Part shown: positions 1-64,000 of the stretch, piece by piece
Numbering within the stretch: the first letter of the stretch is position 1
How the letters are laid out: each line of letters starts with the position of its first letter
Origin: Deltaproteobacteria bacterium
Lineage (GTDB): Bacteria; Myxococcota; B64-G9
DNA length: 64,000 nucleotides
Assembly (NCBI GenBank): GCA_019314375.1
Contig: JAFCZJ010000015.1
Coordinates: forward strand, 1 to 64,000
Direction: 5' to 3'
Translations under genes and position numbers: made by a program
Notes under the pieces: generated by a model
Seen by the model: the letters and a program-made list of their open reading frames with translations, nothing else
The model's database searches: none
Told to the model about the DNA's origin: nothing

Positions 1-21
1 GGGGGAAAGGAGGTCCGTCCA

Positions 22-408
22 GTGAACCTTTCCGCCATCACCAAGGAATTCGTGGAGTTACAGGTGCGCTCCGGCTCAGATCTGTCCAGCGCCGAGCGAA
101 GCCGCCAAGGTCTGCTGCGCAAGGCCCTGATGCTGGGAGAAAAACAAGCCGAGGCTGAGCCGGTCAATCCCAACGGCAAGATCAGAGTGAGGTTGCCGGA
201 CGGCGAGCGCATCAGCGATCAGCAAATCGATCGAATCGACGAGGGCATGTTCGACGCCCGGCTGGTCTCCCCGGCGGTCCACGGAGACCGAATGGTTGTG
301 TTGGTGGAGCCGGGACCGGGTCGGCCCGCCCTGGCGAGCTACGCCGTGGCCGTGAGCACCTCGCTGACCGACCCTTCGCTGACTCGTTTTCGTCTGGAAA
401 AATCCTGA
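22..408 (+). CDS. Hypothetical protein, 128 aa
   Basis: The GTG start is supported by an AAAGGAGG Shine-Dalgarno sequence 8 nt upstream, so the gene looks complete although it sits at the window edge. The product is soluble and hydrophilic, with no signal peptide or membrane segment. The N-terminal half is charged and helical-looking; the C-terminal half looks like short beta strands. I do not recognise the family. It ends 4 nt before the convergent stop of the amidase gene. The ORF looks real because of the strong ribosome site and because the overlapping antisense ORF (76..456, minus) lacks one. Confidence 0.6.
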   Translation: MNLSAITKEFVELQVRSGSDLSSAERSRQGLLRKALMLGEKQAEAEPVNPNGKIRVRLPDGERISDQQIDRIDEGMFDARLVSPAVHGDRMVVLVEPGPGRPALASYAVAVSTSLTDPSLTRFRLEKS

Positions 409-412
409 GGTT

Positions 413-2335
413 CTATTTTCTCGTTTTCGCAAGCCTGGCCAGCCATAACTGTCCATCTTCCGTCACATAGCTCAAACGAAGTCCGTCCGCCGACAAACTG
501 GGATGCTGTTCGATAGACGGCGTGCCATGGGTCAAGGGCTGACAGCTTGGGTCTGTGTCGCTCAGGCTACACACAAACAGCCCCCCGGCCATGATGCGAT
601 GCCCGTCGTCGCGGCTTTGATCAAAGACAAGCAAACCGTCATCCGGGCCACCGAAAGCCGGATGGTGCCCGGCTCCCAAGGAAAACAAGCGCCCGTCCTT
701 AATGCGCAACAAATGCAAACCGCTCACCAATCCCTCAAAGATCAGATAGCGCCCATGGGGAGACAAACGCGGAGCGAAATAGCGATCCCGGCCGGGATCC
801 AGGCGCTGGCGACCCAGAGGACCGACCATCCAAATGGCATCATCGACCTGTTCAACCCGCAGGGGCCAAGCAAGCGGCGCTTGGCCAAGCTGTTCGCCAT
901 TCAGATCGATCCAAGAGGGCTTGGCCGCAAAAGGTCGCTTGGGGTCGCGCAAGACCACCCGCCGGCCGTCCGCGCTCCATGCTGGCTTGAAGCCCACACG
1001 CGGGCCGCGGGCCAAGAGACGAGGTTGCGGCTTTTCATCATCGAGCCTCACCAGGAAAAGCGCATCAAGGCCCGGGCTCGCGAAGAGAAGCTGCCGTCCG
1101 TCCGGCGAGAGCACGGGTGCGGTGAAAGCCCCTTTCCGCAGGGGTGTCGCGTCCTGGATTTCCAGGTCTCCGGCCTTGGCCTGTATGCTTGTCAGGCTGG
1201 CAAAAAAGATGGCGGCGATGGCCAGACGACGCCGACCCGCCCAAAAACCCAGGCCGGCCAGAAGCATCATCCCGACCAAAAGACTTGAAGAACCACCCCC
1301 CGAAGCGCAATCGCAACCGTCCTCCGGCTCCATGCCGTGCCCGCCGTCCGTGCCATCGCCATCTTCCTGCCCGGCGTCGTCTTCTCCGGCATCCGCACCG
1401 GCATCCACACCAGCATCCGCACCGGCATCCACACCAGCATCCACACCAGCATCCTCTTGCCCCTGCTCGGGGAATAGGCCGACAGAACACCAGGCCGTGG
1501 CATTGGCCGCCACCTGGCAATTTCGCGAGTTGGTCTGATAGCCGACCAGGCTGGCTTGCAGGGTGTAAGCGCCGGGCGGCAGGGTGAAAGACCACAGGGC
1601 CTCGACGCCCTCGGCCAAAGCCGAATCCTCGGTCTCCAACACAATGACCTGGGCACCGGCCAGCCGGATGCTCATGTCGTCCGCGCCCTGGCCTTGATCT
1701 TCAAAAACAGCGCCCCGGGCCGTGCCGGTGTCCGTTGGGTTCTGTCCATAATGCAACTGGATGGCTCGCAGATGGGCCGCAGCAGCCTCCTGCAGGTGCT
1801 CGGGACTGGATAGATAGGTGGCGTCCACCGCGCAGTTGTTCACGAAGCCCATCTCGCTCAGGGTGGCCGGCATGGCCGTGGCCGTCAACACGGTGAAGTT
1901 GGCGGTCTTGCCTCCCCTGTCGGCAAGACCCCAGGCAATGATCATTTCGGCCTGGATCTTGTCCCGCAAATCAATGGCGTTGCTGGCGGCGTTGGTGGCG
2001 CAATAGGTCTCGGTGCCGGTGGCCGGGGTGCCGTCATTGGCGTTGGCATGAATGCTGACAAAGCGGTCCGCTCCGTTGGAGTTGGCATAGTCCGCGCGAC
2101 CGGCCAAGGGGATGAACACGTCCGTATCCCGGGTCATGAGCGCGGTAAAACCGGCCCCTTGCAACAAATCACGAAGGCGCAGGCCCGTGTCCAAATTGAT
2201 ATCTTTTTCATTCAGCCCGCAACTCACGGCCCCCGGATCGTCTCCACCGTGGCCCGGATCAACACAGATGGTTTGGGCGGAAAGTGCCGCCGGCAAAGCA
2301 ACCATCCACAGGACAAAAAAAACTCGCATGCACAT
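413..2335 (-). CDS. N-acetylmuramoyl-L-alanine amidase fused to a TolB-like propeller
   Basis: Start chosen at the ATG of MCMRVFF, 9 nt after a GAGGAGG site; the ORF-track start lies inside the EamA gene. Order of parts: signal peptide ending near ALSAQ; zinc amidase_3 domain (VDPGHGG metal His, GLNEKD Glu), which cleaves peptidoglycan stem peptides in the periplasm; a PEGA/carboxypeptidase-regulatory-like beta domain; an Asp-Ala-Gly linker of 12-nt units; a MYXO-CTERM-like segment (GCDCASGG, hydrophobic helix, GRRR); then, with no stop, a second signal-like stretch and a beta-propeller with TolB/WD40-like SPDGR, SADGRR and SADGLR turns. A sorting signal normally ends a protein, so this is either a true fusion, a polyprotein, or two genes joined by a lost stop. 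It lies 4 nt after the EamA stop, likely in one operon. Confidence 0.8.
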   Translation of the reverse strand: MCMRVFFVLWMVALPAALSAQTICVDPGHGGDDPGAVSCGLNEKDINLDTGLRLRDLLQGAGFTALMTRDTDVFIPLAGRADYANSNGADRFVSIHANANDGTPATGTETYCATNAASNAIDLRDKIQAEMIIAWGLADRGGKTANFTVLTATAMPATLSEMGFVNNCAVDATYLSSPEHLQEAAAAHLRAIQLHYGQNPTDTGTARGAVFEDQGQGADDMSIRLAGAQVIVLETEDSALAEGVEALWSFTLPPGAYTLQASLVGYQTNSRNCQVAANATAWCSVGLFPEQGQEDAGVDAGVDAGADAGVDAGADAGEDDAGQEDGDGTDGGHGMEPEDGCDCASGGGSSSLLVGMMLLAGLGFWAGRRRLAIAAIFFASLTSIQAKAGDLEIQDATPLRKGAFTAPVLSPDGRQLLFASPGLDALFLVRLDDEKPQPRLLARGPRVGFKPAWSADGRRVVLRDPKRPFAAKPSWIDLNGEQLGQAPLAWPLRVEQVDDAIWMVGPLGRQRLDPGRDRYFAPRLSPHGRYLIFEGLVSGLHLLRIKDGRLFSLGAGHHPAFGGPDDGLLVFDQSRDDGHRIMAGGLFVCSLSDTDPSCQPLTHGTPSIEQHPSLSADGLRLSYVTEDGQLWLARLAKTRK

Positions 2336-2339
2336 GATT

Positions 2340-3272
2340 TCAAGCCTCCTCGTCCCCGGCTGTCTGATTCTTACCACTTTTATCGCCCACGCCGTCGGAC
2401 AACTGCACAAAAACCGAAAAAACGATGAGACCATATCCAAAAATTGCCGCCGGTCGCATGCTCTCGCCCCATGAATAATAGGCAACGACCGCGGCCATGA
2501 GCGGCTCACTCAAGGTCAAGGCGGAGATCCGTCCGGCCTTGATATAGCGCAAAGCATGATTGAACGAAGTATGGCCGATCATGGTGGGCACCAGGGCCAT
2601 GAGAACAAAACACAACCAAGTTTGCTCCGAGTAGTCCACCAGGGGCAAACCCATGACCAACAACACCCCGAACGACAAAAGAGCCGCGATACCATAAATG
2701 CCCGTGACATAAGCCCGGTTGTCTATCTTGCTCCTGAGCCCCTTGCCAGCCAAAAAGTAAACCGTGAAGAGAACCGAACACAGAAGCGCCATGGCGTCGC
2801 CGGCCAGAGCAGCGCTGGAAAAATCCAGATCGTCTACGCCGATGATGACCACGCCCCCCAGACCCACGGCGATGGCGATGCCCAGCCGCCAGGATGCCCG
2901 CTCTCCATAAATAAGCCAGGCGGCCGTGGCGGTCAGCACCGGGTTGATGGCGAAAAAAATGGCCGCATTGGCCACCGAGGTCCACTGCACGGCGGTGATC
3001 CACGCAAAAAAATGCAGGGCCAAAGCCACGCCGGCCAAGACCAACAAGGCCTTCTCCCGACAACCCAAAGTCCACAGTTCCCAAAGTCGCCGACCGGCCA
3101 AGGGCGCCAACAACAGGCTTGCCAACAAAAGACGCCAGGCCGCGATGGCCACGGGATGCGCATCCCCAATACGAATAATGTTGCCCGACTGACTGGCGGC
3201 CACAAGGCCCAGAGCCAAAAAAATCCAGACACTTGGAGAGGGGGACGTTGTTGCGTTATTCTCGTTATTCAT
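2340..3272 (-). CDS. EamA/DMT-family permease
   Basis: Inner-membrane transporter of the drug/metabolite superfamily, about 310 aa with roughly ten hydrophobic helices. It shows two EamA repeats, with GERASWRLGIAIAVGLGG closing the first and a SEPLMAAVVAYYSWGE segment in the second. Substrate cannot be told from sequence. The start used is the ATG of MNNENN, because ORF sequence further upstream overlaps the divergent gene and has no hydrophobic content. That ATG is the exact centre of a 66-bp perfect palindrome and has no visible Shine-Dalgarno sequence, so the true start may be internal, or the palindrome may control or distort it. The amidase follows 4 nt downstream. Confidence 0.8.
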   Translation of the reverse strand: MNNENNATTSPSPSVWIFLALGLVAASQSGNIIRIGDAHPVAIAAWRLLLASLLLAPLAGRRLWELWTLGCREKALLVLAGVALALHFFAWITAVQWTSVANAAIFFAINPVLTATAAWLIYGERASWRLGIAIAVGLGGVVIIGVDDLDFSSAALAGDAMALLCSVLFTVYFLAGKGLRSKIDNRAYVTGIYGIAALLSFGVLLVMGLPLVDYSEQTWLCFVLMALVPTMIGHTSFNHALRYIKAGRISALTLSEPLMAAVVAYYSWGESMRPAAIFGYGLIVFSVFVQLSDGVGDKSGKNQTAGDEEA

Positions 3273-3304
3273 GAATAACGAGAATAACGCAACAACGTCC
3301 CCCT
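3239..3304. repeat. 66-bp perfect palindrome between divergent genes
   Basis: Base-by-base comparison shows 33-nt arms with no mismatch and no loop; the centre is ATTCATGAAT, and pairing breaks at 3238/3305. Each arm holds the direct repeat GTTATTC twice. It spans the EamA start codon and ends 14 nt before the start of the divergent outer-membrane gene. It could be an operator for both genes or an extreme cruciform. It could also be a fold-back artefact of assembly. Confidence 0.9.
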
Positions 3305-3318
3305 TAGGGAGATAAACC

Positions 3319-4698
3319 ATGCGTACGCAATTGGCTTTTTTGATGGCCCTGTGCCTGCTGGCCGTAGACATTGGCAGCCTTTGGGCCCAAACCTTGACTG
3401 AGCCCCAAGACGCGAAGCGAGAACACAGACGAAAGGGCGTGAGCTTCACCGTGGAGTTGCAGAATCTCTTTCTCATGCGCTCGGACTCGGACTTCGATGG
3501 TTCCGAATACAGCTTCAACGAAGAGGGCCAGGAAGTGGGTGCCTTCGCTACGGTGCTGAAGCCGGGCTTCACCTGGCATCTGACCAAGCACCTTCGGGTT
3601 TACTATGAGGCCGAATTGGGCCTGAGCTACTGGTCCATGCAAGATCCGGATCAGCGAGATCCCTTGGCGACCGACATCTTCATGATGAAACACCGGGAGC
3701 TCTGGGGCTCCGGCGAATCCGGAGACGACGTCGGCTACAAGATCGGCTACGGTCGGTTCAAGGATCCCACCGGCCTCTTTCTCAACCACTGGATCGGCAC
3801 GGCCCAGTTCTGGGTCGGCATGGACTCGGAAAATCGGGTGGGCATCTTCATGGGCCAATTGCCGGACTCGACCCACGAGGGCATTGACGTCACGGACAAC
3901 AACTTCGTGCGCGACATTTGGGTTTATGGTGCCCGCTGGGACACCGTCATCGCCCACGGCTGGAGCGGCAGCGCTGCTTTCCATGCTCTCTATGACAGTC
4001 ACCTGAGCGGACAAGAGCGCTGGCTCATCGTGCCCAGCCTCCACGTGGAAGCCGGGGAAGACGATCTCTTCTTGAGCATAGACGCCATGCTTCAGCACGG
4101 CCAGGCCGAGGGCCAAACCCCCGACGGACGCATCCAGACGCTCTTGGCCTGGGCCGGACAAAGCCACCTGCGCTGGGACATCACCGATCACTTCAAGCTT
4201 TGGCCCTCCAAACTGGATCTCAACCTCTTGGTCCTGAGTGCAGACGATGCCCATCCGGACAACGACATGAACTATGCCTTCGCGGCCTCCGGCAAAAACA
4301 ATTCGGCGACCCTGATGTTGACCGAGGATGAAATTCGCGACTGGTACGATAACTACGACGAAGGCTTCTCGTCTTACCAGGGTGGCTTCTTCACCAACCG
4401 GGCCGGCCTGTTCGTCGCCGATCTGAAAGCCACATGGAAGGTGGAAGAAGATCTGGACGTCAGCCTGGTTCTGGCCTCGGCCAACGTGCTCAAACCCAGC
4501 AATGCCCTGGACAATACTTTTCTGGGTTTTGAAATGGACCTCATGGCCACGGCGCGTTTTCACGACATGGCCTGGGTACAGTTGGCCTTCGGCTGCCTGA
4601 TTCCGGGTGCCGCCGCCGCCGCCCTGACGAACAACATCGACCTCTCCGCCACCGAGCCGGTGCTCATGGGCGAGATCTCCGTGCTGATGAAATACTAA
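3319..4698 (+). CDS. Predicted outer-membrane beta-barrel protein
   Basis: 459 aa with a clear Sec signal peptide (MRTQLAFLMALCLLAVDIGS, cleavage after LWAQ). The mature part is a run of alternating amphipathic strands rich in Trp, Tyr and Asp, and it ends in a terminal aromatic residue (VLMKY), as barrel proteins often do. It resembles alginate-export or porin-like barrels in style, but I cannot name a family. AGGGAG lies 7 nt before the ATG. It is the first gene of a probable operon with the cupin and aldehyde dehydrogenase genes, so it might admit the substrate they use; that is inference. Confidence 0.65.
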   Translation: MRTQLAFLMALCLLAVDIGSLWAQTLTEPQDAKREHRRKGVSFTVELQNLFLMRSDSDFDGSEYSFNEEGQEVGAFATVLKPGFTWHLTKHLRVYYEAELGLSYWSMQDPDQRDPLATDIFMMKHRELWGSGESGDDVGYKIGYGRFKDPTGLFLNHWIGTAQFWVGMDSENRVGIFMGQLPDSTHEGIDVTDNNFVRDIWVYGARWDTVIAHGWSGSAAFHALYDSHLSGQERWLIVPSLHVEAGEDDLFLSIDAMLQHGQAEGQTPDGRIQTLLAWAGQSHLRWDITDHFKLWPSKLDLNLLVLSADDAHPDNDMNYAFAASGKNNSATLMLTEDEIRDWYDNYDEGFSSYQGGFFTNRAGLFVADLKATWKVEEDLDVSLVLASANVLKPSNALDNTFLGFEMDLMATARFHDMAWVQLAFGCLIPGAAAAALTNNIDLSATEPVLMGEISVLMKY

Positions 4699-4717
4699 AT
4701 CAGTGAAAGGCAAAACC

Positions 4718-5143
4718 ATGAGAACCGTAAAAACGAGACATCCCTCCTTTCCCGGCGTCGAAATGGACTCAGCCATGGACGTACGACCAGACGTAATCTG
4801 GCAAGTACTCTGCGGCGATCGAGGACACTGGCGAGCGGGCATCTACAGCCCCTCGGAACGCTCCGCCGAAGAGTGCATCGAACTCGAAAAACACAACTGC
4901 CCCGAATTGTTCGTACTGCTCGAAGGCAAACTCACCTTGCTGATCGCCAAAGATCGCCAACTCATCGAGCTACCCTTGGAGCCAGGCAAACCCGTACTCG
5001 TCCAATCGCCCCACTCAGGCTTCTGCCCCGACGGCCCACACACAGGCCGCGCCCTCGTCGTCGAACGCGACGAATTCGACACCGAATACAGCGAACCCAA
5101 AAACTGGACCCCAAACCAAACCATCACCATGCCCATCGCCTGA
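4718..5143 (+). CDS. Small cupin-like protein
   Basis: About 141 aa. I prefer the ATG at 4718 (MRTVKTRHPSF), preceded by AAAGG, over the GTG at 4703. The sequence has a single cupin-like beta-barrel pattern: an acidic lead-in CPELFVLLEGKLTLLI, then PLEPGKPVLVQSPHSGFCPDGP and a closing ALVVERDEF. Classical metal-binding His motifs are weak. Cupins bind small molecules or catalyse isomerase and oxygenase chemistry; the specific role here is unknown. It sits 19 nt after the outer-membrane gene and 10 nt before the aldehyde dehydrogenase. Synonymous codons are strongly C-ended in its 3' half. Confidence 0.55.
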   Translation: MRTVKTRHPSFPGVEMDSAMDVRPDVIWQVLCGDRGHWRAGIYSPSERSAEECIELEKHNCPELFVLLEGKLTLLIAKDRQLIELPLEPGKPVLVQSPHSGFCPDGPHTGRALVVERDEFDTEYSEPKNWTPNQTITMPIA

Positions 5144-5153
5144 AAGCCAATCC

Positions 5154-6515
5154 ATGCAGTCCATCAACCCCGTCAACTGTCAGCTCATCAAGGAATACCC
5201 GGAGCCCAGCCCGGAAGAGGTCGAGGCCCAGATCGAAAAAACCCACCAGGCCTGGCTTGCATGGCGGGAGACCGACTTTTCACGGCGCACCAAAATCTTG
5301 CACAAGACGGCCGAGGTTTTGCGCTCCAGGGCAGATGAATACGCTCGACTCATGTGCCTTGAGATGGGCAAGCCCCTTGCCGAAGGTCGAAGCGAGGTAG
5401 AAAAAAGCGCCTGGGTTTGCGACTACTACGCTGAACACGCCGAAGGCCAACTCGAGTCCGATCTCATCGCCACCGACGCCCACAAGTCTTACGTTGCCTA
5501 CAAGCCGATGGGCATCGTGCTGGCCGTGATGCCCTGGAACTTTCCCTTTTGGCAGGTGTTGCGCTTTGCCGCCCCGGCGCTCATGGCCGGCAACGCAGGC
5601 TTGCTCAAGCATGCCAGCAACGTGCCCGGTTCGGCTTTGGCCATCGAAGACAGCTTTCTCGCGGCCGGCCTGCCCGATGATGTTTTCAAGACGCTCCTTG
5701 TTGGCTCAAAACAAGTGGATGCCATCATCGAGCATCCCCACGTCAAAGCCGTGACCTTGACCGGCTCTACGCCCGCGGGCCGTGCCGTAGCGGCCAAGGC
5801 CGGTTCGATGCTTAAAAAGACGGTTCTGGAACTGGGCGGCAGCGATCCCTATTTGATCCTGGAAGATGCGGATCTGGAGCTGGCCCTGCCCGCCTGCGTC
5901 ACCTCTCGCATGATCAATGGAGGCCAAAGCTGCATCGCCGCCAAGCGCTTCATCGTTGTGGAGTCCGTTCGAGAAGAATTTGAACAAGGCTTCATCAAAC
6001 TGATGCGCGACAAGAAGATGGGCGATCCGATGCTGGAAAACACGGACCTGGGCCCGCAGGCGCGCATCGATCTGCGTGACGAACTGCATGATCAAGTACA
6101 GCGGGCCCTTGCCCAAGGAGCCAGACTGCTCCTGGGTGGTGAAATCCCCAAGGGCCCAGGTGCCTTCTATCCACCCACGGTGCTCACCGACGTGAAAGTC
6201 GACAACCCGGCCAACCGAGAAGAACTCTTCGGTCCGGTGGCGGCCATCATCCCCGTGACCGATGAAGAAGAAGCCATTCGAGTAGCCAACGATTCCATCT
6301 TCGGTCTTGGTGCCTGCGTGTTTTCTAAAAATCAAGAACGCGCCGAAGCCATCGCCCGGGATCGAATCGAGGCCGGCAGTTGTTTCGTCAACGCCTTTGT
6401 TCGCTCGGATCCGCGCCTGCCCTTCGGCGGCATCAAAGAATCGGGCTACGGCCGAGAACTGGCCGCCTTCGGCATCCGCGAGTTCGTCAACATCAAGACT
6501 GTTTACATTAAGTAA
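5154..6515 (+). CDS. NAD(P)-dependent aldehyde dehydrogenase, succinate-semialdehyde type
   Basis: 453 aa, full length for the ALDH superfamily. Visible motifs are MPWNFPFWQVLRFAAPAL (cofactor region), TLTGSTPAGRAV, the general-base Glu in LELGGSDPYL, the nucleophilic Cys in GGQSCIAAKRFIV, and the C-terminal LPFGGIKESGYGRELA. The GQSCIAAKR form and overall layout fit the succinate-semialdehyde dehydrogenase subgroup (oxidation to succinate), but substrate assignment within ALDHs is uncertain. It is cytoplasmic, last of a three-gene operon, and converges on the hslO stop 9 nt away. Confidence 0.9.
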   Translation: MQSINPVNCQLIKEYPEPSPEEVEAQIEKTHQAWLAWRETDFSRRTKILHKTAEVLRSRADEYARLMCLEMGKPLAEGRSEVEKSAWVCDYYAEHAEGQLESDLIATDAHKSYVAYKPMGIVLAVMPWNFPFWQVLRFAAPALMAGNAGLLKHASNVPGSALAIEDSFLAAGLPDDVFKTLLVGSKQVDAIIEHPHVKAVTLTGSTPAGRAVAAKAGSMLKKTVLELGGSDPYLILEDADLELALPACVTSRMINGGQSCIAAKRFIVVESVREEFEQGFIKLMRDKKMGDPMLENTDLGPQARIDLRDELHDQVQRALAQGARLLLGGEIPKGPGAFYPPTVLTDVKVDNPANREELFGPVAAIIPVTDEEEAIRVANDSIFGLGACVFSKNQERAEAIARDRIEAGSCFVNAFVRSDPRLPFGGIKESGYGRELAAFGIREFVNIKTVYIK

Positions 6516-6524
6516 CCCAGAAAA

Positions 6525-7328
6525 TCAGGCGCTGCCTACGCGACCTTCATCAAATTCATCACGGGAAATCCACCATTTTCGCCCGCAGCGGGGACAAAGG
6601 GTCTCTACTTTGTCGTCATCCTCGAAAAGCTCCTCGGCCTTATCTAGAAACATGCCCCGCACGACCTTCAAGATGGTCTCTTGATTGCAGCTGCAGGCGA
6701 AACGATAGTGGCGCTCTTCCACGTTCTCCAGCGTCCCGCCCGCCAGGAGCGCTGCGACCTGAGCCGCGTCAAGATTGGCCAACCAGTCTCGATCAACTCT
6801 TGGCAGGCCCTGCACGAAGGCCACGTTCGTCCCCCCCAAATCAATCAGCCTTGTGGGGAGCTGAACCGAACGGTGAAAAAACTGCTCGTAAATGTTTAGA
6901 ACATCCCGCCCTTCGACATCCAAAACCGAGCGCTGAACCTCCCTCCTGGGCCGTTGACTCTCGAAATACAAACGCCCGTGACCGGCGGTACGCACATGGC
7001 TAAGATAGGCTCGACCCGTAACCCGGAAGCCCGTGTTGTCGCCGGAGACAAAGAGATTCAATGGGGGATCGTGCAAATTGAGAGTCCAGGCGACAAATTC
7101 GTCCGGCGGCAGGGCCGCCAAGTGCAAGGTCGCTGCAGCCAATGCCAGATCCAACAAGTGCAGCTCATCAGAACCCCGTACGTCTTGCCACCGCGCTGCG
7201 TGGGTGCGATGCGCCCGAAACATGGCAGCGAAATCGGCCTGGGTGATCACCGCTTCACGCCCTCGATCCACCCAGCAGCGAACCAGGATTGAATCAGTGT
7301 CGATCTGGTTTTTGTTTTGCTCAGACAT
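6525..7328 (-). CDS. hslO: Hsp33-family redox-regulated chaperone
   Basis: 267 aa from the ATG of MSEQNKNQ; the ORF-track start adds unrelated sequence overlapping the divergent gene. Hsp33 is a cytoplasmic holdase that zinc keeps inactive until oxidation. The C-terminal zinc centre is intact: CSCN, about 30 residues, then CPRCGRKW. The N-terminal fold shows the Hsp33 pattern TDSILVRCWVDRGREAVIT and VEGRDVLNIYEQFFHRSVQLPTRL. It is slightly shorter than the usual 290 aa. It is transcribed away from the small exported protein, with a 97-nt shared upstream region. Confidence 0.85.
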   Translation of the reverse strand: MSEQNKNQIDTDSILVRCWVDRGREAVITQADFAAMFRAHRTHAARWQDVRGSDELHLLDLALAAATLHLAALPPDEFVAWTLNLHDPPLNLFVSGDNTGFRVTGRAYLSHVRTAGHGRLYFESQRPRREVQRSVLDVEGRDVLNIYEQFFHRSVQLPTRLIDLGGTNVAFVQGLPRVDRDWLANLDAAQVAALLAGGTLENVEERHYRFACSCNQETILKVVRGMFLDKAEELFEDDDKVETLCPRCGRKWWISRDEFDEGRVGSA

Positions 7329-7425
7329 GGCCGATGATTTTAGCAGAAAACACACCCCTTGGCCATCCAGGCCAAATGGATATAGAATCGGACCAGACTC
7401 GTGAACTTTTCCAGGAGGGATTCCG

Positions 7426-8151
7426 GTGAAGCGCTTCGCTTTTTTGATGACCATCTTGTTGGCATGGCCTGTAGGCTCGAAGGCCGAACCCAAACTCAGA
7501 ACCGTCAAAATTTATGGCACCGGCCTGGGCAGGGTCGTTCGTGAGTTGGAGTCCATCCCTTGCAAGATACGCCTACAGGGAATGCTGCAAGAAAGAGGAT
7601 ACCGCTTGATCGCCAAGGAGGATCCAACCACGGCCGACTTGGTCATTACCACCAGCGGTGCCTGCAACCAGCTTTCCCATACGCGCATGACGGCGCGTGA
7701 GCATATCTGTACCATGCAAGCCAAGATCCGAAGAGTCCGCCACTCCAAGCGATTCAAGGCGCAAGGCAAAAGCAAGGCCAGCCAGCGCAGCGCCTGGAGC
7801 GATGGATGTCTGGAGCTAACAAAAAAAATGGCCCCCTTCCTGGGCAAGGTGAAAAACCAAGATAAACTCAAATCACGCCACAAATGGCCCAAGAAGAGGC
7901 TGAACGTTAGATTCTCATGGAAAAAGGGACTGACACCCATGCCCTTGTTGAAAATCACGACCTTCTTCAAAAAGGCGGGGTACCAAGCCAAACTCATCAA
8001 AAGCGGCTCCACCCACTGTCGTTTCAAGGTCTCTCTGGAAGAAGCCCCGGAGCAATTCGAATCCCTCCTGCGCACTTACCTGGGTGCCCAGTACGAACTC
8101 ACCGGCCATTCAAGCAAAGGCGGGCTGAGCTTCAAACTCACAAACCGCTGA
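7426..8151 (+). CDS. Hypothetical exported protein
   Basis: 241 aa with a GTG start 5 nt after AGGAGGGA. A signal peptide (MKRFAFLMTILLAWPVGSKA) precedes a very basic mature region rich in Lys and Arg. No recognised domain. The stretch TADLVITTSGACN and the two Cys residues around position 95 suggest a periplasmic fold with a possible disulfide. The 3' end overlaps the convergent giant gene by 14 nt. Confidence 0.6.
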   Translation: MKRFAFLMTILLAWPVGSKAEPKLRTVKIYGTGLGRVVRELESIPCKIRLQGMLQERGYRLIAKEDPTTADLVITTSGACNQLSHTRMTAREHICTMQAKIRRVRHSKRFKAQGKSKASQRSAWSDGCLELTKKMAPFLGKVKNQDKLKSRHKWPKKRLNVRFSWKKGLTPMPLLKITTFFKKAGYQAKLIKSGSTHCRFKVSLEEAPEQFESLLRTYLGAQYELTGHSSKGGLSFKLTNR

Positions 8152-11100
8152 GAATATTCTGGAAGAAGGGCGGCGTTTCTTCGTCGCCAGCCGCCTTGGT
8201 CTCCGCGTCGCTCTCCAGGTACCCAACCAGGGACCGATAGCGCCCATCGAAGCGAGCTGCCGGGTTTAGCTTCAGGGCCACCTTCAGGTGCCTGCGGGAC
8301 TTCTTCACGTTGCCGTTTACTTTGTAACACTGGGCGATGGCCAGCTCGCATGCGAAGCGAGCCTTGTTGCCCTTCGCCTTGCCCCGTGCCTTTTGGAAAC
8401 TCACAAGGGCCATCAACATCTCGCCCGTTCCGGCCTGGGCCGTGGCCAATCCGTATATGGATTTGTAGCTCTCCTTAAGCTTGGCTGCGGCTTCGTAAGC
8501 CTTCAGCGCCTCGCCGAACATGCCGCTCTTGGCCAACATGGAGCCCTTCTTGATAAGCGCGTCGTGGCCCGTGCCCGTTCCGGCTTGCTTTTCGACCTGC
8601 TTTACGTAGGCCGCCAGCAAGGACTTGGCCTCCTTGTTCGCCTTGGCCAAACGCAGGGCGGGCATTTTCACGCCGGCCCTTTGCGGCAGGCTCGCAGGCG
8701 GGTTATCCAGCCAAGCCGTGGCCACCTCCACCCACTGCTTCCCGCGCACCTTGTACTTTCCGTGGTAATTCTCGGCACCCTTGCTCCATGCCTGGGCGAA
8801 TCCCTTGGCCTTGCCCAACATGGTGGTCTCCACCGGCACCCAGAGTTCATCTTGATGGATTACGGTCTTTTTCAACTCCACGGGGAAGGAGGCCCGGTTT
8901 TCCGCCAACACGCCCGTGTTGTACATCATGAAAACATGACCGCTGACCGGCACCACGGCCGTCGGCACATTCAGCGCCTCAAGCACGGAGCTGTACAAAA
9001 CGGTCAAGTCATCACAATCGCCGACCTTGCGCGCCAGGGTCTGAGCCGGGAAATTGACCGTGTCCAACGCGCCTTTCTTGACGCTTGCGAAAGGACGCTT
9101 GCTGTCCGGTTTGTAGCGGATGCCCAAATCGTTCAGGGCGTTGAACGCATAGAGGGCCAGCAGATGCCTGTGCAGGGGATGGCTGGGCTTGGCCAGGTCA
9201 GCATGCTTGGCCGAAAACTCACGGAATAACGCGGCGGCGAACTGCGCCACCATGGGATCCTGTCCATTGATAAAGGCACCGATGCGCTCCGGCTTGTCCC
9301 ATTCGAAGGCCTTGCCCTCCAAAAGCACGACGGGAAAGCTCTGCTTGGCCGTGCGCTTAACGTCGTTGTGCAAAAACTCCGCGGTGACCAGGGCCTGCAC
9401 CGTGCGCTGCCCGGTATTACTCAAAGCCTTGTCCAACAAAGAGGCATTCACGGAAAACCAGCGCTTCTCGCCTGCCGCCAACTTGACCCGCGTGCGAGTC
9501 GGTTCGGTCAGGCCCTCGATGTCCAATTGCAGATCCATTTCCAGGGGCAGGTTGGTTCGGTTCTCCACCTCCACCTTGCCAAGGCCCACCTTTTTGTATC
9601 GCTCGGTTTGGGACGGAAAGATTCGCTGGAAGTCTCCATTGTGAATCTTAACCAGCGCGATGTCCCTGGGCCTGAGCTGAAAACGCAGCTCAGCCGGCGT
9701 TGGATCCAAGTTGCCTTGCTCGTCCTTGGATTGAACCAGCACTACGTGAAGACCCTCGGCCATATCCGCGGGCGTGAACAGGGTGGTTTTTTCGCTCCAC
9801 TCGGTCCATTCTCGCTGGTCAAGTTTGAAGCGATACTTGACGGACGAATAATCCCAGGGGTCCTTGGCCACCGCCGATATCATGGCCCCACTCGAGGGCA
9901 AGGCCTGTACCTCTCCCTTCTTGAACCTTCTGGTCCGATTGGGCAAGCGCATGTCCTTGTCCGGATTCTGAATCGTCAGCCCTCCGATGACGGAGGAAAT
10001 CATGGTCTCCGGGGGCAAGGCCATTCTCTCGGAATCATTATCCAATAAGCGCAAGACTCGCCCGGTCAAAAACTTTTTCGTCTTCTGGAGCTGCCCAGCA
10101 ATTGTCTCATTGCGCTTCCAGACAGAAATGGAAGCCAGGCTATTTCGGATCATCCACATACCACCCCGTTTATCCAGCAGGAGGTCGATGGCTGCGGACT
10201 TGTTTTGTTCCTGGCGAAGGTCTCTGACTAAGCCGCTCCCTGAATCCCTCCGGTCATAAGAGACGCGAGTCCACTTTTCCTTTCTAAGCACATCCAAAAA
10301 ACCGGGTCCCCCGGCATATATCTCTCCTTCAGGTCCTACCTCGATGCTCCTCACCGCCGTCCAGGGGTGTTGCCCCCCTTGATTGCTCAGATTGCTCCAC
10401 CGCCCTTTCTGCTTCTCTTTGCGCAACAAACCAAAGGTGCTTGCCACCAAAAGACGCCCCTCGGCATCCATATTCAGGTCATAGATCAACACTGGCGTGA
10501 GGGGATCCGTAAGGCTTCTGCTTTTTCCATAAAAAGCAACGAAAGGCTCTCCGTGTTTTATCCACCCCTTTTTTGTCTGCTGGAGCAAGGGTGCACCCGA
10601 AGGAGCATGATGAAAGAACTCATTCCATGCCAAGCTCACCCAGAGATCCCCTTCTCGATCCCGAAAAAGAGCGCCCACGGGCTTATCCAGCCCGGGCAGT
10701 TGCTTGTATACGCCGCGCCTGTACTCCAACACGCCCTTTTCGCTGCCTATGAAAACCCTCTTTCCGGAAACCAGCAGGCGATAGGTTTCCCGGTCCGCCC
10801 GATGGCAAACAAACTTCCCTTTGCTCTGCTCGGCAAGACCCTGCGGCCCCAAGACCAACAAATTTTTTCCCGACAAGGCCACATCAAAAACCACGTCCGA
10901 ACAAAGCCCGTCCTGTTTTCCCAAAACCTGCCACTGCATGCCGTCGAAAAAATGTAGTCCCCCCGAAGCCGCCAATGCAATCCGCCCATCCGGCATTTCC
11001 GCCAGATGAAATACATGTTGTCCCCGGCGAGGATGTCCAGTCTTTTGGGACGGTGGATAAAACCCCATACCTGCCTTCGTCGGCGCGTAAGCCCACAGCT

Positions 11101-12688
11101 TGCGCTTTTCTTCCCGAAGAGAAGGCATGGCCTTGGGAAAAAACCCGTCGCCCTTTCTCCTGCTCAAGTGCAACCCGGCCTCAAAAGCCACCTGCCACGC
11201 CGGATCTTTCGTCGCCTGCAGAAGCTCCTTGCGATAGGCCCTGGGTTTAAACAAGCCCAGGATTCGCGCCGCGCGCACCCGGGCCGGCAGTTCCCCCTTT
11301 TTCAATATCCGGGCAAACAAAGGGAAGGGATCCAGGGGCATGGTCAGAAGCTGCAGTGTCTTCTGGGTGCATACATTCCAATCCGCCGTCATAAAAACCT
11401 GGACGATATACTGGACCTGCTCCTCCATGGAAAGCAGCTCAAGGCGCCGCTTGGCAGCATAAGCTATCCTATTGGCATTCCGATATTCGGCAAACTCGGC
11501 CAACAGGACCCGTACTTCTCTCTTCGGATGCTCGGCGATGGCATCAACCACCAGATCATTATTGTATCTGGGGCAACCGGTCTTGATCGCTACATACTTG
11601 CGATACGCCGCCCTGATCTTGTGGGCGTAAACCGGATCCTTCGTGAGACGCAGAAGAAAGACCCAGGCGTACATGCGTTGCTTCGGATCTTCCTGCTTTT
11701 CCTGCTTCAGCAGGTATGCCTTTCCCTCGGGATCCCCAAGAACAGCCATGGCGTAAGCCAATACAGACTTGTTTTCATAGACCGGGGACGCAGGAACACC
11801 TTTTTCCTCGGCAAAAGCCTCCTGCAATACTGGCAAAGCCCGCTTATCCTCCAGGAAGCCCAAGGAATAGGCGGCCCAAAATCGATGCCGAAAATTTCGC
11901 TTTTTGACGATGCGCATGAGGACATCGGTCGCTCGCCGATCCCCCAGGTCACCTAGCGCTCTAATCAATCCATTGTCGCAAGAACCCGATTTCTCAGCCA
12001 CTCTTTCGAGTTTTGCCAGCCAAATGGGCAAAAACCCTTTGCGCTTGAATCGGACCAATTCCAAGGCCAGCTTTCCGTACCAGCCCATGTATTGCTTGTT
12101 TTTTTTCATCACCTCCCGTAAGTGCTCAAGGGCCTCGGGGGTGCCGATGCGAGCAAGGACTCGCCGCACCTTGTGATCCCTGGCTCCGCGATTGGCTTTG
12201 GAATATGCGATTAGGGGCTTGGCGATTTTCGGCCCGTTGCGCTTCAGCAGGGCATTGGCCGTTGCCTCTCTTAGTCTGCGGTGCTTGCTATTCAAATAGC
12301 CCACAAGGATCATCGCGGTGGCTTCATCATAAGGCAAGTGCATCAGCCCTTGAACCGCCGCGATACGAATCGATCCTGCCCTGCTGGTGTCCAGAGTTCC
12401 CGGATCATCAAGATACTTGAGCAGCAGTTTCCTCGCGTCGGGATGACGAGTGGCCGGAACCAAATCCCTTAGGAAAAGGTGCCCACCCTTAGACTCCCGA
12501 GGGGTCTCTTTAGCGAGGTCAAAAAACGCGGGACCATATCTGTCCAGCAACTCTTTCAGATCTCGCCTCGGCACATGCACAGGATCCCCGGTAAAGATTT
12601 CGTACGGTTGAATCCTCTCCACCCCGCCATCGGCAGCCAGGGGCAGCAAAGTCATAAAGGCCACCAAGAATACAATTCGCTCTCTCAT
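8138..12688 (-). CDS. 1516-aa exported HEAT-repeat / propeller / transglutaminase-like / TPR protein
   Basis: Signal peptide (MRERIVFLVAFMTLLPLAADG), then HEAT-like helical repeats over roughly residues 60-530. Next is a two-component-regulator type beta-propeller (about 545-880, for example GGLHFFDGMQWQVLGKQDGL and DAEGRLLVASTFGLLRKEK), then a Y_Y_Y-like beta domain (YRFKLDQREWTEWSEKTT). A transglutaminase-like domain follows, with candidate nucleophile Cys near 1225 (KVGDCDDLTVLYSSVLEALN) and His near 1251 (GHVFMMYN). TPR helices occupy about 1370-1490. The start has GGAGGAAGAAG before ATG. Its ribosome-site region is a 15-nt direct repeat (12693-12707 and 12710-12724), which also creates a six-codon ATG ORF whose TGA overlaps the start. 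The domain mix suggests a periplasmic protein-processing or scaffold role. Confidence 0.75.
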   Translation of the reverse strand: MRERIVFLVAFMTLLPLAADGGVERIQPYEIFTGDPVHVPRRDLKELLDRYGPAFFDLAKETPRESKGGHLFLRDLVPATRHPDARKLLLKYLDDPGTLDTSRAGSIRIAAVQGLMHLPYDEATAMILVGYLNSKHRRLREATANALLKRNGPKIAKPLIAYSKANRGARDHKVRRVLARIGTPEALEHLREVMKKNKQYMGWYGKLALELVRFKRKGFLPIWLAKLERVAEKSGSCDNGLIRALGDLGDRRATDVLMRIVKKRNFRHRFWAAYSLGFLEDKRALPVLQEAFAEEKGVPASPVYENKSVLAYAMAVLGDPEGKAYLLKQEKQEDPKQRMYAWVFLLRLTKDPVYAHKIRAAYRKYVAIKTGCPRYNNDLVVDAIAEHPKREVRVLLAEFAEYRNANRIAYAAKRRLELLSMEEQVQYIVQVFMTADWNVCTQKTLQLLTMPLDPFPLFARILKKGELPARVRAARILGLFKPRAYRKELLQATKDPAWQVAFEAGLHLSRRKGDGFFPKAMPSLREEKRKLWAYAPTKAGMGFYPPSQKTGHPRRGQHVFHLAEMPDGRIALAASGGLHFFDGMQWQVLGKQDGLCSDVVFDVALSGKNLLVLGPQGLAEQSKGKFVCHRADRETYRLLVSGKRVFIGSEKGVLEYRRGVYKQLPGLDKPVGALFRDREGDLWVSLAWNEFFHHAPSGAPLLQQTKKGWIKHGEPFVAFYGKSRSLTDPLTPVLIYDLNMDAEGRLLVASTFGLLRKEKQKGRWSNLSNQGGQHPWTAVRSIEVGPEGEIYAGGPGFLDVLRKEKWTRVSYDRRDSGSGLVRDLRQEQNKSAAIDLLLDKRGGMWMIRNSLASISVWKRNETIAGQLQKTKKFLTGRVLRLLDNDSERMALPPETMISSVIGGLTIQNPDKDMRLPNRTRRFKKGEVQALPSSGAMISAVAKDPWDYSSVKYRFKLDQREWTEWSEKTTLFTPADMAEGLHVVLVQSKDEQGNLDPTPAELRFQLRPRDIALVKIHNGDFQRIFPSQTERYKKVGLGKVEVENRTNLPLEMDLQLDIEGLTEPTRTRVKLAAGEKRWFSVNASLLDKALSNTGQRTVQALVTAEFLHNDVKRTAKQSFPVVLLEGKAFEWDKPERIGAFINGQDPMVAQFAAALFREFSAKHADLAKPSHPLHRHLLALYAFNALNDLGIRYKPDSKRPFASVKKGALDTVNFPAQTLARKVGDCDDLTVLYSSVLEALNVPTAVVPVSGHVFMMYNTGVLAENRASFPVELKKTVIHQDELWVPVETTMLGKAKGFAQAWSKGAENYHGKYKVRGKQWVEVATAWLDNPPASLPQRAGVKMPALRLAKANKEAKSLLAAYVKQVEKQAGTGTGHDALIKKGSMLAKSGMFGEALKAYEAAAKLKESYKSIYGLATAQAGTGEMLMALVSFQKARGKAKGNKARFACELAIAQCYKVNGNVKKSRRHLKVALKLNPAARFDGRYRSLVGYLESDAETKAAGDEETPPFFQNILSGL

Positions 12689-12866
12689 CTTCTTCCTCCA
12701 GCCATTCTTTTCCTCCAGCCATTCGATCCAACAGACGGAATCGTTTCAAGATCTCGCAGATTCTACACAGCTTGTCGCTCCCAGGCCACCCACCAAAACG
12801 TCATATGGATATTTTCGCATGCTTGTGCTCTACTCAAACAGGCCGGGAAGCGACCGAGGTGAAAAC

Positions 12867-13517
12867 ATGAGCAAAATTTATCCAGACTCCGGCGTCGAAG
12901 TGCAGGGTCTTGTGGCCCGCCACTATGACTTGATCATGAATGTCATGTCCCTGGGTCTCTATCCCAAATTCATCCGCTCCACCGTGGCCAAGATGGGCAT
13001 CCAACCCAAGGACTGTATTCTCGATTTGGGCTGCGGCACGGGCCGAAACACCCGCCTGATGCATCAACATCTGAACGGGGATGGCCATATCCTGGGTCTC
13101 GACATCTCGCCCATCATGGAAAAGCAATACAAGAAGAACTGCCGGGATTTGCCCAATGTTAAATTCCGTCATCAGCGGGCCGACGTCCCCTTTTCCCTGG
13201 ATACCCCCTACGACAAGGCCTGGATGAGTTTTGTGCTGCACGGCTTCCCCCATGAGGTCCGCTCGCAAATCATCAAAAACATCTACAACAACCTGAAGCC
13301 CGGCGGCATCTTGTGCATCCTCGATTTCGCTGAGTTCTCACTCGCAAAAATGCCGATCGGGTACCGACTCCCCTTCAAGGCCATCGAATGCAAATACGCC
13401 TTCGACTTCATCGAGCGAGACTGGAAAAATATTCTGGGTACCCACGGATTCGAAGAATTCGAAGAGCACTTCTGGTTTAAAAACTATGTTCGACTCTTGC
13501 TGGCCAAGAAAAAATGA
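12867..13517 (+). CDS. Class I SAM-dependent methyltransferase
   Basis: About 216 aa from the ATG of MSKIYPDSG (GAGGTGAAAAC just upstream). Rossmann-fold methyltransferase of the UbiE/type-11 kind: motif I ILDLGCGTGRNTRLM, acidic ILGLDIS, then RADVPFSLD and NLKPGGILCILDFAEF. The substrate is unknown. It overlaps the sirtuin gene by 4 nt (ATGA), so the two are translationally coupled. The basic C-terminus LLLAKKK is normal for the family. Confidence 0.85.
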   Translation: MSKIYPDSGVEVQGLVARHYDLIMNVMSLGLYPKFIRSTVAKMGIQPKDCILDLGCGTGRNTRLMHQHLNGDGHILGLDISPIMEKQYKKNCRDLPNVKFRHQRADVPFSLDTPYDKAWMSFVLHGFPHEVRSQIIKNIYNNLKPGGILCILDFAEFSLAKMPIGYRLPFKAIECKYAFDFIERDWKNILGTHGFEEFEEHFWFKNYVRLLLAKKK

Positions 13518-14272
13518 CACCCTCGAATACAAAAATCTACGAACAAGCCGCCCAGATCCTCCGTGCATCGAGACGCAATATTGCCTTCACTGGAGCAGGA
13601 ATTTCCGTAGCAAGCGGCATCCCCCCATTTCGCGGAGAAGGTGGACTGTGGTCCAAACACAATCCAATTTTTCTCGACATTGAATACTTTCATAAGTACC
13701 CCCTGGATTCCTGGAAGAAAATCAAAGAAATCTTCTACGACTTTTTCGGCAAGGCCGCGCCCAACGAAGCACATAGAAAGCTTGCGGACTTGGAATCAAG
13801 AGGATGGCTTGACGGGATCATCACACAGAACATCGACAACCTTCATCAGGCCGCGGGGAGCAGATCGGTCATCGAATTCCATGGCACCTCGCAAACTTTG
13901 ATTTGCACTCGATGTGGTGCCCACCTGCAGGCCTCCTCTCTTGATCTGGAAAACTTGCCACCACGCTGCAAAGACTGCGATGGGGTGCTCAAGCCAGATT
14001 TTGTTTTTTTCGGTGAACCGATCCCAAAAGATGCCCACAACAATTCCTTTGCGGAAGTCGAACGTGCCGGGGCATTCTTGGTCATCGGTACCACCGGAGA
14101 GATCATGCCGGCTTCCATCATCCCCATTATCGCCAAAAACAATGGCGTCAAAATAATCGAGATCAACATCAATCCATCCAAGTACACAAACGACATCACA
14201 GATGTCTTCATCCAAGAAAAGGCCAGCGTCGCCATGGGGGCTCTGTCCGAAATCCTCTCCTCGTCCAGATGA
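13514..14272 (+). CDS. Sir2-family NAD-dependent protein deacylase
   Basis: 252 aa, the length of a complete single-domain sirtuin. Motifs: NAD-binding FTGAGISVASGIPPFRG, catalytic TQNIDNLHQAAGS, His in VIEFHGTSQ, the zinc knuckle CTRC with CKDC, and the C-terminal VIGTTGEIMPAS and INPSKYTNDITD. It should remove acyl groups from lysines using NAD in the cytoplasm. It is the middle gene of a tight methyltransferase/sirtuin/MFS operon with ATGA overlaps on both sides, which suggests a shared task. Confidence 0.9.
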   Translation: MTPSNTKIYEQAAQILRASRRNIAFTGAGISVASGIPPFRGEGGLWSKHNPIFLDIEYFHKYPLDSWKKIKEIFYDFFGKAAPNEAHRKLADLESRGWLDGIITQNIDNLHQAAGSRSVIEFHGTSQTLICTRCGAHLQASSLDLENLPPRCKDCDGVLKPDFVFFGEPIPKDAHNNSFAEVERAGAFLVIGTTGEIMPASIIPIIAKNNGVKIIEININPSKYTNDITDVFIQEKASVAMGALSEILSSSR

Positions 14273-15504
14273 TCTCCAGCCCACCCCCCAGAAACAGCAA
14301 CTTTGCCCCCCTGCTCTGGCATGCGGCCTTTTTGGCCCTGGCTTCCAACTTCATGGACGTGGACACCATCATCCCCTCCATGCTCATCAAGGCCGGCGGC
14401 AACGAGATTCACTTAGGCTTCATGACCGCCATCATGCTGGGTGGATCCAGTTTGTTTCAGCTCTTCTTTGCCGGGCTGATCTCTCACAAGCCAAGAAAGA
14501 AGAATTTCTTACTCTGGGGCATCAACCTGCGAATCATCGCGCTCTTTGCCTTGGCTATTCTGTTCTTTTATTCAGACTCACTGGCTCAAGGGCTTTTGAT
14601 TCTGTTCATCTTTGTCTTCATTTCTCAGTTTTCCTTCAGCGGAGCCTTCGCCAACATTTCCTACGTGGACATTGTGGGCAAGTCCATCAAGGGACCCGCG
14701 CGAAAAACCTTTTTTTCCGCCAAGCAGGTCGTTTTCAGCGCAGGTGTCTTCGTCTCAGCCCTGGTCGCGCGCGAATTGCTGGTCATGTTGGACTTCCCCA
14801 ACAACTACGCCTTTTTGTTCGCCCTGGCCGCGGCCCTGCTGTTTGTCGCATCCCTTGGCTTTTGGCGCCTGAAAGAGGAGCCGACCCAAACCGCGGAAAA
14901 AAAGACCTTGCTGAAATTTCTGACGATGATCCCCGCCGAGGTCAAAAACAACAAGAACCTGAAATACTATCTCTTACTGATCAACAGCTTGGGTCTGGGT
15001 TTGAGCACCCTTCCTTTCATCATCTATCTGGCAAAAGAAAGCTTCGGCCTATCTTATTCCCTCATCGGTAATTTCTTGTTGCTAAAAACCCTGGGCATGC
15101 TGGGTGCCAGTCTGCTCCTGTTGAAATTCGCGCGGCGATTTAAATATAAGTATCTCTTGATGATCAGCCTGATCTTGGCCGCCTCCATGCCCATCGCAAG
15201 CTTGCTTTTTCGAGACTCAACTCTGGCCTATCAATCCATTTTCGTATTCGCGGGCATCTTCATGGCAACTTACAAAACCGCCATCGAGGGCATTTTGCTG
15301 GAAATCTCCACCGACGAAAACCGAGCCATCTACACAGGCATCTCCGGGGCCGGCAACATCCTCACCACAATCTTTCCGCTGGTAGCCGGGGTCCTGATCC
15401 TAATCCTCGGCTACACCCCCGTCTTCATCGCAGTAAGCCTGCTCATCCTGTCGAGCTTCTATTTCGTGCTTAGAATTGACTGTAGTACAAAACTTCAAAA
15501 ATAG
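14269..15504 (+). CDS. MFS-family transporter
   Basis: 411 aa with about twelve hydrophobic helices and a long cytoplasmic loop in the middle (RLKEEPTQTAEKKTLLKFL). The start overlaps the sirtuin stop by 4 nt. The N-terminal half carries the MFS loop GLISHKPRKKNFLLWGINLR. Substrate unknown. It is the last gene of the operon and converges on the next gene 10 nt away. Confidence 0.8.
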   Translation: MISSPPPRNSNFAPLLWHAAFLALASNFMDVDTIIPSMLIKAGGNEIHLGFMTAIMLGGSSLFQLFFAGLISHKPRKKNFLLWGINLRIIALFALAILFFYSDSLAQGLLILFIFVFISQFSFSGAFANISYVDIVGKSIKGPARKTFFSAKQVVFSAGVFVSALVARELLVMLDFPNNYAFLFALAAALLFVASLGFWRLKEEPTQTAEKKTLLKFLTMIPAEVKNNKNLKYYLLLINSLGLGLSTLPFIIYLAKESFGLSYSLIGNFLLLKTLGMLGASLLLLKFARRFKYKYLLMISLILAASMPIASLLFRDSTLAYQSIFVFAGIFMATYKTAIEGILLEISTDENRAIYTGISGAGNILTTIFPLVAGVLILILGYTPVFIAVSLLILSSFYFVLRIDCSTKLQK

Positions 15505-15514
15505 TTTTTATGAA

Positions 15515-16342
15515 TCAGGTTTGATCCTTGAGCCATTCCAGAATCCGCAGCCCGCGGCTGAAGGTGGTCAATCCCGCGCCCCAGATCCATGGCAAGGGCT
15601 CCATGATCCAGTTCTCCAGGGCTTGCTGCCTGGCCAGGGCCCCCGAGCCGATGGGGCGCTTAAGAAAAATCCGCCAGGCCTCCAGGGAACAAAAGCAAGC
15701 GGCGTGGCAGGGCGCAATCTGGCGACTGATGAGCTCCAGGCTTCGTCCCCTATCTCGGCGCCAGTCGTCTGCGCGCAATCCATGCTCACCCAGGCAGCGA
15801 TCGCTGGTGATGAGATCAAGCTGGCCTTTGCGTTTTCGCAGCACCAGGGAAGTGAAGGTTCGCTCCAGAACTTCATCCACCACATAGAGGACAAGGCTCG
15901 TGTCATCAGGCCAGAGGTGATGGAACAAGCCCTCCAGCAAGAAGAAGGGAGGCAAGGGCCCCGGCGGTGTTGGGGGATCCATCCTCAGCCCGCGCCCACG
16001 CTCATTTCGGATAGCCCCCCAGATCTTCAACAGCTGCTCTACGAAATCCTGGCCCAGGGCCAGATCGGCATCCGCCTTTTTCAGGATGCGCCGAAGGGCC
16101 CCATGCTCAAGGATCAAGATCCGGTCCATGCCCAACTCAGCGCGCAGGCTTGCGGCATCAAGGCTGGACCTGCCGAGTAGGTGGGATAAATCTCTCAAGG
16201 AGCTCACCGCATGGATCACCGAGCCCTCTTCTTCCAGTATAAGCGCCCACGAACCCAGGCCCCCCGGCGGTGTCAACGAGCGCAACAAACGAGCCCAATG
16301 CTCCGGATGCATATCCAGCACCTGAATGTCCGCTGAGATCAT
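15515..16342 (-). CDS. Hypothetical protein, 275 aa
   Basis: No recognised family. The protein is soluble, rich in Leu, Arg and Trp, and lacks a signal peptide. A Pro-rich bend (PPTPPGPLPP) divides it. The N-terminus (VLDMHPEHWARLLRSLTPPG) and VIHAVSSLRDLSHLLGR could be an N-acetyltransferase-like or small alpha/beta domain, but I cannot support that. It overlaps the GH35 gene by 4 nt (ATGA), so it is co-translated with a galactosidase and may act on the same substrate. Confidence 0.5.
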   Translation of the reverse strand: MISADIQVLDMHPEHWARLLRSLTPPGGLGSWALILEEEGSVIHAVSSLRDLSHLLGRSSLDAASLRAELGMDRILILEHGALRRILKKADADLALGQDFVEQLLKIWGAIRNERGRGLRMDPPTPPGPLPPFFLLEGLFHHLWPDDTSLVLYVVDEVLERTFTSLVLRKRKGQLDLITSDRCLGEHGLRADDWRRDRGRSLELISRQIAPCHAACFCSLEAWRIFLKRPIGSGALARQQALENWIMEPLPWIWGAGLTTFSRGLRILEWLKDQT

Positions 16343-18333
16343 GTCGCATCCTCTAAGCGGATCAGGCGCACGGACCAGGCCGGCACCTCAATACGCAACT
16401 TGCCATCCTGGATTCGCAAGACGCGTTGTTGCCACAGGTCCAAAGCCACCGCCGCGCCCGGTAAATCCACCAAGGCCTCCCTGGGTTCATCGCCGGGGTT
16501 AGCCAACCAGAGACAGCGCCCTTGTGTGCCCGAACACAAAGCCGTCTCCAGCTCGGGGCAGTGCGGATCGGGTTGGCTTAGGCATCCCGCTTCTTGGGCC
16601 AAGGCAGACAAGCGCTCGGCCAGATTCGGGCTCTCCAACAAATCAGGCCAGTGCCGTATCTGCCCTTTGCCCCAGCTTTCGGGTTGCAGACAGGCTTCGG
16701 CCAGGACGGTCATGCCTTGTCCTGCCGAATCCCGTCGAGGCAGACGCGGACCCAAAACCAGCCAGCCGCCCGCACGCACGTATGCCAACAGGGCCAAGGC
16801 CGTGTCTCGCTCCATGATTTCGGCCGCGGGCAAGCAGGCCACACGAAAACGGGTGGGGTCCAGACCCCGCACAATGTCCGACTGCAAAAATGAAAGCCGG
16901 GCTACACAAAGCGCATCGAAGAAATGCTCCCGTGCCCGAACAAAATCCCTGGCCGGCGCATGCACTCCATCAGCCTTCCAGGCCATACAATCCGAACCCG
17001 ACCCGGCCCCCAGCAGGGACAGAATTCCTGACGGCAAGGGTTCCAGAGCCTGGCTCAATGCCTCGACTCGCTCGGCCAGCGGAGTGCTCAACAACACAAC
17101 GTCGTGTTGCGAACTCTGTTCGCCGAGACCCAGGCGAATCCGCAACCAGCGCCGCAGCCAATCTCGTCGTTCCGGGTCCACTTCGCCATCCCGCAAAATG
17201 GGTGCTCCAGCCCATCGGTCCCTTTCCACCAGCATGTAAAAATTAAAACCCCGCACTCCGTGCATCAAGGCACCCAAGCTCAAAAACACCTGATCATCGA
17301 TGGCGCTTGGCGGCCAGGCCAGCTGACCGCCCGAGGCAAACTCAGGGGCGGTTGGGTAACGACTGCGACCCACCAAATCCAAGCAACGGGCCTTGAAGGC
17401 CCGGTGTTGATGCCGGTTGTAATAAAAATCCATCCCCACCAGATCCAGATCTTTTTCCAAAGAGCCAAGGTCCAGGGGCGAGCGCGGCGCGCCTGGGGGC
17501 AGGTTGTGGGTGAGAGGCAAACGCAGGCCGACCTCTCGCATCATGGCCGCCACGCGAAAAACAGATCTTCGAATAAGATGTTCTCGAAACGCCGTCCAAT
17601 CCAAAAACCGAGGCAGTTCATCCATCTTCTCGATACGAAAAGAAGTAGGCGGGCGCAGGGCATCGAAAGCCCCATAAACTTGCCCATGGGCCCGCTCGAT
17701 CTCGGCCAGGCCGCCATGCTTGCGTCGCAGAAAGAGACGATAGGCAGCCAAGGCCGCTTCCGAATAGTCCTGATCGAAGGCCCCACTTCGGAAGAAAAAA
17801 TGGGTCTCGTTGTCGGCCTGCAAGAGGACCAGGGGGCCCGCCGGGTACTGCCTCGGGCGCACAATCTCCGCCAGGGCCTGCAGGTACATGCGAAACTCGG
17901 CGTAAAGTTTCTCAGCCGCCAAACTCGGTGCCGGAAACATCCGTGGCGGTGCAGGAATCCAGATCGGATGACCCTCGGGACCCCGGGCCTGAATTTCCGA
18001 ATCAGCCAAAATGCGCTCGGGGTAACCAAAACCGGTGAGCTCGGCGTTGATGTGAGGGCCCGGCCTGAGCCAAACCCCCAAGCCGCGCTCATGGGCCAAA
18101 TCCAGAAAACGGCCCAAGTCCCTGGCACCGGAAAAGTCGTATCGTCCGCGGGAGAGCTCATGAACGGACCAGGGAGCATAAGTCTCGATGAGCTTCAGGC
18201 CCATCTCGCAAACTTGATCCAAAATCCGCGGCCAGTGCTCCGGCTCCGCGCGCCAGTACTGCACCGAGCCCGAGATCAAGGGTTGAACATTGTCTCCGAG
18301 CCAGAGGCCTTGTTCATCGATGCGGACGCTCAT
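16339..18333 (-). CDS. GH35-family beta-galactosidase-like glycoside hydrolase
   Basis: 664 aa, no signal peptide, so probably cytoplasmic. The N-terminal TIM barrel matches the GH35 pattern: PLISGSVQYWRAEPEHWP, LKLIETYAPWSVHE, GLGVWLRPGPHINAE. The acid/base Glu is likely in LLQADNETHF, and the nucleophile Glu in TAPEFASGG. After the barrel come a glutamine-amidotransferase-like A4 region (VLLSTPLAERVEAL) and a beta-sandwich C-terminus. It hydrolyses terminal beta-galactosides, but exact specificity is unknown. Upstream lies a non-coding 284-nt stretch with tandem repeats. Confidence 0.8.
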   Translation of the reverse strand: MSVRIDEQGLWLGDNVQPLISGSVQYWRAEPEHWPRILDQVCEMGLKLIETYAPWSVHELSRGRYDFSGARDLGRFLDLAHERGLGVWLRPGPHINAELTGFGYPERILADSEIQARGPEGHPIWIPAPPRMFPAPSLAAEKLYAEFRMYLQALAEIVRPRQYPAGPLVLLQADNETHFFFRSGAFDQDYSEAALAAYRLFLRRKHGGLAEIERAHGQVYGAFDALRPPTSFRIEKMDELPRFLDWTAFREHLIRRSVFRVAAMMREVGLRLPLTHNLPPGAPRSPLDLGSLEKDLDLVGMDFYYNRHQHRAFKARCLDLVGRSRYPTAPEFASGGQLAWPPSAIDDQVFLSLGALMHGVRGFNFYMLVERDRWAGAPILRDGEVDPERRDWLRRWLRIRLGLGEQSSQHDVVLLSTPLAERVEALSQALEPLPSGILSLLGAGSGSDCMAWKADGVHAPARDFVRAREHFFDALCVARLSFLQSDIVRGLDPTRFRVACLPAAEIMERDTALALLAYVRAGGWLVLGPRLPRRDSAGQGMTVLAEACLQPESWGKGQIRHWPDLLESPNLAERLSALAQEAGCLSQPDPHCPELETALCSGTQGRCLWLANPGDEPREALVDLPGAAVALDLWQQRVLRIQDGKLRIEVPAWSVRLIRLEDAT

Positions 18334-18367
18334 GCGGCTAAGGTATCACAAATTTGGAATGAGGATC

Positions 18368-18474
18368 GCCACACGCGCCCGCCACACGCGCCCGCCACAC
18401 GCGCCCGCCACACGCGCCCGCCATACGCGCCCGCCACACGCGCCCGCCACACGCGCCCGCCACACGCGCCCCGG
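18368..18474. repeat. 13-bp tandem repeat, about 8 copies
   Basis: The unit ACACGCGCCCGCC repeats head to tail with no spacing. One copy has T for C (ATACGCG...), and the last copy degrades to ACACGCGCCCCGG. It lies in the 284-nt gap (18334-18617) between the divergent GH35 and phosphoesterase genes. Copy number may vary between strains. There are no spacers, so it is not a CRISPR. Apart from this repeat and the adjacent hairpin I see no gene in the gap. Confidence 0.9.
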
Positions 18475-18495
18475 GCCCAGGGCGATGCCCTGGGC
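18475..18495. other. 9-bp inverted repeat (hairpin)
   Basis: GCCCAGGGC, loop GAT, GCCCTGGGC: a perfect, very stable stem directly after the tandem array. No T-run follows on the plus strand, so a Rho-independent terminator is not supported. It may be an operator or mRNA structure between divergent genes. Confidence 0.55.
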
Positions 18496-18617
18496 TAAGT
18501 TATTCCGCCCCTTTGGGGCTTGCTAATCGAGACCCCATTTTCGATTGGCACTCACGCGGTCCTCCGCCCTCGTACTCTTCTTGAAAAAATGATACGGTCA
18601 ATAAATCGGAGCCCAAC

Positions 18618-20081
18618 GTGGCAATCAAACGAAAAAATGACCAGTCGCCGAAGACCAAAACCCTGATCGAACTCACGCGACGAGATCTCCTCCAGCTCGG
18701 AGGGGCCGGGCTTGTCGGTGCCCTGCTCGGCAGCTCCTGCAACTCCGGCGTGGGCGATGGCCCTGACGCTGGGCTCGACGCAGGAGTTGACGCAGGAGTT
18801 GACGCAGGATCTGACGCAGGACTTGACGCAGGATCTGACGCAGGATCTGACGCAGGACTCGACGCAGGGTCTGACGCAGGACTCGACGCTGGACTTGATG
18901 CGGGGCTTGACGCTGGGCTTGACGCTGGGTCTGACGCTGGGTCTGACGCTGGGTCTGACGCTGGGTCTGACGGAGCGCCTGACGCCTCGGTCGAACCGGG
19001 TTTGCCGCCACCGCTCTTTTTCATTCACGCCTCCGACGTGCATATCGACTCGGGAAGCTTTGCCGAGCCGGCCTTCACCCTCTTTCTGGATGAGGCGATT
19101 CCGGCCTGCGGTGCCCTGGCTGTCCTGGTGACCGGCGACCTGATCGAGGTTGGCAACAACCTTGGCTCATGGGAAACCTACCAGGCGATGGTCGATGAAA
19201 GAGGGCTCGACGCCGAGACTTACATCGAGACCCCGGGCAATCACGACTCCCTGCTCGACCGCAAGCTTGCGAACTATCTCGTCTACAGCCTCGCCGGTCG
19301 CAACGGTCACGGCACCTACGGTCTGTACCACCTCGGTGCCGGAAGCGATCTTGTTCGTATCATTGCGCTGAACACCGTGAGCGCCGAGAATCCGGCGCAA
19401 GACGCGACCGGGTATCTTCAAGAGAGCCAGGTCGACGAGATCCTGGCGGAAATCGCCAATGACGGGCGTGTCCCACGCGAAACCTTAATCCTCGGCCACC
19501 ACCCCTTAGATACACCCAACGGACTTCAGCTGTGGGGCACAGACGCGCATCTCGAGCGACTGATCGCCGAAACCGGTGCCATCACCTATCTTTACGGGCA
19601 CGTCCATATGGCGCTCGACTACTGGTATGAGCAAACCCTGATCAGCCAGGCCTCCACGCTGGGCAATCCAAGCTCAGGCACGCTGACGACCCACGCCGCC
19701 TTCAGTCTCTTTGCTCTGGACGATGGGCCCGTGACGAAGAACGTTCCTCTGCTTGGAGAGCCTGCGTCGCTCTCGATCGATTGGCCGGTCGTGATGATCA
19801 CCAGACCTGCAAACCCCGCGGTCGGGATCGAAAACCCGCTCGCGACTCCACTGCCAAGAGCCTCGTCGAACCAAATCCTGCGGGCGGGTGTCTTTGCGCC
19901 CACCGAGCCAGAAGACGTTCTCTTCTCCATCGACCAAGGCCCATTCCAGCCGATGACACGCGTGGCCAACTACTATGAAGCCTCGTTCACAACGCCGGAC
20001 GCCGCATCCTGCACCATCGAAGTCAAGGCTTCAGCCGGCGGAAACACTGCGTCTGACTCAGTCGATATCGAGCTCGCCTGA
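18618..20081 (+). CDS. Tat lipoprotein calcineurin-like metallophosphoesterase
   Basis: 487 aa. GTG start with CGGAG 8 nt upstream. Twin-arginine signal TRRDLLQLGGAGLVGALLG followed by a lipobox-like SSC, so export is folded and probably lipid-anchored. Then 17 tetrapeptides DAG(L/V/S) form a flexible acidic linker from residue 50. The catalytic domain holds the five metallophosphoesterase blocks: SDVHIDSG, VTGDLIE, ETPGNHDS, LGHHP and YGHVHMA. A beta-sandwich with an AsnPro-rich start follows. The likely role is extracytoplasmic phosphate-ester hydrolysis; the substrate is unknown. The promoter lies in the repeat-bearing gap upstream. Confidence 0.85.
   Translation: MAIKRKNDQSPKTKTLIELTRRDLLQLGGAGLVGALLGSSCNSGVGDGPDAGLDAGVDAGVDAGSDAGLDAGSDAGSDAGLDAGSDAGLDAGLDAGLDAGLDAGSDAGSDAGSDAGSDGAPDASVEPGLPPPLFFIHASDVHIDSGSFAEPAFTLFLDEAIPACGALAVLVTGDLIEVGNNLGSWETYQAMVDERGLDAETYIETPGNHDSLLDRKLANYLVYSLAGRNGHGTYGLYHLGAGSDLVRIIALNTVSAENPAQDATGYLQESQVDEILAEIANDGRVPRETLILGHHPLDTPNGLQLWGTDAHLERLIAETGAITYLYGHVHMALDYWYEQTLISQASTLGNPSSGTLTTHAAFSLFALDDGPVTKNVPLLGEPASLSIDWPVVMITRPANPAVGIENPLATPLPRASSNQILRAGVFAPTEPEDVLFSIDQGPFQPMTRVANYYEASFTTPDAASCTIEVKASAGGNTASDSVDIELA
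18765..18968 (+). repeat. 12-bp coding repeat encoding (DAG[LVS])x17
   Basis: Seventeen in-frame 12-nt units with slight drift (GACGCAGGAGTT-like, then GACGCTGGGTCT-like toward the 3' end). The last copies are nearly identical, indicating recent expansion by slippage. A shorter related Asp-Ala-Gly array occurs in the amidase gene (about 1379-1463, minus). It is an intrinsic part of the phosphoesterase linker. Confidence 0.9.
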
Positions 20082-20104
20082 TCAAGGTATCCTGCTCCCC
20101 ACAA

Positions 20105-20121
20105 CGGCGGACGTGCCGCCG
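20105..20121. other. GC-rich hairpin between convergent genes
   Basis: CGGCGG, loop ACGTG, CCGCCG in the 77-nt gap between the convergent phosphoesterase and VWA genes. It is well placed for a bidirectional terminator but lacks a T-run on either side, so I mark it as a weak candidate only. Confidence 0.3.
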
Positions 20122-20158
20122 CAAGTTAGGCCTCCTTGCCACCCGTAAAGGTGTCGAC

Positions 20159-22123
20159 CTACTTGCCGCCCATCAGAACGACGGACTTTTTGATGAGCTC
20201 CAGCAATTCCAGCTCTTCCTTGTTTTCTTTCTTGAGGGCTTTTTGCGCCAACCTGCGCGCCTTGGCCATGGTCCAGCTTTCGGCGAAGGGGCTCTTACGC
20301 AGATTCTCGGCCAGAGCGGCCGCCGCCACTGCGCGCTTGAAGTCGGCTCCGGTCTTGTCGAAGCTTGTCTTCTTCATGCCGCTTTTGAGGGGGAAGGCCC
20401 GCTCGGAGGCTTTGACGCCCTGGGGCTTCTTCCAGCGCACCCGCACCGTGGCCCAGGCCGCTCGGGGATTGGTCACGTCGACTTCATAAAGAGCCGTGAC
20501 CGTATGCCCGGCACCGATCTCGCCCGCGTCCACCTTGTCGTTGCGGAAATCCTTGTCGGCGATGTCACGATTTTCATAACCCACCAGCCGATACTTTTTG
20601 ACCGCCTTGGGATCGAACTCGACCTGGATCTTTACGTCCTTGGCGATGACCTGCAAGGTGCCCATCATCTTCTCGCCGAAGACCCGCTTGGCCTGTTCGA
20701 AGCTGTCCATATAGTAGTAGTTGCCGTTGCCCTTGTTGGCCAACTGCTCCATGCGATGGTCTTTGTAGTTGCCCATGCCGAAGCCGATGGTCGACAAGGT
20801 AATGCCCTCTTCCGCGTAATGCTTGATGGACTTGAGCATGTCGCCGTGCTTGGTGCGACCCACATTCGCGTCGCCGTCGGAACAGACGATGATGCGGTTG
20901 ACCGAGTTACCCTTGAAGTTCTTGTAGGCCAACTTGTAAGCCAAGGTCAGTCCCGAGGACATAGCAGTGGAGCCACCAGAGGCCAGGTTCTCAATGGCCT
21001 TGTGGATTTTGGCCTTCTGTCGTATCGGGGTCGGAGGCAAAACCTCACGCACGGAACCCGCGTAGGTACACAACGCCACCGTGTCGCCCGGCGCAAGCTG
21101 ATCCAAGAGATAGCGCAGGCTCTTTTTCACCAGGCCCGCCTTGTCGCGTGAGCGCATGGATCCGGAGGTGTCCACCAGGAAGGTCAGGTGCACTTTTTTT
21201 CGTGTCTTGTTCGTGACCTCGCGACCCTTGATGCCCACCCGAAGCAGGGTCAAGTTCTTCTCGAAAGGCGAGGGGGTTGCCTCTAAGGAAACCCGAAAGG
21301 CGTCCCGCTTCGGCGCGGGGTAGTTGTAGGTGAAGTAGTTGATGAACTCTTCGGTGCGCACGGAGGCCGCGGGCGGCAAACGCCCCTCTCTGAGCTTACG
21401 CCGAGCGATGGTGTAAGAAGCCGTGTCCACGTCGATTGAGAAAGTCGACAGCTTGTCCTTGCTCGCGTCCACCCATTGGCGCACGCCATGATCCACATAC
21501 TGCTCCGTCCCCTTCGCCTCTACGCTCGTGGCAACGGCCACGCTGGGGGGCTTCTTTACAATCGGCCGTGGACGCGGGGGCGGACGACGCGATGGCGGCG
21601 GCGGGCCGCGACGTCCCCTGCCCTTCTTCGCCTTGCTGCGGCGATAACGCTTGTGGGGACTGCTTTTGGTCGCGCTCACCGGGGCTGTAGCACCCGCGGC
21701 CAAGCCCGCCATGGGGGCTTCCTCTCGGTCCACCGATTTTTCCATCATCACATCGTCCGAAGAGAGGGCGCCGGTAATGGGTAACGTGGTCAACTTGATT
21801 TGTACGCGCAAACTCTTTCCATCGACAAGCCTAACCGAAAGCCTCTTTGTCGAACACTTACTTTTGATGGCTTCCAGGCGGTAATTGCCGGGGGCCAATC
21901 CTTCAAAACGAAATGCCCCCTTTGCGTCGCTTGCGGTTCTTCGAACCTTGTGCCCTGCCTGCCCCAATGGCCCTTCACAGGTGACCGACACCCCGGCTCC
22001 CTTCTTGCCGTCGACCAACACCTGGCCTGTGATGGTGCCCGTATCGGCGGCCCAAACAACCCCGGCCAAGAGCAGTACAGCCGGTCCCACCATCATCCAT
22101 AACCATGCGCGTTTGTTTTTCAT
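20159..22123 (-). CDS. Exported VWA-domain protein with N-terminal carboxypeptidase-regulatory-like domain
   Basis: 654 aa. AAGGAG lies 5 nt before the ATG. Parts in order: signal peptide (VLLLAGVVWA); a CarboxypepD_reg-like beta-sandwich (GTITGQVLVDGKKGAGV ... FEGLAPGNYRLEAI); a disordered Arg/Pro stretch (residues about 150-200); a YfbK-type N-terminal block (RTEEFINYFTYNYPAP); a VWA domain with MIDAS motif DTSGSM and the matching SDGDANVG; then a DUF3520-like tail. YfbK-type VWA proteins are envelope metal-dependent adhesion or assembly factors of unclear function. From about residue 205 on it is nearly identical to the next gene, evidence of tandem duplication. Confidence 0.85.
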   Translation of the reverse strand: MKNKRAWLWMMVGPAVLLLAGVVWAADTGTITGQVLVDGKKGAGVSVTCEGPLGQAGHKVRRTASDAKGAFRFEGLAPGNYRLEAIKSKCSTKRLSVRLVDGKSLRVQIKLTTLPITGALSSDDVMMEKSVDREEAPMAGLAAGATAPVSATKSSPHKRYRRSKAKKGRGRRGPPPPSRRPPPRPRPIVKKPPSVAVATSVEAKGTEQYVDHGVRQWVDASKDKLSTFSIDVDTASYTIARRKLREGRLPPAASVRTEEFINYFTYNYPAPKRDAFRVSLEATPSPFEKNLTLLRVGIKGREVTNKTRKKVHLTFLVDTSGSMRSRDKAGLVKKSLRYLLDQLAPGDTVALCTYAGSVREVLPPTPIRQKAKIHKAIENLASGGSTAMSSGLTLAYKLAYKNFKGNSVNRIIVCSDGDANVGRTKHGDMLKSIKHYAEEGITLSTIGFGMGNYKDHRMEQLANKGNGNYYYMDSFEQAKRVFGEKMMGTLQVIAKDVKIQVEFDPKAVKKYRLVGYENRDIADKDFRNDKVDAGEIGAGHTVTALYEVDVTNPRAAWATVRVRWKKPQGVKASERAFPLKSGMKKTSFDKTGADFKRAVAAAALAENLRKSPFAESWTMAKARRLAQKALKKENKEELELLELIKKSVVLMGGK

Positions 22124-22143
22124 GTCCGCTCCTTAGGCCAAAC

Positions 22144-23826
22144 TCAGGGCTTTTTGCCCATGAGGGTGGCGGATTTGTCGATGAGCTCGATGAGTTCAAG
22201 CTCTTCTTTGTTCTCTCGGCTCAGGGCCTTTTGGGCCAAGGCACGGGCCTTCGCCATGGTCCAACTTTCCGCGAAGGGGCTTTTGCGCAGGTTTTCGGCC
22301 AAGGCGGCGGCCGACACGGCCCGCTTGAAATCCGGTCCTGTTTCTTCAAAACTCTTTTTCATCAAGGACGGATTGATGGGGAAGGCCTTTTCCGCGGCCT
22401 TGACGCCCTGGGGCTTCTTCCAGCGCACGCGCACCGTGGCCCAGGCCACTTTTGGATTGGTCACGTCCACCTCGTACAAGGCCGTGACCGTGTGGCCGGC
22501 GCCGATCTCGCCCGCATCCACTTTGTCATTCCGGAAATCTTTGTCGGCGATATCACGATTTTCGTAACCCACCAGGCGGTACTTCTTGACGGCCTTGGGA
22601 TCGAACTCGACTTGGATTTTCACGTCCTTGGCGATGACCTGCAGGGTGCCCATCATTTTCTCACCGAAGATGCGCTTCGCCTGGTCGATGGTATCGATGT
22701 AAAAGTAGTTGCCGTTGCCCTTGTTGGCCAATTGCTCCATGCGATGGTCTTTGTAGTTACCCATGCCGAAGCCAATGGTGGACAAGGTCACGCCCTCTTC
22801 GGCGTAATGCTTGATCGAGTCCAAGATGCTTCCATGCTCGGTGCGACCCACGTTGGCGTCGCCGTCGGAACAAACGATGACGCGGTTAACCGAATTGCCC
22901 TTGAAATTCGTGTAAGCAAGCTTGTAAGCCAGCTGCAAGCCCGAGCCCATGGCTGTCGAACCGCCCGTTTTCAGGTTCTCCAAAGCAGCGTGGATCTTTG
23001 CGCGTTGCTCCATGGGCGTAGGCGGCAGCACTTCACGCACCGCACCGGCATAGGTACACAAAGCCACCGTGTCACCATCCTGGAGCTGATCGAGCAAAAA
23101 TCGAAGACTCTGTTTCACCAAACCCATCTTGTCGCGAGAGGTCATGGAGCCGGAAATATCCACCAAGAAAGTCAAATGCACGGGTTTGCGCGTTTTGGCG
23201 GTCACCTCGCGTCCCTTGATGCCCACGCGAAGCAGGGTCAGATTCTTCTCAAAGGGAGATGGCGTGGCCTCCAAAGACACGCTAAAAGCCGCATTGGTCG
23301 GTGGCGCATAATTGTAGGTAAAGTAATTGATGAATTCTTCGGTTCGCACCGAAGACGCGGGCGGCAGGTGCCCTTCGCGCAGCTTGCGCCGGGCGATGGT
23401 GTATGAGGCCGTGTCCACATCGATGCTGAAGGTAGACAAGGCATCCTTCGATGCGTCTTCCCACTGCCGAACTCCATGATCCACATACTGCTCCGTGCCG
23501 TCGCCATCCTTGTCCTTGGCTATCATCCCGCTGCCGACTGCGGGCATCGGCATCGAAGGCGCTCCACCCGCCAGGGCACGAGACTTCTTGGGCCTGGCTT
23601 CTTTTCTGCGCACAGACAGCATTTCCACTTTTGACTCGCTCAGAACCGACATTTTCTGGGCTTCTTCCTGGGGCCGGGCCGCCGAATCAGGCGCAACCGC
23701 AGCACTGGGTTTACCCCCTTCGGTGCCCGCTAAGGCATCCGCGCTCTTTTCTCGCTCGCAAGCGCTCAACGAAACCAAGAACATAACGATTGAAATCAAC
23801 GACAAAGAAGTTCGCATGGCTCTCAT
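22144..23826 (-). CDS. Lipoprotein VWA-domain protein (YfbK-like), paralogue of the adjacent gene
   Basis: 560 aa. GGGAGG precedes the first ATG. A lipoprotein signal ends in SLSAC, followed by a short low-complexity region, the YfbK N-terminal block (RTEEFINYFTYNYAPP), a VWA domain with DISGSM (Ile where the paralogue has Thr, MIDAS still intact) and SDGDANVG, and the same C-terminal tail. Only 20 nt separate it from the downstream paralogue, so both are probably on one transcript. The main difference is the anchor: a lipid here versus a beta-sandwich domain in the partner. Confidence 0.85.
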   Translation of the reverse strand: MRAMRTSLSLISIVMFLVSLSACEREKSADALAGTEGGKPSAAVAPDSAARPQEEAQKMSVLSESKVEMLSVRRKEARPKKSRALAGGAPSMPMPAVGSGMIAKDKDGDGTEQYVDHGVRQWEDASKDALSTFSIDVDTASYTIARRKLREGHLPPASSVRTEEFINYFTYNYAPPTNAAFSVSLEATPSPFEKNLTLLRVGIKGREVTAKTRKPVHLTFLVDISGSMTSRDKMGLVKQSLRFLLDQLQDGDTVALCTYAGAVREVLPPTPMEQRAKIHAALENLKTGGSTAMGSGLQLAYKLAYTNFKGNSVNRVIVCSDGDANVGRTEHGSILDSIKHYAEEGVTLSTIGFGMGNYKDHRMEQLANKGNGNYFYIDTIDQAKRIFGEKMMGTLQVIAKDVKIQVEFDPKAVKKYRLVGYENRDIADKDFRNDKVDAGEIGAGHTVTALYEVDVTNPKVAWATVRVRWKKPQGVKAAEKAFPINPSLMKKSFEETGPDFKRAVSAAALAENLRKSPFAESWTMAKARALAQKALSRENKEELELIELIDKSATLMGKKP

Positions 23827-23843
23827 GACGCCTCCCGGAATTG

Positions 23844-23859
23844 AGTACCCATAGGTACT
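23844..23859. promoter_or_regulatory. Short inverted repeat upstream of the VWA lipoprotein gene
   Basis: AGTACC, 4-nt spacer, GGTACT, located 18 nt upstream of the ATG and its ribosome site. A second one, AGGATC-TCAT-GATCCT, lies at 23881-23896 in the same 93-nt gap. Candidate operators or an mRNA hairpin; no promoter hexamers are convincing. Confidence 0.3.
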
Positions 23860-23919
23860 TTCTACGAATGAAGTGCCCGAAGGATCTCATGATCCTGCTG
23901 ATATATGCAAACCGGGGCC

Positions 23920-26058
23920 TTAAAGTTCCGAGTCGGCCGCGGGCTGCTCCGGGGGATCCAGAGGGGCTTGCTTTAGTTGCGCCAGGAACCAGGTCAGCTC
24001 TTCGTCAATACGGGCTGCCCTTGCCTTGGAAAGTGGGTCTTTGAGGCCGCAGTCGAGTTGCGGACGAATTTCTTCGATTGCTTTGACCAGAAGGCTGTGT
24101 TTCTCGAGGGAGTCGGCATAGGACAGCGCGCTCAAGGCAAGAATCATCGCCCGCTTGACTTCGACCAGGCAAGCAGAGCCCTTGGACTGAGCATACCGTA
24201 AGCCGGGGGAGGGCCAATCCAGATTTCCATAGTTTGCAAATCGGTACGGGGGCGATTTCTTTTCACCCGATTTCTTTTCACCTGGACGTTGGAATGTCGT
24301 CTCCACCTTTATCGCCCGCTCGCCAAGCGCTCCACGGCTTTCCACCTGACCCAAGGCCAAAAATGTGCCCCCGTGGCTTTTCGGTAATCTGCTTGGGCTT
24401 AAGTGAAACGCGAAGGGCGCGACGGGACCGAATTGTTGCCGGCGGACAAACACCTCGTGGGGATCTGTGTTGATGCCCAATAACAATGTGTCATGATTTT
24501 CGCCTGGCTCGATGAGTAGCTTGGTTCTGAATCTCTCGTCTCCCTGGAAGCGATCCTTGAGATGAGCCAGGGCTTTTTTCAACCAGCTGCTGTCGTAGCC
24601 CTTGGGCAGGTCGGCGGCCATAGCGAGCTCCATCCAGGCTCCGCCATCCGGCGCCATCAGGGCCGTCGGATTGAAGCTCAGCAAGGAGATTTTCAGACTC
24701 TTTGGGAGCCGTATGGGATCCATGCCCCTCAAGGCTTTGCGGCTGCCGAAAATCTGTCTGGCGAGCGCGTGGATCTGGCAAAAAGCACCACATTCCTGAA
24801 TGGCCTGGATAAGCTTGAGAGGGTCCTTGCTGTCAAAATTGGCCGGCACCTGAGCGCGGTCCACCATGGCTTCCAGATCGAGCGCGATGGACATCTTCAT
24901 CAGGGCGGGGAGTTCACGGAAATCATAGGAGATGATCCTGCCCTGCTTGCCGGCGCGACAGATCTCCGCCCCCAGTCGGGTCAGGCTGGACACTTGGCGA
25001 AGGCGAATGCCGTCTCGAAAAGAGAGACCCATGACGATGTCGTCCACTTCGGCGCCCAGGGGCGTCATGACAAGGCTCGCCGTATGTACCTCGCTCATAC
25101 CCTTGGCCCAGAGTACCGGTCGCTCGACTTGATCTGCGTAGGGCATCACGCTTTGCACCATTTGGGTGCCTTGCTGAATGGCCAAATTCTCAAGCAGCCA
25201 GGGGCGCAAATACACACCAAGAAAATCAGGAGAAGAGGCCAAGTAGTGAAGAGCCGGGGTGCTCGGCAGACTGTCCACCGATGGATTTTGGTCAAGAATC
25301 TCCCGCCAGGTCTTCAGGCTGGGGTTCGGCCCGCCGTCGACAGTATCCAGACCAGGGTCATTGCCGATGAGCAGCTCAATTCGCAACCACCTGTCTTCCG
25401 GAATCAGGGCCACAAAATCGTTGGTGTCGCGAAGTGGACACAAAACACCACCCTTGAGTCCAGGAAAAGAAGCGGCCAGGGGTTCCGGCTTCAAGCCGAT
25501 GGAGACAAGGATTAGCCTGAAGGTGACGAGCAAGGCTTTGCTGTCTTCTGCGGGAACCAGGATTCGATGCCGCAACCCGACGCGCTTCATCCTCAAGAGA
25601 TCCGCGCCCGGAAGCAAATTGGCCAAACCCAGGCCTGACGGATCGGGTTGCGCCTCGAAAAGGGCCGCCACAATCGGCCTCTTGTCGTCCCATCCCGGCC
25701 AAGAACTCGGTGCCTCGAAAGTCTTGCCGCTAAGCAATCCGATCCACTGACCGACTGCCGCCGGTATCCCCGACGCCGCGCTTGTTTTGCTGAGGGACCC
25801 ATCAAAACCCAGCAAGCGCTCAAGTCCGGAAAGCAACTCGGGCCGCAAGGCCAGTTCGGCCTGGGCCGCCTTCCATTGCTCGGGCCTTAGCAGCACAAGC
25901 AGGCTGGCCCGATCTCCCGCATGACGAAGAAGCTCCATCGTGCTCGCATCCACGCCCTCCAATCCGGATTCCCATCCTTCTCCCCGAATTTGCGGGCCGG
26001 AACACCCCAAACCAACCAGGGAAACCATCAACACCAAGATGACCAAATTGAAGCGCAT
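23920..26058 (-). CDS. Hypothetical lipoprotein, 712 aa
   Basis: Signal peptide with lipobox LVGLGC, so probably membrane-anchored by lipid. The mature part is alpha/beta with many Leu/Pro segments and no motif I recognise. Features include RASLLVLLRPEQWKAAQAEL near the start, LASSPDFLGVYLRPWLLENLAIQQ in the middle and a Lys-rich EKKSGEKKS loop near residue 600. The general style (long lipoproteins with self-contained alpha/beta repeats) is common in Myxococcota. It is on the same strand as the biosynthetic cluster that starts 38 nt downstream but probably is not part of it. Confidence 0.6.
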   Translation of the reverse strand: MRFNLVILVLMVSLVGLGCSGPQIRGEGWESGLEGVDASTMELLRHAGDRASLLVLLRPEQWKAAQAELALRPELLSGLERLLGFDGSLSKTSAASGIPAAVGQWIGLLSGKTFEAPSSWPGWDDKRPIVAALFEAQPDPSGLGLANLLPGADLLRMKRVGLRHRILVPAEDSKALLVTFRLILVSIGLKPEPLAASFPGLKGGVLCPLRDTNDFVALIPEDRWLRIELLIGNDPGLDTVDGGPNPSLKTWREILDQNPSVDSLPSTPALHYLASSPDFLGVYLRPWLLENLAIQQGTQMVQSVMPYADQVERPVLWAKGMSEVHTASLVMTPLGAEVDDIVMGLSFRDGIRLRQVSSLTRLGAEICRAGKQGRIISYDFRELPALMKMSIALDLEAMVDRAQVPANFDSKDPLKLIQAIQECGAFCQIHALARQIFGSRKALRGMDPIRLPKSLKISLLSFNPTALMAPDGGAWMELAMAADLPKGYDSSWLKKALAHLKDRFQGDERFRTKLLIEPGENHDTLLLGINTDPHEVFVRRQQFGPVAPFAFHLSPSRLPKSHGGTFLALGQVESRGALGERAIKVETTFQRPGEKKSGEKKSPPYRFANYGNLDWPSPGLRYAQSKGSACLVEVKRAMILALSALSYADSLEKHSLLVKAIEEIRPQLDCGLKDPLSKARAARIDEELTWFLAQLKQAPLDPPEQPAADSEL

Positions 26059-26096
26059 GAGATCCTCCTCCTGGGCCCAAGGCGGGCCTATCTCGA

Positions 26097-26972
26097 CTAG
26101 GATTTTGGCAAGACAAAATTCTCAAAGTGATACCACTGGCTGGGATACCGCCGAAGCACGTCTTCCAGATTTCGAGCGTAGGCCTGTGCTGAGCGTTCAA
26201 TGGCGGGCCAGCGGTCCGCCCTGGAGGCGGCTTCAACCCGAAAAGGCTCCATGGCCTCCAATCGATATTTCCGTCGGCCGCATCGCAGCACAAAAAAGAC
26301 ACAAATTTCCGCGCCCGAGGCCAGGGCGAAAAGATGAGGCCCGGCCGGCACAAGGGCCTTGTGCCCTAAAAAATCCACCTCCACCGAGCGCTGGCCTTCA
26401 GCCCAAAGGCGATCCCCGGCAAAAGAAATCAGCCCCCCCTTGCGCAGAAAACTCAGACCTTCCAAGGAATCCAGCGAGCTCCCTCCCTGCTCGCTAGCGA
26501 CAATCAGGGATACGCCACCCTCCCGCAGATCGTCTTTTTGCATCTTTTCGACCTGCTCTCGCTGTCGCTGTCCCATAAACAGCATCAAGGGAATTTTTCG
26601 GCGCTTGAAAATCCGCGCCGCAGCTTCCCAGGCCCCCATGTGGCTCATCAACAAAATGCCCCCAGAGCCCGAATGGGCCAGGCGCTCCACGTGCTCGAAA
26701 CCAATGCGTTCGGTCTCAAAAACGCCACCTCGGCCGAGTCGAATCCTTTCCGCAAAAAGAGACGAAAAATTATGAAACTGCCTCCAGGTCAAGGCCAGCC
26801 TGGACCACCACCCGCGCCCAGGAAAGGCGGCCGCATAGAGGGCCAGACTTGTCCTCACCCGCCCCGGATAAAAAACAAAATACCACGTGGACACAAACCA
26901 GGCGAAGAGGGCCACTATCAAAACACCCAGCCCCCGGGACATAGACAAGAGACGATACAGCCAGCCTATCAT
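26097..26972 (-). CDS. LpxL/HtrB-like lysophospholipid acyltransferase
   Basis: About 291 aa from the ATG of MIGWLYRLL, with GGGAGG 8 nt upstream; it overlaps the preceding stop by 4 nt (ATGA). Membrane-anchored at the N-terminus, with the acyltransferase HX4E motif in LLMSHMGAWE and later FAGDRLWAEGQRSVEVDFLGH. The family transfers acyl chains to lipid A or other lipids at the inner leaflet. In aryl polyene clusters such an enzyme attaches the polyene acyl group to a lipid or sugar acceptor, which fits here. It is the last gene of the 26-34 kb operon. Confidence 0.85.
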   Translation of the reverse strand: MIGWLYRLLSMSRGLGVLIVALFAWFVSTWYFVFYPGRVRTSLALYAAAFPGRGWWSRLALTWRQFHNFSSLFAERIRLGRGGVFETERIGFEHVERLAHSGSGGILLMSHMGAWEAAARIFKRRKIPLMLFMGQRQREQVEKMQKDDLREGGVSLIVASEQGGSSLDSLEGLSFLRKGGLISFAGDRLWAEGQRSVEVDFLGHKALVPAGPHLFALASGAEICVFFVLRCGRRKYRLEAMEPFRVEAASRADRWPAIERSAQAYARNLEDVLRRYPSQWYHFENFVLPKS

Positions 26973-29900
26973 TCGGCCGCCTCCCCCCGCGATGCCACAA
27001 ACCACCACTCGCATCGACCAGGTGCCGAGGCCTCGACGAGTTCCACCCTCAGGCCGGCGGACTGCAAAGCGGCAAGCAGCGTCTCTTGGCTGCGCCAATG
27101 ATGTCGCTCACCCCGCAGCCTGATACGCAGGGCCTCGATGCCTCGCTCCAGGAAACGACCTTCTTCCGGCAAAGTCGCGCGCAGGATCATCCGGCCCTCG
27201 GGCTTCAGGCGTTCGACCACCCCGGCCAGGGTTTCGGCCAGAGCTGTTTCGTCCAGGTAATGAACCATGTCCAGCATCATAACCCGGTCGAAAAGGCCAT
27301 CGGCGGCCGACAAATCCGGCGCCGCGGCAACATGGACTTGACCACGCTCCCCCAGGACGCGTCTTGCCACCCGCGCCCGATCGGCCACGGGCTCGATCCC
27401 CACCACGCGCAAATCCCGTCGAGCAAGAGCCAACCAAGTGGCCGGCACCCCCAGGCCGCAACCGATGTCCAAAAGCCTCTGCCCATCGCTCAACCATTCA
27501 GCCAACTTGGGAAACATGGGATCGGCGGAAAGCTTGAAGCGGGCGAAGAAACGAAAACCCGGCTCCAATCGTCGATAGCGCCGACGCAAAGCTCGGGCGT
27601 GGTCGGCCGAAGACAGCGCAAAGGGCTGCTTTGGAAAAGGCACAGGCGAAAAAAGACGATTGAGCAAAGGCGGCAAGATCAAAAAGCTGCCCAGCAAGGC
27701 AAAGCCGATTCCCAGCGCCATGCTTACACCCGCCGAACGCGGCACGGCATGCTCCGCGCTCAAGAGGCTGAGCATGCCGATCAGGGTGGAGCCGCCGGCC
27801 AACAGGACCGTCACACGCACCGGCCCCATGGCCGGATGCGAAGGCTCAAAAAATCGCTGCTGTCCGCGCACCAGGTACAAGGCGTAATCCACGCCCATGC
27901 CCAAGACCACCACCGCAAGCATGAGGGAAGGCAAGTCCAAGGGATGGCCCAAAAGACGCAAACCCAGCAAGCTGGCCAATCCGGCAAAAAGCAGGGGCAA
28001 GATGGTGGTAAGCACCAACAATAAATCCATGAACAAAAAGACCAGCAAGATGACCACCGCCAAAGCCACCAGCAAGACCATGCTCTCGAAAGTCCGCCCC
28101 AACAAATCCCCCAGCCGCTCGGAAAACAAGGCAGGCTCAAAAACCGCCACCTGGGCTCGCTCAAATACAGGAACCAAAACCGAGCCATCGTAGGACGATG
28201 CCGGTCGCAGGTTGGCGAACCAGCGCCAGGCACCCTCGGCCTGGACTACACCCAAGGCCTTCAGCACACCCGGGGGCAAGGAAAACGCGGGCGCGCGATC
28301 CGGCTCCAGGCGAGCAATGAAAGGTGCAAAGGCATCGCGAGCAAAACCCAGCTCAAGACCGATGCCTTCCAGCTTGTCGATAAGCGCAAGCCTTCGTGAT
28401 GGAGAAAAAAACTTGCGCCAGGCCGCAAGTCGATCTTGGGCCAACACGCCGGTTGGTGCCAAATCCCAGGGTCCCAGGACTTCTTCTATCTGCTCGCTCT
28501 TGACGGCCTGCTCCAACAGGGGTGCCAATCGAGACCCCGCCAGCAAAAGGGCCGGCAACGACTCGGCTTCCAGCATCAACGAAGGCCCTCGACCCATCTG
28601 GCCCCAGGTTTTTTCCAAGGCCTGCTCGGCTTCGCGAGTGGCCGGACTGACCGAGTTCATGCCCTGCAAATCCACCTTCATCCCCGGCGGTCCCAAAACC
28701 GAAAGCCCAACACCGACCAACAAAACGAGCACCATGGCCGGCCAGAATCGCCTCCCCCCCCCGACCCAGCCAAGCCAAGACTCCACGGGCAGCAGGCTTG
28801 TTTTCCGGCCGGCCGGCGGCCTCGGCAAAAGCCGAGGCATCACCAGATGAACAAAGGCAAAAGCAAAACCCACACCCAGGGCCGCGAGAATCCCAACCTG
28901 GGCCAAGATAGAAAAACCCGACAAGGTCAGCGCGGCAAAAGCGCCCACCGTGGTCAAGGTAGCGAAAAGCCCCACACTCCAAACTCGCCGCGCCGCATCC
29001 CGGCCACTTTTCACCTCACCCCCGTCGAGAAAACGCAAAAAAGCGATCCCGTGATCCACGGTGATGGCCACCAGGGCCCCGCCAAAACCCAAGGCCAAGG
29101 CCGAGATGCGATCTTCAAACAGGGAATAGACAAGCATGGCCGCGGAGATCCCGGCAAAGGCCGGCAAAAGCGCAAGCAAGCCCAACCAGGGCCGAGGGAA
29201 ACACAAAAGGAGAAGCAAGAGGATGCCGATGGTGGCGATCCAGACGGCGCGCTCCGTATCGCTTCTGGCCATGCGCTCGTTGTCCAGGGCCGCTCGCCAG
29301 CTACCCATGGCTCGCAGGCGAATCTCGGCCGGGATCTCAGCCTTCAAGCGAACAAACAAAGATTCAATCCCACGCGCCGTGACCGTATCCGTGCCTCGTC
29401 CTTTGGGTTCGGCCAGAAGCAAAACATGCTTGCCATCCGCGCTCAAAAGGTGGCCGGCGCGCATACGGGCCCCGGGCGACGGACTCAAGGAGGCCAGTCG
29501 TTGAAATACCAGCTCGTGCAAGCCCAGGGGATCCGCGGCCAAGAGTTCGGCCTGCCCCACGCCATCCAAAGAGGCCATCTCATTCAAAGATCGCAACAAT
29601 CGTCCGCGGATGAACGCTGCATCCAATCGGGGCGCCACATCTTGTTCGAGCATTTTTTCATCGAACATAAAGGGCAAACGCGCGGGCAAATCCGCCAAGA
29701 ATCCAGCAAAATCCTGTGCCGCTTCATTCAGTCCCACTTTGGCAAAAAGACCGCTTTCGCGCATGCGCTTGCTGCAAGTTTCCGCGGCCTCGAAAAGACG
29801 CTCGGTGGAGCCATCCGCGACCTCCAAGTCCACCACCACCTGCTCCAGAGCTGGGTGTGCGTCAAGCACCCGCCGCGCGGACTCCATGGCAAGATCGCCC

Positions 29901-30031
29901 GCGGGCAAAGCAGCCAACACATCGCTGTCCACCTGTAAGCGAGAAAAACCCAACCAAAAGGCAGCCGGCACACCAATGAGAACCAGGACAAGGGTCAGCC
30001 AGCGACCGAATTCAAACCCTGGACGTCTCAT
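26969..30031 (-). CDS. MMPL/RND-family exporter fused to a SAM-dependent methyltransferase
   Basis: About 1020 aa from the ATG of MRRPGFEFGRW (a GTG two codons earlier is also possible). The first roughly 790 residues form an RND-type pump: two sets of helices and two large periplasmic loops, with GGALVAITVDHGIAFLRFLDGG and VLGMGVDYALYLVRGQQ as the conserved Gly/Asp helices. Then a class I methyltransferase starts (RLLDIGCGLGVPATWLALA) and runs to the end. MMPL pumps in aryl polyene loci move the product across the inner membrane. The two activities occur as separate proteins elsewhere as far as I know; here methylation may be tied to export. It overlaps the glycosyltransferase by 20 nt. Confidence 0.85.
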   Translation of the reverse strand: MRRPGFEFGRWLTLVLVLIGVPAAFWLGFSRLQVDSDVLAALPAGDLAMESARRVLDAHPALEQVVVDLEVADGSTERLFEAAETCSKRMRESGLFAKVGLNEAAQDFAGFLADLPARLPFMFDEKMLEQDVAPRLDAAFIRGRLLRSLNEMASLDGVGQAELLAADPLGLHELVFQRLASLSPSPGARMRAGHLLSADGKHVLLLAEPKGRGTDTVTARGIESLFVRLKAEIPAEIRLRAMGSWRAALDNERMARSDTERAVWIATIGILLLLLLCFPRPWLGLLALLPAFAGISAAMLVYSLFEDRISALALGFGGALVAITVDHGIAFLRFLDGGEVKSGRDAARRVWSVGLFATLTTVGAFAALTLSGFSILAQVGILAALGVGFAFAFVHLVMPRLLPRPPAGRKTSLLPVESWLGWVGGGRRFWPAMVLVLLVGVGLSVLGPPGMKVDLQGMNSVSPATREAEQALEKTWGQMGRGPSLMLEAESLPALLLAGSRLAPLLEQAVKSEQIEEVLGPWDLAPTGVLAQDRLAAWRKFFSPSRRLALIDKLEGIGLELGFARDAFAPFIARLEPDRAPAFSLPPGVLKALGVVQAEGAWRWFANLRPASSYDGSVLVPVFERAQVAVFEPALFSERLGDLLGRTFESMVLLVALAVVILLVFLFMDLLLVLTTILPLLFAGLASLLGLRLLGHPLDLPSLMLAVVVLGMGVDYALYLVRGQQRFFEPSHPAMGPVRVTVLLAGGSTLIGMLSLLSAEHAVPRSAGVSMALGIGFALLGSFLILPPLLNRLFSPVPFPKQPFALSSADHARALRRRYRRLEPGFRFFARFKLSADPMFPKLAEWLSDGQRLLDIGCGLGVPATWLALARRDLRVVGIEPVADRARVARRVLGERGQVHVAAAPDLSAADGLFDRVMMLDMVHYLDETALAETLAGVVERLKPEGRMILRATLPEEGRFLERGIEALRIRLRGERHHWRSQETLLAALQSAGLRVELVEASAPGRCEWWFVASRGEAAE

Positions 30032-30782
30032 CGTCACGAGCCTTGGGGCTTTGTGGCGGTAACAACAAACGTCGCGCCCTGATGCGGCGAGGCCACAAGA
30101 TGCGTTGGGTGATGAGCCTGGTAAAAGTAGTCGAATTGCGCCAGAAATCCATCCACGGTCGAAAATGGGAAATGCGTTCACCCCTGGGCTGATAGACCAC
30201 ACCCACCTCTTGCTCACGCACGGGCAAGCCCTTCCAGCGGGCCTTGATCAACACCTCCACCTCCCACTGAAATCTCTCGGCCCGTGCATCCAAGCTCAGC
30301 ACCTCGGGCAGGGGATACACACGAAAGCCGCTCTGGCTGTCGCGCACCTTCGGCCCGCCCGCGGCGCTCACCCAGAAGTTGGAAAAACCCCGGCCAAAGC
30401 GACTCGTCCAAGGGGTGTGCTCACCATCCATGCCGCGACGGCATCCGACAACGATGGCACGAGGTTCGTTCGTGGCTTCCTCCATGAGCGCGATGGCGTC
30501 CGCGGGATCATGCTGCCCATCCGCATCCAGGGTCACCGCCCAGCCAGCATGTGAAGCGGCAGCCAAAAAACCGGTCTTCATGGCCGCCCCCTTCCCTCTA
30601 TTTTTCTCATGCCTCAGAAGGGTGATGCCTTCGACCCCCCGTAAAAGTTCGGCGCATTCCTCATCGGAGCCATCATCCACAACGAAAACCCGTTTGTCTT
30701 GGTCGAGGACTCGGGCGAGCAATTCCCGCAGGCCTCGCGGGTGATTGTACACCGGAATCACAAATGCAAAGTCCCGGCCCAA
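30012..30782 (-). CDS. Family 2 glycosyltransferase
   Basis: 256 aa GT-A fold enzyme of the dolichol-phosphate-sugar synthase type: FVIPVYNHP at the start, nucleotide-binding VFVVDDGSDEE, metal-binding TLDADGQHDP, and SQSGFRVYP plus RFQWEVEVLIKARWKG. Cytoplasmic. In aryl polyene clusters a glycosyltransferase is thought to add a sugar to the lipid head; that role is likely here. The basic tail (RRIRARRLLLPPQ) may touch the membrane. It lies 3 nt from the ACP gene. Confidence 0.85.
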   Translation of the reverse strand: MGRDFAFVIPVYNHPRGLRELLARVLDQDKRVFVVDDGSDEECAELLRGVEGITLLRHEKNRGKGAAMKTGFLAAASHAGWAVTLDADGQHDPADAIALMEEATNEPRAIVVGCRRGMDGEHTPWTSRFGRGFSNFWVSAAGGPKVRDSQSGFRVYPLPEVLSLDARAERFQWEVEVLIKARWKGLPVREQEVGVVYQPRGERISHFRPWMDFWRNSTTFTRLITQRILWPRRIRARRLLLPPQSPKARDDETSRV

Positions 30783-30785
30783 AGC

Positions 30786-31070
30786 TCAAGTCCCCTCTTT
30801 TTCAATCGAAGCCTGGCCTTTCAGCTTGGCGTTGACCAGATTCTCCAGATCCCGAAGGCATTCGATGCCCACCAGATCTTCAGTATCCAAAGCGATTCCA
30901 AAATGCTGCTCAAGGGCGGCCAGCGCATCCAGGACATCCACCGAATCCAAGCCCTGTGAGGCCAAGGACGCATCAGGCGACAGATCGCGAAAGGCACCGT
31001 CAAAACGGTCCCGCAACACATCCGTCACCTGCTGCGCCACCGCTCTTCCGTCCGTCTTTTCGCCCATCAT
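30786..31070 (-). CDS. Acyl carrier protein
   Basis: 94 aa, four-helix carrier. The phosphopantetheine Ser is in SQGLDSVDVLDAL (canonical DSx motif), followed by ALEQHFGIALDTEDL. It carries the growing chain as a thioester. The start overlaps the ketosynthase stop (ATGA). It is one of two carrier domains in the window; the other is fused to a ketosynthase. Confidence 0.9.
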   Translation of the reverse strand: MMGEKTDGRAVAQQVTDVLRDRFDGAFRDLSPDASLASQGLDSVDVLDALAALEQHFGIALDTEDLVGIECLRDLENLVNAKLKGQASIEKEGT

Positions 31071-32299
31071 GCCCGCCCAAAAATCAAAGAAGTATTCACA
31101 CCGCCAAATGCAAAATTGTTGTTCATCACCACGTCCATATTAAAGGTCCTGGCTTGCCCCTGGATGTGATCGAGCCCCTCGCATCGGGGGTCCACTTGCT
31201 CGAGGTTCAGGGTCGGCACCGCCAGCCCGCGCTGCATCATGCCGATGGTGATGATGGACTCGATGGCCCCGCTGGCGCCCAGGGTGTGCCCCATGCCCCC
31301 CTTGATGCCGCTGATGGGCACCCGATCCCCGAAGATACCTCTCGTGGCCTGCGCTTCGGCGACATCGCCCGTATCGGTGGCCGTGGCGTGGGCGTTGATG
31401 TAATCCACGTCGCTCGGCCGCACGCCTGCATCCTTCAAGGCGCGTCGGATGGCGCCCTCAATGCCTTCAGGGCATGAATTGGTCAGGTGGACTCCGTTGC
31501 AATTGGTGCCGTAGCCCAGTACCTCGGCGTGAATTCGGGCCCCGCGGGCACGCGCGTGCTCAAACTCTTCCAGCACCAAGCTGCCGGCACCCTCGCCCAC
31601 GACCAGGCCGTCCCGACTCGCATCAAAAGGTCGCGGCGTTTTTTCCGGTTCGTCATTGTAGCGGGTTGAAGTGGCTCGCATGATGTCGAAGATACCAGCG
31701 TCCATGAAGTGCATTTCTTCGGCGCCGCCGCAGAGCATGATCTCGGAACGCCCCAAAACGATGGCTTCATAGCCGAAGCCGACCCCCTGAGAGCCCGAGG
31801 TGCATGCCGTACAAGAGGCGATGAGCGGACCCTTGGTGCCGAACATCAAGGCCACGTTCGCCGCACAAGTGTGACTCATGAACTTCAGATAAGTCGAGGA
31901 CTGCATGCCCAGCAAGCTTTGCTGGTCGAAAACCTGGCGCAAAAATCCCTCCAGGGCGCTGGATGAGCCCGCCGTCGAGCCATAAGACACCCCGCAGGCA
32001 TCACTGGCCACCCTGGATGGATCCAGGCCGCTGTCCGCCACGGCGTCCCGCGTGGCCAAGGCCGCCAACAGGGCCACCCGCCCCATGGAGCGCCGGAACT
32101 TGCGAGGCAGTTCTTCTGCCTCTACCTCTTCGGGGCAGAGGCCGGCCACGCCGGTGCGCAGGTTTTCAATGTGATCCCAGTCCGGCATGCGAACGATGGC
32201 GCTTTTTCCCGCCAACAGGGCGGCCATCATGGCATCCGGACTCGATCCCAAGGGAGAACGCAGGCCCATGCCCGTGACCACGACCCGTCGCCTGTTCAT
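31067..32299 (-). CDS. Beta-ketoacyl-ACP synthase (FabF-like)
   Basis: 410 aa condensing enzyme. Nucleophile Cys in TACTSGSQGVG (about residue 166), His in INAHATATDTGD, and Lys/His in GIKGGMGHTLGASG, so the full Cys-His-His set is present. C-terminal NNNFAFGGVNTSL is typical. The ATAT in place of the common GTST loop is a mild variation. It probably elongates the polyene or supplies a primer. It overlaps the upstream fatty acid kinase gene by 4 nt and the ACP gene by 4 nt. Confidence 0.9.
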   Translation of the reverse strand: MNRRRVVVTGMGLRSPLGSSPDAMMAALLAGKSAIVRMPDWDHIENLRTGVAGLCPEEVEAEELPRKFRRSMGRVALLAALATRDAVADSGLDPSRVASDACGVSYGSTAGSSSALEGFLRQVFDQQSLLGMQSSTYLKFMSHTCAANVALMFGTKGPLIASCTACTSGSQGVGFGYEAIVLGRSEIMLCGGAEEMHFMDAGIFDIMRATSTRYNDEPEKTPRPFDASRDGLVVGEGAGSLVLEEFEHARARGARIHAEVLGYGTNCNGVHLTNSCPEGIEGAIRRALKDAGVRPSDVDYINAHATATDTGDVAEAQATRGIFGDRVPISGIKGGMGHTLGASGAIESIITIGMMQRGLAVPTLNLEQVDPRCEGLDHIQGQARTFNMDVVMNNNFAFGGVNTSLIFGRA

Positions 32300-34029
32300 G
32301 TCGTCTCATTTCTGCCGGGCAAGTAGGCGACGGCCCAGGCACCTGGACCCATGTGGGCTCCTGAAGTTAACGACAAGGGTTGCAGCTGAATCTTCACACC
32401 CTTGAAAACTTTTTCAAACCCTGGTGCCAATTCTTGCTCCACTCGCTTCAAGTTATCGCTGTACTGCAAAAGCATCTTGCCCGGCCGCGCCTCCTCGTAC
32501 AGGCTGCTCAAGTGATCCAGGGCAAAGGGCAACTGCTCGTCCCGTCTTCTCAAGGATCCGACTTTCTTGGCGCCTTCCGCCAGCGGGCTGACCACGGGCT
32601 TAATCTTCAGCAAGTCACCAAAAAAAGCGCTGGTCTTCGACAAGCGTCCCCCCGCGGCCAGAAACTTAAGTTGGTCTAAGAAAATCAACTCCACACATCG
32701 ATCCCGAAGACCCCGGGCCTGCTCGATGAGCGCATCGACTTCTTCTCCGCGCTCCATCCGCTGGGCCAACTCCAGGGCCATGAGTCCCAACCGCCCGGAG
32801 GCGGCCTGGCTGTCGATGATCAGCAAGCGGTCCTCCGGATCGTGTTCTCGCTTGAAGCGCTTTGCCGCGTCGTGGTTGCCCGTAAACGCACTGCCCACAC
32901 AGAGATAGACCACACGCTTGTACATCTCCAAGGCCTTGTGCAAATGCTGCCGCCGTTCGAAGTCGGATGCCTGGCTGGTGGACACGGACAGGCCCCGGGC
33001 CATCGCCGAATAGAGTTCATTCGGTGCCAGGTAGGTCTCCGGCACGGCCCGTTCGCCGACCAGAACGTAGCTGTTGAGCAAAGAAAAACCCAAGCGGCGC
33101 GCGTCGTCGCGAGTCACGGAACCGGCCGCATCGGTGACCAGGTGAATGTCTTTTCTGAACGAACTGGCCTCAAAGGCCCGAGTCTGTGCAGACAAATCGT
33201 CCGATCGAAAACGCAACAAATCCCCCATGCCTTCGATGCGCTGTTTGAGATCCTGGATGTCATCGGTGTGCAAGTGAACCTTCAGCAAGTCCCCCTCTCG
33301 AAGGGTGACCACGGACTCACCCAAAGTCGTCCAGTCGGCGGTCTCGGATTCTTGCTCTTTCATGACCAGATCCACGCAATGACCCTGATCCTCTACCCCC
33401 TGATACCCTGCCACCAGGTGAAGCGAATCACCGAAACGGCCCAGCACGGAACGCGTATTCTCTTCGTGACCCACCCAGCGAGACAGAAAGCCGTCGAAGA
33501 ACAAATACATGCCAAGGGCCCCGGCATCCACGACGCCGGCCCGCCGAAGTTCCGGCAATAAATCTCGACTGGCGGCCACGTTGTCTTCCAGCCGCTGCAA
33601 AAGCTCGTCGGCCCAGGCACCTGCGACTTCCTGATCCTCGGCCACCTCGCCCAAACTTTCTAAGCCTTCAACCAGGCTATCAAAAAGACTCAACATGGTG
33701 CCCGGCTTGGGATTGGCCACGGCCTGCCAAGCGCGCTGCCGACCCAGTTGAACACCATCCAGAAGCTTGCCGTCGTCGGCCTTTTCCAAAAGGCCCGACA
33801 GAAAACGCGCCGCGATGTTGCCCGAATTGCCCCTGGCCTCCATCAACAAGCGATCCACCAGGCCTTCTTCCTTCTGCCCCGAATCCCGAAGAGGACTCAA
33901 GCTCAAAACCAAATTGCGCCCCGTGTCCCCATCGGCCACCGGGAAAACATTGATGTCATCTAAGACATCGCTCCAGGCGAGAAGACGACCGCTGCCCGCG
34001 GAGAGAGCTTGTCGCAGAGTCATATTCAT
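32296..34029 (-). CDS. Fatty acid kinase-like protein: DAK2/FakA domain fused to a DegV/FakB domain
   Basis: 577 aa. Residues about 1-180 are a DhaL/DAK2 kinase domain: INVFPVADGDTGRNL (Mg-ATP Asp residues), EARGNSGNIAARFLSG and AGVVDAGALGMYLF. Residues 190-290 match the FakA middle domain. Residues 291-577 look like a complete DegV/FakB fatty-acid-binding domain (LVTDAAGSVTR, VSTSQASDFE, IIDSQAASGRLGL, GRLSKTSAFFGDLLKIKPVV). FakA's own C-terminal domain is FakB-like, so whether this is a classic FakA or kinase plus working carrier needs structure comparison. It should make acyl-phosphate from a free acyl chain. It is first in the 26-34 kb operon. Confidence 0.8.
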   Translation of the reverse strand: MNMTLRQALSAGSGRLLAWSDVLDDINVFPVADGDTGRNLVLSLSPLRDSGQKEEGLVDRLLMEARGNSGNIAARFLSGLLEKADDGKLLDGVQLGRQRAWQAVANPKPGTMLSLFDSLVEGLESLGEVAEDQEVAGAWADELLQRLEDNVAASRDLLPELRRAGVVDAGALGMYLFFDGFLSRWVGHEENTRSVLGRFGDSLHLVAGYQGVEDQGHCVDLVMKEQESETADWTTLGESVVTLREGDLLKVHLHTDDIQDLKQRIEGMGDLLRFRSDDLSAQTRAFEASSFRKDIHLVTDAAGSVTRDDARRLGFSLLNSYVLVGERAVPETYLAPNELYSAMARGLSVSTSQASDFERRQHLHKALEMYKRVVYLCVGSAFTGNHDAAKRFKREHDPEDRLLIIDSQAASGRLGLMALELAQRMERGEEVDALIEQARGLRDRCVELIFLDQLKFLAAGGRLSKTSAFFGDLLKIKPVVSPLAEGAKKVGSLRRRDEQLPFALDHLSSLYEEARPGKMLLQYSDNLKRVEQELAPGFEKVFKGVKIQLQPLSLTSGAHMGPGAWAVAYLPGRNETT

Positions 34030-34067
34030 GTGTGCTCGCTCTTTCCCAATTGGCCCAACTCAAAACG

Positions 34068-37010
34068 CTAAAAAGAGACGCTCAGGGTATAGAAGCCAAC
34101 TTGGCTACTCCAGGCATTGATGAACACATAGTAGTCACCGGCGGTCAGACTGATTTCGATATAGCTATAGCGTCCATTGCCATCATCATCATCATATTCA
34201 AGTTGGGTGGTCCCGTCACTCGCGTAGAGTCTAAGCCGTGTATCCACGATCACGGGATCGTCGGCAAAGACGTCGGTCTCGATAACCACGATGCCATCAG
34301 ACGGAAGGGTGAACATATAGTAGTCCATATCATTGAGGGTGATCTGGCCAGAACCAAAGTATGGAAAGCTGATCACATCGGCATTGGCCAAGTCGTCGTT
34401 CGGCTCTGTCTCGTCCACAGGGGTCGAACCGCAGACGGCCGTACCGCTGCTGTCGTCGCATCCATGGAGACAGGTCGACTCATCCCAGGCGGTGCCGCCG
34501 GCGTTACAGGTTTCCAAAATATTCACGTCAACCGTGCTGCACCGGGTCTCGCCCGAGTTGCAGATGACCTCTGTCGCGCTCACGCGCAGACCGTAATACC
34601 CATTGGAGCCAAGAGCGAATGTCCGTACGCGCAAGTAGTAAGTGCCTGCCGTCAAGAGCACTCCATCAATGAGGCTGAAGAGACCTTCGCCACCATCGTC
34701 GTTGTAGGCCAGGCATTCAGCGGTATCGCAAAATGGGTTATCATCCGCCGGGGTGAAGCCGGGCGCGTAGATCCACAGCATGGTGTCGACCGAGCCTCCT
34801 AGCTCCGGGTAGGTCTCGGCCGTCACCGCGACATCCGCGGTCAGCGTAAAGGAGTAATAGTCCTCATCAAATTCAGAATCCAAATTCGCCAACTCGCCGA
34901 CGCCATTATAGTCAAGCACGATTTCCTGAGCGTCGGCTTCGCTGCCATTGGGCTCGACTTCTTGTCGAACCTCCTCGTAGGTAAAGTCGATGTCGAAGGT
35001 GTAGGTCGCATCACCTGCGTCCATGCCACTTTCATATGCACGGAACAAGTAGGTGCCGGCCGCGGAGATGCCCCGGAGGGTCTCGGCTTCGCCGTCACCC
35101 TCGCTGGCAAACAGGTCGATCCTCTGCACGTCGGTGTTGTAGATCTCGAAATCCAGGTTCCAGATCGCGGTCGGGGTGAAGGTGCCGGTGATTTCGGCGG
35201 CCTGATCCACGGTGGATACAAACCAGAACTCATCACCGGCGGCTGCCACGGGGCCCGCGCCCGCGCGTGTGATGCTGGTGTTGATGGCGTCCAGGGTGCC
35301 CAGGTTTTCCACGATCCAGGACGAAACACGCAAGTCATAGGTGTAGTCGCTACCGGCTTCCTGGTGCCTGTCGATGACGCGAATGTAGTAACGAGCGTCG
35401 ACTTCGGCGTAGATGTTGAACTCCCAGGGTGCCTCATCGTACTCGGTGTCCGCGTCGCGCAGGATGTTGAAATCAAAGTCGTGCAGGGTAGCGTACAGGC
35501 TGGCGGTCACGTCAGTGCCCAGATTCTCAAAGGCGATGCGATACAGATTGCCGCCCACGACATCGATCTGGTAGATGATTTCGCCTTCGGAGGACAGGAG
35601 ATCCTCGTTGTGCACGGCGATGCTCACGTCCACATCCAGGACTTCCACATTCGGGTTGGGCTGGACGGTGAAGCCATAATCACCGCCCGAACCGGAGCGA
35701 TACTTATAGTCCGCGGTAAACACAATGCCACCGTCGTCGGCCATGGGCATGGTGAACTTCAAGCCCCCTGTCAGCCCCTCGGGTTGACAGGCTGAGCCGC
35801 TACAGTCGACGCCTTCCAGCTGTTGCATGAAATCACCACTGGCCTTGTGCACCGCCATGATCCCGTAGGTGTCGGCACCCCAGGAGTCAATGGTCACGTC
35901 CCAGAGTTCACCTGCCGTGCCGGTGTAGGTGACCTGATCAATGTCGAAAGCCGAGCCGGTTTGGGGGGTACCCGCCGTGCCCGCAATGGGGTCCGGGTTG
36001 AGAACCTGGGTGATGTTGACGAAGTAACCCATTTCAGGGCCGCCCACGGGGATGTCGCCGGTCAAGTTGCTGAAGTCGGTGACCGCAAGCAAGTACTCGC
36101 CGTCCATGGGAATGACAAAGTCGCGTTCGCTTTCCGGGCTGTCCGGATTCAAGCCGTAGCGCTGGTACCACCAATTGCTCTCGTCCTCGCTGGCCCCGAT
36201 GAGCAAAGTCGCCACGTTGAAAACACCATCGGCCCAGCCTTCGATGCGCAGGCGGGTGCCCTGGGTGGCCGAGAAATACCAGGTGTCGTAGTCGGCATCG
36301 TCATGGCCGTCGCCGTCCAAGTCCGTGGGGCTGTCGATGATGCCTTCGAGCACGGTGCTCACATCGATGGCGGGCACGGTCAGCATACCGGGCATGCCGC
36401 CCATCATGGCGTCGTTGTTCTCGGCGGGCTCCACCGAATCGGACTCGACCACGTCGATCCAGGGCAAACAAACGCCGTCGCTCAAGACGGTGCCTTCGCC
36501 GCAGGCGTCAAGGCAAGTCTCGGTGGTCGTGTCCCAGAAGGTACCCGGGGCGCAAAGCGCTTCGCATTCGCTGGTGGCGACGTTGAACTCCGTGCCGTCT
36601 CCACAGGTAGGCAGGTCGGCGCAGGCCGTCCCGGTCCAATAGGTGCCATCCGCACAGGCGGGCTCGCACTCGCCGGTGGTGGCGTTCAAAACGGTGCCGG
36701 CCGCGCAGGCGGGCGCACTCACGCAGTCGGTGCCGTTCCAGTATTCGGTATCGGAACAGAAGGGCACGCACTGACCGCCGACTTCCACTGTACCGGGCGC
36801 GCAGGCGAGACCCGCGACACATTCACTACCATTCCAGTATTCAGTACCAGAGCAGAAGGGCACACACTGACCGTCGACTTCCACGGTACCGGGCGCGCAT
36901 TCATTCCCATCACTACCATCATTCCCATCACTACCACAGGCTCCTGCCGCGGCACCTAAAGCAATGACTACGACAAACATTATCGACAACTTGAGCCCTT
37001 TGATTCTCAT
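34068..37010 (-). CDS. Cys-rich lipoprotein with PPC-like domains (paralogue of 38781..42677)
   Basis: About 980 aa from the ATG of MRIKGLKLS (GGAGG upstream). Lipobox GAAAGAC. Then five or so Cys-rich modules of the form CAxGTVxxxxGxCVPFCxxxxYWNGxxCV, similar to the laminin/EGF-like modules common in surface proteins of this lineage. A long region of PPC-type beta-sandwiches follows (EPNDDLANADVISFPYFGSG, SLTAGDYYVFINAW, AGTYYLRVRTF). Such proteins usually sit on the cell surface and bind or display partners. It separates the kinase operon from the lyase gene and has no obvious role in biosynthesis. Confidence 0.8.
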   Translation of the reverse strand: MRIKGLKLSIMFVVVIALGAAAGACGSDGNDGSDGNECAPGTVEVDGQCVPFCSGTEYWNGSECVAGLACAPGTVEVGGQCVPFCSDTEYWNGTDCVSAPACAAGTVLNATTGECEPACADGTYWTGTACADLPTCGDGTEFNVATSECEALCAPGTFWDTTTETCLDACGEGTVLSDGVCLPWIDVVESDSVEPAENNDAMMGGMPGMLTVPAIDVSTVLEGIIDSPTDLDGDGHDDADYDTWYFSATQGTRLRIEGWADGVFNVATLLIGASEDESNWWYQRYGLNPDSPESERDFVIPMDGEYLLAVTDFSNLTGDIPVGGPEMGYFVNITQVLNPDPIAGTAGTPQTGSAFDIDQVTYTGTAGELWDVTIDSWGADTYGIMAVHKASGDFMQQLEGVDCSGSACQPEGLTGGLKFTMPMADDGGIVFTADYKYRSGSGGDYGFTVQPNPNVEVLDVDVSIAVHNEDLLSSEGEIIYQIDVVGGNLYRIAFENLGTDVTASLYATLHDFDFNILRDADTEYDEAPWEFNIYAEVDARYYIRVIDRHQEAGSDYTYDLRVSSWIVENLGTLDAINTSITRAGAGPVAAAGDEFWFVSTVDQAAEITGTFTPTAIWNLDFEIYNTDVQRIDLFASEGDGEAETLRGISAAGTYLFRAYESGMDAGDATYTFDIDFTYEEVRQEVEPNGSEADAQEIVLDYNGVGELANLDSEFDEDYYSFTLTADVAVTAETYPELGGSVDTMLWIYAPGFTPADDNPFCDTAECLAYNDDGGEGLFSLIDGVLLTAGTYYLRVRTFALGSNGYYGLRVSATEVICNSGETRCSTVDVNILETCNAGGTAWDESTCLHGCDDSSGTAVCGSTPVDETEPNDDLANADVISFPYFGSGQITLNDMDYYMFTLPSDGIVVIETDVFADDPVIVDTRLRLYASDGTTQLEYDDDDGNGRYSYIEISLTAGDYYVFINAWSSQVGFYTLSVSF

Positions 37011-37082
37011 CTTTTTCCTCCAAAATTTTAAAAAGCCAGAAACGGCTGTGTTTGCAATACACCCTCGCACCTGAACACCACT

Positions 37083-38612
37083 TCAATTCGCCAAAAAGGA
37101 TCGCCGCTCCAGCAGAAGCTGGGCCAGCTCCTCGATCTCAGCGTCCATCACCCTGTCCGCCACCATGAAGGATGCGTGTTCGCGAATCCGGCGCAGGCAG
37201 TCTGCCAGGGCGGGGCGCTGTTCCAGCCCCCCTCGCAATTCCGCGGCTTGGGCGCCTGCCAGCAGATGCGTGGCCAACAAGCGCGCGCCCATCAGACAAA
37301 GCCGCGAGGCGTCCCGGGCGGCGATGGTGCCCAAAGACACAGTGTCCTGGTTGTGGGATTCGGTGGAGCGGGAAAAGACCGCGGCCGGCATGCAGTCCTT
37401 GGCCATCTCAACGGCCAAAGATGAAGTCAAAATCTGAATGGCCTTGAAGCCATGATGCAAGTTTCCCGCCTCTTCCGGCACCAGGTCCGCGGGCAGGCCC
37501 CTGGAAAAACGAACATCGATCAGCAGGGCGAACTGCCGGTCGGCAAGATCCGCCACGCGAGCCAAGGCGGCCTTCAGGCCGTCCATGGCAAAGGCCACAT
37601 GCCCGCCGAAAAAATTACCGGCCGTCCAAACCGCCCCCGACTCAGGATCAAACAAGGGATTGTCGTTGGCGCTGTTGGCCTCACATTCAATCCAGGGCCG
37701 CATCCAATCCAGCGCATCGGCCAGCACGCCGAGCACCTGAGGCGTACAGCGCAGAGAGTACGGATCCTGCAACCACTGTGGCTCTTGGCTTTCTTCCACC
37801 GGGCCCGTGGCGGTCAGAAGTTCCCGCAAGCGGGCCGCCACCCGAGCCTGTCCCGGAAAGGGCTTGGCCTCAAACACGCCTTTTTCGAAGTGGTGTGCAT
37901 GACCCGCCAGGGCATGAACACACAGGGCCGCGCCGCAAGAAGCAGCCTCCAGCAATCGCTCGGCCCTGACGCAAGCCACAGCGGCGATGCCGGTCATCAC
38001 GCTGGTGCCGTTCATCACCGCCAGGACTTCCTTGGGTTGAAACTCGTATGGCTTGAGCTCTGCTGCCTCCAGGGCCTCGGCCGAGGCCATGCGCCGGCCC
38101 TGATAGAAAGCCTCTCGCTCGCCCATCATCACCGCCACCAGATAATTCAACGGCGTCAAATCACCCGAGGCCCCCACGGAACCCTGACTGGGAATCAGGG
38201 GGGTCACGCCGGCATTAAGCATGTCCACCAAAGCCTGCAAAAGCTCCAAGCCCACGCCGGAGTATCCGCGAGCAAGAGACAGAAGCCGACAAACCATGGC
38301 CGCCCGCACCTCGATCTCCGGCAAGGGCTCGCCCACCCCGCAGCCATGAAAGCGCGTCATGTTGCGGGTCATCTCCAGGGTCGATTCCGCTTCAATGCGC
38401 TTGCCGCAGGCCCGACCAAAACCGGTCGTCACGCCATAAATCGCGGCACCACTGTCCATGGCCGTCTGCAAGGCCTTCCGCGAAGCTTCCATCCGCTCAA
38501 CAAAGGCCACATCCCGACTCAAACGCAAGCGAGCCCGACCTTCGGCCAGGGCCACAATGTCGTCCACGCTCAGCTCGGTTCCACCCAACTTAAGTTCAAT
38601 CAAATCACCCAT
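37083..38612 (-). CDS. Aromatic amino acid ammonia-lyase (HAL/PAL/TAL family)
   Basis: 509 aa from the ATG of MGDLIELKL (GGAGG 10 nt upstream). The MIO cofactor triad Ala-Ser-Gly is in GSVGASGDLTPLNYL (residues 148-150), with the catalytic Tyr in IYGVTTGFG and the downstream NANDNPLF-like ANSANDNPLF. The enzyme removes ammonia from an aromatic amino acid without a cofactor. The selectivity loop reads MTRFHGCGVG, not the LSHAAG of typical histidine lyases, so phenylalanine or tyrosine giving cinnamate or coumarate is a reasonable reading. Within this cluster it would supply the aryl starter. It is flanked by two large surface lipoprotein genes. Confidence 0.9.
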   Translation of the reverse strand: MGDLIELKLGGTELSVDDIVALAEGRARLRLSRDVAFVERMEASRKALQTAMDSGAAIYGVTTGFGRACGKRIEAESTLEMTRNMTRFHGCGVGEPLPEIEVRAAMVCRLLSLARGYSGVGLELLQALVDMLNAGVTPLIPSQGSVGASGDLTPLNYLVAVMMGEREAFYQGRRMASAEALEAAELKPYEFQPKEVLAVMNGTSVMTGIAAVACVRAERLLEAASCGAALCVHALAGHAHHFEKGVFEAKPFPGQARVAARLRELLTATGPVEESQEPQWLQDPYSLRCTPQVLGVLADALDWMRPWIECEANSANDNPLFDPESGAVWTAGNFFGGHVAFAMDGLKAALARVADLADRQFALLIDVRFSRGLPADLVPEEAGNLHHGFKAIQILTSSLAVEMAKDCMPAAVFSRSTESHNQDTVSLGTIAARDASRLCLMGARLLATHLLAGAQAAELRGGLEQRPALADCLRRIREHASFMVADRVMDAEIEELAQLLLERRSFLAN

Positions 38613-38721
38613 CACCAACAAGCCTCCACCGCGGCCAAAACACACCGCATCAAGGGAGTCATCCTGTCCCCAAGACAGCAAATAGTCAAGCAAAGACCGG
38701 CACCTGACTCCCTTCACCCAC

Positions 38722-38755
38722 AAAAAAACCGGGGCGGCCCAAAGGCCACCCCGGT
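38722..38755 (-). terminator. Rho-independent terminator after the 1298-aa lipoprotein gene
   Basis: Read on the minus strand: ACCGGGGTGGCC, loop TTTG, GGCCGCCCCGGT, then seven T's. A 12-bp stem with one G-U wobble. It lies 26 nt past the lipoprotein stop and before the ammonia-lyase gene, so the lyase probably has its own promoter in 38613-38721. Confidence 0.85.
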
Positions 38756-38780
38756 CGGGTGCTAAAGGTTCAAAAAACGA

Positions 38781-41700
38781 TCAAGGACAATGAACGCCCA
38801 GATCGCCAAAGGCATCTACGCCTGCACCGGTCCACTCCACCGAGGGATCGAAGACATCGTCGTGAATCGTATCACCAAGGATGACACCACAGTTACGGCG
38901 TAGGGTGTTGTTTTGGGTGCTATAAGCAGTACCATCACCCCAAACTTCATCAAGGCCCACCTGACCAAATACGTCGATGATCTCTCCGCCGCAGTAAAGC
39001 ACAACGGAATCATTACCGTTGAAATACACGTTACCTGTCGCATCACAGGAGGCGTCGGGAATATCACCGCCACCAGACACTGTGCCCGAGGTATTGCACA
39101 CGACGTAACTTGCACCAGGTGCCAAGGTCCCCGCCGCGAAAACAAAGGCGCCGCTTGGGTCGTCGATGGCGTTGCCATTGTTGTAATTCACCCATTCGCA
39201 ATTCGAAAGTTCGATGTCTGCGCTGGTCAAATTGGTGAACTCAATCGCCTTGTTGTTGCTCGTTCCCTCGACGTACTCGCTGATGATCAAAGAAGGCGTC
39301 GGGAAGGTAATGGTCAGCGTGAAGACTCCAAAAGAGTAACTATAATAACCTTCCGCCACCACAACGTATGTCCCGGCGGCCAAAGTTACCGACAAGCAAG
39401 AATCCCTGGTTCCGGTGCAGTCATCATTGGTTCCCTCTGCTACAAGACTGCCACATGCACCACTATACAAGCGAAGATAGGTGTCGAAGCCTGTGGCTTC
39501 CATGAGGATATCAACATCCGTCTCGGCGGTCAGCGTGAAGGTATAGTACGCATCGGCTGCCGATTGACCAATCGTATCGGTCATAACCGAAGTATCCCCC
39601 ATGATAACCTGCACTCCGCTGGGGGTGACCTCAACGGCACCGGCGCAGTCGTCATTGGCGGGCAGGGCGCACATGAACCCACTGCCCCCATCAGATTCGC
39701 AGCCATCGCTACAAACCGTAACGTCCCAGGCGGTGCCGACAGCGTTACAGATTTCCAAATTGCCGTCGGTGTTGCACTGGGTGGCATCCGCTGTGCAGAT
39801 GACCACTTCGGCCACAACGGTCAGACCATAGTAACCCGTGGAATACGCGCCAGTGAAGTCGGAGTAAAACCCACGAACCATGATAAAGTAGGTGCCCGCG
39901 GTCAAAGACTGTCCGGCGATCAGGCTGTAAAATCCGGCGCCGCCGTCGTCATTGGTCACGAGTTCGGCCTCAGAGGCATCGTAGAGGTACATCACCGTGT
40001 CTCCCACGCCACCCGGGATATCATAGGTCTCGGCGGTCACGATGGCGTCAGAAGCCAAAGTGAAGGTGTAGTAATCATAGTCCGCTTCCGGGAGATCGCC
40101 GTATCCGTCGAAGTCCAGCACGATCTCATTGGCGCCGGCGAAGTCGTTGTTCGGCTCGACTTCGGCGAAGTCCGGCGGCATGCACTGGTCTACGCCATCG
40201 ACATCGCCACAACCAAAGTCACAGGCCTCGGCCTCGTAGCCGTTTTCGAAGTCATTGCAGACCATGGCGTTGTCGCCGTCTTCGCAGTAGGAATTGCCGG
40301 GCACACAGGCACCTTCGACGAAGTAAGCGTAAAGCACGTAGTTGGTCTCGGCGCCCCATGGTGCCACAGCCGCGAAGTAGGTACCGGCGTCGACTTCAGA
40401 AGCAACAAAGGAGTAATAGCCATCATAGTCGTCATTGTAAGCCAATTCGGTGGTGCCGTCGGTGTCATACATCCACAGGACGGTATCGCCATTCGCATCG
40501 CCGGGGCCGGTCTCGAACATGAGCACGCCCTGGCCTGCCACGGTGTAAGAAAAATAATCGATACCGTCGGCTTCGGCCAGACCGATGATGGCGTCGCCTT
40601 CCATGACGTTGGCCGTGCTGAAGTCGTCGTTGGACTCGACTTCTTGCGGCACCTCATTGTAGGTGAAGTCAATGTCGAAGGTGTAAGTCGAGTCGCCCGC
40701 GTCCATGCCGCTTTCATATGCACGGAACAAGTAGGTACCGGCCGGGGCGATGCCCGCGACGATCTCGGCTTCTCCGTCACCCGCCTCGGCAAACATGTCC
40801 AACATCTGCACGTTTATGTCGTAAATTTCGAAATCCAGGTTCCAGGCCACGGTCGGGGCAAAGGAGCCGGTGATTTCGGCCGTCTGATCCACGGTGGCCG
40901 CAAACCAGAACACATCGCCGGCGGCTGCCACGGGGCCCGCGCCCGCGCGAGTGATGGTCGTGTTGGTGGAGTCCAAGGTACCCAGGTCTTCCACGGGCCA
41001 GGACGAAACAACCAGGTCGTAGGTGTAGTCGCTGGGTGCTTCATCCGCGGAATAGTCGAAGACTCGGATGAAGTAGCGAGCATCAACCTCGGCATAAATG
41101 TTGAACTCCCAGGGTGCCTCATTATAGGTGTCCACGAAGCGCAGGTAGTTGAAGTCCACGTCGTGCAGGGTGGCGATGAGATCGTCGACCATATCAACAC
41201 CCAGGTTCTCAAAAGCGATGTTGTACAGATTGCCGGCCACCACGTCGATCTGGTAGATGATTTCGCCTTCGGAAGAAACCAGATCCTCGTTGTGCACGGC
41301 TGTGGTGCTCACGTCCAACACTTCCACATTCGGGTTGGGTTGGGCGGTGAAGCCATAGTCTCCACCCAGGCCGGAGCGGTACCTATAGTCAGCGGTAAAC
41401 ATGAAGCCACCGTCGGCGGGCACGGGCATGGTGAATTTCAGACCTGCCGACAGTGAAGCGTCAAAGCAACCGTACCACTCGCATACCTCGCCCTCCAGTT
41501 CCTGCAGGAAGTCGCCGCTGGCGTTGAAGACCGGCATGATGCCATAGACGTCGGCGGACATCGCATCGATGGTGACGTCCCAGAGTTCGCCCGCCGTGCC
41601 GGTGTAGGTGACCTGATCGATGTCGAAAACCGAACCGGTTTGGGGGGTTCCCACCGTGCCCGCGATGGGGGCCGGGTTGGCAACCTGGGTGATGTTGACG

Positions 41701-42677
41701 AAGTAACCCATTTCAGGGCCGCCCACGGGGAAATCGCCGGTCAAGTTGCTGAAGTCGGTGACCGCAAGCAGGTACTCGCCGTCCATGGGAATGACAAAGT
41801 CACGTTCGCTTTCCGGGCTGTCCGGGGTCAGGCCGTAGCGCTGGTACCACCAGTTGCTCTCGTCCTCGCTGGCGCCGATGAGCAAAGTCGCAACATTAAA
41901 CACACCGTCGGCCCAGCCTTCGATGGTCAGGCGGGTGCCTTGCGTGGCCGAGAAATACCAGGTGTCGTAGTCGGCATCGTCATAACCGTCGCCGTCCAAG
42001 TCCGTGGGGCTGTCGATGATGCCTTCGAGCACCATGCTCGCGTCCATGGCGGGCAGGGTGAGCATGCCGGGCATGCCGCCCATCATGGCGTCGTTGTTCT
42101 CGGCGGGCTCCATCGAATCGGACTCGACCACGTCGATCCAGGGCAAGCAAACGCCGTTGCTCAAGACGGTGCCTTCGCCGCAGGCGTCCAGGCAGGTCTC
42201 GGTGGTCGTGTCCCAGAAGGTACCTGGGGCGCAAAGCGCTTCGCATTCACCGGTGGTCTCATTCAGATCATAACCGACCGGACAGGCAGGCAAAACCGCG
42301 CAGGCGGTGCCGTCCCAGTACTCACCCGTCGTGCAGATCGGTTCGCACTCACCGGTGGTGGCGTTGAACTGGGTGCCGTCTCCACAAGTCGGCACGTCGG
42401 CGCAGGCCGTCCCGGTCCAATAGGTGCCATCCGCACAGGCGGGCTCGCACTCGCCGGTGGTGGCATTCAAAACGGTGCCGGCCGCGCAGGCGGCCGCGCC
42501 CACGCATTCGGTTCCATTCCAGTATTCATTGTCGGCGCAGAAAGGCACGCACTGATCACCAATTTCCATCGTGCCGGGACCGCATTCATTTCCATCACCA
42601 CCACAGGCGCCGACCGCGGCACTCAGGGCGATGACCACGACAAACATCATCGACATCTTGAGCCATTTGCTTCTCAT
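38781..42677 (-). CDS. Giant Cys-rich lipoprotein with PPC-like domains and a lamin-tail-like domain
   Basis: 1298 aa. Lipobox SAAVGAC. Six or so Cys-rich modules (CAxGTVLNATTGECEPACADGTYWTGTACA type), then a long stretch closely matching the neighbouring lipoprotein (for example EWNLDFEIYN-type and GDYGFTAQPNPNVEVLDV segments), extra PPC domains (EPNNDFAGANEIVLDFDGYG; DDCAGAVEVTPSGVQV), and a C-terminal lamin-tail-like domain (IISEYVEGTSNNKAIEFTNLT). It is followed by a strong terminator, and its upstream gap of 155 nt separates it from the deacetylase gene. Likely a cell-surface protein. The two paralogues share long near-identical blocks, so recombination between them is possible. Confidence 0.8.
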   Translation of the reverse strand: MRSKWLKMSMMFVVVIALSAAVGACGGDGNECGPGTMEIGDQCVPFCADNEYWNGTECVGAAACAAGTVLNATTGECEPACADGTYWTGTACADVPTCGDGTQFNATTGECEPICTTGEYWDGTACAVLPACPVGYDLNETTGECEALCAPGTFWDTTTETCLDACGEGTVLSNGVCLPWIDVVESDSMEPAENNDAMMGGMPGMLTLPAMDASMVLEGIIDSPTDLDGDGYDDADYDTWYFSATQGTRLTIEGWADGVFNVATLLIGASEDESNWWYQRYGLTPDSPESERDFVIPMDGEYLLAVTDFSNLTGDFPVGGPEMGYFVNITQVANPAPIAGTVGTPQTGSVFDIDQVTYTGTAGELWDVTIDAMSADVYGIMPVFNASGDFLQELEGEVCEWYGCFDASLSAGLKFTMPVPADGGFMFTADYRYRSGLGGDYGFTAQPNPNVEVLDVSTTAVHNEDLVSSEGEIIYQIDVVAGNLYNIAFENLGVDMVDDLIATLHDVDFNYLRFVDTYNEAPWEFNIYAEVDARYFIRVFDYSADEAPSDYTYDLVVSSWPVEDLGTLDSTNTTITRAGAGPVAAAGDVFWFAATVDQTAEITGSFAPTVAWNLDFEIYDINVQMLDMFAEAGDGEAEIVAGIAPAGTYLFRAYESGMDAGDSTYTFDIDFTYNEVPQEVESNDDFSTANVMEGDAIIGLAEADGIDYFSYTVAGQGVLMFETGPGDANGDTVLWMYDTDGTTELAYNDDYDGYYSFVASEVDAGTYFAAVAPWGAETNYVLYAYFVEGACVPGNSYCEDGDNAMVCNDFENGYEAEACDFGCGDVDGVDQCMPPDFAEVEPNNDFAGANEIVLDFDGYGDLPEADYDYYTFTLASDAIVTAETYDIPGGVGDTVMYLYDASEAELVTNDDGGAGFYSLIAGQSLTAGTYFIMVRGFYSDFTGAYSTGYYGLTVVAEVVICTADATQCNTDGNLEICNAVGTAWDVTVCSDGCESDGGSGFMCALPANDDCAGAVEVTPSGVQVIMGDTSVMTDTIGQSAADAYYTFTLTAETDVDILMEATGFDTYLRLYSGACGSLVAEGTNDDCTGTRDSCLSVTLAAGTYVVVAEGYYSYSFGVFTLTITFPTPSLIISEYVEGTSNNKAIEFTNLTSADIELSNCEWVNYNNGNAIDDPSGAFVFAAGTLAPGASYVVCNTSGTVSGGGDIPDASCDATGNVYFNGNDSVVLYCGGEIIDVFGQVGLDEVWGDGTAYSTQNNTLRRNCGVILGDTIHDDVFDPSVEWTGAGVDAFGDLGVHCP

Positions 42678-42832
42678 TTTTTTCCTCCTAAGGGTTTACA
42701 AAAAATTTGGGAACGCCTGAATCAGCTATGGATGCTCGTATCCGAAGATGTGCCAAAAGCTCGCACATCACCCCTATTCTGTCAACCTCAAAGCATCTCC
42801 AGTAAACTCAAGGAAATACACCCTCTTCGGGG

Positions 42833-44311
42833 TCAGTTTGGCCTGCGCGCCACGGCCAACAACACCATGCCCTGACCCAGGATATCGGGCAGTCCAAAGT
42901 CCTCCAATCGCTGGGTTTTTAGGCCCGCCGATTTCAAAACACGAGACCAGTGCCGCTTCGGTCTTGCCGACAACCACAGCCCTTGCCGCATGGCGTTGCC
43001 GATCTGGACAAAAAAGCGCCAGCAAGAGGGATGGGCCGAAGTCAGAATCAAATGCCCACCAGGGCGCAGAAGGGAGGCCGCCCGAGTCAATGCGCTTTCT
43101 AAGTCCGTCACGTACTCGAGGACCGAGCACGCCAAGACCAAATCAAACCCAGGATCGACACCCAGGTCCTCCACCCCGCCAACTTGAACGGTGAGGCCCT
43201 CGAGATCGGCAGCCTTCGCCTTGCGCTCAAGCTGCGCCAGCATGGCCGGCGAAAGGTCGATCGCCAGAACCTTGTGGCCTTGCCGCAACAGGCTCAAAGC
43301 AAAGCGACCCGTGCCAGCGCCCCAGTCCAGAACCCGCGCCGCCGGAGCCAGCCCCAATCCTTCCACGGCATCCAAAACTCGCGCCTCTTCTGCTTGTCGA
43401 AGCCGACCCTGCCCGGAAGATTCCAGTTCTCTGTCGTAGCCTTGCGCCATGCCGTCGTAGAAACCCACGATCGGGTCACGCTTCGAATCCGAAGCCCAGG
43501 AGGCCGAAAACCCCAGAAACGCATCAGGAGAAGCCGTCGTGATTTTCCGCCCAGCCAGCCCATTCAGAAGCGCCTCCACCTCGGACAACCAGCTTTGCAG
43601 CGAGGCCCTGGGGGGGACGCAATCATGCAGAGCCAAAATCTGCCCCGGACGCACCTTGCGCAGCAAGCGCTCTGCCAGACCGTTCAGGCGTCGATTACCC
43701 CAGTCCAGGGCCCGACAAGAAGCCACCATGCACACCATGCCCCGACGCAACAAAACCGGCCAAAGCCGCGGCCCCACCACCCAGGCCGGTGGACGAAACA
43801 AACGAGGCGCAAAGCCCTGGGCTTCGAGTACTTCTTGCGTTTTGTCGATGGAAACGGCGAGGCTTTGCGGACTGCGAAACATCAGCCAGGGATCATGATC
43901 CCAACTGTGGTTGCCCAAAGCGTGACCTGCATCCACCATCGCCCGAATCAGCGCCGGGTACGCTTGAGCCTTTTTCCCCACCACAAAAAACAAGGCCTTG
44001 GCCTGGTGTTCTTCTAAAAGACGCAGCAAAGCCGGGGTGCTTTCGGGATCCGGCCCATCATCAAAACTCAACAACACCCCGCGCTCGACATTTCCCTTGG
44101 ATATGACGGGCGAAAACAAACGCCACCGAGGAAAAAAGGGGGCCACGCCGAGCACAAGCAACAAACAAAACAGCGGCATCAAAGACCACAGAGGATCGAC
44201 AAAAGCCAAACCGAAGGCGACCTGAAAACAAGCCAAACCAATGAAGTGAATGGGGGCCAGGGGGAAAATCCGGGCCGAGCCTCCCCATTCTATCGGGCCA
44301 ACAGTTCCCAC
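42833..44311 (-). CDS. Polysaccharide deacetylase fused to a SAM-dependent methyltransferase
   Basis: About 492 aa from a GTG at 44311 that overlaps the upstream gene by 22 nt; the ORF-track start is deep inside that gene. The N-terminus has two membrane helices (FIGLACFQVAFGLAF, LMPLFCLLLVLGV). The NodB deacetylase follows: VLLSFDDGPDPES (metal Asp), GNHSWDHDP (two metal His), FRPPAWVVGP and LALHDCVP. The methyltransferase occupies the last 200 residues (ARVLDWGAGTGRFALSLL, LACSVLEYVTD). A deacetylase acts on N-acetyl sugars, so the pair may tailor the glycan part of a glycolipid and methylate it. This is inference. Confidence 0.8.
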   Translation of the reverse strand: MGTVGPIEWGGSARIFPLAPIHFIGLACFQVAFGLAFVDPLWSLMPLFCLLLVLGVAPFFPRWRLFSPVISKGNVERGVLLSFDDGPDPESTPALLRLLEEHQAKALFFVVGKKAQAYPALIRAMVDAGHALGNHSWDHDPWLMFRSPQSLAVSIDKTQEVLEAQGFAPRLFRPPAWVVGPRLWPVLLRRGMVCMVASCRALDWGNRRLNGLAERLLRKVRPGQILALHDCVPPRASLQSWLSEVEALLNGLAGRKITTASPDAFLGFSASWASDSKRDPIVGFYDGMAQGYDRELESSGQGRLRQAEEARVLDAVEGLGLAPAARVLDWGAGTGRFALSLLRQGHKVLAIDLSPAMLAQLERKAKAADLEGLTVQVGGVEDLGVDPGFDLVLACSVLEYVTDLESALTRAASLLRPGGHLILTSAHPSCWRFFVQIGNAMRQGLWLSARPKRHWSRVLKSAGLKTQRLEDFGLPDILGQGMVLLAVARRPN

Positions 44312-45639
44312 AAGGGGCCAACCCTTCCCCGGGAGTGAAGCCGCTTGATGAGCCTGGCCGCCTGCGGTCCACCCGATCCCAAAACCCAGTTGGGCCGGCC
44401 CGCGGCCGCCTCGGCCACCCTGGACATGACGGCATCCGGCTCCATGCCGGGCGCGCGGAAAAACCATGGCTTGATAAGGTTGTCGCCGGCGTCTATCAAG
44501 CCCTCGGCAAGCGCTTGGTCAAACAAGCGGGTATGGGGATAGACCCGCACCCCGCAAAAATAGATCAACACCGCGCCATCCAGATGCTCGGCCCGCGCCA
44601 GGGCTTGTTCCATGCTGGCTTCTGTTTCGCCCGGTCCCCCGAGCACCAAATAATGCGCCACATGCAGGCCCGCCGCCTTGGCTGCCTTGTGGGCGGCCAA
44701 AACGTCCTCATACGAAAAACGCTTGCCGTAGGATTTCATGGTCACATCGGCCAGGGCATCGGTGCCGAATTCGACATGCGTACAACCCGCTGCCGCCAGG
44801 CGGGCGTATGTATCCGGCTTGGGACGTAAGGGCGCAAAAAATGCACCCCAAGGCAGGCGCAGGCCCGCCTCATGCATGGCTTCAGCCACCGCCAAACCAT
44901 GCTCTTCATCCACGTTAAAAACCGCATCCGCCAAAAAGAGGTATTTGGCCCCGGCCTCTTGCAAGGCCATCGCCCAGGTCGCCACCTGCTTCGCTTCGAT
45001 GGCACGCAAGCGGTGACCCTCAATCCGGGGATACGTGCAATAGCTACAGTTGAAGGGGCAGCCTCGCTGGGTTTGCAGATTAAACATGCCCCCATGCGGC
45101 AGGTACGGCGCAAGACTGATGTAACGGCCGGGCTTTGTGCGCCGTGGTTTGCCCTGCCAGGGCTCCGGCATACGAGCCGTTTCGCCGGGCATGACCACAC
45201 CGTCCAGACCTGCTATTTTCTCACCCCGCTTCATGGCGTGCAGCACGGACCCAAGGCGCTCGCCTTCCCCAACCAGACCCCAATCCGCGCCGGTGGCCTC
45301 AATCAAGGCTTCCGGGAAAATCGTAAATCCGCTTCCGCCCAAAACCACTTGAGCCGCCGAATGCTGTCGAACGCATCGCACCACTTCGCAAAGATCGGGA
45401 ATGAAGTCCTTGCTGTCACTGAAGTCCTGGTTGTCCACGTTGCGCACCGAGATGCCCACCAACTCAGGCTGGAACTCAGCCAAGCCCGCTATCAGGGTGT
45501 CGTTGTCTTCTTGTGCACAAAGATCCACCACCCGCAGTTCGTGTTCATCCTCCAGGTGGCCGGCCACATGGTCCAGGCCCAAGGGGTAGACCGGATAGGG
45601 TTCCGTGATGCGATTGGCCGCCACCAGCAATATTTTCAT
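44290..45639 (-). CDS. B12-binding-type radical SAM protein
   Basis: About 449 aa from the ATG of MKILLVAANR (GAGAGGG upstream). The N-terminal Rossmann-like cobalamin-binding-type domain (PYPVYPLGLDHVAGHL ... VVLGGSGFTIFPEA) shows no DxHxxG His ligand, as in many members. The radical SAM core has the 4Fe-4S cluster motif RGCPFNCSYCTYPRIEG (CxxxCxxC). Such enzymes methylate or rearrange unactivated carbons. It starts 1 nt inside the ACP-KS-CLF stop (TGATG). It is likely to modify the lipid or polyene chain; the substrate is unknown. Confidence 0.85.
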   Translation of the reverse strand: MKILLVAANRITEPYPVYPLGLDHVAGHLEDEHELRVVDLCAQEDNDTLIAGLAEFQPELVGISVRNVDNQDFSDSKDFIPDLCEVVRCVRQHSAAQVVLGGSGFTIFPEALIEATGADWGLVGEGERLGSVLHAMKRGEKIAGLDGVVMPGETARMPEPWQGKPRRTKPGRYISLAPYLPHGGMFNLQTQRGCPFNCSYCTYPRIEGHRLRAIEAKQVATWAMALQEAGAKYLFLADAVFNVDEEHGLAVAEAMHEAGLRLPWGAFFAPLRPKPDTYARLAAAGCTHVEFGTDALADVTMKSYGKRFSYEDVLAAHKAAKAAGLHVAHYLVLGGPGETEASMEQALARAEHLDGAVLIYFCGVRVYPHTRLFDQALAEGLIDAGDNLIKPWFFRAPGMEPDAVMSRVAEAAAGRPNWVLGSGGPQAARLIKRLHSRGRVGPLWELLAR

Positions 45640-48029
45640 CAAACCCTCTCTTCGTCGCACAGGCCTTCGATGGCCACCGCGGCCACATGGGCACCCAGGG
45701 TCAAGTGTAGAACACCTCGCCCCTCCAGCGCCACGGGCCCCGCCGAACTGGGACTTTGGTCCATGCCCAGACAAGCCACCGCCAGGGCGCATGCAGCAGC
45801 CGAGGCCGATCCAAACTCGCCCAAGCACTTCCGTGTCTCAAATCGCGGCAGGTCGTCGGCCAAGACCGCAAGCTGTTGCTGCGCCAGGCCTCGTTCCGCC
45901 GCGGGAATGTTCAGCCACAGGGCGCCAAACCGAGACCAGGGCAGGGCGGAGAACAAAGCCTCCCAGGCCTCGCCCTCCACCAGGCCCAGCAGTTCGATGG
46001 ATGCCCTGGCACCCTCCATTTCGGGCTGTAGGATCATCCCGCCACCGCCATCGGCCAAGGCACCCTCTCGCTCGGCCACGGATGCGTCCAGCCTGGACGA
46101 CAGGATTTCATGTCCTTCGTCAAAGCCCATTAGCCAGGCCCGCGTTTCGCCCACATCGGGCATCAACAGACCGGCTGCATACAGGGCCTGCTCGAAAGAC
46201 ACATCTCCTCCGGTCATGGTCACGTTGGCACCCCGCGCACCGGCGCGAAGGGCCAACATCCCGGCTGGCGCGTTGTGCACCGAGCCCACGAAATCCGTGG
46301 GGCTGGACAGGCGCTCCGGGTTATCGAACAAGCGCTTGAGAAAATCATGGGTCTCGCCCTGGGCACCCCAGGCCGTGCCCACGAATATCTGCCCCGGCCC
46401 GAGCTCACCATCGACCGCGGTCAAGCGCTGACCCAGCCCCATGGCCAGTCGGCCGATGCGCTTGACGCGGCGCAGGGCTCGCTTCGGCATGCCCTCAAGC
46501 AGGGCTTCGCCAACATAGCAACCGGCGCAGTCTTCGCCGGCCAGCATCCGTCGAAGACTTTCTTCTTCAAAACCCGCCCCGGTTAAAGCAGTGGCATGCC
46601 TCACAAACAGTCGAGGCAAGCCCGCTTTGCGCTCTGGGGGAGTCCCGAGGGGTGTATCCATCTTGCCCCAGATCAAAGAGGCGTTGTTGCCGCCAAAACC
46701 GAAGGAGTTGCTCATCACCTGCGAGAGGTCCATGGTCTTTGACGCCAGGAGGGGGGCCAGTCCCAGCGCGGGATCCACTGTAATGAGCCCCGCGTTGGCC
46801 GGTGCCTGTTGTCGCAGCAAGGCGTCAATGGCGATCACCGACTCCAAGGCCCCGGCAGCGGCCAAAGGATGCCCGGTCACCCCCTTGGTCGAAGAGACCG
46901 CCGGTGGATGTTGGGCGAACATCCGCAGAAAGGCCCGCGCTTCGGCCCGATCGTTGTCCGGCGTGCCCGTACCGTGCATGTTTACGTAGTCCACCTGTTC
47001 GGGCCGCAATCCCGCGTCATCAAGCGCCGCCTGCATGGCACTCAGGGCACCGTCCCCCTCCGGATGCGGCGCGGTGGCATGGTAGGCGTCGCAGGACAAG
47101 CCGGCGCCCGCCAACTTGGCCAGGGTCCTCGATGGAATCTCAGCCCCGGCATCCATCGCCTCCAAAAAGAGCATGGCTCCGGCTTCGGATACGGTCATGC
47201 CTGCCCTGTTTTCGTCCAAGGGCCTTGCTCCCTCGGCATCCACCAATTGGAGCATGTCAAAACCAAAATGCGTCATCCGACAAAGGCCGTCCGCGCCACC
47301 GGCCAAAACCTGGTTTGCCAGGCCTCGACGCAGCATTTCCAGAGCCAGCTTGATGGCCACGGCCGCCGAAGAACAAGCGGTGGATACGGTCAACACGGGC
47401 CCCTGGCAACGACTCGCTCGCGCGAGGGTCCAGGCAACCCCGCCGGTCGCGTGATCATTCAGCAGACCCGGATCAGAGATCAAGGCTTCTTCGTTTCGGG
47501 GCATGCCGCCCGTGCTCACACCGAGCACAATGGCGTCAGGCGGGACCTCCGCATGCTGCAGGGCTTGCCGCGCCGCGCTCAGGGCCAGTGCGTGGGTTCG
47601 AGACAATTCGTCTGCTTGCAGCCAAGCAGAGTAGCCCAGGGGTTTGGACCCACGCTTTCCAGCGGCGAACTGTGGCAATCTAGAAAAACAACCCCGGCCT
47701 TCGGCAAGTGCCTGACGCAAGGACGCGAGGTCCGGTCCGGTCGGACCGGCCACCCCCAGCCCGGTGACATAAACCGCCCGGGGCACCGACTCGATATACT
47801 CGGCCAGGCTGGCGAGAGACATCATGACCTTTTGACCGAGCTCTTTGTTGTCGATTTTGACGCCGTATTCCTGCTCGATCATGACCACAAGCTCAAGCAC
47901 GTCGATTGAGTCCAATCCCAGGCCCTCGCCGAACAGGGATTCATCGTCTTTGATTTGTTCCGGATCCACATCGGGCAGATCCAAAGTCTCGACCAGCTTG
48001 TGTTTGAGTTCCTGAATCAGGTCGCTCAT
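45639..48029 (-). CDS. Fused ACP - ketosynthase - chain-length-factor protein
   Basis: 796 aa. Residues 1-80: carrier domain, phosphopantetheine Ser41 in GLGLDSIDVLEL. Residues about 82-455: ketosynthase with Cys220 (TVSTACSSAA), His353 (VNMHGTGTPDND), Lys383 and His388 (STKGVTGHPLAAAG) and SNSFGFGGNNASL. Residues 470-796: a second thiolase-fold half in which the nucleophile position reads MTGGDVSFEQAL, with no Cys, as in chain-length factors of aryl polyene synthases. Elsewhere KS and CLF are partner proteins with separate ACPs, so one chain holds a complete elongation unit. It overlaps the upstream radical SAM gene by 4 nt. Confidence 0.9.
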   Translation of the reverse strand: MSDLIQELKHKLVETLDLPDVDPEQIKDDESLFGEGLGLDSIDVLELVVMIEQEYGVKIDNKELGQKVMMSLASLAEYIESVPRAVYVTGLGVAGPTGPDLASLRQALAEGRGCFSRLPQFAAGKRGSKPLGYSAWLQADELSRTHALALSAARQALQHAEVPPDAIVLGVSTGGMPRNEEALISDPGLLNDHATGGVAWTLARASRCQGPVLTVSTACSSAAVAIKLALEMLRRGLANQVLAGGADGLCRMTHFGFDMLQLVDAEGARPLDENRAGMTVSEAGAMLFLEAMDAGAEIPSRTLAKLAGAGLSCDAYHATAPHPEGDGALSAMQAALDDAGLRPEQVDYVNMHGTGTPDNDRAEARAFLRMFAQHPPAVSSTKGVTGHPLAAAGALESVIAIDALLRQQAPANAGLITVDPALGLAPLLASKTMDLSQVMSNSFGFGGNNASLIWGKMDTPLGTPPERKAGLPRLFVRHATALTGAGFEEESLRRMLAGEDCAGCYVGEALLEGMPKRALRRVKRIGRLAMGLGQRLTAVDGELGPGQIFVGTAWGAQGETHDFLKRLFDNPERLSSPTDFVGSVHNAPAGMLALRAGARGANVTMTGGDVSFEQALYAAGLLMPDVGETRAWLMGFDEGHEILSSRLDASVAEREGALADGGGGMILQPEMEGARASIELLGLVEGEAWEALFSALPWSRFGALWLNIPAAERGLAQQQLAVLADDLPRFETRKCLGEFGSASAAACALAVACLGMDQSPSSAGPVALEGRGVLHLTLGAHVAAVAIEGLCDEERV

Positions 48030-49258
48030 GAGTGTGTACCTTGGCTTTCGCCTCGGCGCTTCCGGCCGGGCATGCTGCGCAATAGTTGCAGAAACAGTTT
48101 GCTCATCTTCAGCTCTTGGGACTCATCCCGATAGAAGTCACCCCAGGCCTGATCGAAGAGACGCTGCAGAGTGTCCACGCTCATCTGCTTGGGTTCATAC
48201 ACCACGTGACCCGCGTTGTAGTGCCGCCAGTCCCGATCGAAAATACGCCCCTCCCGCTCCAGGTGGTTGTATGCCTCGGTGTGGGGAAAAGGCGTCAGTA
48301 TTGTGAACTCGGCAAGATCCAGTTCCACGGTCAGAAGAAAATCGATGAAGCGCTTGGTGAAATCTTCCGTGTGATCATCAAGGCCCAAAAGGATGGTACC
48401 CTCCACGCCGATGCCGTGGTCATGATACATCTTGATGCGATCTTTGATCTTGTCCGAAATGTTGTAAACCGCATGGTAGACGTACCAACAACCCGCCTCC
48501 CGAGCCAGCTTGAGCACCTCCGAATCACAGGAGATCGGGTGGGAGACCCAATGCTTGCCGTGGCCGGCCAGACGGCGAAACAACTCCTTTTGGTACTCGA
48601 CGTTTTGCTCCAAGGAGTTGTCCACAATAAACATCAGGTCCGAACAGGAATCCACGTCGGCCAGCACTGATTCGATGGGCTTGATGCGATGCTGCCGACC
48701 GCCCAGGTAGGGCGTACAGCAGGGATAGCAATTGAAACGACAGCCCCGGCTGGTTTCCACGAGGTCCACCAGCTCCCAGTCCTTGTGGCTGTAATATTTC
48801 TTCTTGTCGTAAAGCTCGCGCCGAGGACGCGGCACTTGGGCGATATCCGGAAAACCCTCGCGTCGGTAAACCGGTTTCATCTGTCCAGTTTGAAAGTCGG
48901 CCAAGGCTTGCTCGATCAAGCCCTCGGCTTCGCCCACCACGATGCTGTCGGCGTGCTCTGCTGCCTCTTCCGGGCAAAGGCCCACATGCAGGCCCCCGAT
49001 CAAGACTTTCTTGCCGCGCGCCCGGAAGGCATGGGCCAACTCGTATGCACGAGGCGCCTGACAGGTCAGCATGATGGATAGACCCAAGACATCACAGTCC
49101 GAGTCCATGTCCACGGGCTGAACATTTTCGTCGCAGACTTCGACTTGCCAGCTCTCGTCAACGCAAGCCGCCGCCTGGATGGGTCCCAGGGGAGGTAGGT
49201 CGAAACGCGTTTGTCCAGGCAACTTGGGCCAAGATGGATAGATAATAAGCAGCTTCAT
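48026..49258 (-). CDS. B12-binding-type radical SAM protein with DUF4070-like C-terminus
   Basis: 410 aa. Cobalamin-binding-type N-terminal domain (DLPPLGPIQAAACVDE ... VLIGGLHVGLCPEEAAEHAD). Radical SAM cluster SRGCRFNCYPCCTPYLGG (CxxxCxxC). C-terminal TPFPHTEAYNHLEREGRIFDRDWRHYNAGHVVYEP fits the DUF4070 tail of HpnJ/HpnP-like and related lipid-modifying enzymes. The neighbourhood suggests action on the polyketide or lipid. First gene of the 42-49 kb minus operon, divergent from the dehydratase operon. Confidence 0.85.
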   Translation of the reverse strand: MKLLIIYPSWPKLPGQTRFDLPPLGPIQAAACVDESWQVEVCDENVQPVDMDSDCDVLGLSIMLTCQAPRAYELAHAFRARGKKVLIGGLHVGLCPEEAAEHADSIVVGEAEGLIEQALADFQTGQMKPVYRREGFPDIAQVPRPRRELYDKKKYYSHKDWELVDLVETSRGCRFNCYPCCTPYLGGRQHRIKPIESVLADVDSCSDLMFIVDNSLEQNVEYQKELFRRLAGHGKHWVSHPISCDSEVLKLAREAGCWYVYHAVYNISDKIKDRIKMYHDHGIGVEGTILLGLDDHTEDFTKRFIDFLLTVELDLAEFTILTPFPHTEAYNHLEREGRIFDRDWRHYNAGHVVYEPKQMSVDTLQRLFDQAWGDFYRDESQELKMSKLFLQLLRSMPGRKRRGESQGTHS

Positions 49259-49288
49259 GCGGTTTTCCTACCAGCCCACTCCAAATGA

Positions 49289-49300
49289 GTCAAGCTTGAC
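49289..49300. promoter_or_regulatory. Divergent promoter region with 12-bp palindrome
   Basis: In the 73-nt gap between the divergent operons (49259-49331) lies GTCAAGCTTGAC, a perfect palindrome. It contains back-to-back TTGAC hexamers: TTGACA on the plus strand at 49296-49301 and TTGACT on the minus strand. A minus-strand TAGGAA follows after 17 nt; no good plus-strand -10 is seen. Overlapping -35 boxes would make the two operons compete or be co-controlled. Confidence 0.45.
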
Positions 49301-49331
49301 ACCTGTGGATCCATTGGAAGAAACTAGCAGC

Positions 49332-49787
49332 ATGTTGGCAGACACGGACATCATCGAGACTTGTATCCCCCATCGCAAGCCCATGCGCCTGGTGGAGCGC
49401 CTGCTAACCAGTCAAGACGACCAGGCCACGGTGGAGAGCTTTGTCCGTCCTTATTGGCCAGGTGCCGCGGGGGGCTTTGCCGATCCCGTCCTGCTTATCG
49501 AGGTGGTGGCCCAGTCCGTCGCGGTTCTGGTTGGATGGCAACGCCGGCATGAAGAAAAAATGGGCGGTCGCGGCCTGCTGGTCGGCGTACGCAAGACCAA
49601 AATTCAATGTGATCAGCTTCGGGTGGGCGACAGGCTTCAAAGCCATGTAGAATTGCTATACAAAGTGGAAAACTACGCTGTTTACCAAGGCCAAGTGCTG
49701 GATGATGAAGGTCGTCTTTTGGCACAGGTGGAGCTACAGTCATACCGCCCGGATGACTTTCCTGGCGCCATTGAGGAAAATCCATGA
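49332..49787 (+). CDS. Hotdog-fold 3-hydroxyacyl-ACP dehydratase (ApeP/FabZ-like)
   Basis: 151 aa from the ATG of MLADTDIIETC; the ORF-track ATG overlaps the divergent gene's start. Hotdog dehydratase pattern: PHRKPMRLVERL with the catalytic His, and LLIEVVAQSVAVLVGW with the Glu on the long helix. The family removes water from 3-hydroxyacyl-ACP to form trans double bonds, as needed in every polyene cycle. ATGA overlap with the reductase gene couples their translation. A second dehydratase of another fold is fused to the PPTase at 57490. Confidence 0.85.
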   Translation: MLADTDIIETCIPHRKPMRLVERLLTSQDDQATVESFVRPYWPGAAGGFADPVLLIEVVAQSVAVLVGWQRRHEEKMGGRGLLVGVRKTKIQCDQLRVGDRLQSHVELLYKVENYAVYQGQVLDDEGRLLAQVELQSYRPDDFPGAIEENP

Positions 49788-50542
49788 ATGACAACAACAT
49801 GAACGACAACAGAAAGAGCTCTGCATTGATCACCGGCGGCGGGCGAGGCATCGGACGAGCCCTTTGCCTCGAGTTGGCCCAAGCAGGGCACCATGTGATC
49901 ATCAACTACTTAAGTCGGCAAGAAGATGCGGAAAAAACCCTTGAGCGGGTCCTGGCCGAAGGAGGCACCGGAGAAATCCTGGCCCTCGACGTCAGAGACG
50001 AGTCGGCCTGGAAAACCGCCATCGATGAACTCAGCCAGCGAGAAGAGGAAATCGGAGCCATCGAGATCCTCGTCAACAACGCCGGCGTCACCGATGACGG
50101 ACTCTTCCCCATGATGAAAGCGGAAGCCTGGAAGCGTGTCACCCGCACCAGCCTTGATGGTTTTTACAACGTCACCCGGCCGGTACTTAAGCGCATGATG
50201 CGAAAGCGACGAGGTTCAATCGTCACCATGGCCTCTGTTTCGGGCCTGGTGGCGAATCGGGGTCAGGTGAACTACTCGGCCGCCAAGGCCGGCCTCATCG
50301 GGGCAACCCGCTCTTTGGCCGCCGAGGTGGCCAGGCTCGGCATCCGGGTCAACGCCGTGGCCCCTGGACTGATCGAGACGGAGATGACGGCCGAGGTACC
50401 CAAGGAAATGATCAAACAACTCATCCCCTTGAACCGCTTCGGCAAGCCGGAAGAGGTGGCCAAAGTCGTGGCTTTTCTTTGCTCGGACGCAGCCTCTTAT
50501 GTCACGGGCCAAATCATCGGGGTCAACGGAGGCATGGCATGA
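49784..50542 (+). CDS. 3-oxoacyl-ACP reductase (FabG-like SDR)
   Basis: 252 aa short-chain dehydrogenase. NAD(P) loop ITGGGRGIGRALC, structural LVNNAGVTDDG, catalytic Ser in MASVSGLV and YSAAKAG (Tyr, Lys), and VNAVAPGLIETEM. Reduces the beta-keto group made by the ketosynthases. The start overlaps the dehydratase by 4 nt and the stop overlaps the LolA-like gene by 4 nt. Confidence 0.9.
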   Translation: MNDNNMNDNRKSSALITGGGRGIGRALCLELAQAGHHVIINYLSRQEDAEKTLERVLAEGGTGEILALDVRDESAWKTAIDELSQREEEIGAIEILVNNAGVTDDGLFPMMKAEAWKRVTRTSLDGFYNVTRPVLKRMMRKRRGSIVTMASVSGLVANRGQVNYSAAKAGLIGATRSLAAEVARLGIRVNAVAPGLIETEMTAEVPKEMIKQLIPLNRFGKPEEVAKVVAFLCSDAASYVTGQIIGVNGGMA

Positions 50543-51174
50543 AAGACGCTCGCGCCTTGTTGGCGATTCTGCTGCTTTTCCTGCTGGCCGCTCCATCAGC
50601 CCAGGCGCAGTCCAACAAAGACTGGCGCGGAGACTTCCAATCTCTGCGCAAGGCCGGTGCCGCCCTCAAGTCGATCCAGGCGGACTTCACCCAGGAAAAA
50701 CAGCTTGCCATCCTGGCCAATCCACTCTTGTCCCAGGGGCGCCTCCTCTACCAGGCCCCCGACGCCCTGCGCTGGGAATACATAAAGCCCATGCCCAGTC
50801 TTCTGCTCCTCCATGGCAAAAAAGCCAGTCGTTTCAATCGAAAAGACGGTCGTTGGGTGCCCGACGCAGCCGAGCGGATCCAAGCGATGCGGCTGGTCCT
50901 TGAAGAAATCCGGCTTTGGCTTTCCGGTCGATACGAAGACAGCGGCGTTTTTACGACCGAGCTTGTAACCGAGCCCAGTCCAAGACTTCGCCTGACACCC
51001 AAATCGCCGGAGATGGCCAAGATAATCCAGGGTATTGTTCTTCATCTGGCCGAAAAACCGGGCCAACTGGAAAAAGTCGAAATCATTGAAGGCCCCAAGT
51101 CTAAAACCATCTTGACTTTTCACAACATCCAGACGGACAAACCCATAGAAAAGGGTTTGTTTTCAAAACCTTAA
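50539..51174 (+). CDS. LolA-like outer-membrane lipid carrier protein
   Basis: About 211 aa from the ATG of MKDARALLAIL, coupled to the reductase by ATGA. Signal peptide ending near APSAQA. LolA-type half barrel: LKSIQADFTQEKQLAILANPLLSQGRLLYQAPDALRWEY, with TILTFHNIQTDKPIEKGLF at the end. LolA-like proteins in aryl polyene clusters shuttle the lipid-linked product through the periplasm. This one is distinct from a housekeeping LolA because it sits in the operon. Confidence 0.85.
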   Translation: MKDARALLAILLLFLLAAPSAQAQSNKDWRGDFQSLRKAGAALKSIQADFTQEKQLAILANPLLSQGRLLYQAPDALRWEYIKPMPSLLLLHGKKASRFNRKDGRWVPDAAERIQAMRLVLEEIRLWLSGRYEDSGVFTTELVTEPSPRLRLTPKSPEMAKIIQGIVLHLAEKPGQLEKVEIIEGPKSKTILTFHNIQTDKPIEKGLFSKP

Positions 51175-51182
51175 GCCAAAGC

Positions 51183-51833
51183 ATGCGCAGACGCGGCCTA
51201 TACCTATTGTTCTGCCTGGCCCTTGGCCTTGGATCTTGCAGCCACCTGCCGAATCTAAAACCCCTGGCGCCAGACATGAATTCGGAAAGCCTTGGGGCAA
51301 GTTGCCTGGCGCTTTTTCCCAAGCAGCCCCAGCGCCTTGTGCACCAAATCATGGCGGAACTTCCCATGAACCAACACAGCGCCATGCTTGGGGTGAGCCT
51401 CGTTTTTCCTGCCCGCCGGCATTTGCGGGCCGTTTTGCTCAGCGTGGAGGGGCTGACCCTCCTGGATGCAGAACGAAGTCCATCAGGCGATCGGGTCCAT
51501 CGGGCCATCGGTCCCATGGAAGACAAAGACTTCGCAAAGGGCTTGTTGGATGACGTGGAGTTGTTGTTGTTGGCCCCCCGAGGGGAAACCCGCTTCGGCC
51601 AGGTGGCGGGGCAAGCCACCTGCCGGACGCAAGTCGATGGCGGCGTGACAGACATTCGTTTTGACGGACAAAATTGGCATCTGAAGCGCTATGATGCCCA
51701 GGGTCGCCTGCTGCGATCCATCCAGGCCACCCACCAAAACGCCCAGATCAAAGCGCTCGGCCTGGGGGGCTACCTGCTCAAACTAAAACTCCAGTCCCAA
51801 GAAAACCTTGACCCGGGTTATAATCCCAGCTAG
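51183..51833 (+). CDS. DUF3261-like lipoprotein
   Basis: 216 aa with lipobox LGLGSC after a basic start (MRRRGLYLLFC). The rest is a beta-rich domain (LRAVLLSVEGLTLLDAERS, VTDIRFDGQNWHLKRYDAQGR). Position after the LolA-like gene and layout match the DUF3261 lipoproteins of aryl polyene clusters; I assign it mainly on context. It probably receives or inserts the product at the outer membrane. The stop lies 10 nt before the next ATG, and the stop's last base starts an inverted repeat. Confidence 0.65.
   Translation: MRRRGLYLLFCLALGLGSCSHLPNLKPLAPDMNSESLGASCLALFPKQPQRLVHQIMAELPMNQHSAMLGVSLVFPARRHLRAVLLSVEGLTLLDAERSPSGDRVHRAIGPMEDKDFAKGLLDDVELLLLAPRGETRFGQVAGQATCRTQVDGGVTDIRFDGQNWHLKRYDAQGRLLRSIQATHQNAQIKALGLGGYLLKLKLQSQENLDPGYNPS
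51819..51824 (+). promoter_or_regulatory. Consensus TATAAT -10 element before the mini-RtcR gene
   Basis: A perfect TATAAT inside the last codons of the DUF3261-like gene, 19 nt before the mini-RtcR ATG. No clear -35 at 16-18 nt (the nearest TTGACC is only 5 nt away). If used, transcription would start near 51831, giving a leader of about 12 nt that begins with the inverted repeat. Confidence 0.35.
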
Positions 51834-51854
51834 CCTTATCCGTATGGATAAGGC
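51833..51854. promoter_or_regulatory. Inverted repeat over the start codon of the mini-RtcR gene
   Basis: GCCTTATCC, GTAT, GGATAAGGC: perfect 9-bp arms with a 4-nt spacer that contains the A and T of the ATG. As DNA it is a candidate operator for autoregulation. As RNA it would hide the start codon in a hairpin. No Shine-Dalgarno sequence is seen upstream. Confidence 0.6.
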
Positions 51855-52536
51855 AATCATTATTGGACTTCTCGGCGAGACCCAAGACTGGGCACCAAAG
51901 AAGGAGAGATGGGATCGATGGCGCCCGACCGTGGCCTTGTGCATGCACAAGGACTGGCCCGTGCAAAGATTCTATCTCCTCCATGGGGCGACCCAGGCCA
52001 AGCTCTCAAAAAGACTATCGAAAGACATCGGGAAAGTAAGTCCGGCCACCAAAGTAAACCGTGTCGAATTGGCCGAAGGCTCAGAAGCCATCCATGATCA
52101 GTTTCTGGCATTATCCGACAAGATAAAATCAACATGGGTTCATGGCAACACGGGCCAGGCCACAATCCAGTCCCAGCTTCTTTCAAGCCTAATTAACGCC
52201 GGCAAGGCGAGTGGACTGGTCATCACGCAGGCCCCCGACGCCAAAATCCCATCCGTCAGCGGTCGTCTGCTGCGTTTCCCCTTCGAAGGACCCGTAAAAG
52301 CCGGCCAGGAACCCAAAGAAGCCGAAGCGGAACTACCGGATGGACTGGATGAATTCGATCGCTTCCAACTCGCGGGGGTCTTAAAAATCTGCCAAAGCAG
52401 CCCCAGTCTTTCGGAAGCCGGCCGCCGACTCTTCGCCCAAAGCCGTCAACGCAAGGCCAAACCAAACGACGCCGACCGCCTGCGAAAATACCTGGCCCGA
52501 TTCAAGCTGCGTTTTCAAGATCTCAAGTCCTCCTGA
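51844..52536 (+). CDS. Mini-RtcR: RtcR-type CARF domain joined to RtcR C-terminal DNA-binding domain, AAA+ module absent
   Basis: 230 aa from the ATG of MDKAIIIGLLG. Residues 1 to about 145 match the RtcR N-terminal CARF domain: IIIGLLGETQDWAPKKERWD and RWRPTVALCMHKD, with a GNTGQATIQSQLL segment where RtcR has its TGTHVAQI ligand loop. Residues about 165-228 match the RtcR C-terminus: DEFDRFQLAGVLKICQSSPS, SLSEAGRRLFAQSRQ, NDADRLRKYLARF. Full RtcR (about 530 aa) carries a sigma-54 ATPase between them; here only about 20 residues of Pro/Glu linker remain. Such a protein cannot drive sigma-54 but could bind DNA under nucleotide or RNA ligand control. Translation frame is intact; a decayed gene is less likely. 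No rtcA or rtcB is in the window. Confidence 0.8.
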   Translation: MDKAIIIGLLGETQDWAPKKERWDRWRPTVALCMHKDWPVQRFYLLHGATQAKLSKRLSKDIGKVSPATKVNRVELAEGSEAIHDQFLALSDKIKSTWVHGNTGQATIQSQLLSSLINAGKASGLVITQAPDAKIPSVSGRLLRFPFEGPVKAGQEPKEAEAELPDGLDEFDRFQLAGVLKICQSSPSLSEAGRRLFAQSRQRKAKPNDADRLRKYLARFKLRFQDLKSS

Positions 52537-52940
52537 GAACCCTGGGTCGCCTTTTCTTCCACAGACTCCGGCAGCCCCTCGGGACCCAGAAATTTTTCCA
52601 CGCCCCTGCGCGCCATCCAGCGATTAAAAGCCCCCGCATAACGCAGCACTTCCTTACCCGCCACCCAAAGGCCGGCAAGATAGATGATCCAGGAAAACCC
52701 ATAAATCGCCGGCCCGCCTATGAACCCAATCATCGCCTCATCAAAGTAAATCGCCAAGCCGGTCATCACCCCCACGGCCGGCCAACCCAGCAACATGCTG
52801 ATCGCCAACAAGCCCAAGCCAATAGCAAGCCGAAGATCCGGCCGATGCCGAAACATCTCCAAATCGGCCCGCTCTTCCACGGCCTTCCGCACAAAGCGAA
52901 GACGCAAAAGCCGAAGACCCAATTTACGCCGAAGACCCAA
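52515..52940 (-). CDS. Small inner-membrane protein
   Basis: 141 aa with a TTG start (GAGGAGGG just upstream). Basic N-terminus, then two or three helices (LRLAIGLGLLAISMLLGWPAVGV, AMIGFIGGPAIYGFSWIIYLAGLWVAG) and a charged tail with FNRWMARRGVEKFLG. No known family. The 3' end overlaps the mini-RtcR gene by 22 nt in convergent orientation. The membrane topology with a cytoplasmic C-terminal helix resembles small conserved membrane proteins of Myxococcota; no function is assigned. Confidence 0.6.
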   Translation of the reverse strand: MGLRRKLGLRLLRLRFVRKAVEERADLEMFRHRPDLRLAIGLGLLAISMLLGWPAVGVMTGLAIYFDEAMIGFIGGPAIYGFSWIIYLAGLWVAGKEVLRYAGAFNRWMARRGVEKFLGPEGLPESVEEKATQGSQEDLRS

Positions 52941-53056
52941 TCAACCCTCCTCAAACATCCACCCTACCAAACCCCGCCAAGGACACCCCTGTCAATCCCC
53001 GCATTTGTCATACCAGACCAATTCACCGGACACCCCAGACACTGGCCCGTTACCGA

Positions 53057-53083
53057 AATTGGTCAGACAGCGTCTGACCAATT
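53057..53083. promoter_or_regulatory. 12-bp inverted repeat, candidate operator
   Basis: AATTGGTCAGAC, AGC, GTCTGACCAATT, perfect. A third, near-copy half-site (CCAGACCAATT) lies at 53013-53023. The TGGTC...GACCA core resembles GntR/FadR-type sites in style. It sits in the 315-nt non-coding gap (52941-53255) upstream of the radical SAM/AMP-ligase operon. The rest of the gap holds nothing I recognise. Confidence 0.55.
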
Positions 53084-53255
53084 GGCACCGAATGCTTGAT
53101 CCACATCGCCAAGCACAGATTTCCGAAAGTTGCCTCAATGGTGACGAAGAATAGAGCCGATGCAAGGAGGAGCTATCGATTTGGCCATGCTCCTTCGATC
53201 TAATTGTTTTGCTTGGCCTGATGGGTCATATTGCTTGCAATCTGGGAGGCCCAGC

Positions 53256-54773
53256 GTGAAGAGACTTTGTTTTGGAAAATCGCCGCGAAAAAGAATCCTG
53301 TTGATCAACCCCAAAGATCCAGACAGTTTCTGGAGCATGAAGGGGACGGTTGACGCGGTCGGTGCCCGGGCGCTGATGCCCTCCAATACCCTGGCCACCC
53401 TGATTGGACTGACCCCGGATGACGTGGATGTGGAGTATTTCTACTGCGACGAGAACCTGCAGTCCATAGACTGGGCTCTGGACTTGGATCTGGTCGCCAT
53501 CACCGGATACACCCTGCATTCGGATCGAATCGAACGCATCTCTCGCGCCTGGCGGGAGCGGGGCGTTCCTGTCGCCCTTGGGGGCGCCTTCGCCACCTTG
53601 AATTCGGAACAGGCCAGAAAGCTTTGCGATCACCATTTCATCGGTGAGGGGGAATACACATGGCCACAATTTCTGCGCGAATTCGTCGCGGGAAACGCCA
53701 AGCCCCTGTATAAGCAAAAGACCCGTATCAATATGCACGACAGCCCTCCTCCAAATTGGTTTTTCATAGATGCCGGGGACTACCTGTACATGACGGTACA
53801 GACCAGCCGAGGCTGTCCCAATCGCTGTGATTTCTGTGATGCAATCCAACTGGTGGGTCGCAAGCATCGCAGAAAAACAATCGATCAGATCATGGTCGAG
53901 ATTTCCAACGCCCAGCAGGCCGGAGCCGAGACGATTTTCTTTTCGGAAGACAACTTCCATGTCAGCGAGAAAACAACGAAGGAATTACTCAACAGAATAA
54001 TCGACTGGAACACATCTCTTGCGCACCCGGTACAGTTTTCCTGCCAAACCAGCATGCGAATCGCCGACAATGAAGAGATCATCAAACTGCTCGCCGACGC
54101 TCGCTTCGCCGCGGCTTTTATCGGCCTGGAGAGTACCAGAAAAGAATGCCTGGAAGAGGTCAACAAGGGCCAACTATATCGAGACGACGCGGTTGAGCGC
54201 ATCAAGCTTCTTTCAAGCTACGGGATACTGCCCTTCCTTGGAATGATCGTGGGCTTCGACAACGACGATGAAGAAACCTTCAAGGAAATCGAGGGCTTCT
54301 TGTCCGAGACGGGCAGCCCCATCGCTTCATTGAGCGTACTAAACGCACCCACCGGCACCCCTTTGTACAGCCGCCTTGATGAACAGGGCAGAATCGACGA
54401 CAACTTCGCCGGCTTCTGGCATTTTTCCACCAACATAAAACCCCTGCAATGGACTCTGGATGAATTGCTCAAAAAACACCGTGGCCTTTTCAGGCGACTC
54501 TATGAACCCGAAAACTTCGAACAACGCACCCTTACCTGGCTTTCAAATGTTAATTATTTTTCGACTCTCTACACTAAAAAACGACGGACCGGGTCCAACC
54601 TGAAAAAAATAGCCCGGATCCTCTATCACTATTCCTTCCGGGTGCCCCCGCCTGTGCGAACTCAGTTTTTCAGGGTTCTGAAAAAAACTTGGGACATGGA
54701 TCCCCGCTTGATCCGCAAGGCCATTACGATCATGACCCAATACTGCCATTACTATGATTTTTCTCGAAGCTGA
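53256..54773 (+). CDS. B12-binding-type radical SAM protein
   Basis: 505 aa from the GTG of (V)KRLCFGKSPRK, with GGGAGG 6 nt upstream; the ORF-track ATG lies before a ribosome-site-like AAGGAGGAG and is less likely. N-terminal cobalamin-binding-type domain (ILLINPKDPDSFW, TLATLIGLTPDDVDVEYF, VPVALGGAFATLNSEQA). Radical SAM cluster TSRGCPNRCDFCDAIQLVG. The C-terminal part FAGFWHFSTNIKPLQWTLDELLKKHRGLF resembles DUF4070-like tails. It leads an operon with the AMP ligase and thioredoxin genes, so it likely acts on the same lipid. Confidence 0.85.
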   Translation: MKRLCFGKSPRKRILLINPKDPDSFWSMKGTVDAVGARALMPSNTLATLIGLTPDDVDVEYFYCDENLQSIDWALDLDLVAITGYTLHSDRIERISRAWRERGVPVALGGAFATLNSEQARKLCDHHFIGEGEYTWPQFLREFVAGNAKPLYKQKTRINMHDSPPPNWFFIDAGDYLYMTVQTSRGCPNRCDFCDAIQLVGRKHRRKTIDQIMVEISNAQQAGAETIFFSEDNFHVSEKTTKELLNRIIDWNTSLAHPVQFSCQTSMRIADNEEIIKLLADARFAAAFIGLESTRKECLEEVNKGQLYRDDAVERIKLLSSYGILPFLGMIVGFDNDDEETFKEIEGFLSETGSPIASLSVLNAPTGTPLYSRLDEQGRIDDNFAGFWHFSTNIKPLQWTLDELLKKHRGLFRRLYEPENFEQRTLTWLSNVNYFSTLYTKKRRTGSNLKKIARILYHYSFRVPPPVRTQFFRVLKKTWDMDPRLIRKAITIMTQYCHYYDFSRS

Positions 54774-54782
54774 ACCAAGGCT

Positions 54783-56102
54783 ATGAATTCCTCCTTTTTC
54801 ATGCACGACGAGCCTAAGCACCCACTGGCCGAACTTCGGCAAGGACAGGTCTGGGGCTTGGCTCATCGACTCATAGAGGACTTGGCCGGCAAAACGCGGG
54901 TTCTTTTGCTCAGTGAACAGCGGGACCTGGTGGCGGCCGCTTGTTTGGCTGCCTTGGCTGGCGATTTTGAGCTGGTCTTGCCGCATGGATTGAGTCGAGC
55001 GGCCCTGGATCAGTTGCCGGAAGAGATGCCCTGCGACTGCGGCCTGCTTGGGGATGAGGAGGCGTCCCTCGACTTGCCTCTCCTTCGACTGGAAACACGA
55101 AAGGCCAAAGAAGCCGCGAGCCCGCCTCTTATCGAGGACGATGGACGACTGGCCGTGACCTTGTTCACGGGCGGCTCCACCGCCCGTCCGCGGGCCTGGC
55201 CCAAAAGCGCCCAGCTTCTTCTCGGAGAAGCCCGCTTTCTGGCTGAACATTTTGGCATTGGCGCCACAGATTACCTGGTCTCTTGCGTCGGGCCCATGCA
55301 TATCTATGGCCTGCTCTTCGGCGTCTTGGTGCCCTTGTTGAGCGGGGCAAAAGTTGAACCCAAGACGGCCTTTTTACCCGCCGAGATCCAAAAGGCCTGC
55401 CCGCCCGGTACTATGCTGGTGGCCGCGCCTCCTCATTTCAGGGCCCTGGTGCGCGGCCAAACCCGGCTTGCAGGCCTGCGTCTGGCCATCTCCTCGGCGG
55501 GTATGTTGCCCAAGGAGGATTCGGAAGGGTTCACGGCTTTGACGAAAACGCCGCTGTGCGAACTGTACGGCTCCACCGAGACCGGCGGCTTGGCCACCCG
55601 CTGGCGGAATCGAAAGGAGCGGGACTGGACGCCGCTTCCCATCGCCGACCTGAAGTTGGAAGGCGAGCGCCTGGCCGCCGACTCACCCTTTCTAAGCCCG
55701 ACGCTTGCTCGAAACGCCGCTGGTTTTTTCGTCACCGGCGACAGAGCCCGCTGGACCGAGGGTGGGCGCTTCGCCCTTTTGGGCCGGGCCGACGGCGTGG
55801 TCAAAGTAGGCGGCAAGCGGGTGGACTTAACGGAGTTGGAGCGCGTTCTCTTGGCCATCCCGGGCATCGATGATTGCTGGGTGCTTTCGGGGCCCAGCAA
55901 AGACGCCCATGAAAACCAAATCGTGGCCGTACTATGCGGCGCGGATCCGCCCGGTCGAGATCAAATCCGAAAGATCCTGGGCCATCGCTTTGAGGCGGTG
56001 GCCCTACCCCGGCGATTCCTGTATATTAAACACATGCCGGTAAGCACCGCGGGAAAGCGTGATCGTCAGGCCATCGAGGATCTCCTGCGCGAACAAGCAT
56101 GA
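54783..56102 (+). CDS. AMP-dependent acyl ligase / acyl-ACP synthetase
   Basis: 439 aa, short for the ANL superfamily. P-loop-like TLFTGGSTARPRAWPK, YGSTETGG, hinge FFVTGDRARW, VKVGGKRVDLTELE, and the catalytic Lys in STAGKRDRQAIEDLL. It adenylates an acid and passes it to a thiol. In aryl polyene clusters this type loads the aryl starter onto ACP, which fits the nearby lyase product. Downstream of the radical SAM gene by 9 nt. Confidence 0.85.
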   Translation: MNSSFFMHDEPKHPLAELRQGQVWGLAHRLIEDLAGKTRVLLLSEQRDLVAAACLAALAGDFELVLPHGLSRAALDQLPEEMPCDCGLLGDEEASLDLPLLRLETRKAKEAASPPLIEDDGRLAVTLFTGGSTARPRAWPKSAQLLLGEARFLAEHFGIGATDYLVSCVGPMHIYGLLFGVLVPLLSGAKVEPKTAFLPAEIQKACPPGTMLVAAPPHFRALVRGQTRLAGLRLAISSAGMLPKEDSEGFTALTKTPLCELYGSTETGGLATRWRNRKERDWTPLPIADLKLEGERLAADSPFLSPTLARNAAGFFVTGDRARWTEGGRFALLGRADGVVKVGGKRVDLTELERVLLAIPGIDDCWVLSGPSKDAHENQIVAVLCGADPPGRDQIRKILGHRFEAVALPRRFLYIKHMPVSTAGKRDRQAIEDLLREQA

Positions 56103-56117
56103 ACAAGGAGCGCCACC

Positions 56118-56519
56118 ATGGCCGTGATCGATCTGAGCCCGGACATTTTAGAGAGCACCCTGCTGGAGAACGATTACGTGCTCATCGACTTTTGGTCCCC
56201 CTCCTGTGCACCCTGTCGAAGCTTTAAACCGGTCTTTGCAAAAGCATCCGAGGGGCATTCGGAGATATGCTTTACAAGCTGCAACACCCAGGAGCAACCC
56301 GAGCTGGCCCAGGCCTTCGGCATCCAAAGCATCCCCACCCTGGTCGTTTTCCGCGAGCAAGTCCTCATTCTCTCCCAGGTCGGTGCCATGGCGGATGCCG
56401 CCCTGGAAACACTCATCAACAAAATCAAGTCATTAAATATGGACGAGGTCCGGGCCCGCGTCGCCGAACAAGAAAAGAAATTGGCCCAATCCGAGGCCTC
56501 TAAAGAATCCGACTCCTGA
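56118..56519 (+). CDS. Thioredoxin-like protein (CAPC active site)
   Basis: 133 aa, AAGGAG 7 nt upstream. Thioredoxin fold with active site DFWSPSCAPCRSFKP (CAPC, where CGPC is usual), cis-Pro in SIPTLVVFRE, and a charged C-terminal extension (EVRARVAEQEKKLAQSEASK) that may be a short coiled coil. Cytoplasmic, no signal peptide. It could serve the radical SAM enzymes or sulfur chemistry of the cluster. It ends 8 nt from a convergent gene. Confidence 0.85.
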   Translation: MAVIDLSPDILESTLLENDYVLIDFWSPSCAPCRSFKPVFAKASEGHSEICFTSCNTQEQPELAQAFGIQSIPTLVVFREQVLILSQVGAMADAALETLINKIKSLNMDEVRARVAEQEKKLAQSEASKESDS

Positions 56520-56527
56520 AAAAGCAC

Positions 56528-57514
56528 CTATTTCCGTCTCATCACCCAGCGATCTCCACCGCGACCGATCTGCAGATCTTCATCCAAAGAGTCGATCAAA
56601 AAAGCGGGAGCCGGGAGATCCCATTGGACTCCCTCGAAAACCCAGGGGAAAACCTGCTCCGGCGCCCCTGGACCGTGAACGACCACGCAGTCCTGGCCCG
56701 CATCCTCCTCACCCACTTCGATCCATAGCTGCAAGGGTTTTTGGATTCTGGCCACCTGCTCCTCCAGCCGCCGCCACAGCAAAAAGAGGCAGATCAAGCT
56801 GCCCTGACGTAAGCGCTCTGATCGATTCCCCAGCCCTTGCTTGTCCACCGGTACGCGCAACATGTGCAAGTTGGCGTCGTCGGCCAAGCGATAGTTCGAA
56901 ACGAAATCCCGCTGCCGCTCAAGGTAATGGGTTTCGTCCTGCCCCATCAATGGATTCAAATACGCATGAACCTGCATCGCCCAGAATGCCCCTGGACGCA
57001 AGGCGCTGGGATCCATGACGCGAATTTTCCGCTCCAGCTCCCCGACTCGCTCCGGCGGCACACAGTCAAGATGCTCACAAGCCAAGTGCATTTCCTGGCA
57101 GGCCAAACAGCAACAAGCCATTGCCTGAATGCCGGCATTGACCCAAATGGGCTCGAAATCACGCCCCGGATCAAGGGCCACAACCGCAGGCTCAGTCTCC
57201 GGCAAACAGATGGGCCTCTCTTCGGAATCAATTCCCAAAACCCGACGCTTCGCCAGTGATTTCGGCACCTTGCGATCTTCAAGCCAGGACCATGAGCCCA
57301 GCTCCGGCAGCCAGCGCCCATCGAAATCGCCGAAAACCAAAAATGGAGGCGCAAAACGCGGCAATCCCTGCTCCGTAAGCCAAGCACGCTCAGCGTCCTC
57401 GATCGCCAAACCCTGAAGCGCCCCAGGCGGCATGCGCTGCAGCTCCAGCCCCAACTCACCAGCACGGCGCCGGTAGGCCTCGCCCGTCATCAATTCGTTA
57501 ATTTCAGCACACAT
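56528..57514 (-). CDS. SUKH-4/SMI1-KNR4-like domain protein
   Basis: 328 aa from the ATG of MCAEINELM (GGGGAG upstream). The first half matches the SUKH layout: FLVFGDFDGRWLPEL, AKRRVLGIDSEERPICLPET, EPAVVALDPGRDFEPIWVNAGIQAMACC. SUKH proteins are often immunity proteins against contact-dependent or polymorphic toxins, but some are housekeeping. The second half (residues about 170-328) is unassigned. It is the last gene of the 56-64 kb minus block, overlapping the PPTase gene by 25 nt, an odd place for an immunity protein. Confidence 0.5.
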   Translation of the reverse strand: MCAEINELMTGEAYRRRAGELGLELQRMPPGALQGLAIEDAERAWLTEQGLPRFAPPFLVFGDFDGRWLPELGSWSWLEDRKVPKSLAKRRVLGIDSEERPICLPETEPAVVALDPGRDFEPIWVNAGIQAMACCCLACQEMHLACEHLDCVPPERVGELERKIRVMDPSALRPGAFWAMQVHAYLNPLMGQDETHYLERQRDFVSNYRLADDANLHMLRVPVDKQGLGNRSERLRQGSLICLFLLWRRLEEQVARIQKPLQLWIEVGEEDAGQDCVVVHGPGAPEQVFPWVFEGVQWDLPAPAFLIDSLDEDLQIGRGGDRWVMRRK

Positions 57515-58986
57515 AAAGTACTCCCCTCGAACTCGATACAGGGTGCCCTCACCTCGCGTCCGTCCAGGCGAAGATCCACCCCTTCCGGGTCCGTCCCCAC
57601 AATACGCGCCCGACCAAACACCGCGGCCAGGCTGTCTAAATCCAGGGCCTTGGCCGCAGCCTCCTTGGCACACCAGGCGCGCAACCAAGCGCCATCGCCA
57701 TCTTGAGCCGAGGCATCCAACAAGGCTCGCTCTTCTTCGTCCAGCCAGAGTCGAGCCGTTCGTTTCGCCGACTCGGCCTTTCGCTCAATGTCCACGCCCA
57801 CCGGTCCATCGGCGCCAACAGCCACCGCAAACCGGTCGTCGTGAGCCGCCGCGACATGCTGAAACCCCGGACAGGCGGGCCGAAGGCCATCACCCGCCAC
57901 GGTTTCCAGTCTACTCGCTCGACCCCGCACTCCATGGGCACGCGCCAGCGCCTTCAGGGCCAAACGAGCCCCGACAAAGCTGCGGCTCCGCTTGCTGCCC
58001 ATCGAGGTCAAGCGACTTCGCTCTGAATCGGTCAAGGCCAGATTCTCCGCATAAGGGGCCACGGCATCCAAAGGCAAAACCACGGCCCGCAGGTCGGCGG
58101 CCCGAAAAAAACGATCAAGTTTTTCCTGTCCATGCCTGCCCTTCCGCACCCACTCAGGAACCGACACCTTGCCCGAAAAGAGATCCTGCATCATCAATGC
58201 GGAAACAATCTCGCAGGTTCGACCCAAATCGTCCAACAAGCACAAATCAAAACAGTGGCCTTCGGCCCCCTGCCCCTTGGGCCAAATACGACAAAATACC
58301 GTCTGACCCGGAGCGATGGGCCTGAACACCCGACGCCCGGCAAAACCCACGGGAAAAGTCAGCACACCGTGCACGTGCTGCACCCAAACACAGGCCAAAT
58401 GAAAGGCCGCATCCAGGGCAAAAGGCGAGCCCAATGGCTCCGTGGGCGCGGAAAAATCGGGAACCCGGATGGCGGAAAAAGCCCCCGCCGGAGACAGGTG
58501 AATCTCAGCTGTCAGATTGTGGAAAGCAGGCCCAAAGGGAACCAGGTCGGCGTACGCACGCGCCGCATCCAGGTGCAAACCGACTCCCGGCAGGCCGCAG
58601 GCATCCAAGCCGTCGAAATCCTTTTCCTCGCCCAGCGCTCCCGGCATCTCCCCAAACTGGACTCGCATGTGCTCCATCATGCGAGAAAGGCCGCTGCGAC
58701 CCGCGGGCCTGCGACTCATCAACCTGGCCACACAGCCCTCCGCCCGATCTTCCAGCTCTATCTGGACATGCGCCGGCTGCGCGGTGGACAAAAAGCGTAG
58801 AAATTTGGCATGGCTACAGACACTTGTGTCCACACCTGGAGAGGCGCCCAGGCAGGCCGCCGCCAAAACCTGCAGGGCCTCGGTTGCGGGCAACACGCAT
58901 TGCGCGCCTCCGCCCAGGTCGGGCAAACGATGGTCTGCCAGGTATGCTGGCCTGTCGATCTCCAGCTCCTGGCGAGTAGGGGTCAT
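57490..58986 (-). CDS. Polyketide-type dehydratase domain fused to 4'-phosphopantetheinyl transferase
   Basis: 498 aa. Residues about 1-275: double-hotdog PKS dehydratase with candidate His19 (YLADHRLPDLGGGAQCVLPA, a variant of HxxxGxxxxP) and Asp192 (FALDAAFHLACVWV), plus FGPAFHNLTAEIHL. Residues about 300-498: Sfp-type PPTase with GVDIERKAES (397-401 Mg site) and WCAKEAAAKALDL (438-446). The PPTase would activate the two carrier domains; the dehydratase would act on 3-hydroxyacyl chains. I do not know of this pairing in aryl polyene loci. No ribosome site is clear upstream. Confidence 0.85.
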   Translation of the reverse strand: MTPTRQELEIDRPAYLADHRLPDLGGGAQCVLPATEALQVLAAACLGASPGVDTSVCSHAKFLRFLSTAQPAHVQIELEDRAEGCVARLMSRRPAGRSGLSRMMEHMRVQFGEMPGALGEEKDFDGLDACGLPGVGLHLDAARAYADLVPFGPAFHNLTAEIHLSPAGAFSAIRVPDFSAPTEPLGSPFALDAAFHLACVWVQHVHGVLTFPVGFAGRRVFRPIAPGQTVFCRIWPKGQGAEGHCFDLCLLDDLGRTCEIVSALMMQDLFSGKVSVPEWVRKGRHGQEKLDRFFRAADLRAVVLPLDAVAPYAENLALTDSERSRLTSMGSKRSRSFVGARLALKALARAHGVRGRASRLETVAGDGLRPACPGFQHVAAAHDDRFAVAVGADGPVGVDIERKAESAKRTARLWLDEEERALLDASAQDGDGAWLRAWCAKEAAAKALDLDSLAAVFGRARIVGTDPEGVDLRLDGREVRAPCIEFEGSTLCVLKLTN

Positions 58987-59088
58987 CTAGTGTCCATCCC
59001 AAAACCCCTGTTTCCAGAGGGACACGGCGCAAAAAGTGCCCTCTTTTCAGTGCCCGTCTTCGGTCAATTTAACACTCTGGGACGGGTG

Positions 59089-59568
59089 TCATTTCGGAAA
59101 ATCCGCCCAGGTCTTGACCGTGATGGGATCCACGGCGACGGGCCTGCCCTTGCTGTTCAAGGCGCAGTGCTGAGTGTAACCCTGGGCCACCAATGCGCCC
59201 GACTCGGCATGGGTGATGACATAGTCAAAACGAATGCGCACACGCCCCAATTCACCGGGACGGGTGTGAACCCAGAAAGGATCGTCATAGCGCAAAGGCG
59301 CGAAAAACCGCAGCCTCAAGTCAATGATGGGATAAACAAAGCCATCGTCCTCTACCTGGGCATAAGGAAAAGCCACCTCGCGCATCAAGGAAGCCCGACC
59401 AAATTCAAAATACCGAAGATAATTAGCGTGATAGACCACATCCGAGCGATCCGTGTCCGCATAGAGCACCCGGCTCTGGGCTCGATGGTAGACCAGTTCG
59501 CTCTTTTGATCCCGGACGTAAGAATCCTTGCCCTCCAACAACTCGGGCAAGAAAGGCTCAGGTCGCAT
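59089..59568 (-). CDS. YbgC/FadM-like acyl thioesterase
   Basis: 159 aa hotdog fold of the 4HBT group: RVLYADTDRSDVVYHANYLRYFEFGRASLMR with the catalytic Asp, and FVYPIIDLRLRFFAPLRYDDPF. Hydrolyses acyl thioesters. In aryl polyene clusters such an enzyme frees stalled or finished chains. It is 2 nt downstream of a ketosynthase stop and leads into a 102-nt gap before the dehydratase-PPTase gene. Confidence 0.85.
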   Translation of the reverse strand: MRPEPFLPELLEGKDSYVRDQKSELVYHRAQSRVLYADTDRSDVVYHANYLRYFEFGRASLMREVAFPYAQVEDDGFVYPIIDLRLRFFAPLRYDDPFWVHTRPGELGRVRIRFDYVITHAESGALVAQGYTQHCALNSKGRPVAVDPITVKTWADFPK

Positions 59569-59570
59569 AC

Positions 59571-60839
59571 TCAGTCCACCCCGCGAAAAACAATGCAGCA
59601 GTTGGTGCCACCGAAACCGAAAGCGTTGGACATGGCCAACTCAACCGGCATGCGGCGGACTTCGTTGGGCACCACGTCCAGGTCGGCCATTTCTGGATCC
59701 GGCACATGGTTGATTGTGGGCAGAACCAAACCTTGTTGCATGCCCTCAATGGTCAAGGCCGCCTCAATGGCCGCGCAGGCCCCCAAGGTGTGACCGAGCT
59801 GGGATTTGTTGGATGAAACCGGGATTTTGGACAAATTCGAGCCGAAGACTTCCCTCAGGCAGGCCAGCTCGACCGAGTCGCCCCGGGGTGTTGAGGTGCC
59901 ATGGGCGTTGATGTAGTCCAGGTCGGCGGGGGCCACACCTGCGTCGCCTAATGCCTCCCGCATGGCCCGCTGAATGGTGACCGGGTTGGGCTTCGTGAAA
60001 TGGAAGGCGTCCGAGGTCCAGCCCACGCCCAGAACTTCTGCCCTGGGCGAAATGCCGTGGTCTTTCATCACGTCTTCCGCGGCCAAAAGCACCACGCCCG
60101 CACCTTCGCTCAAAACAAAACCACGCCGATCGACCGAAAAAGGTCGAGATGCCTGGCTGGGATCGGCATAGGCCCTGTCGCCCTCCTTGACCTTGATGGT
60201 GGCACCCATGTTGGCGAAACCATAGATGATCTCAGGCAGCAAAGAAGCATCCACGCCCCCCGCCAACACGAAATCCTGATCCCCGTCCCGGATAAGCCTG
60301 GCACCAAGACCAATGGCGTGGTTGCCCGAAGCGCAGGCCCCCTGCGGGGACATGCTCAGGCCCTGAAACCCCAGCAACATCCCGGCCTTGCCGGCGGGCA
60401 AATTGCCGCAAAGATTGGGCAAGAGATAGGGGCTGATCCGGTTTGGCCCTGATTCCGCCAAGACCCGCACGGCCTGGCGATAAGCATCGTGGCCATTCAG
60501 GGCCGAGCCCACCAGACCAGCGGTTCGCCGAGCCACTTCCGGGGTCATCTCCAAACCTGCGTCGACCAGTGCATCTTTGCAAACTGACATGGTCAACAAA
60601 ATGAAGCGTGCGCTCCAGTTATAAAGCTCTTTCTCGGTGACGAAGTCCAAAGAAGACGGATCCCAGTCCGGGATCTCGCCCACCACATCACAAGGCGTGT
60701 CGATGTCGAATCGAGTCAGACGCCGAAAACCGGTCTTGCCCGCCACGGCTTGTTCCCAGGTAGTTTGAAAATGCATACCCAATGGGGTGGCCGCGCCATA
60801 GCCTATGACAAATACTCTTCGATTTAAGGGTGCGCGCAT
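59571..60839 (-). CDS. Beta-ketoacyl-ACP synthase (FabF-like)
   Basis: 422 aa. Nucleophile Cys in SPQGACASGNHAIG, His in INAHGTSTPRGD, Lys and His in SNKSQLGHTLGACAA, and SNAFGFGGTNCCIV at the end. All active-site residues are present. It forms a pair of adjacent, diverged ketosynthases with the next gene (33-nt gap). Which steps it performs cannot be told; it may make the primer or extend after the initial chain. Confidence 0.9.
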   Translation of the reverse strand: MRAPLNRRVFVIGYGAATPLGMHFQTTWEQAVAGKTGFRRLTRFDIDTPCDVVGEIPDWDPSSLDFVTEKELYNWSARFILLTMSVCKDALVDAGLEMTPEVARRTAGLVGSALNGHDAYRQAVRVLAESGPNRISPYLLPNLCGNLPAGKAGMLLGFQGLSMSPQGACASGNHAIGLGARLIRDGDQDFVLAGGVDASLLPEIIYGFANMGATIKVKEGDRAYADPSQASRPFSVDRRGFVLSEGAGVVLLAAEDVMKDHGISPRAEVLGVGWTSDAFHFTKPNPVTIQRAMREALGDAGVAPADLDYINAHGTSTPRGDSVELACLREVFGSNLSKIPVSSNKSQLGHTLGACAAIEAALTIEGMQQGLVLPTINHVPDPEMADLDVVPNEVRRMPVELAMSNAFGFGGTNCCIVFRGVD

Positions 60840-60872
60840 GTTGTACCTTGTCTGGCCCTACAAACACCCACA

Positions 60873-62120
60873 TCATGCCAGGCGACGCAGCAGCAAACAA
60901 GCGTTACAACCCCCAAACCCAAAAGAGTTATTGAGCACATGTTCCTGCTTCAGAGATCGAGCCCCTTCGGCCACGCAATCCAGGTCCCCCAGCGCGGGGT
61001 CGGCCCTGTAGCCGATGGTGGGCAAGATCGTATCTCGCTCCATACCCATCAAAGCCAACACCGTCTCGATGGCCGAAGAAGCCCCCATGGCATGACCGAT
61101 CAAAGACTTGTTTGCGGAAAGCGGTGGTAATTGCTCGCCAAAAACCTGCCTCAAGGCCTGAACCTCCACCGCATCACCAACCTTGGTGGAGGCCGCGTGG
61201 GCATTGATGGCCGACACATCCCGCGGCCCAAGACCCGCATGCTTGATTGTGTCGCTCATGCAACGGCTCACGCTCGGTAGATGGGGCGCCACGAAATGGT
61301 GAGCGTCGGCGCTCATGCCCCAACCGGCCAATTCGAAAGCAGCGCTCAGGCCATGGGCCCGCGCGAAATCGGGGCTGGCCAAGAGCACACATGCCGCGCC
61401 TTCGCTGACCACAAAACCTCTGCGATCCACGGAAAAAGGCCGGCTGGCTCGTTGCACGTCCGCATCTGAGTCCGCCTTGGTCTTGTAAGCCCCGTTCATG
61501 GTGGCGAAGCCGCCCACGATGGGCTCGACCAAAGGAAAATCCACAGCCCCGCAAATGGCCACATCCGCCATGCCCGCCTCGATGAACATGGCGCCGGCAA
61601 TGATGGAACTGTTGCCCGTGGCACAGGCGGTGATGGTGGTGGTGATGGGGCCAGTGGCGCCGGTGAGCATGGAGACCTTCCCGGCCACCATGTTCACGCA
61701 AGCGTTTGGGTTGGCGAAGGGATGGGGCAACCTGCCTCGGGCCACCATGTTTCGGTCCGCCGCCAAAACGGCGTCCAAGCCACCGATGGCGGTGGAAAAA
61801 GTCGTCGCCACGCGAGGCGCGATCGCCGCATCGATCTCCAGGCCCGCCCGCTTCATGGCGCGATGCACCACCAGCATGGCATGAAGAAAGATGGGCGAGG
61901 TCCAATGCGCCATCTTTCGCGGCGACAAGAAATCATAAGGCGTGACATCGATGGCCGGCACTTGCCCGGCCACGGTCACGGGAAAACCGTCGGGTAATGG
62001 AAAACGAGTCAAGGGACCGATGCCGCTTTCTCCTGCCTCGGCTCGTCGCCATTGGGCTTCAAGGTCAGACCCAAAAGGAGAAATCAAATCCCAAGCAATT
62101 ATCCAGGGCCGCTTTGTCAT
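60873..62120 (-). CDS. Beta-ketoacyl-ACP synthase (FabF-like)
   Basis: 415 aa. Nucleophile Cys in TITACATGNSSIIAG, His in INAHAASTKVGD (AAST where GTST is usual), Lys/His in SANKSLIGHAMGASS, and NNSFGFGGCNACLL. Active-site set intact. The N-terminus IIAWDLISPFGSDLEAQW departs from the usual VVITGxG, as in secondary ketosynthases of specialised pathways. 12 nt from the radical SAM gene. Confidence 0.9.
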   Translation of the reverse strand: MTKRPWIIAWDLISPFGSDLEAQWRRAEAGESGIGPLTRFPLPDGFPVTVAGQVPAIDVTPYDFLSPRKMAHWTSPIFLHAMLVVHRAMKRAGLEIDAAIAPRVATTFSTAIGGLDAVLAADRNMVARGRLPHPFANPNACVNMVAGKVSMLTGATGPITTTITACATGNSSIIAGAMFIEAGMADVAICGAVDFPLVEPIVGGFATMNGAYKTKADSDADVQRASRPFSVDRRGFVVSEGAACVLLASPDFARAHGLSAAFELAGWGMSADAHHFVAPHLPSVSRCMSDTIKHAGLGPRDVSAINAHAASTKVGDAVEVQALRQVFGEQLPPLSANKSLIGHAMGASSAIETVLALMGMERDTILPTIGYRADPALGDLDCVAEGARSLKQEHVLNNSFGFGGCNACLLLRRLA

Positions 62121-62132
62121 GGATGCCGCTTT

Positions 62133-63131
62133 TCACCAGGGAATGAATCGATAGAGCTTGGCGAACATCTCGTAGACCGTCACCCAGTTCTGAAGATCCT
62201 GGGTCGAGCGCATGTGGGCACGCTTGTTGACCATGACCCAGCTCATGTGCGCCGCCCCATCCTTGCATGTTGCGCAGTCCCGGGTGGCGGAAGTACAGCA
62301 TCGGTGGGTGGTCTTCAGATCGCTGGCCCAGCGAATGAATCGAATGAGGCGCTTGGGGCGAGGCTCCCGCGTGTCCATGGGCTCGGTGACCGAAGGGCAT
62401 TCCATCCAGCCGAATGGCCGACCCAACATGCGACCCGTGGTCAAGACCTCGTGGTAGTAATGACTGGAAATAACGGTGCGCGGGTACTTGTCGAGCATGT
62501 CGTCCATCTCGTCCCGCACGCGCGCGAGCTGCTCCTCGCTCCAGGTGAAACCGCCCACGTCCTCGTCATTGCTCAAAAGCTGCAAATGCACCTTCAGACC
62601 CACGTCTTCGATCTTCTTGATGATGGGCTCGATGTGGCCCAGCTGAGGCGGGGTGATGGTGTACAAATAATAGGTGTAGTCATCCCCCGCATAGTTCTTC
62701 GAAGAAATGGCAAAGGTGTCCTTGCCCCTGAGCTGCTTTTCAATCTCCGGATCGCCCCAGAGACTGATACCAACCATCATGTCGGGAAAGCGATCCCGAG
62801 GCACCTTGATGAGACCGTTGGTTGCGCAGTAGGTGGGCAATCGATCATAAAAAGCCCCCACTCGCTCCATGTGCAAAGTCGGCTCACCGCCGATGAGGAT
62901 GGCCAAATTAACACCACGCTCTTTTTCGGTCTCGATGAAAGCCCCCCAGCGCTCGACATCCATTTCTTCCTGGGCCACGTGCTGCTCACCCGAGGAAAAG
63001 AAGAAACAACCCTTGCAGCGCAGGTTGCACTTGTCCGTGACGTCGTAAATGGAAGAGCGAATGTTCAGCTTGGAGATGCGCCGATAGCGCGCCAACCACT
63101 CTCCGTCCAGCAGGGAACTAACCGTCTTCAT
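62133..63131 (-). CDS. Radical SAM protein (no B12 domain)
   Basis: 332 aa. Cluster motif DVTDKCNLRCKGCFFF (CxxxCxxC) followed by LIGGEPTLHMERV. The C-terminal region has extra cysteines (RCCTSATRDCATCKDGAAH), which could hold an auxiliary cluster. No cobalamin domain. Paralogous to the next gene: ISLWGDPEIEKQLRGKD versus ISVWGDDETSRRLRGAKD, and KNYAGDDYTYYLYT versus DNYAGDERSVFVYT. Function unknown. Confidence 0.85.
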   Translation of the reverse strand: MKTVSSLLDGEWLARYRRISKLNIRSSIYDVTDKCNLRCKGCFFFSSGEQHVAQEEMDVERWGAFIETEKERGVNLAILIGGEPTLHMERVGAFYDRLPTYCATNGLIKVPRDRFPDMMVGISLWGDPEIEKQLRGKDTFAISSKNYAGDDYTYYLYTITPPQLGHIEPIIKKIEDVGLKVHLQLLSNDEDVGGFTWSEEQLARVRDEMDDMLDKYPRTVISSHYYHEVLTTGRMLGRPFGWMECPSVTEPMDTREPRPKRLIRFIRWASDLKTTHRCCTSATRDCATCKDGAAHMSWVMVNKRAHMRSTQDLQNWVTVYEMFAKLYRFIPW

Positions 63132-63146
63132 CTTCGAACCTTCGCA

Positions 63147-64000
63147 TCAGGGACGCACAACCTCGCCGGGCGGCGCGACCAAATGTTGGTTGAGGTTTTC
63201 GCCCTTCTCGTAGCCCGTGACCCAAACAGCCAAATACGTATCCACGTAGTCCAGCCAGGACCGAAAGATGTCCGGCTGCGTCGCGTGGCGATGCAAGCGG
63301 GCCGTGACGACGGCCGAGCCCGCGGCGTAATGCCGACAATCGTCGCAGTCCGTGTCCGGCACACAGCAAGCAGCATCCCTATCCCAACTCAAGTCGGTGC
63401 GGTACTGCCGAAAACTGCGGCCCAAACCAATGTGGGTAGAAGGATTGCAGCGCGGATATGAGCATTCATACAGAGCATGAAGCCCCAGAGCGTGGCTGTG
63501 GGCCATCGCGTTGGCGCTGGAGAAAAGAACATGCTCAGGGAAAGCCTCCAAGAGTTCCATCATGCTGGCCCGCATGGCCAACAAGCTCTCTGCGTCATGG
63601 CGCAATCCGCCCGCATAACCCATCGGCGAACTGAAGACATTGAAGGTCAGCTTGCCGCCACGCTTGGCCAATTGCTCGGCCACAAGTCGGGCCTCGGCCA
63701 CGTTGTGCCGCGTGTAGGTGTAGACAAACACGGACCGCTCGTCGCCGGCGTAGTTGTCCATCTGCCTGCTCAACAAGTCCTTGGCACCCCGCAAACGACG
63801 GCTTGTCTCATCGTCCCCCCAAACCGAAATATGAAGTTTGTAGCCCACGCTGTCCGGAATGCGCCGCACCCCGTTGGTGGCGATGCAGCCCAAAGGCAAC
63901 TCATCGTAACAAACCTGGCACAGGTCCGGCACCAGGCCGGGTTCGGCCCCGGCCAAAACCACGTAGGTAATGCCCCGGGCTTTCTCGGCCTGCATCAGCG
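63147..64000 (-). CDS. Radical SAM protein, paralogue of the neighbour, cut by the window edge
   Basis: Only the C-terminal 283 or so residues are visible; the coding frame runs past 64000, and the ORF-track Met is internal. The cluster cysteines lie outside the window. What is seen (VVLAGAEPGLVPDLCQVCYDE, then the shared WGDDETSRRLRGA block, and CCVPDTDCDDCRHYAAGSA) mirrors the neighbour, including the C-terminal Cys patch. The 15-nt gap suggests the same operon. The cluster continues beyond this window. Confidence 0.8.
   Translation of the reverse strand, partial: LMQAEKARGITYVVLAGAEPGLVPDLCQVCYDELPLGCIATNGVRRIPDSVGYKLHISVWGDDETSRRLRGAKDLLSRQMDNYAGDERSVFVYTYTRHNVAEARLVAEQLAKRGGKLTFNVFSSPMGYAGGLRHDAESLLAMRASMMELLEAFPEHVLFSSANAMAHSHALGLHALYECSYPRCNPSTHIGLGRSFRQYRTDLSWDRDAACCVPDTDCDDCRHYAAGSAVVTARLHRHATQPDIFRSWLDYVDTYLAVWVTGYEKGENLNQHLVAPPGEVVRP

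What the first reader, a model, noticed from the sequence alone, without database searches (positions are those of the whole stretch)
45639..48029. ACP, ketosynthase and chain-length factor in one polypeptide
Aryl polyene synthases use a KS:CLF heterodimer and separate ACPs. Here a carrier (Ser41), an intact KS (Cys220/His353/Lys383/His388) and a CLF lacking the nucleophile are joined in 796 aa. That fixes stoichiometry and could allow chain elongation on a covalently attached carrier.
Basis: partly seen in the sequence, partly recalled or inferred. Interest (0 to 1): 0.75.

Follow-up and report, generated by a model that had tools for sequence, protein, structure and literature searches.

The report
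One-off carrier–ketosynthase–CLF fusion protein
The gene really encodes an acyl carrier, a ketosynthase and a chain-length factor in one protein of an aryl-polyene-type pigment pathway, but the ketosynthase–CLF part is a common fusion found in dozens of bacteria, and only the added carrier, apparently joined by one short deletion, is unique to this single genome.

Summary
The CLF third is real: its profile finds ApeC and the ishigamide CLF, and the AlphaFold model (pTM 0.91) best matches the PfaC KS–CLF didomain. The cluster is aryl-polyene-like.

The interpretation shrinks. KS–CLF in one chain occurs in 49 other fetched loci from several phyla and was gained or lost repeatedly. Only the ACP join is special. 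In five same-family relatives the ACP is a separate gene whose stop overlaps the KS–CLF start (GTGA/TTGA). The window lacks 20–38 nt there, which removes the ACP stop and puts both genes in one frame. Searches of about 1,270 genomes gave no second ACP–KS frame without a stop. The linker is about 4 residues, a free second ACP lies in the cluster, and the KS's old GTG start remains in frame, so elongation in cis is possible but unsupported. It rests on one draft assembly, though not on a simple one-base error. New variant of a known kind, modest interest.

The parts
45639..48029 (-). ACP-KS-CLF fusion gene, 796 aa
   Evidence: one open frame with ACP, KS and CLF domains in order
47790..48029 (-). 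ACP domain, residues 1-80, phosphopantetheine site Ser41 (47907-47909)
   Evidence: Pfam PP-binding, NCBIfam NF006617 at cut-off; Ser41 checked
47778..47789 (-). link of about 4 residues (81-84, SVPR), holding the former KS-CLF start codon GTG (47784-47786, residue 82)
   Evidence: model: helix 62-80, strand 85-95; GTG lines up with the KS-CLF start of relatives
46662..47780 (-). ketosynthase domain, residues 84-456, Cys219/His352/Lys382/His387
   Evidence: Pfam, NCBIfam, conserved residues, PDB relatives
45642..46604 (-). chain-length factor domain, residues 476-796, Asp609 at the Cys position
   Evidence: profile match to ApeC and ishigamide CLF; model matches PfaC KS-CLF
48026..49258 (-). 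B12-binding radical SAM gene directly upstream; its stop overlaps the ACP start (ATGA)
   Evidence: Pfam; overlap read
44290..45636 (-). B12-binding radical SAM gene directly downstream (listed ORF is longer; start placed by eye)
   Evidence: Pfam; same neighbour in relatives
30786..31070 (-). second, stand-alone ACP (GLDSVDVL)
   Evidence: ORF list; weak ACP-profile match, 24 bits
31067..32299 (-). separate KS, over the NF006587 cut-off; ApeR-like by inference
49257..49787 (+). ApeP-like dehydratase
   Evidence: PF22817
49784..50542 (+). FabG-like ketoreductase
   Evidence: Pfam
50479..51174 (+). LolA-like protein
   Evidence: PF03548
54783..56102 (+). AMP-ligase for an aryl acid, closest to 4-coumarate ligase model, below cut-off
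37083..38723 (-). aromatic amino acid ammonia-lyase, likely source of the starter
   Evidence: PF00221; below HAL and FlxA cut-offs
57490..58986 (-). dehydratase fused to phosphopantetheinyl transferase
   Evidence: PF14765 + PF01648
59089..59568 (-). 4HBT thioesterase, ApeK-like by inference
26097..30782 (-). LpxL-like acyltransferase, MMPL exporter + methyltransferase, GT2 glycosyltransferase
   Evidence: Pfam; same order in relatives

Best explanation
It is the elongation unit of an aryl-polyene-type (ApeO-ApeC-like) type II system. KS and CLF were already one polypeptide in the ancestor of this clade. In this genome a net loss of 20-23 nt (against the four closest spacings) at the overlap of the ACP gene and the KS-CLF gene removed the ACP tail and stop and welded the ACP to the front (shown by comparison). 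KS and CLF fold on each other as a PfaC-like pseudodimer (supported by the model). Cys219 takes the aryl or polyenyl chain and condenses it with malonyl-ACP, the CLF half limits chain length, and FabG and the dehydratases turn each round into a double bond (inferred from the families). The fused ACP keeps its Ser and family sequence and is probably still loaded; most likely it serves as a carrier much as the free ACPs of relatives do, with a fixed 1:1:1 ratio rather than a new chemistry (inferred).
For: Domains and residues; CLF profile and fold; KS-CLF fused in 49 other loci and in all five same-family relatives; separate overlapping ACP gene in those five; junction spacing 27 nt here against 47-65 nt there, changing the frame; conserved gene neighbourhood; APE gene set (PMC8253772); ACP 71-74% identical to two free relatives.
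Against: Only one genome has the fusion, and it is a draft of 370 contigs with 5.8% contamination. No expression data. The ACP part of the model is of low confidence, having no alignment depth. The KS is below the NF006618 cut-off.
Confidence: 0.75

Rival explanations
1. One reading: a purpose-built single-chain elongase in which the chain grows on the covalently attached ACP in cis.
For: ACP Ser41 and KS active site are both intact in one chain.
Against: Link of only about 4 residues; free second ACP in the cluster; no second case in about 1,270 genomes although in many the two genes lie in one frame with one or two stops.
Confidence: 0.15
2. Assembly artefact: the true genome has separate ACP and KS-CLF genes as its relatives do, and bases were lost at the junction.
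For: Single draft genome; all five same-family relatives have separate genes.
Against: A loss of 20 or more bases is not a usual short-read error; neither other frame at the junction gives a normal ACP end, so one wrong base is not enough (read); both flanks are otherwise intact.
Confidence: 0.12
3. The cell still makes a free KS-CLF by starting at the in-frame GTG (47786), so the ACP-bearing form is a minor product and carriers come from the free ACP.
For: The GTG lines up with the KS-CLF start of relatives; a second ACP exists.
Against: No Shine-Dalgarno-like motif is evident before the GTG; relatives probably start there by coupling to the ACP stop, which is gone here.
Confidence: 0.15
4. 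Part of a PUFA-synthase-like (Pfa) system rather than an aryl-polyene system.
For: Best whole-chain fold match is the PfaC KS-CLF didomain.
Against: No DH domains behind the CLF, no tandem ACPs or PfaA/PfaD-like genes among those annotated here; KS and ACP are closest to NF006618/NF006617 and the neighbours are the APE set.
Confidence: 0.03

Closest known systems
ApeO-ApeC KS:CLF heterodimer with ACPs ApeE/ApeF of aryl polyene clusters (PDB 6QSP, 7F28; PMC8358021, PMC8253772)
   Same: KS with Cys-His-His, CLF without the Cys, adjacent ACP, same accessory genes
   Different: Three proteins there, one chain here; ApeC is about half a KS (204-239 aa chains), the CLF here is about 320 aa
PfaC KS-CLF didomain of PUFA synthases (PDB 6RIW; PMC3098273)
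   Same: KS and CLF in one chain, best fold match of the whole model
   Different: PfaC goes on into DH domains and its ACPs sit in PfaA; here an ACP precedes the KS and there is no DH
Unstudied KS-CLF fusions of APE-like clusters (L010-L014, L029-L044 and others fetched here)
   Same: Same KS-CLF chain (40-50% identity in the nearest clade), ACP gene just upstream
   Different: ACP is a separate gene, with at least one stop or a frame change before the KS
Flexirubin cluster of Chitinophaga pinensis (PMC3992019)
   Same: Aromatic ammonia-lyase and coumarate-type ligase start an aryl polyene
   Different: Lyase here is far below the FlxA cut-off (314 of 700 bits); several radical SAM genes are added
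Ishigamide KS/CLF (PDB 6KXD)
   Same: Polyene-making KS/CLF; CLF found by the profile
   Different: Two separate chains, ACP separate

Membership tests
Aryl polyene (APE) biosynthesis cluster | KS plus CLF without the nucleophile | tested here: met
Aryl polyene (APE) biosynthesis cluster | ACP with conserved Ser and family match | tested here: met
   Ser41; NF006617 70.3 bits against cut-off 70
Aryl polyene (APE) biosynthesis cluster | KS over the cut-off of the APE-type KS model NF006618 | tested here: not met
   288.9 bits against 407, although it is the best-scoring model; that NF006618 is the ApeO model is from memory
Aryl polyene (APE) biosynthesis cluster | ketoreductase, ApeP/ApeI dehydratase, ligase, thioesterase, LolA, exporter, acyl/glycosyltransferases nearby | tested here: met
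   compared with the table of PMC8253772; a DUF3261 match for 51183-51833 was not found
Aryl polyene (APE) biosynthesis cluster | product is an aryl polyene | not testable with these tools
   needs expression and chemistry
KS-CLF pair | second thiolase-type half lacks the active Cys and pairs with an active KS | tested here: met
   Asp609; single-chain model matches PfaC KS-CLF; pairing inferred from the model
PfaC / PUFA synthase | KS-CLF in one chain | tested here: met
PfaC / PUFA synthase | DH domains behind the CLF and tandem ACPs | tested here: not met
   chain ends after the CLF; one ACP
ACP-KS-CLF as a conserved family | same three-domain chain in other genomes | tested here: not met
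   no second case in about 1,270 genomes and 80 named loci
Cis-acting carrier (type I-like) | chain elongated on the attached ACP | not testable with these tools
   needs in vitro complementation

The most novel reading that the evidence does not exclude
A natural single-chain minimal aryl-polyene elongase: the polyene is built in cis on an ACP held by a 4-residue link to its own KS-CLF pseudodimer, a step from type II towards iterative type I organisation made by one short deletion.
Probability: 0.15. Interest if true: 0.5.

Novelty: new variant of a known kind. Interest (0 to 1): 0.3.

Why it matters
It shows a simple route from type II towards type I synthases: overlapping carrier and synthase genes can be joined by one short deletion. 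If the protein works it would be a ready-made polyene elongase with fixed ACP:KS:CLF ratio for structural work. The wider point is that the KS and CLF of aryl-polyene-like clusters have been fused or split repeatedly in unrelated bacteria while the ACP stays free, which suggests that KS:CLF pairing gains from fusion and the ACP does not. I found no paper on this in the library searched.

Tried and rejected
A joint alignment with separate ACP rows (A2) misplaced the KS N-termini and was not used for the model. The PDB search of the CLF third with one sequence was weak and was replaced by the profile. Literature searches for 'fused KS-CLF' and for ApeO/ApeC with 'fused' gave no paper that reports such a fusion. 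The celluxanthene arylpolyene cluster was checked; it is a type I system, not this. A simple one-base frameshift was considered and rejected because no close stop exists in the other frames.

Full report
What is there. The gene runs on the minus strand, 48029 to 45639, 796 aa (the finding gave no strand). Pfam gives an ACP (20-79), a KS (84-413) and a Ketoacyl-synt_2 match (514-636) in that order. The ACP reaches the cut-off of NCBIfam NF006617 (70.3 against 70); the KS is closest to NF006618 but below its cut-off. Ser41 is right; the KS residues are Cys219, His352, Lys382 and His387, one lower than stated, and are invariant in 32 aligned proteins. Where the KS has Cys the last third has Asp609, and relatives have D, H, A or E (position assigned by eye).

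The last third is a CLF. A single-sequence search only just found A. baumannii ApeC (7F28_A) and X. doucetiae ApeC (6QSP_B). A 25-row profile found them at 1.2e-10 and 6.6e-13, and the ishigamide CLF (6KXD_B) at 5.7e-14. AlphaFold with 32 rows gave pTM 0.91, with most of KS-CLF above pLDDT 90. The best PDB match of the whole chain is 6RIW, the PfaC KS-CLF didomain, E 7e-42, TM-score 0.72 by query length. So one chain most likely folds as the KS:CLF pair that is a heterodimer in ApeO-ApeC (PMC8358021).

The setting is an APE-like cluster: ApeP-like dehydratase, FabG, AMP-ligase, 4HBT thioesterase, LolA, MMPL exporter, LpxL-like acyltransferase, GT2, PPTase and a further KS over the NF006587 cut-off, close to the E. 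coli gene table (PMC8253772). An aromatic ammonia-lyase suggests a cinnamate-type starter as in flexirubins (PMC3992019), but it does not reach the FlxA cut-off. A second, free ACP lies at 30786-31070.

What is common and what is unique. Five genomes of the same family have KS-CLF as one protein of 721-784 aa and the ACP as its own small ORF just upstream. Among all fetched loci, 49 besides the window have KS and CLF in one frame. In a tree of 97 KS rows, 49 are fused (window included) and 39 have a neighbouring separate CLF; the tree needs 11 changes of state and well-supported branches force at least 6. The fusions come from Desulfobacterota, Spirochaetota, Bacteroidota, Verrucomicrobiota and one Bacillota contig. 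In no fetched locus except the window is the ACP in the same open frame as the KS.

Searches of about 1,270 genomes (195 of the own phylum, 395 Desulfobacterota, 393 Bacteroidales, 289 Verrucomicrobiota) gave 79 genomes with a strong match, the window's included, and no other match that spans ACP and KS without a stop. In Bacteroidales the two genes share the frame with one or two stops between them in every match listed. These searches used strict E-value limits and samples of the groups, so a more distant case could have been missed; matches that begin at the KS could in principle hide a very diverged ACP upstream.

How the fusion arose. In the five relatives the ACP stop TGA overlaps the KS-CLF start as GTGA or TTGA. 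From the conserved ACP Ile/Val codon to the KS Thr codon of the VTG/ITG motif I count 50, 65, 50, 47 and 50 nt between (L010, L011, L012, L013, L014), all 2 mod 3. In the window it is 27 nt, 0 mod 3. So 20-38 nt are missing net, which cuts off the ACP tail and stop and leaves the old GTG start as in-frame codon 82. Neither other frame at the junction meets a stop soon (read: one stays open into the KS beyond the stretch examined, the other runs about 39 codons), so one wrong base would not hide a normal ACP end. The link is about 4 residues by the model (helix 62-80, strand 85-95). No Shine-Dalgarno-like motif is evident before the GTG in the window or before the KS-CLF start of the relatives, which suggests translational coupling in the relatives.

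How it most likely works. Shown: domains, residues, gene setting and the comparison at the junction; supported by a model: the fold. Inferred: KS-CLF elongates an aryl starter with malonyl-ACP, FabG and dehydratases act each round, and the CLF half sets length. The fused ACP is probably still loaded, since it keeps its Ser and 71-74% identity to two free relatives. Whether it feeds its own KS is open; the short link, the free ACP and the lack of a second case make cis elongation the less likely reading. The ACP part of the model has no alignment depth, so it says nothing on placement.

Verdict. KS-CLF in one chain is a known arrangement (PfaC, PMC3098273) and a recurrent one in APE-like clusters. 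I rate it a new variant of a known kind, interest 0.3.

Noticed in passing
44293-45636, 48029-49258, 53160-54770, 62136-63131, 63150-63995: Several radical SAM genes in one APE-like cluster: three with a B12-binding domain and two shorter neighbours (the last, 63150-63995, assigned by similarity to the former only). Possible methylation of the polyene; not examined.
   Followed up: partly
57490-58986, 26969-30217, 42833-44467: Three other fused genes in the cluster: dehydratase + PPTase, MMPL exporter + methyltransferase, polysaccharide deacetylase + methyltransferase; relatives carry matching genes in the same order.
   Followed up: partly
L046, L048, L049, L050 and 41 Bacteroidales genomes: ACP and KS share one reading frame with one or two stops, mostly TAA, between them, yet the stop is kept in every match seen, which suggests selection for a free ACP.
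   Followed up: partly
L010-L108 (tree): KS-CLF fusion or splitting changed at least 6 times in APE-like clusters of several phyla; I found no paper on it.
   Followed up: partly
L072:1498-3340: KS and CLF lie in different frames in a draft genome nested among fused relatives: a frameshift in the assembly or a recent split.
   Followed up: no
32296-34029: Dak2-DegV fusion (fatty acid kinase-like) inside the cluster, also present in the relative G001.
   Followed up: no
34068-37070 and 38781-42677: Two large, similar, cysteine-rich secreted-looking proteins inside the cluster; role unknown.
   Followed up: no
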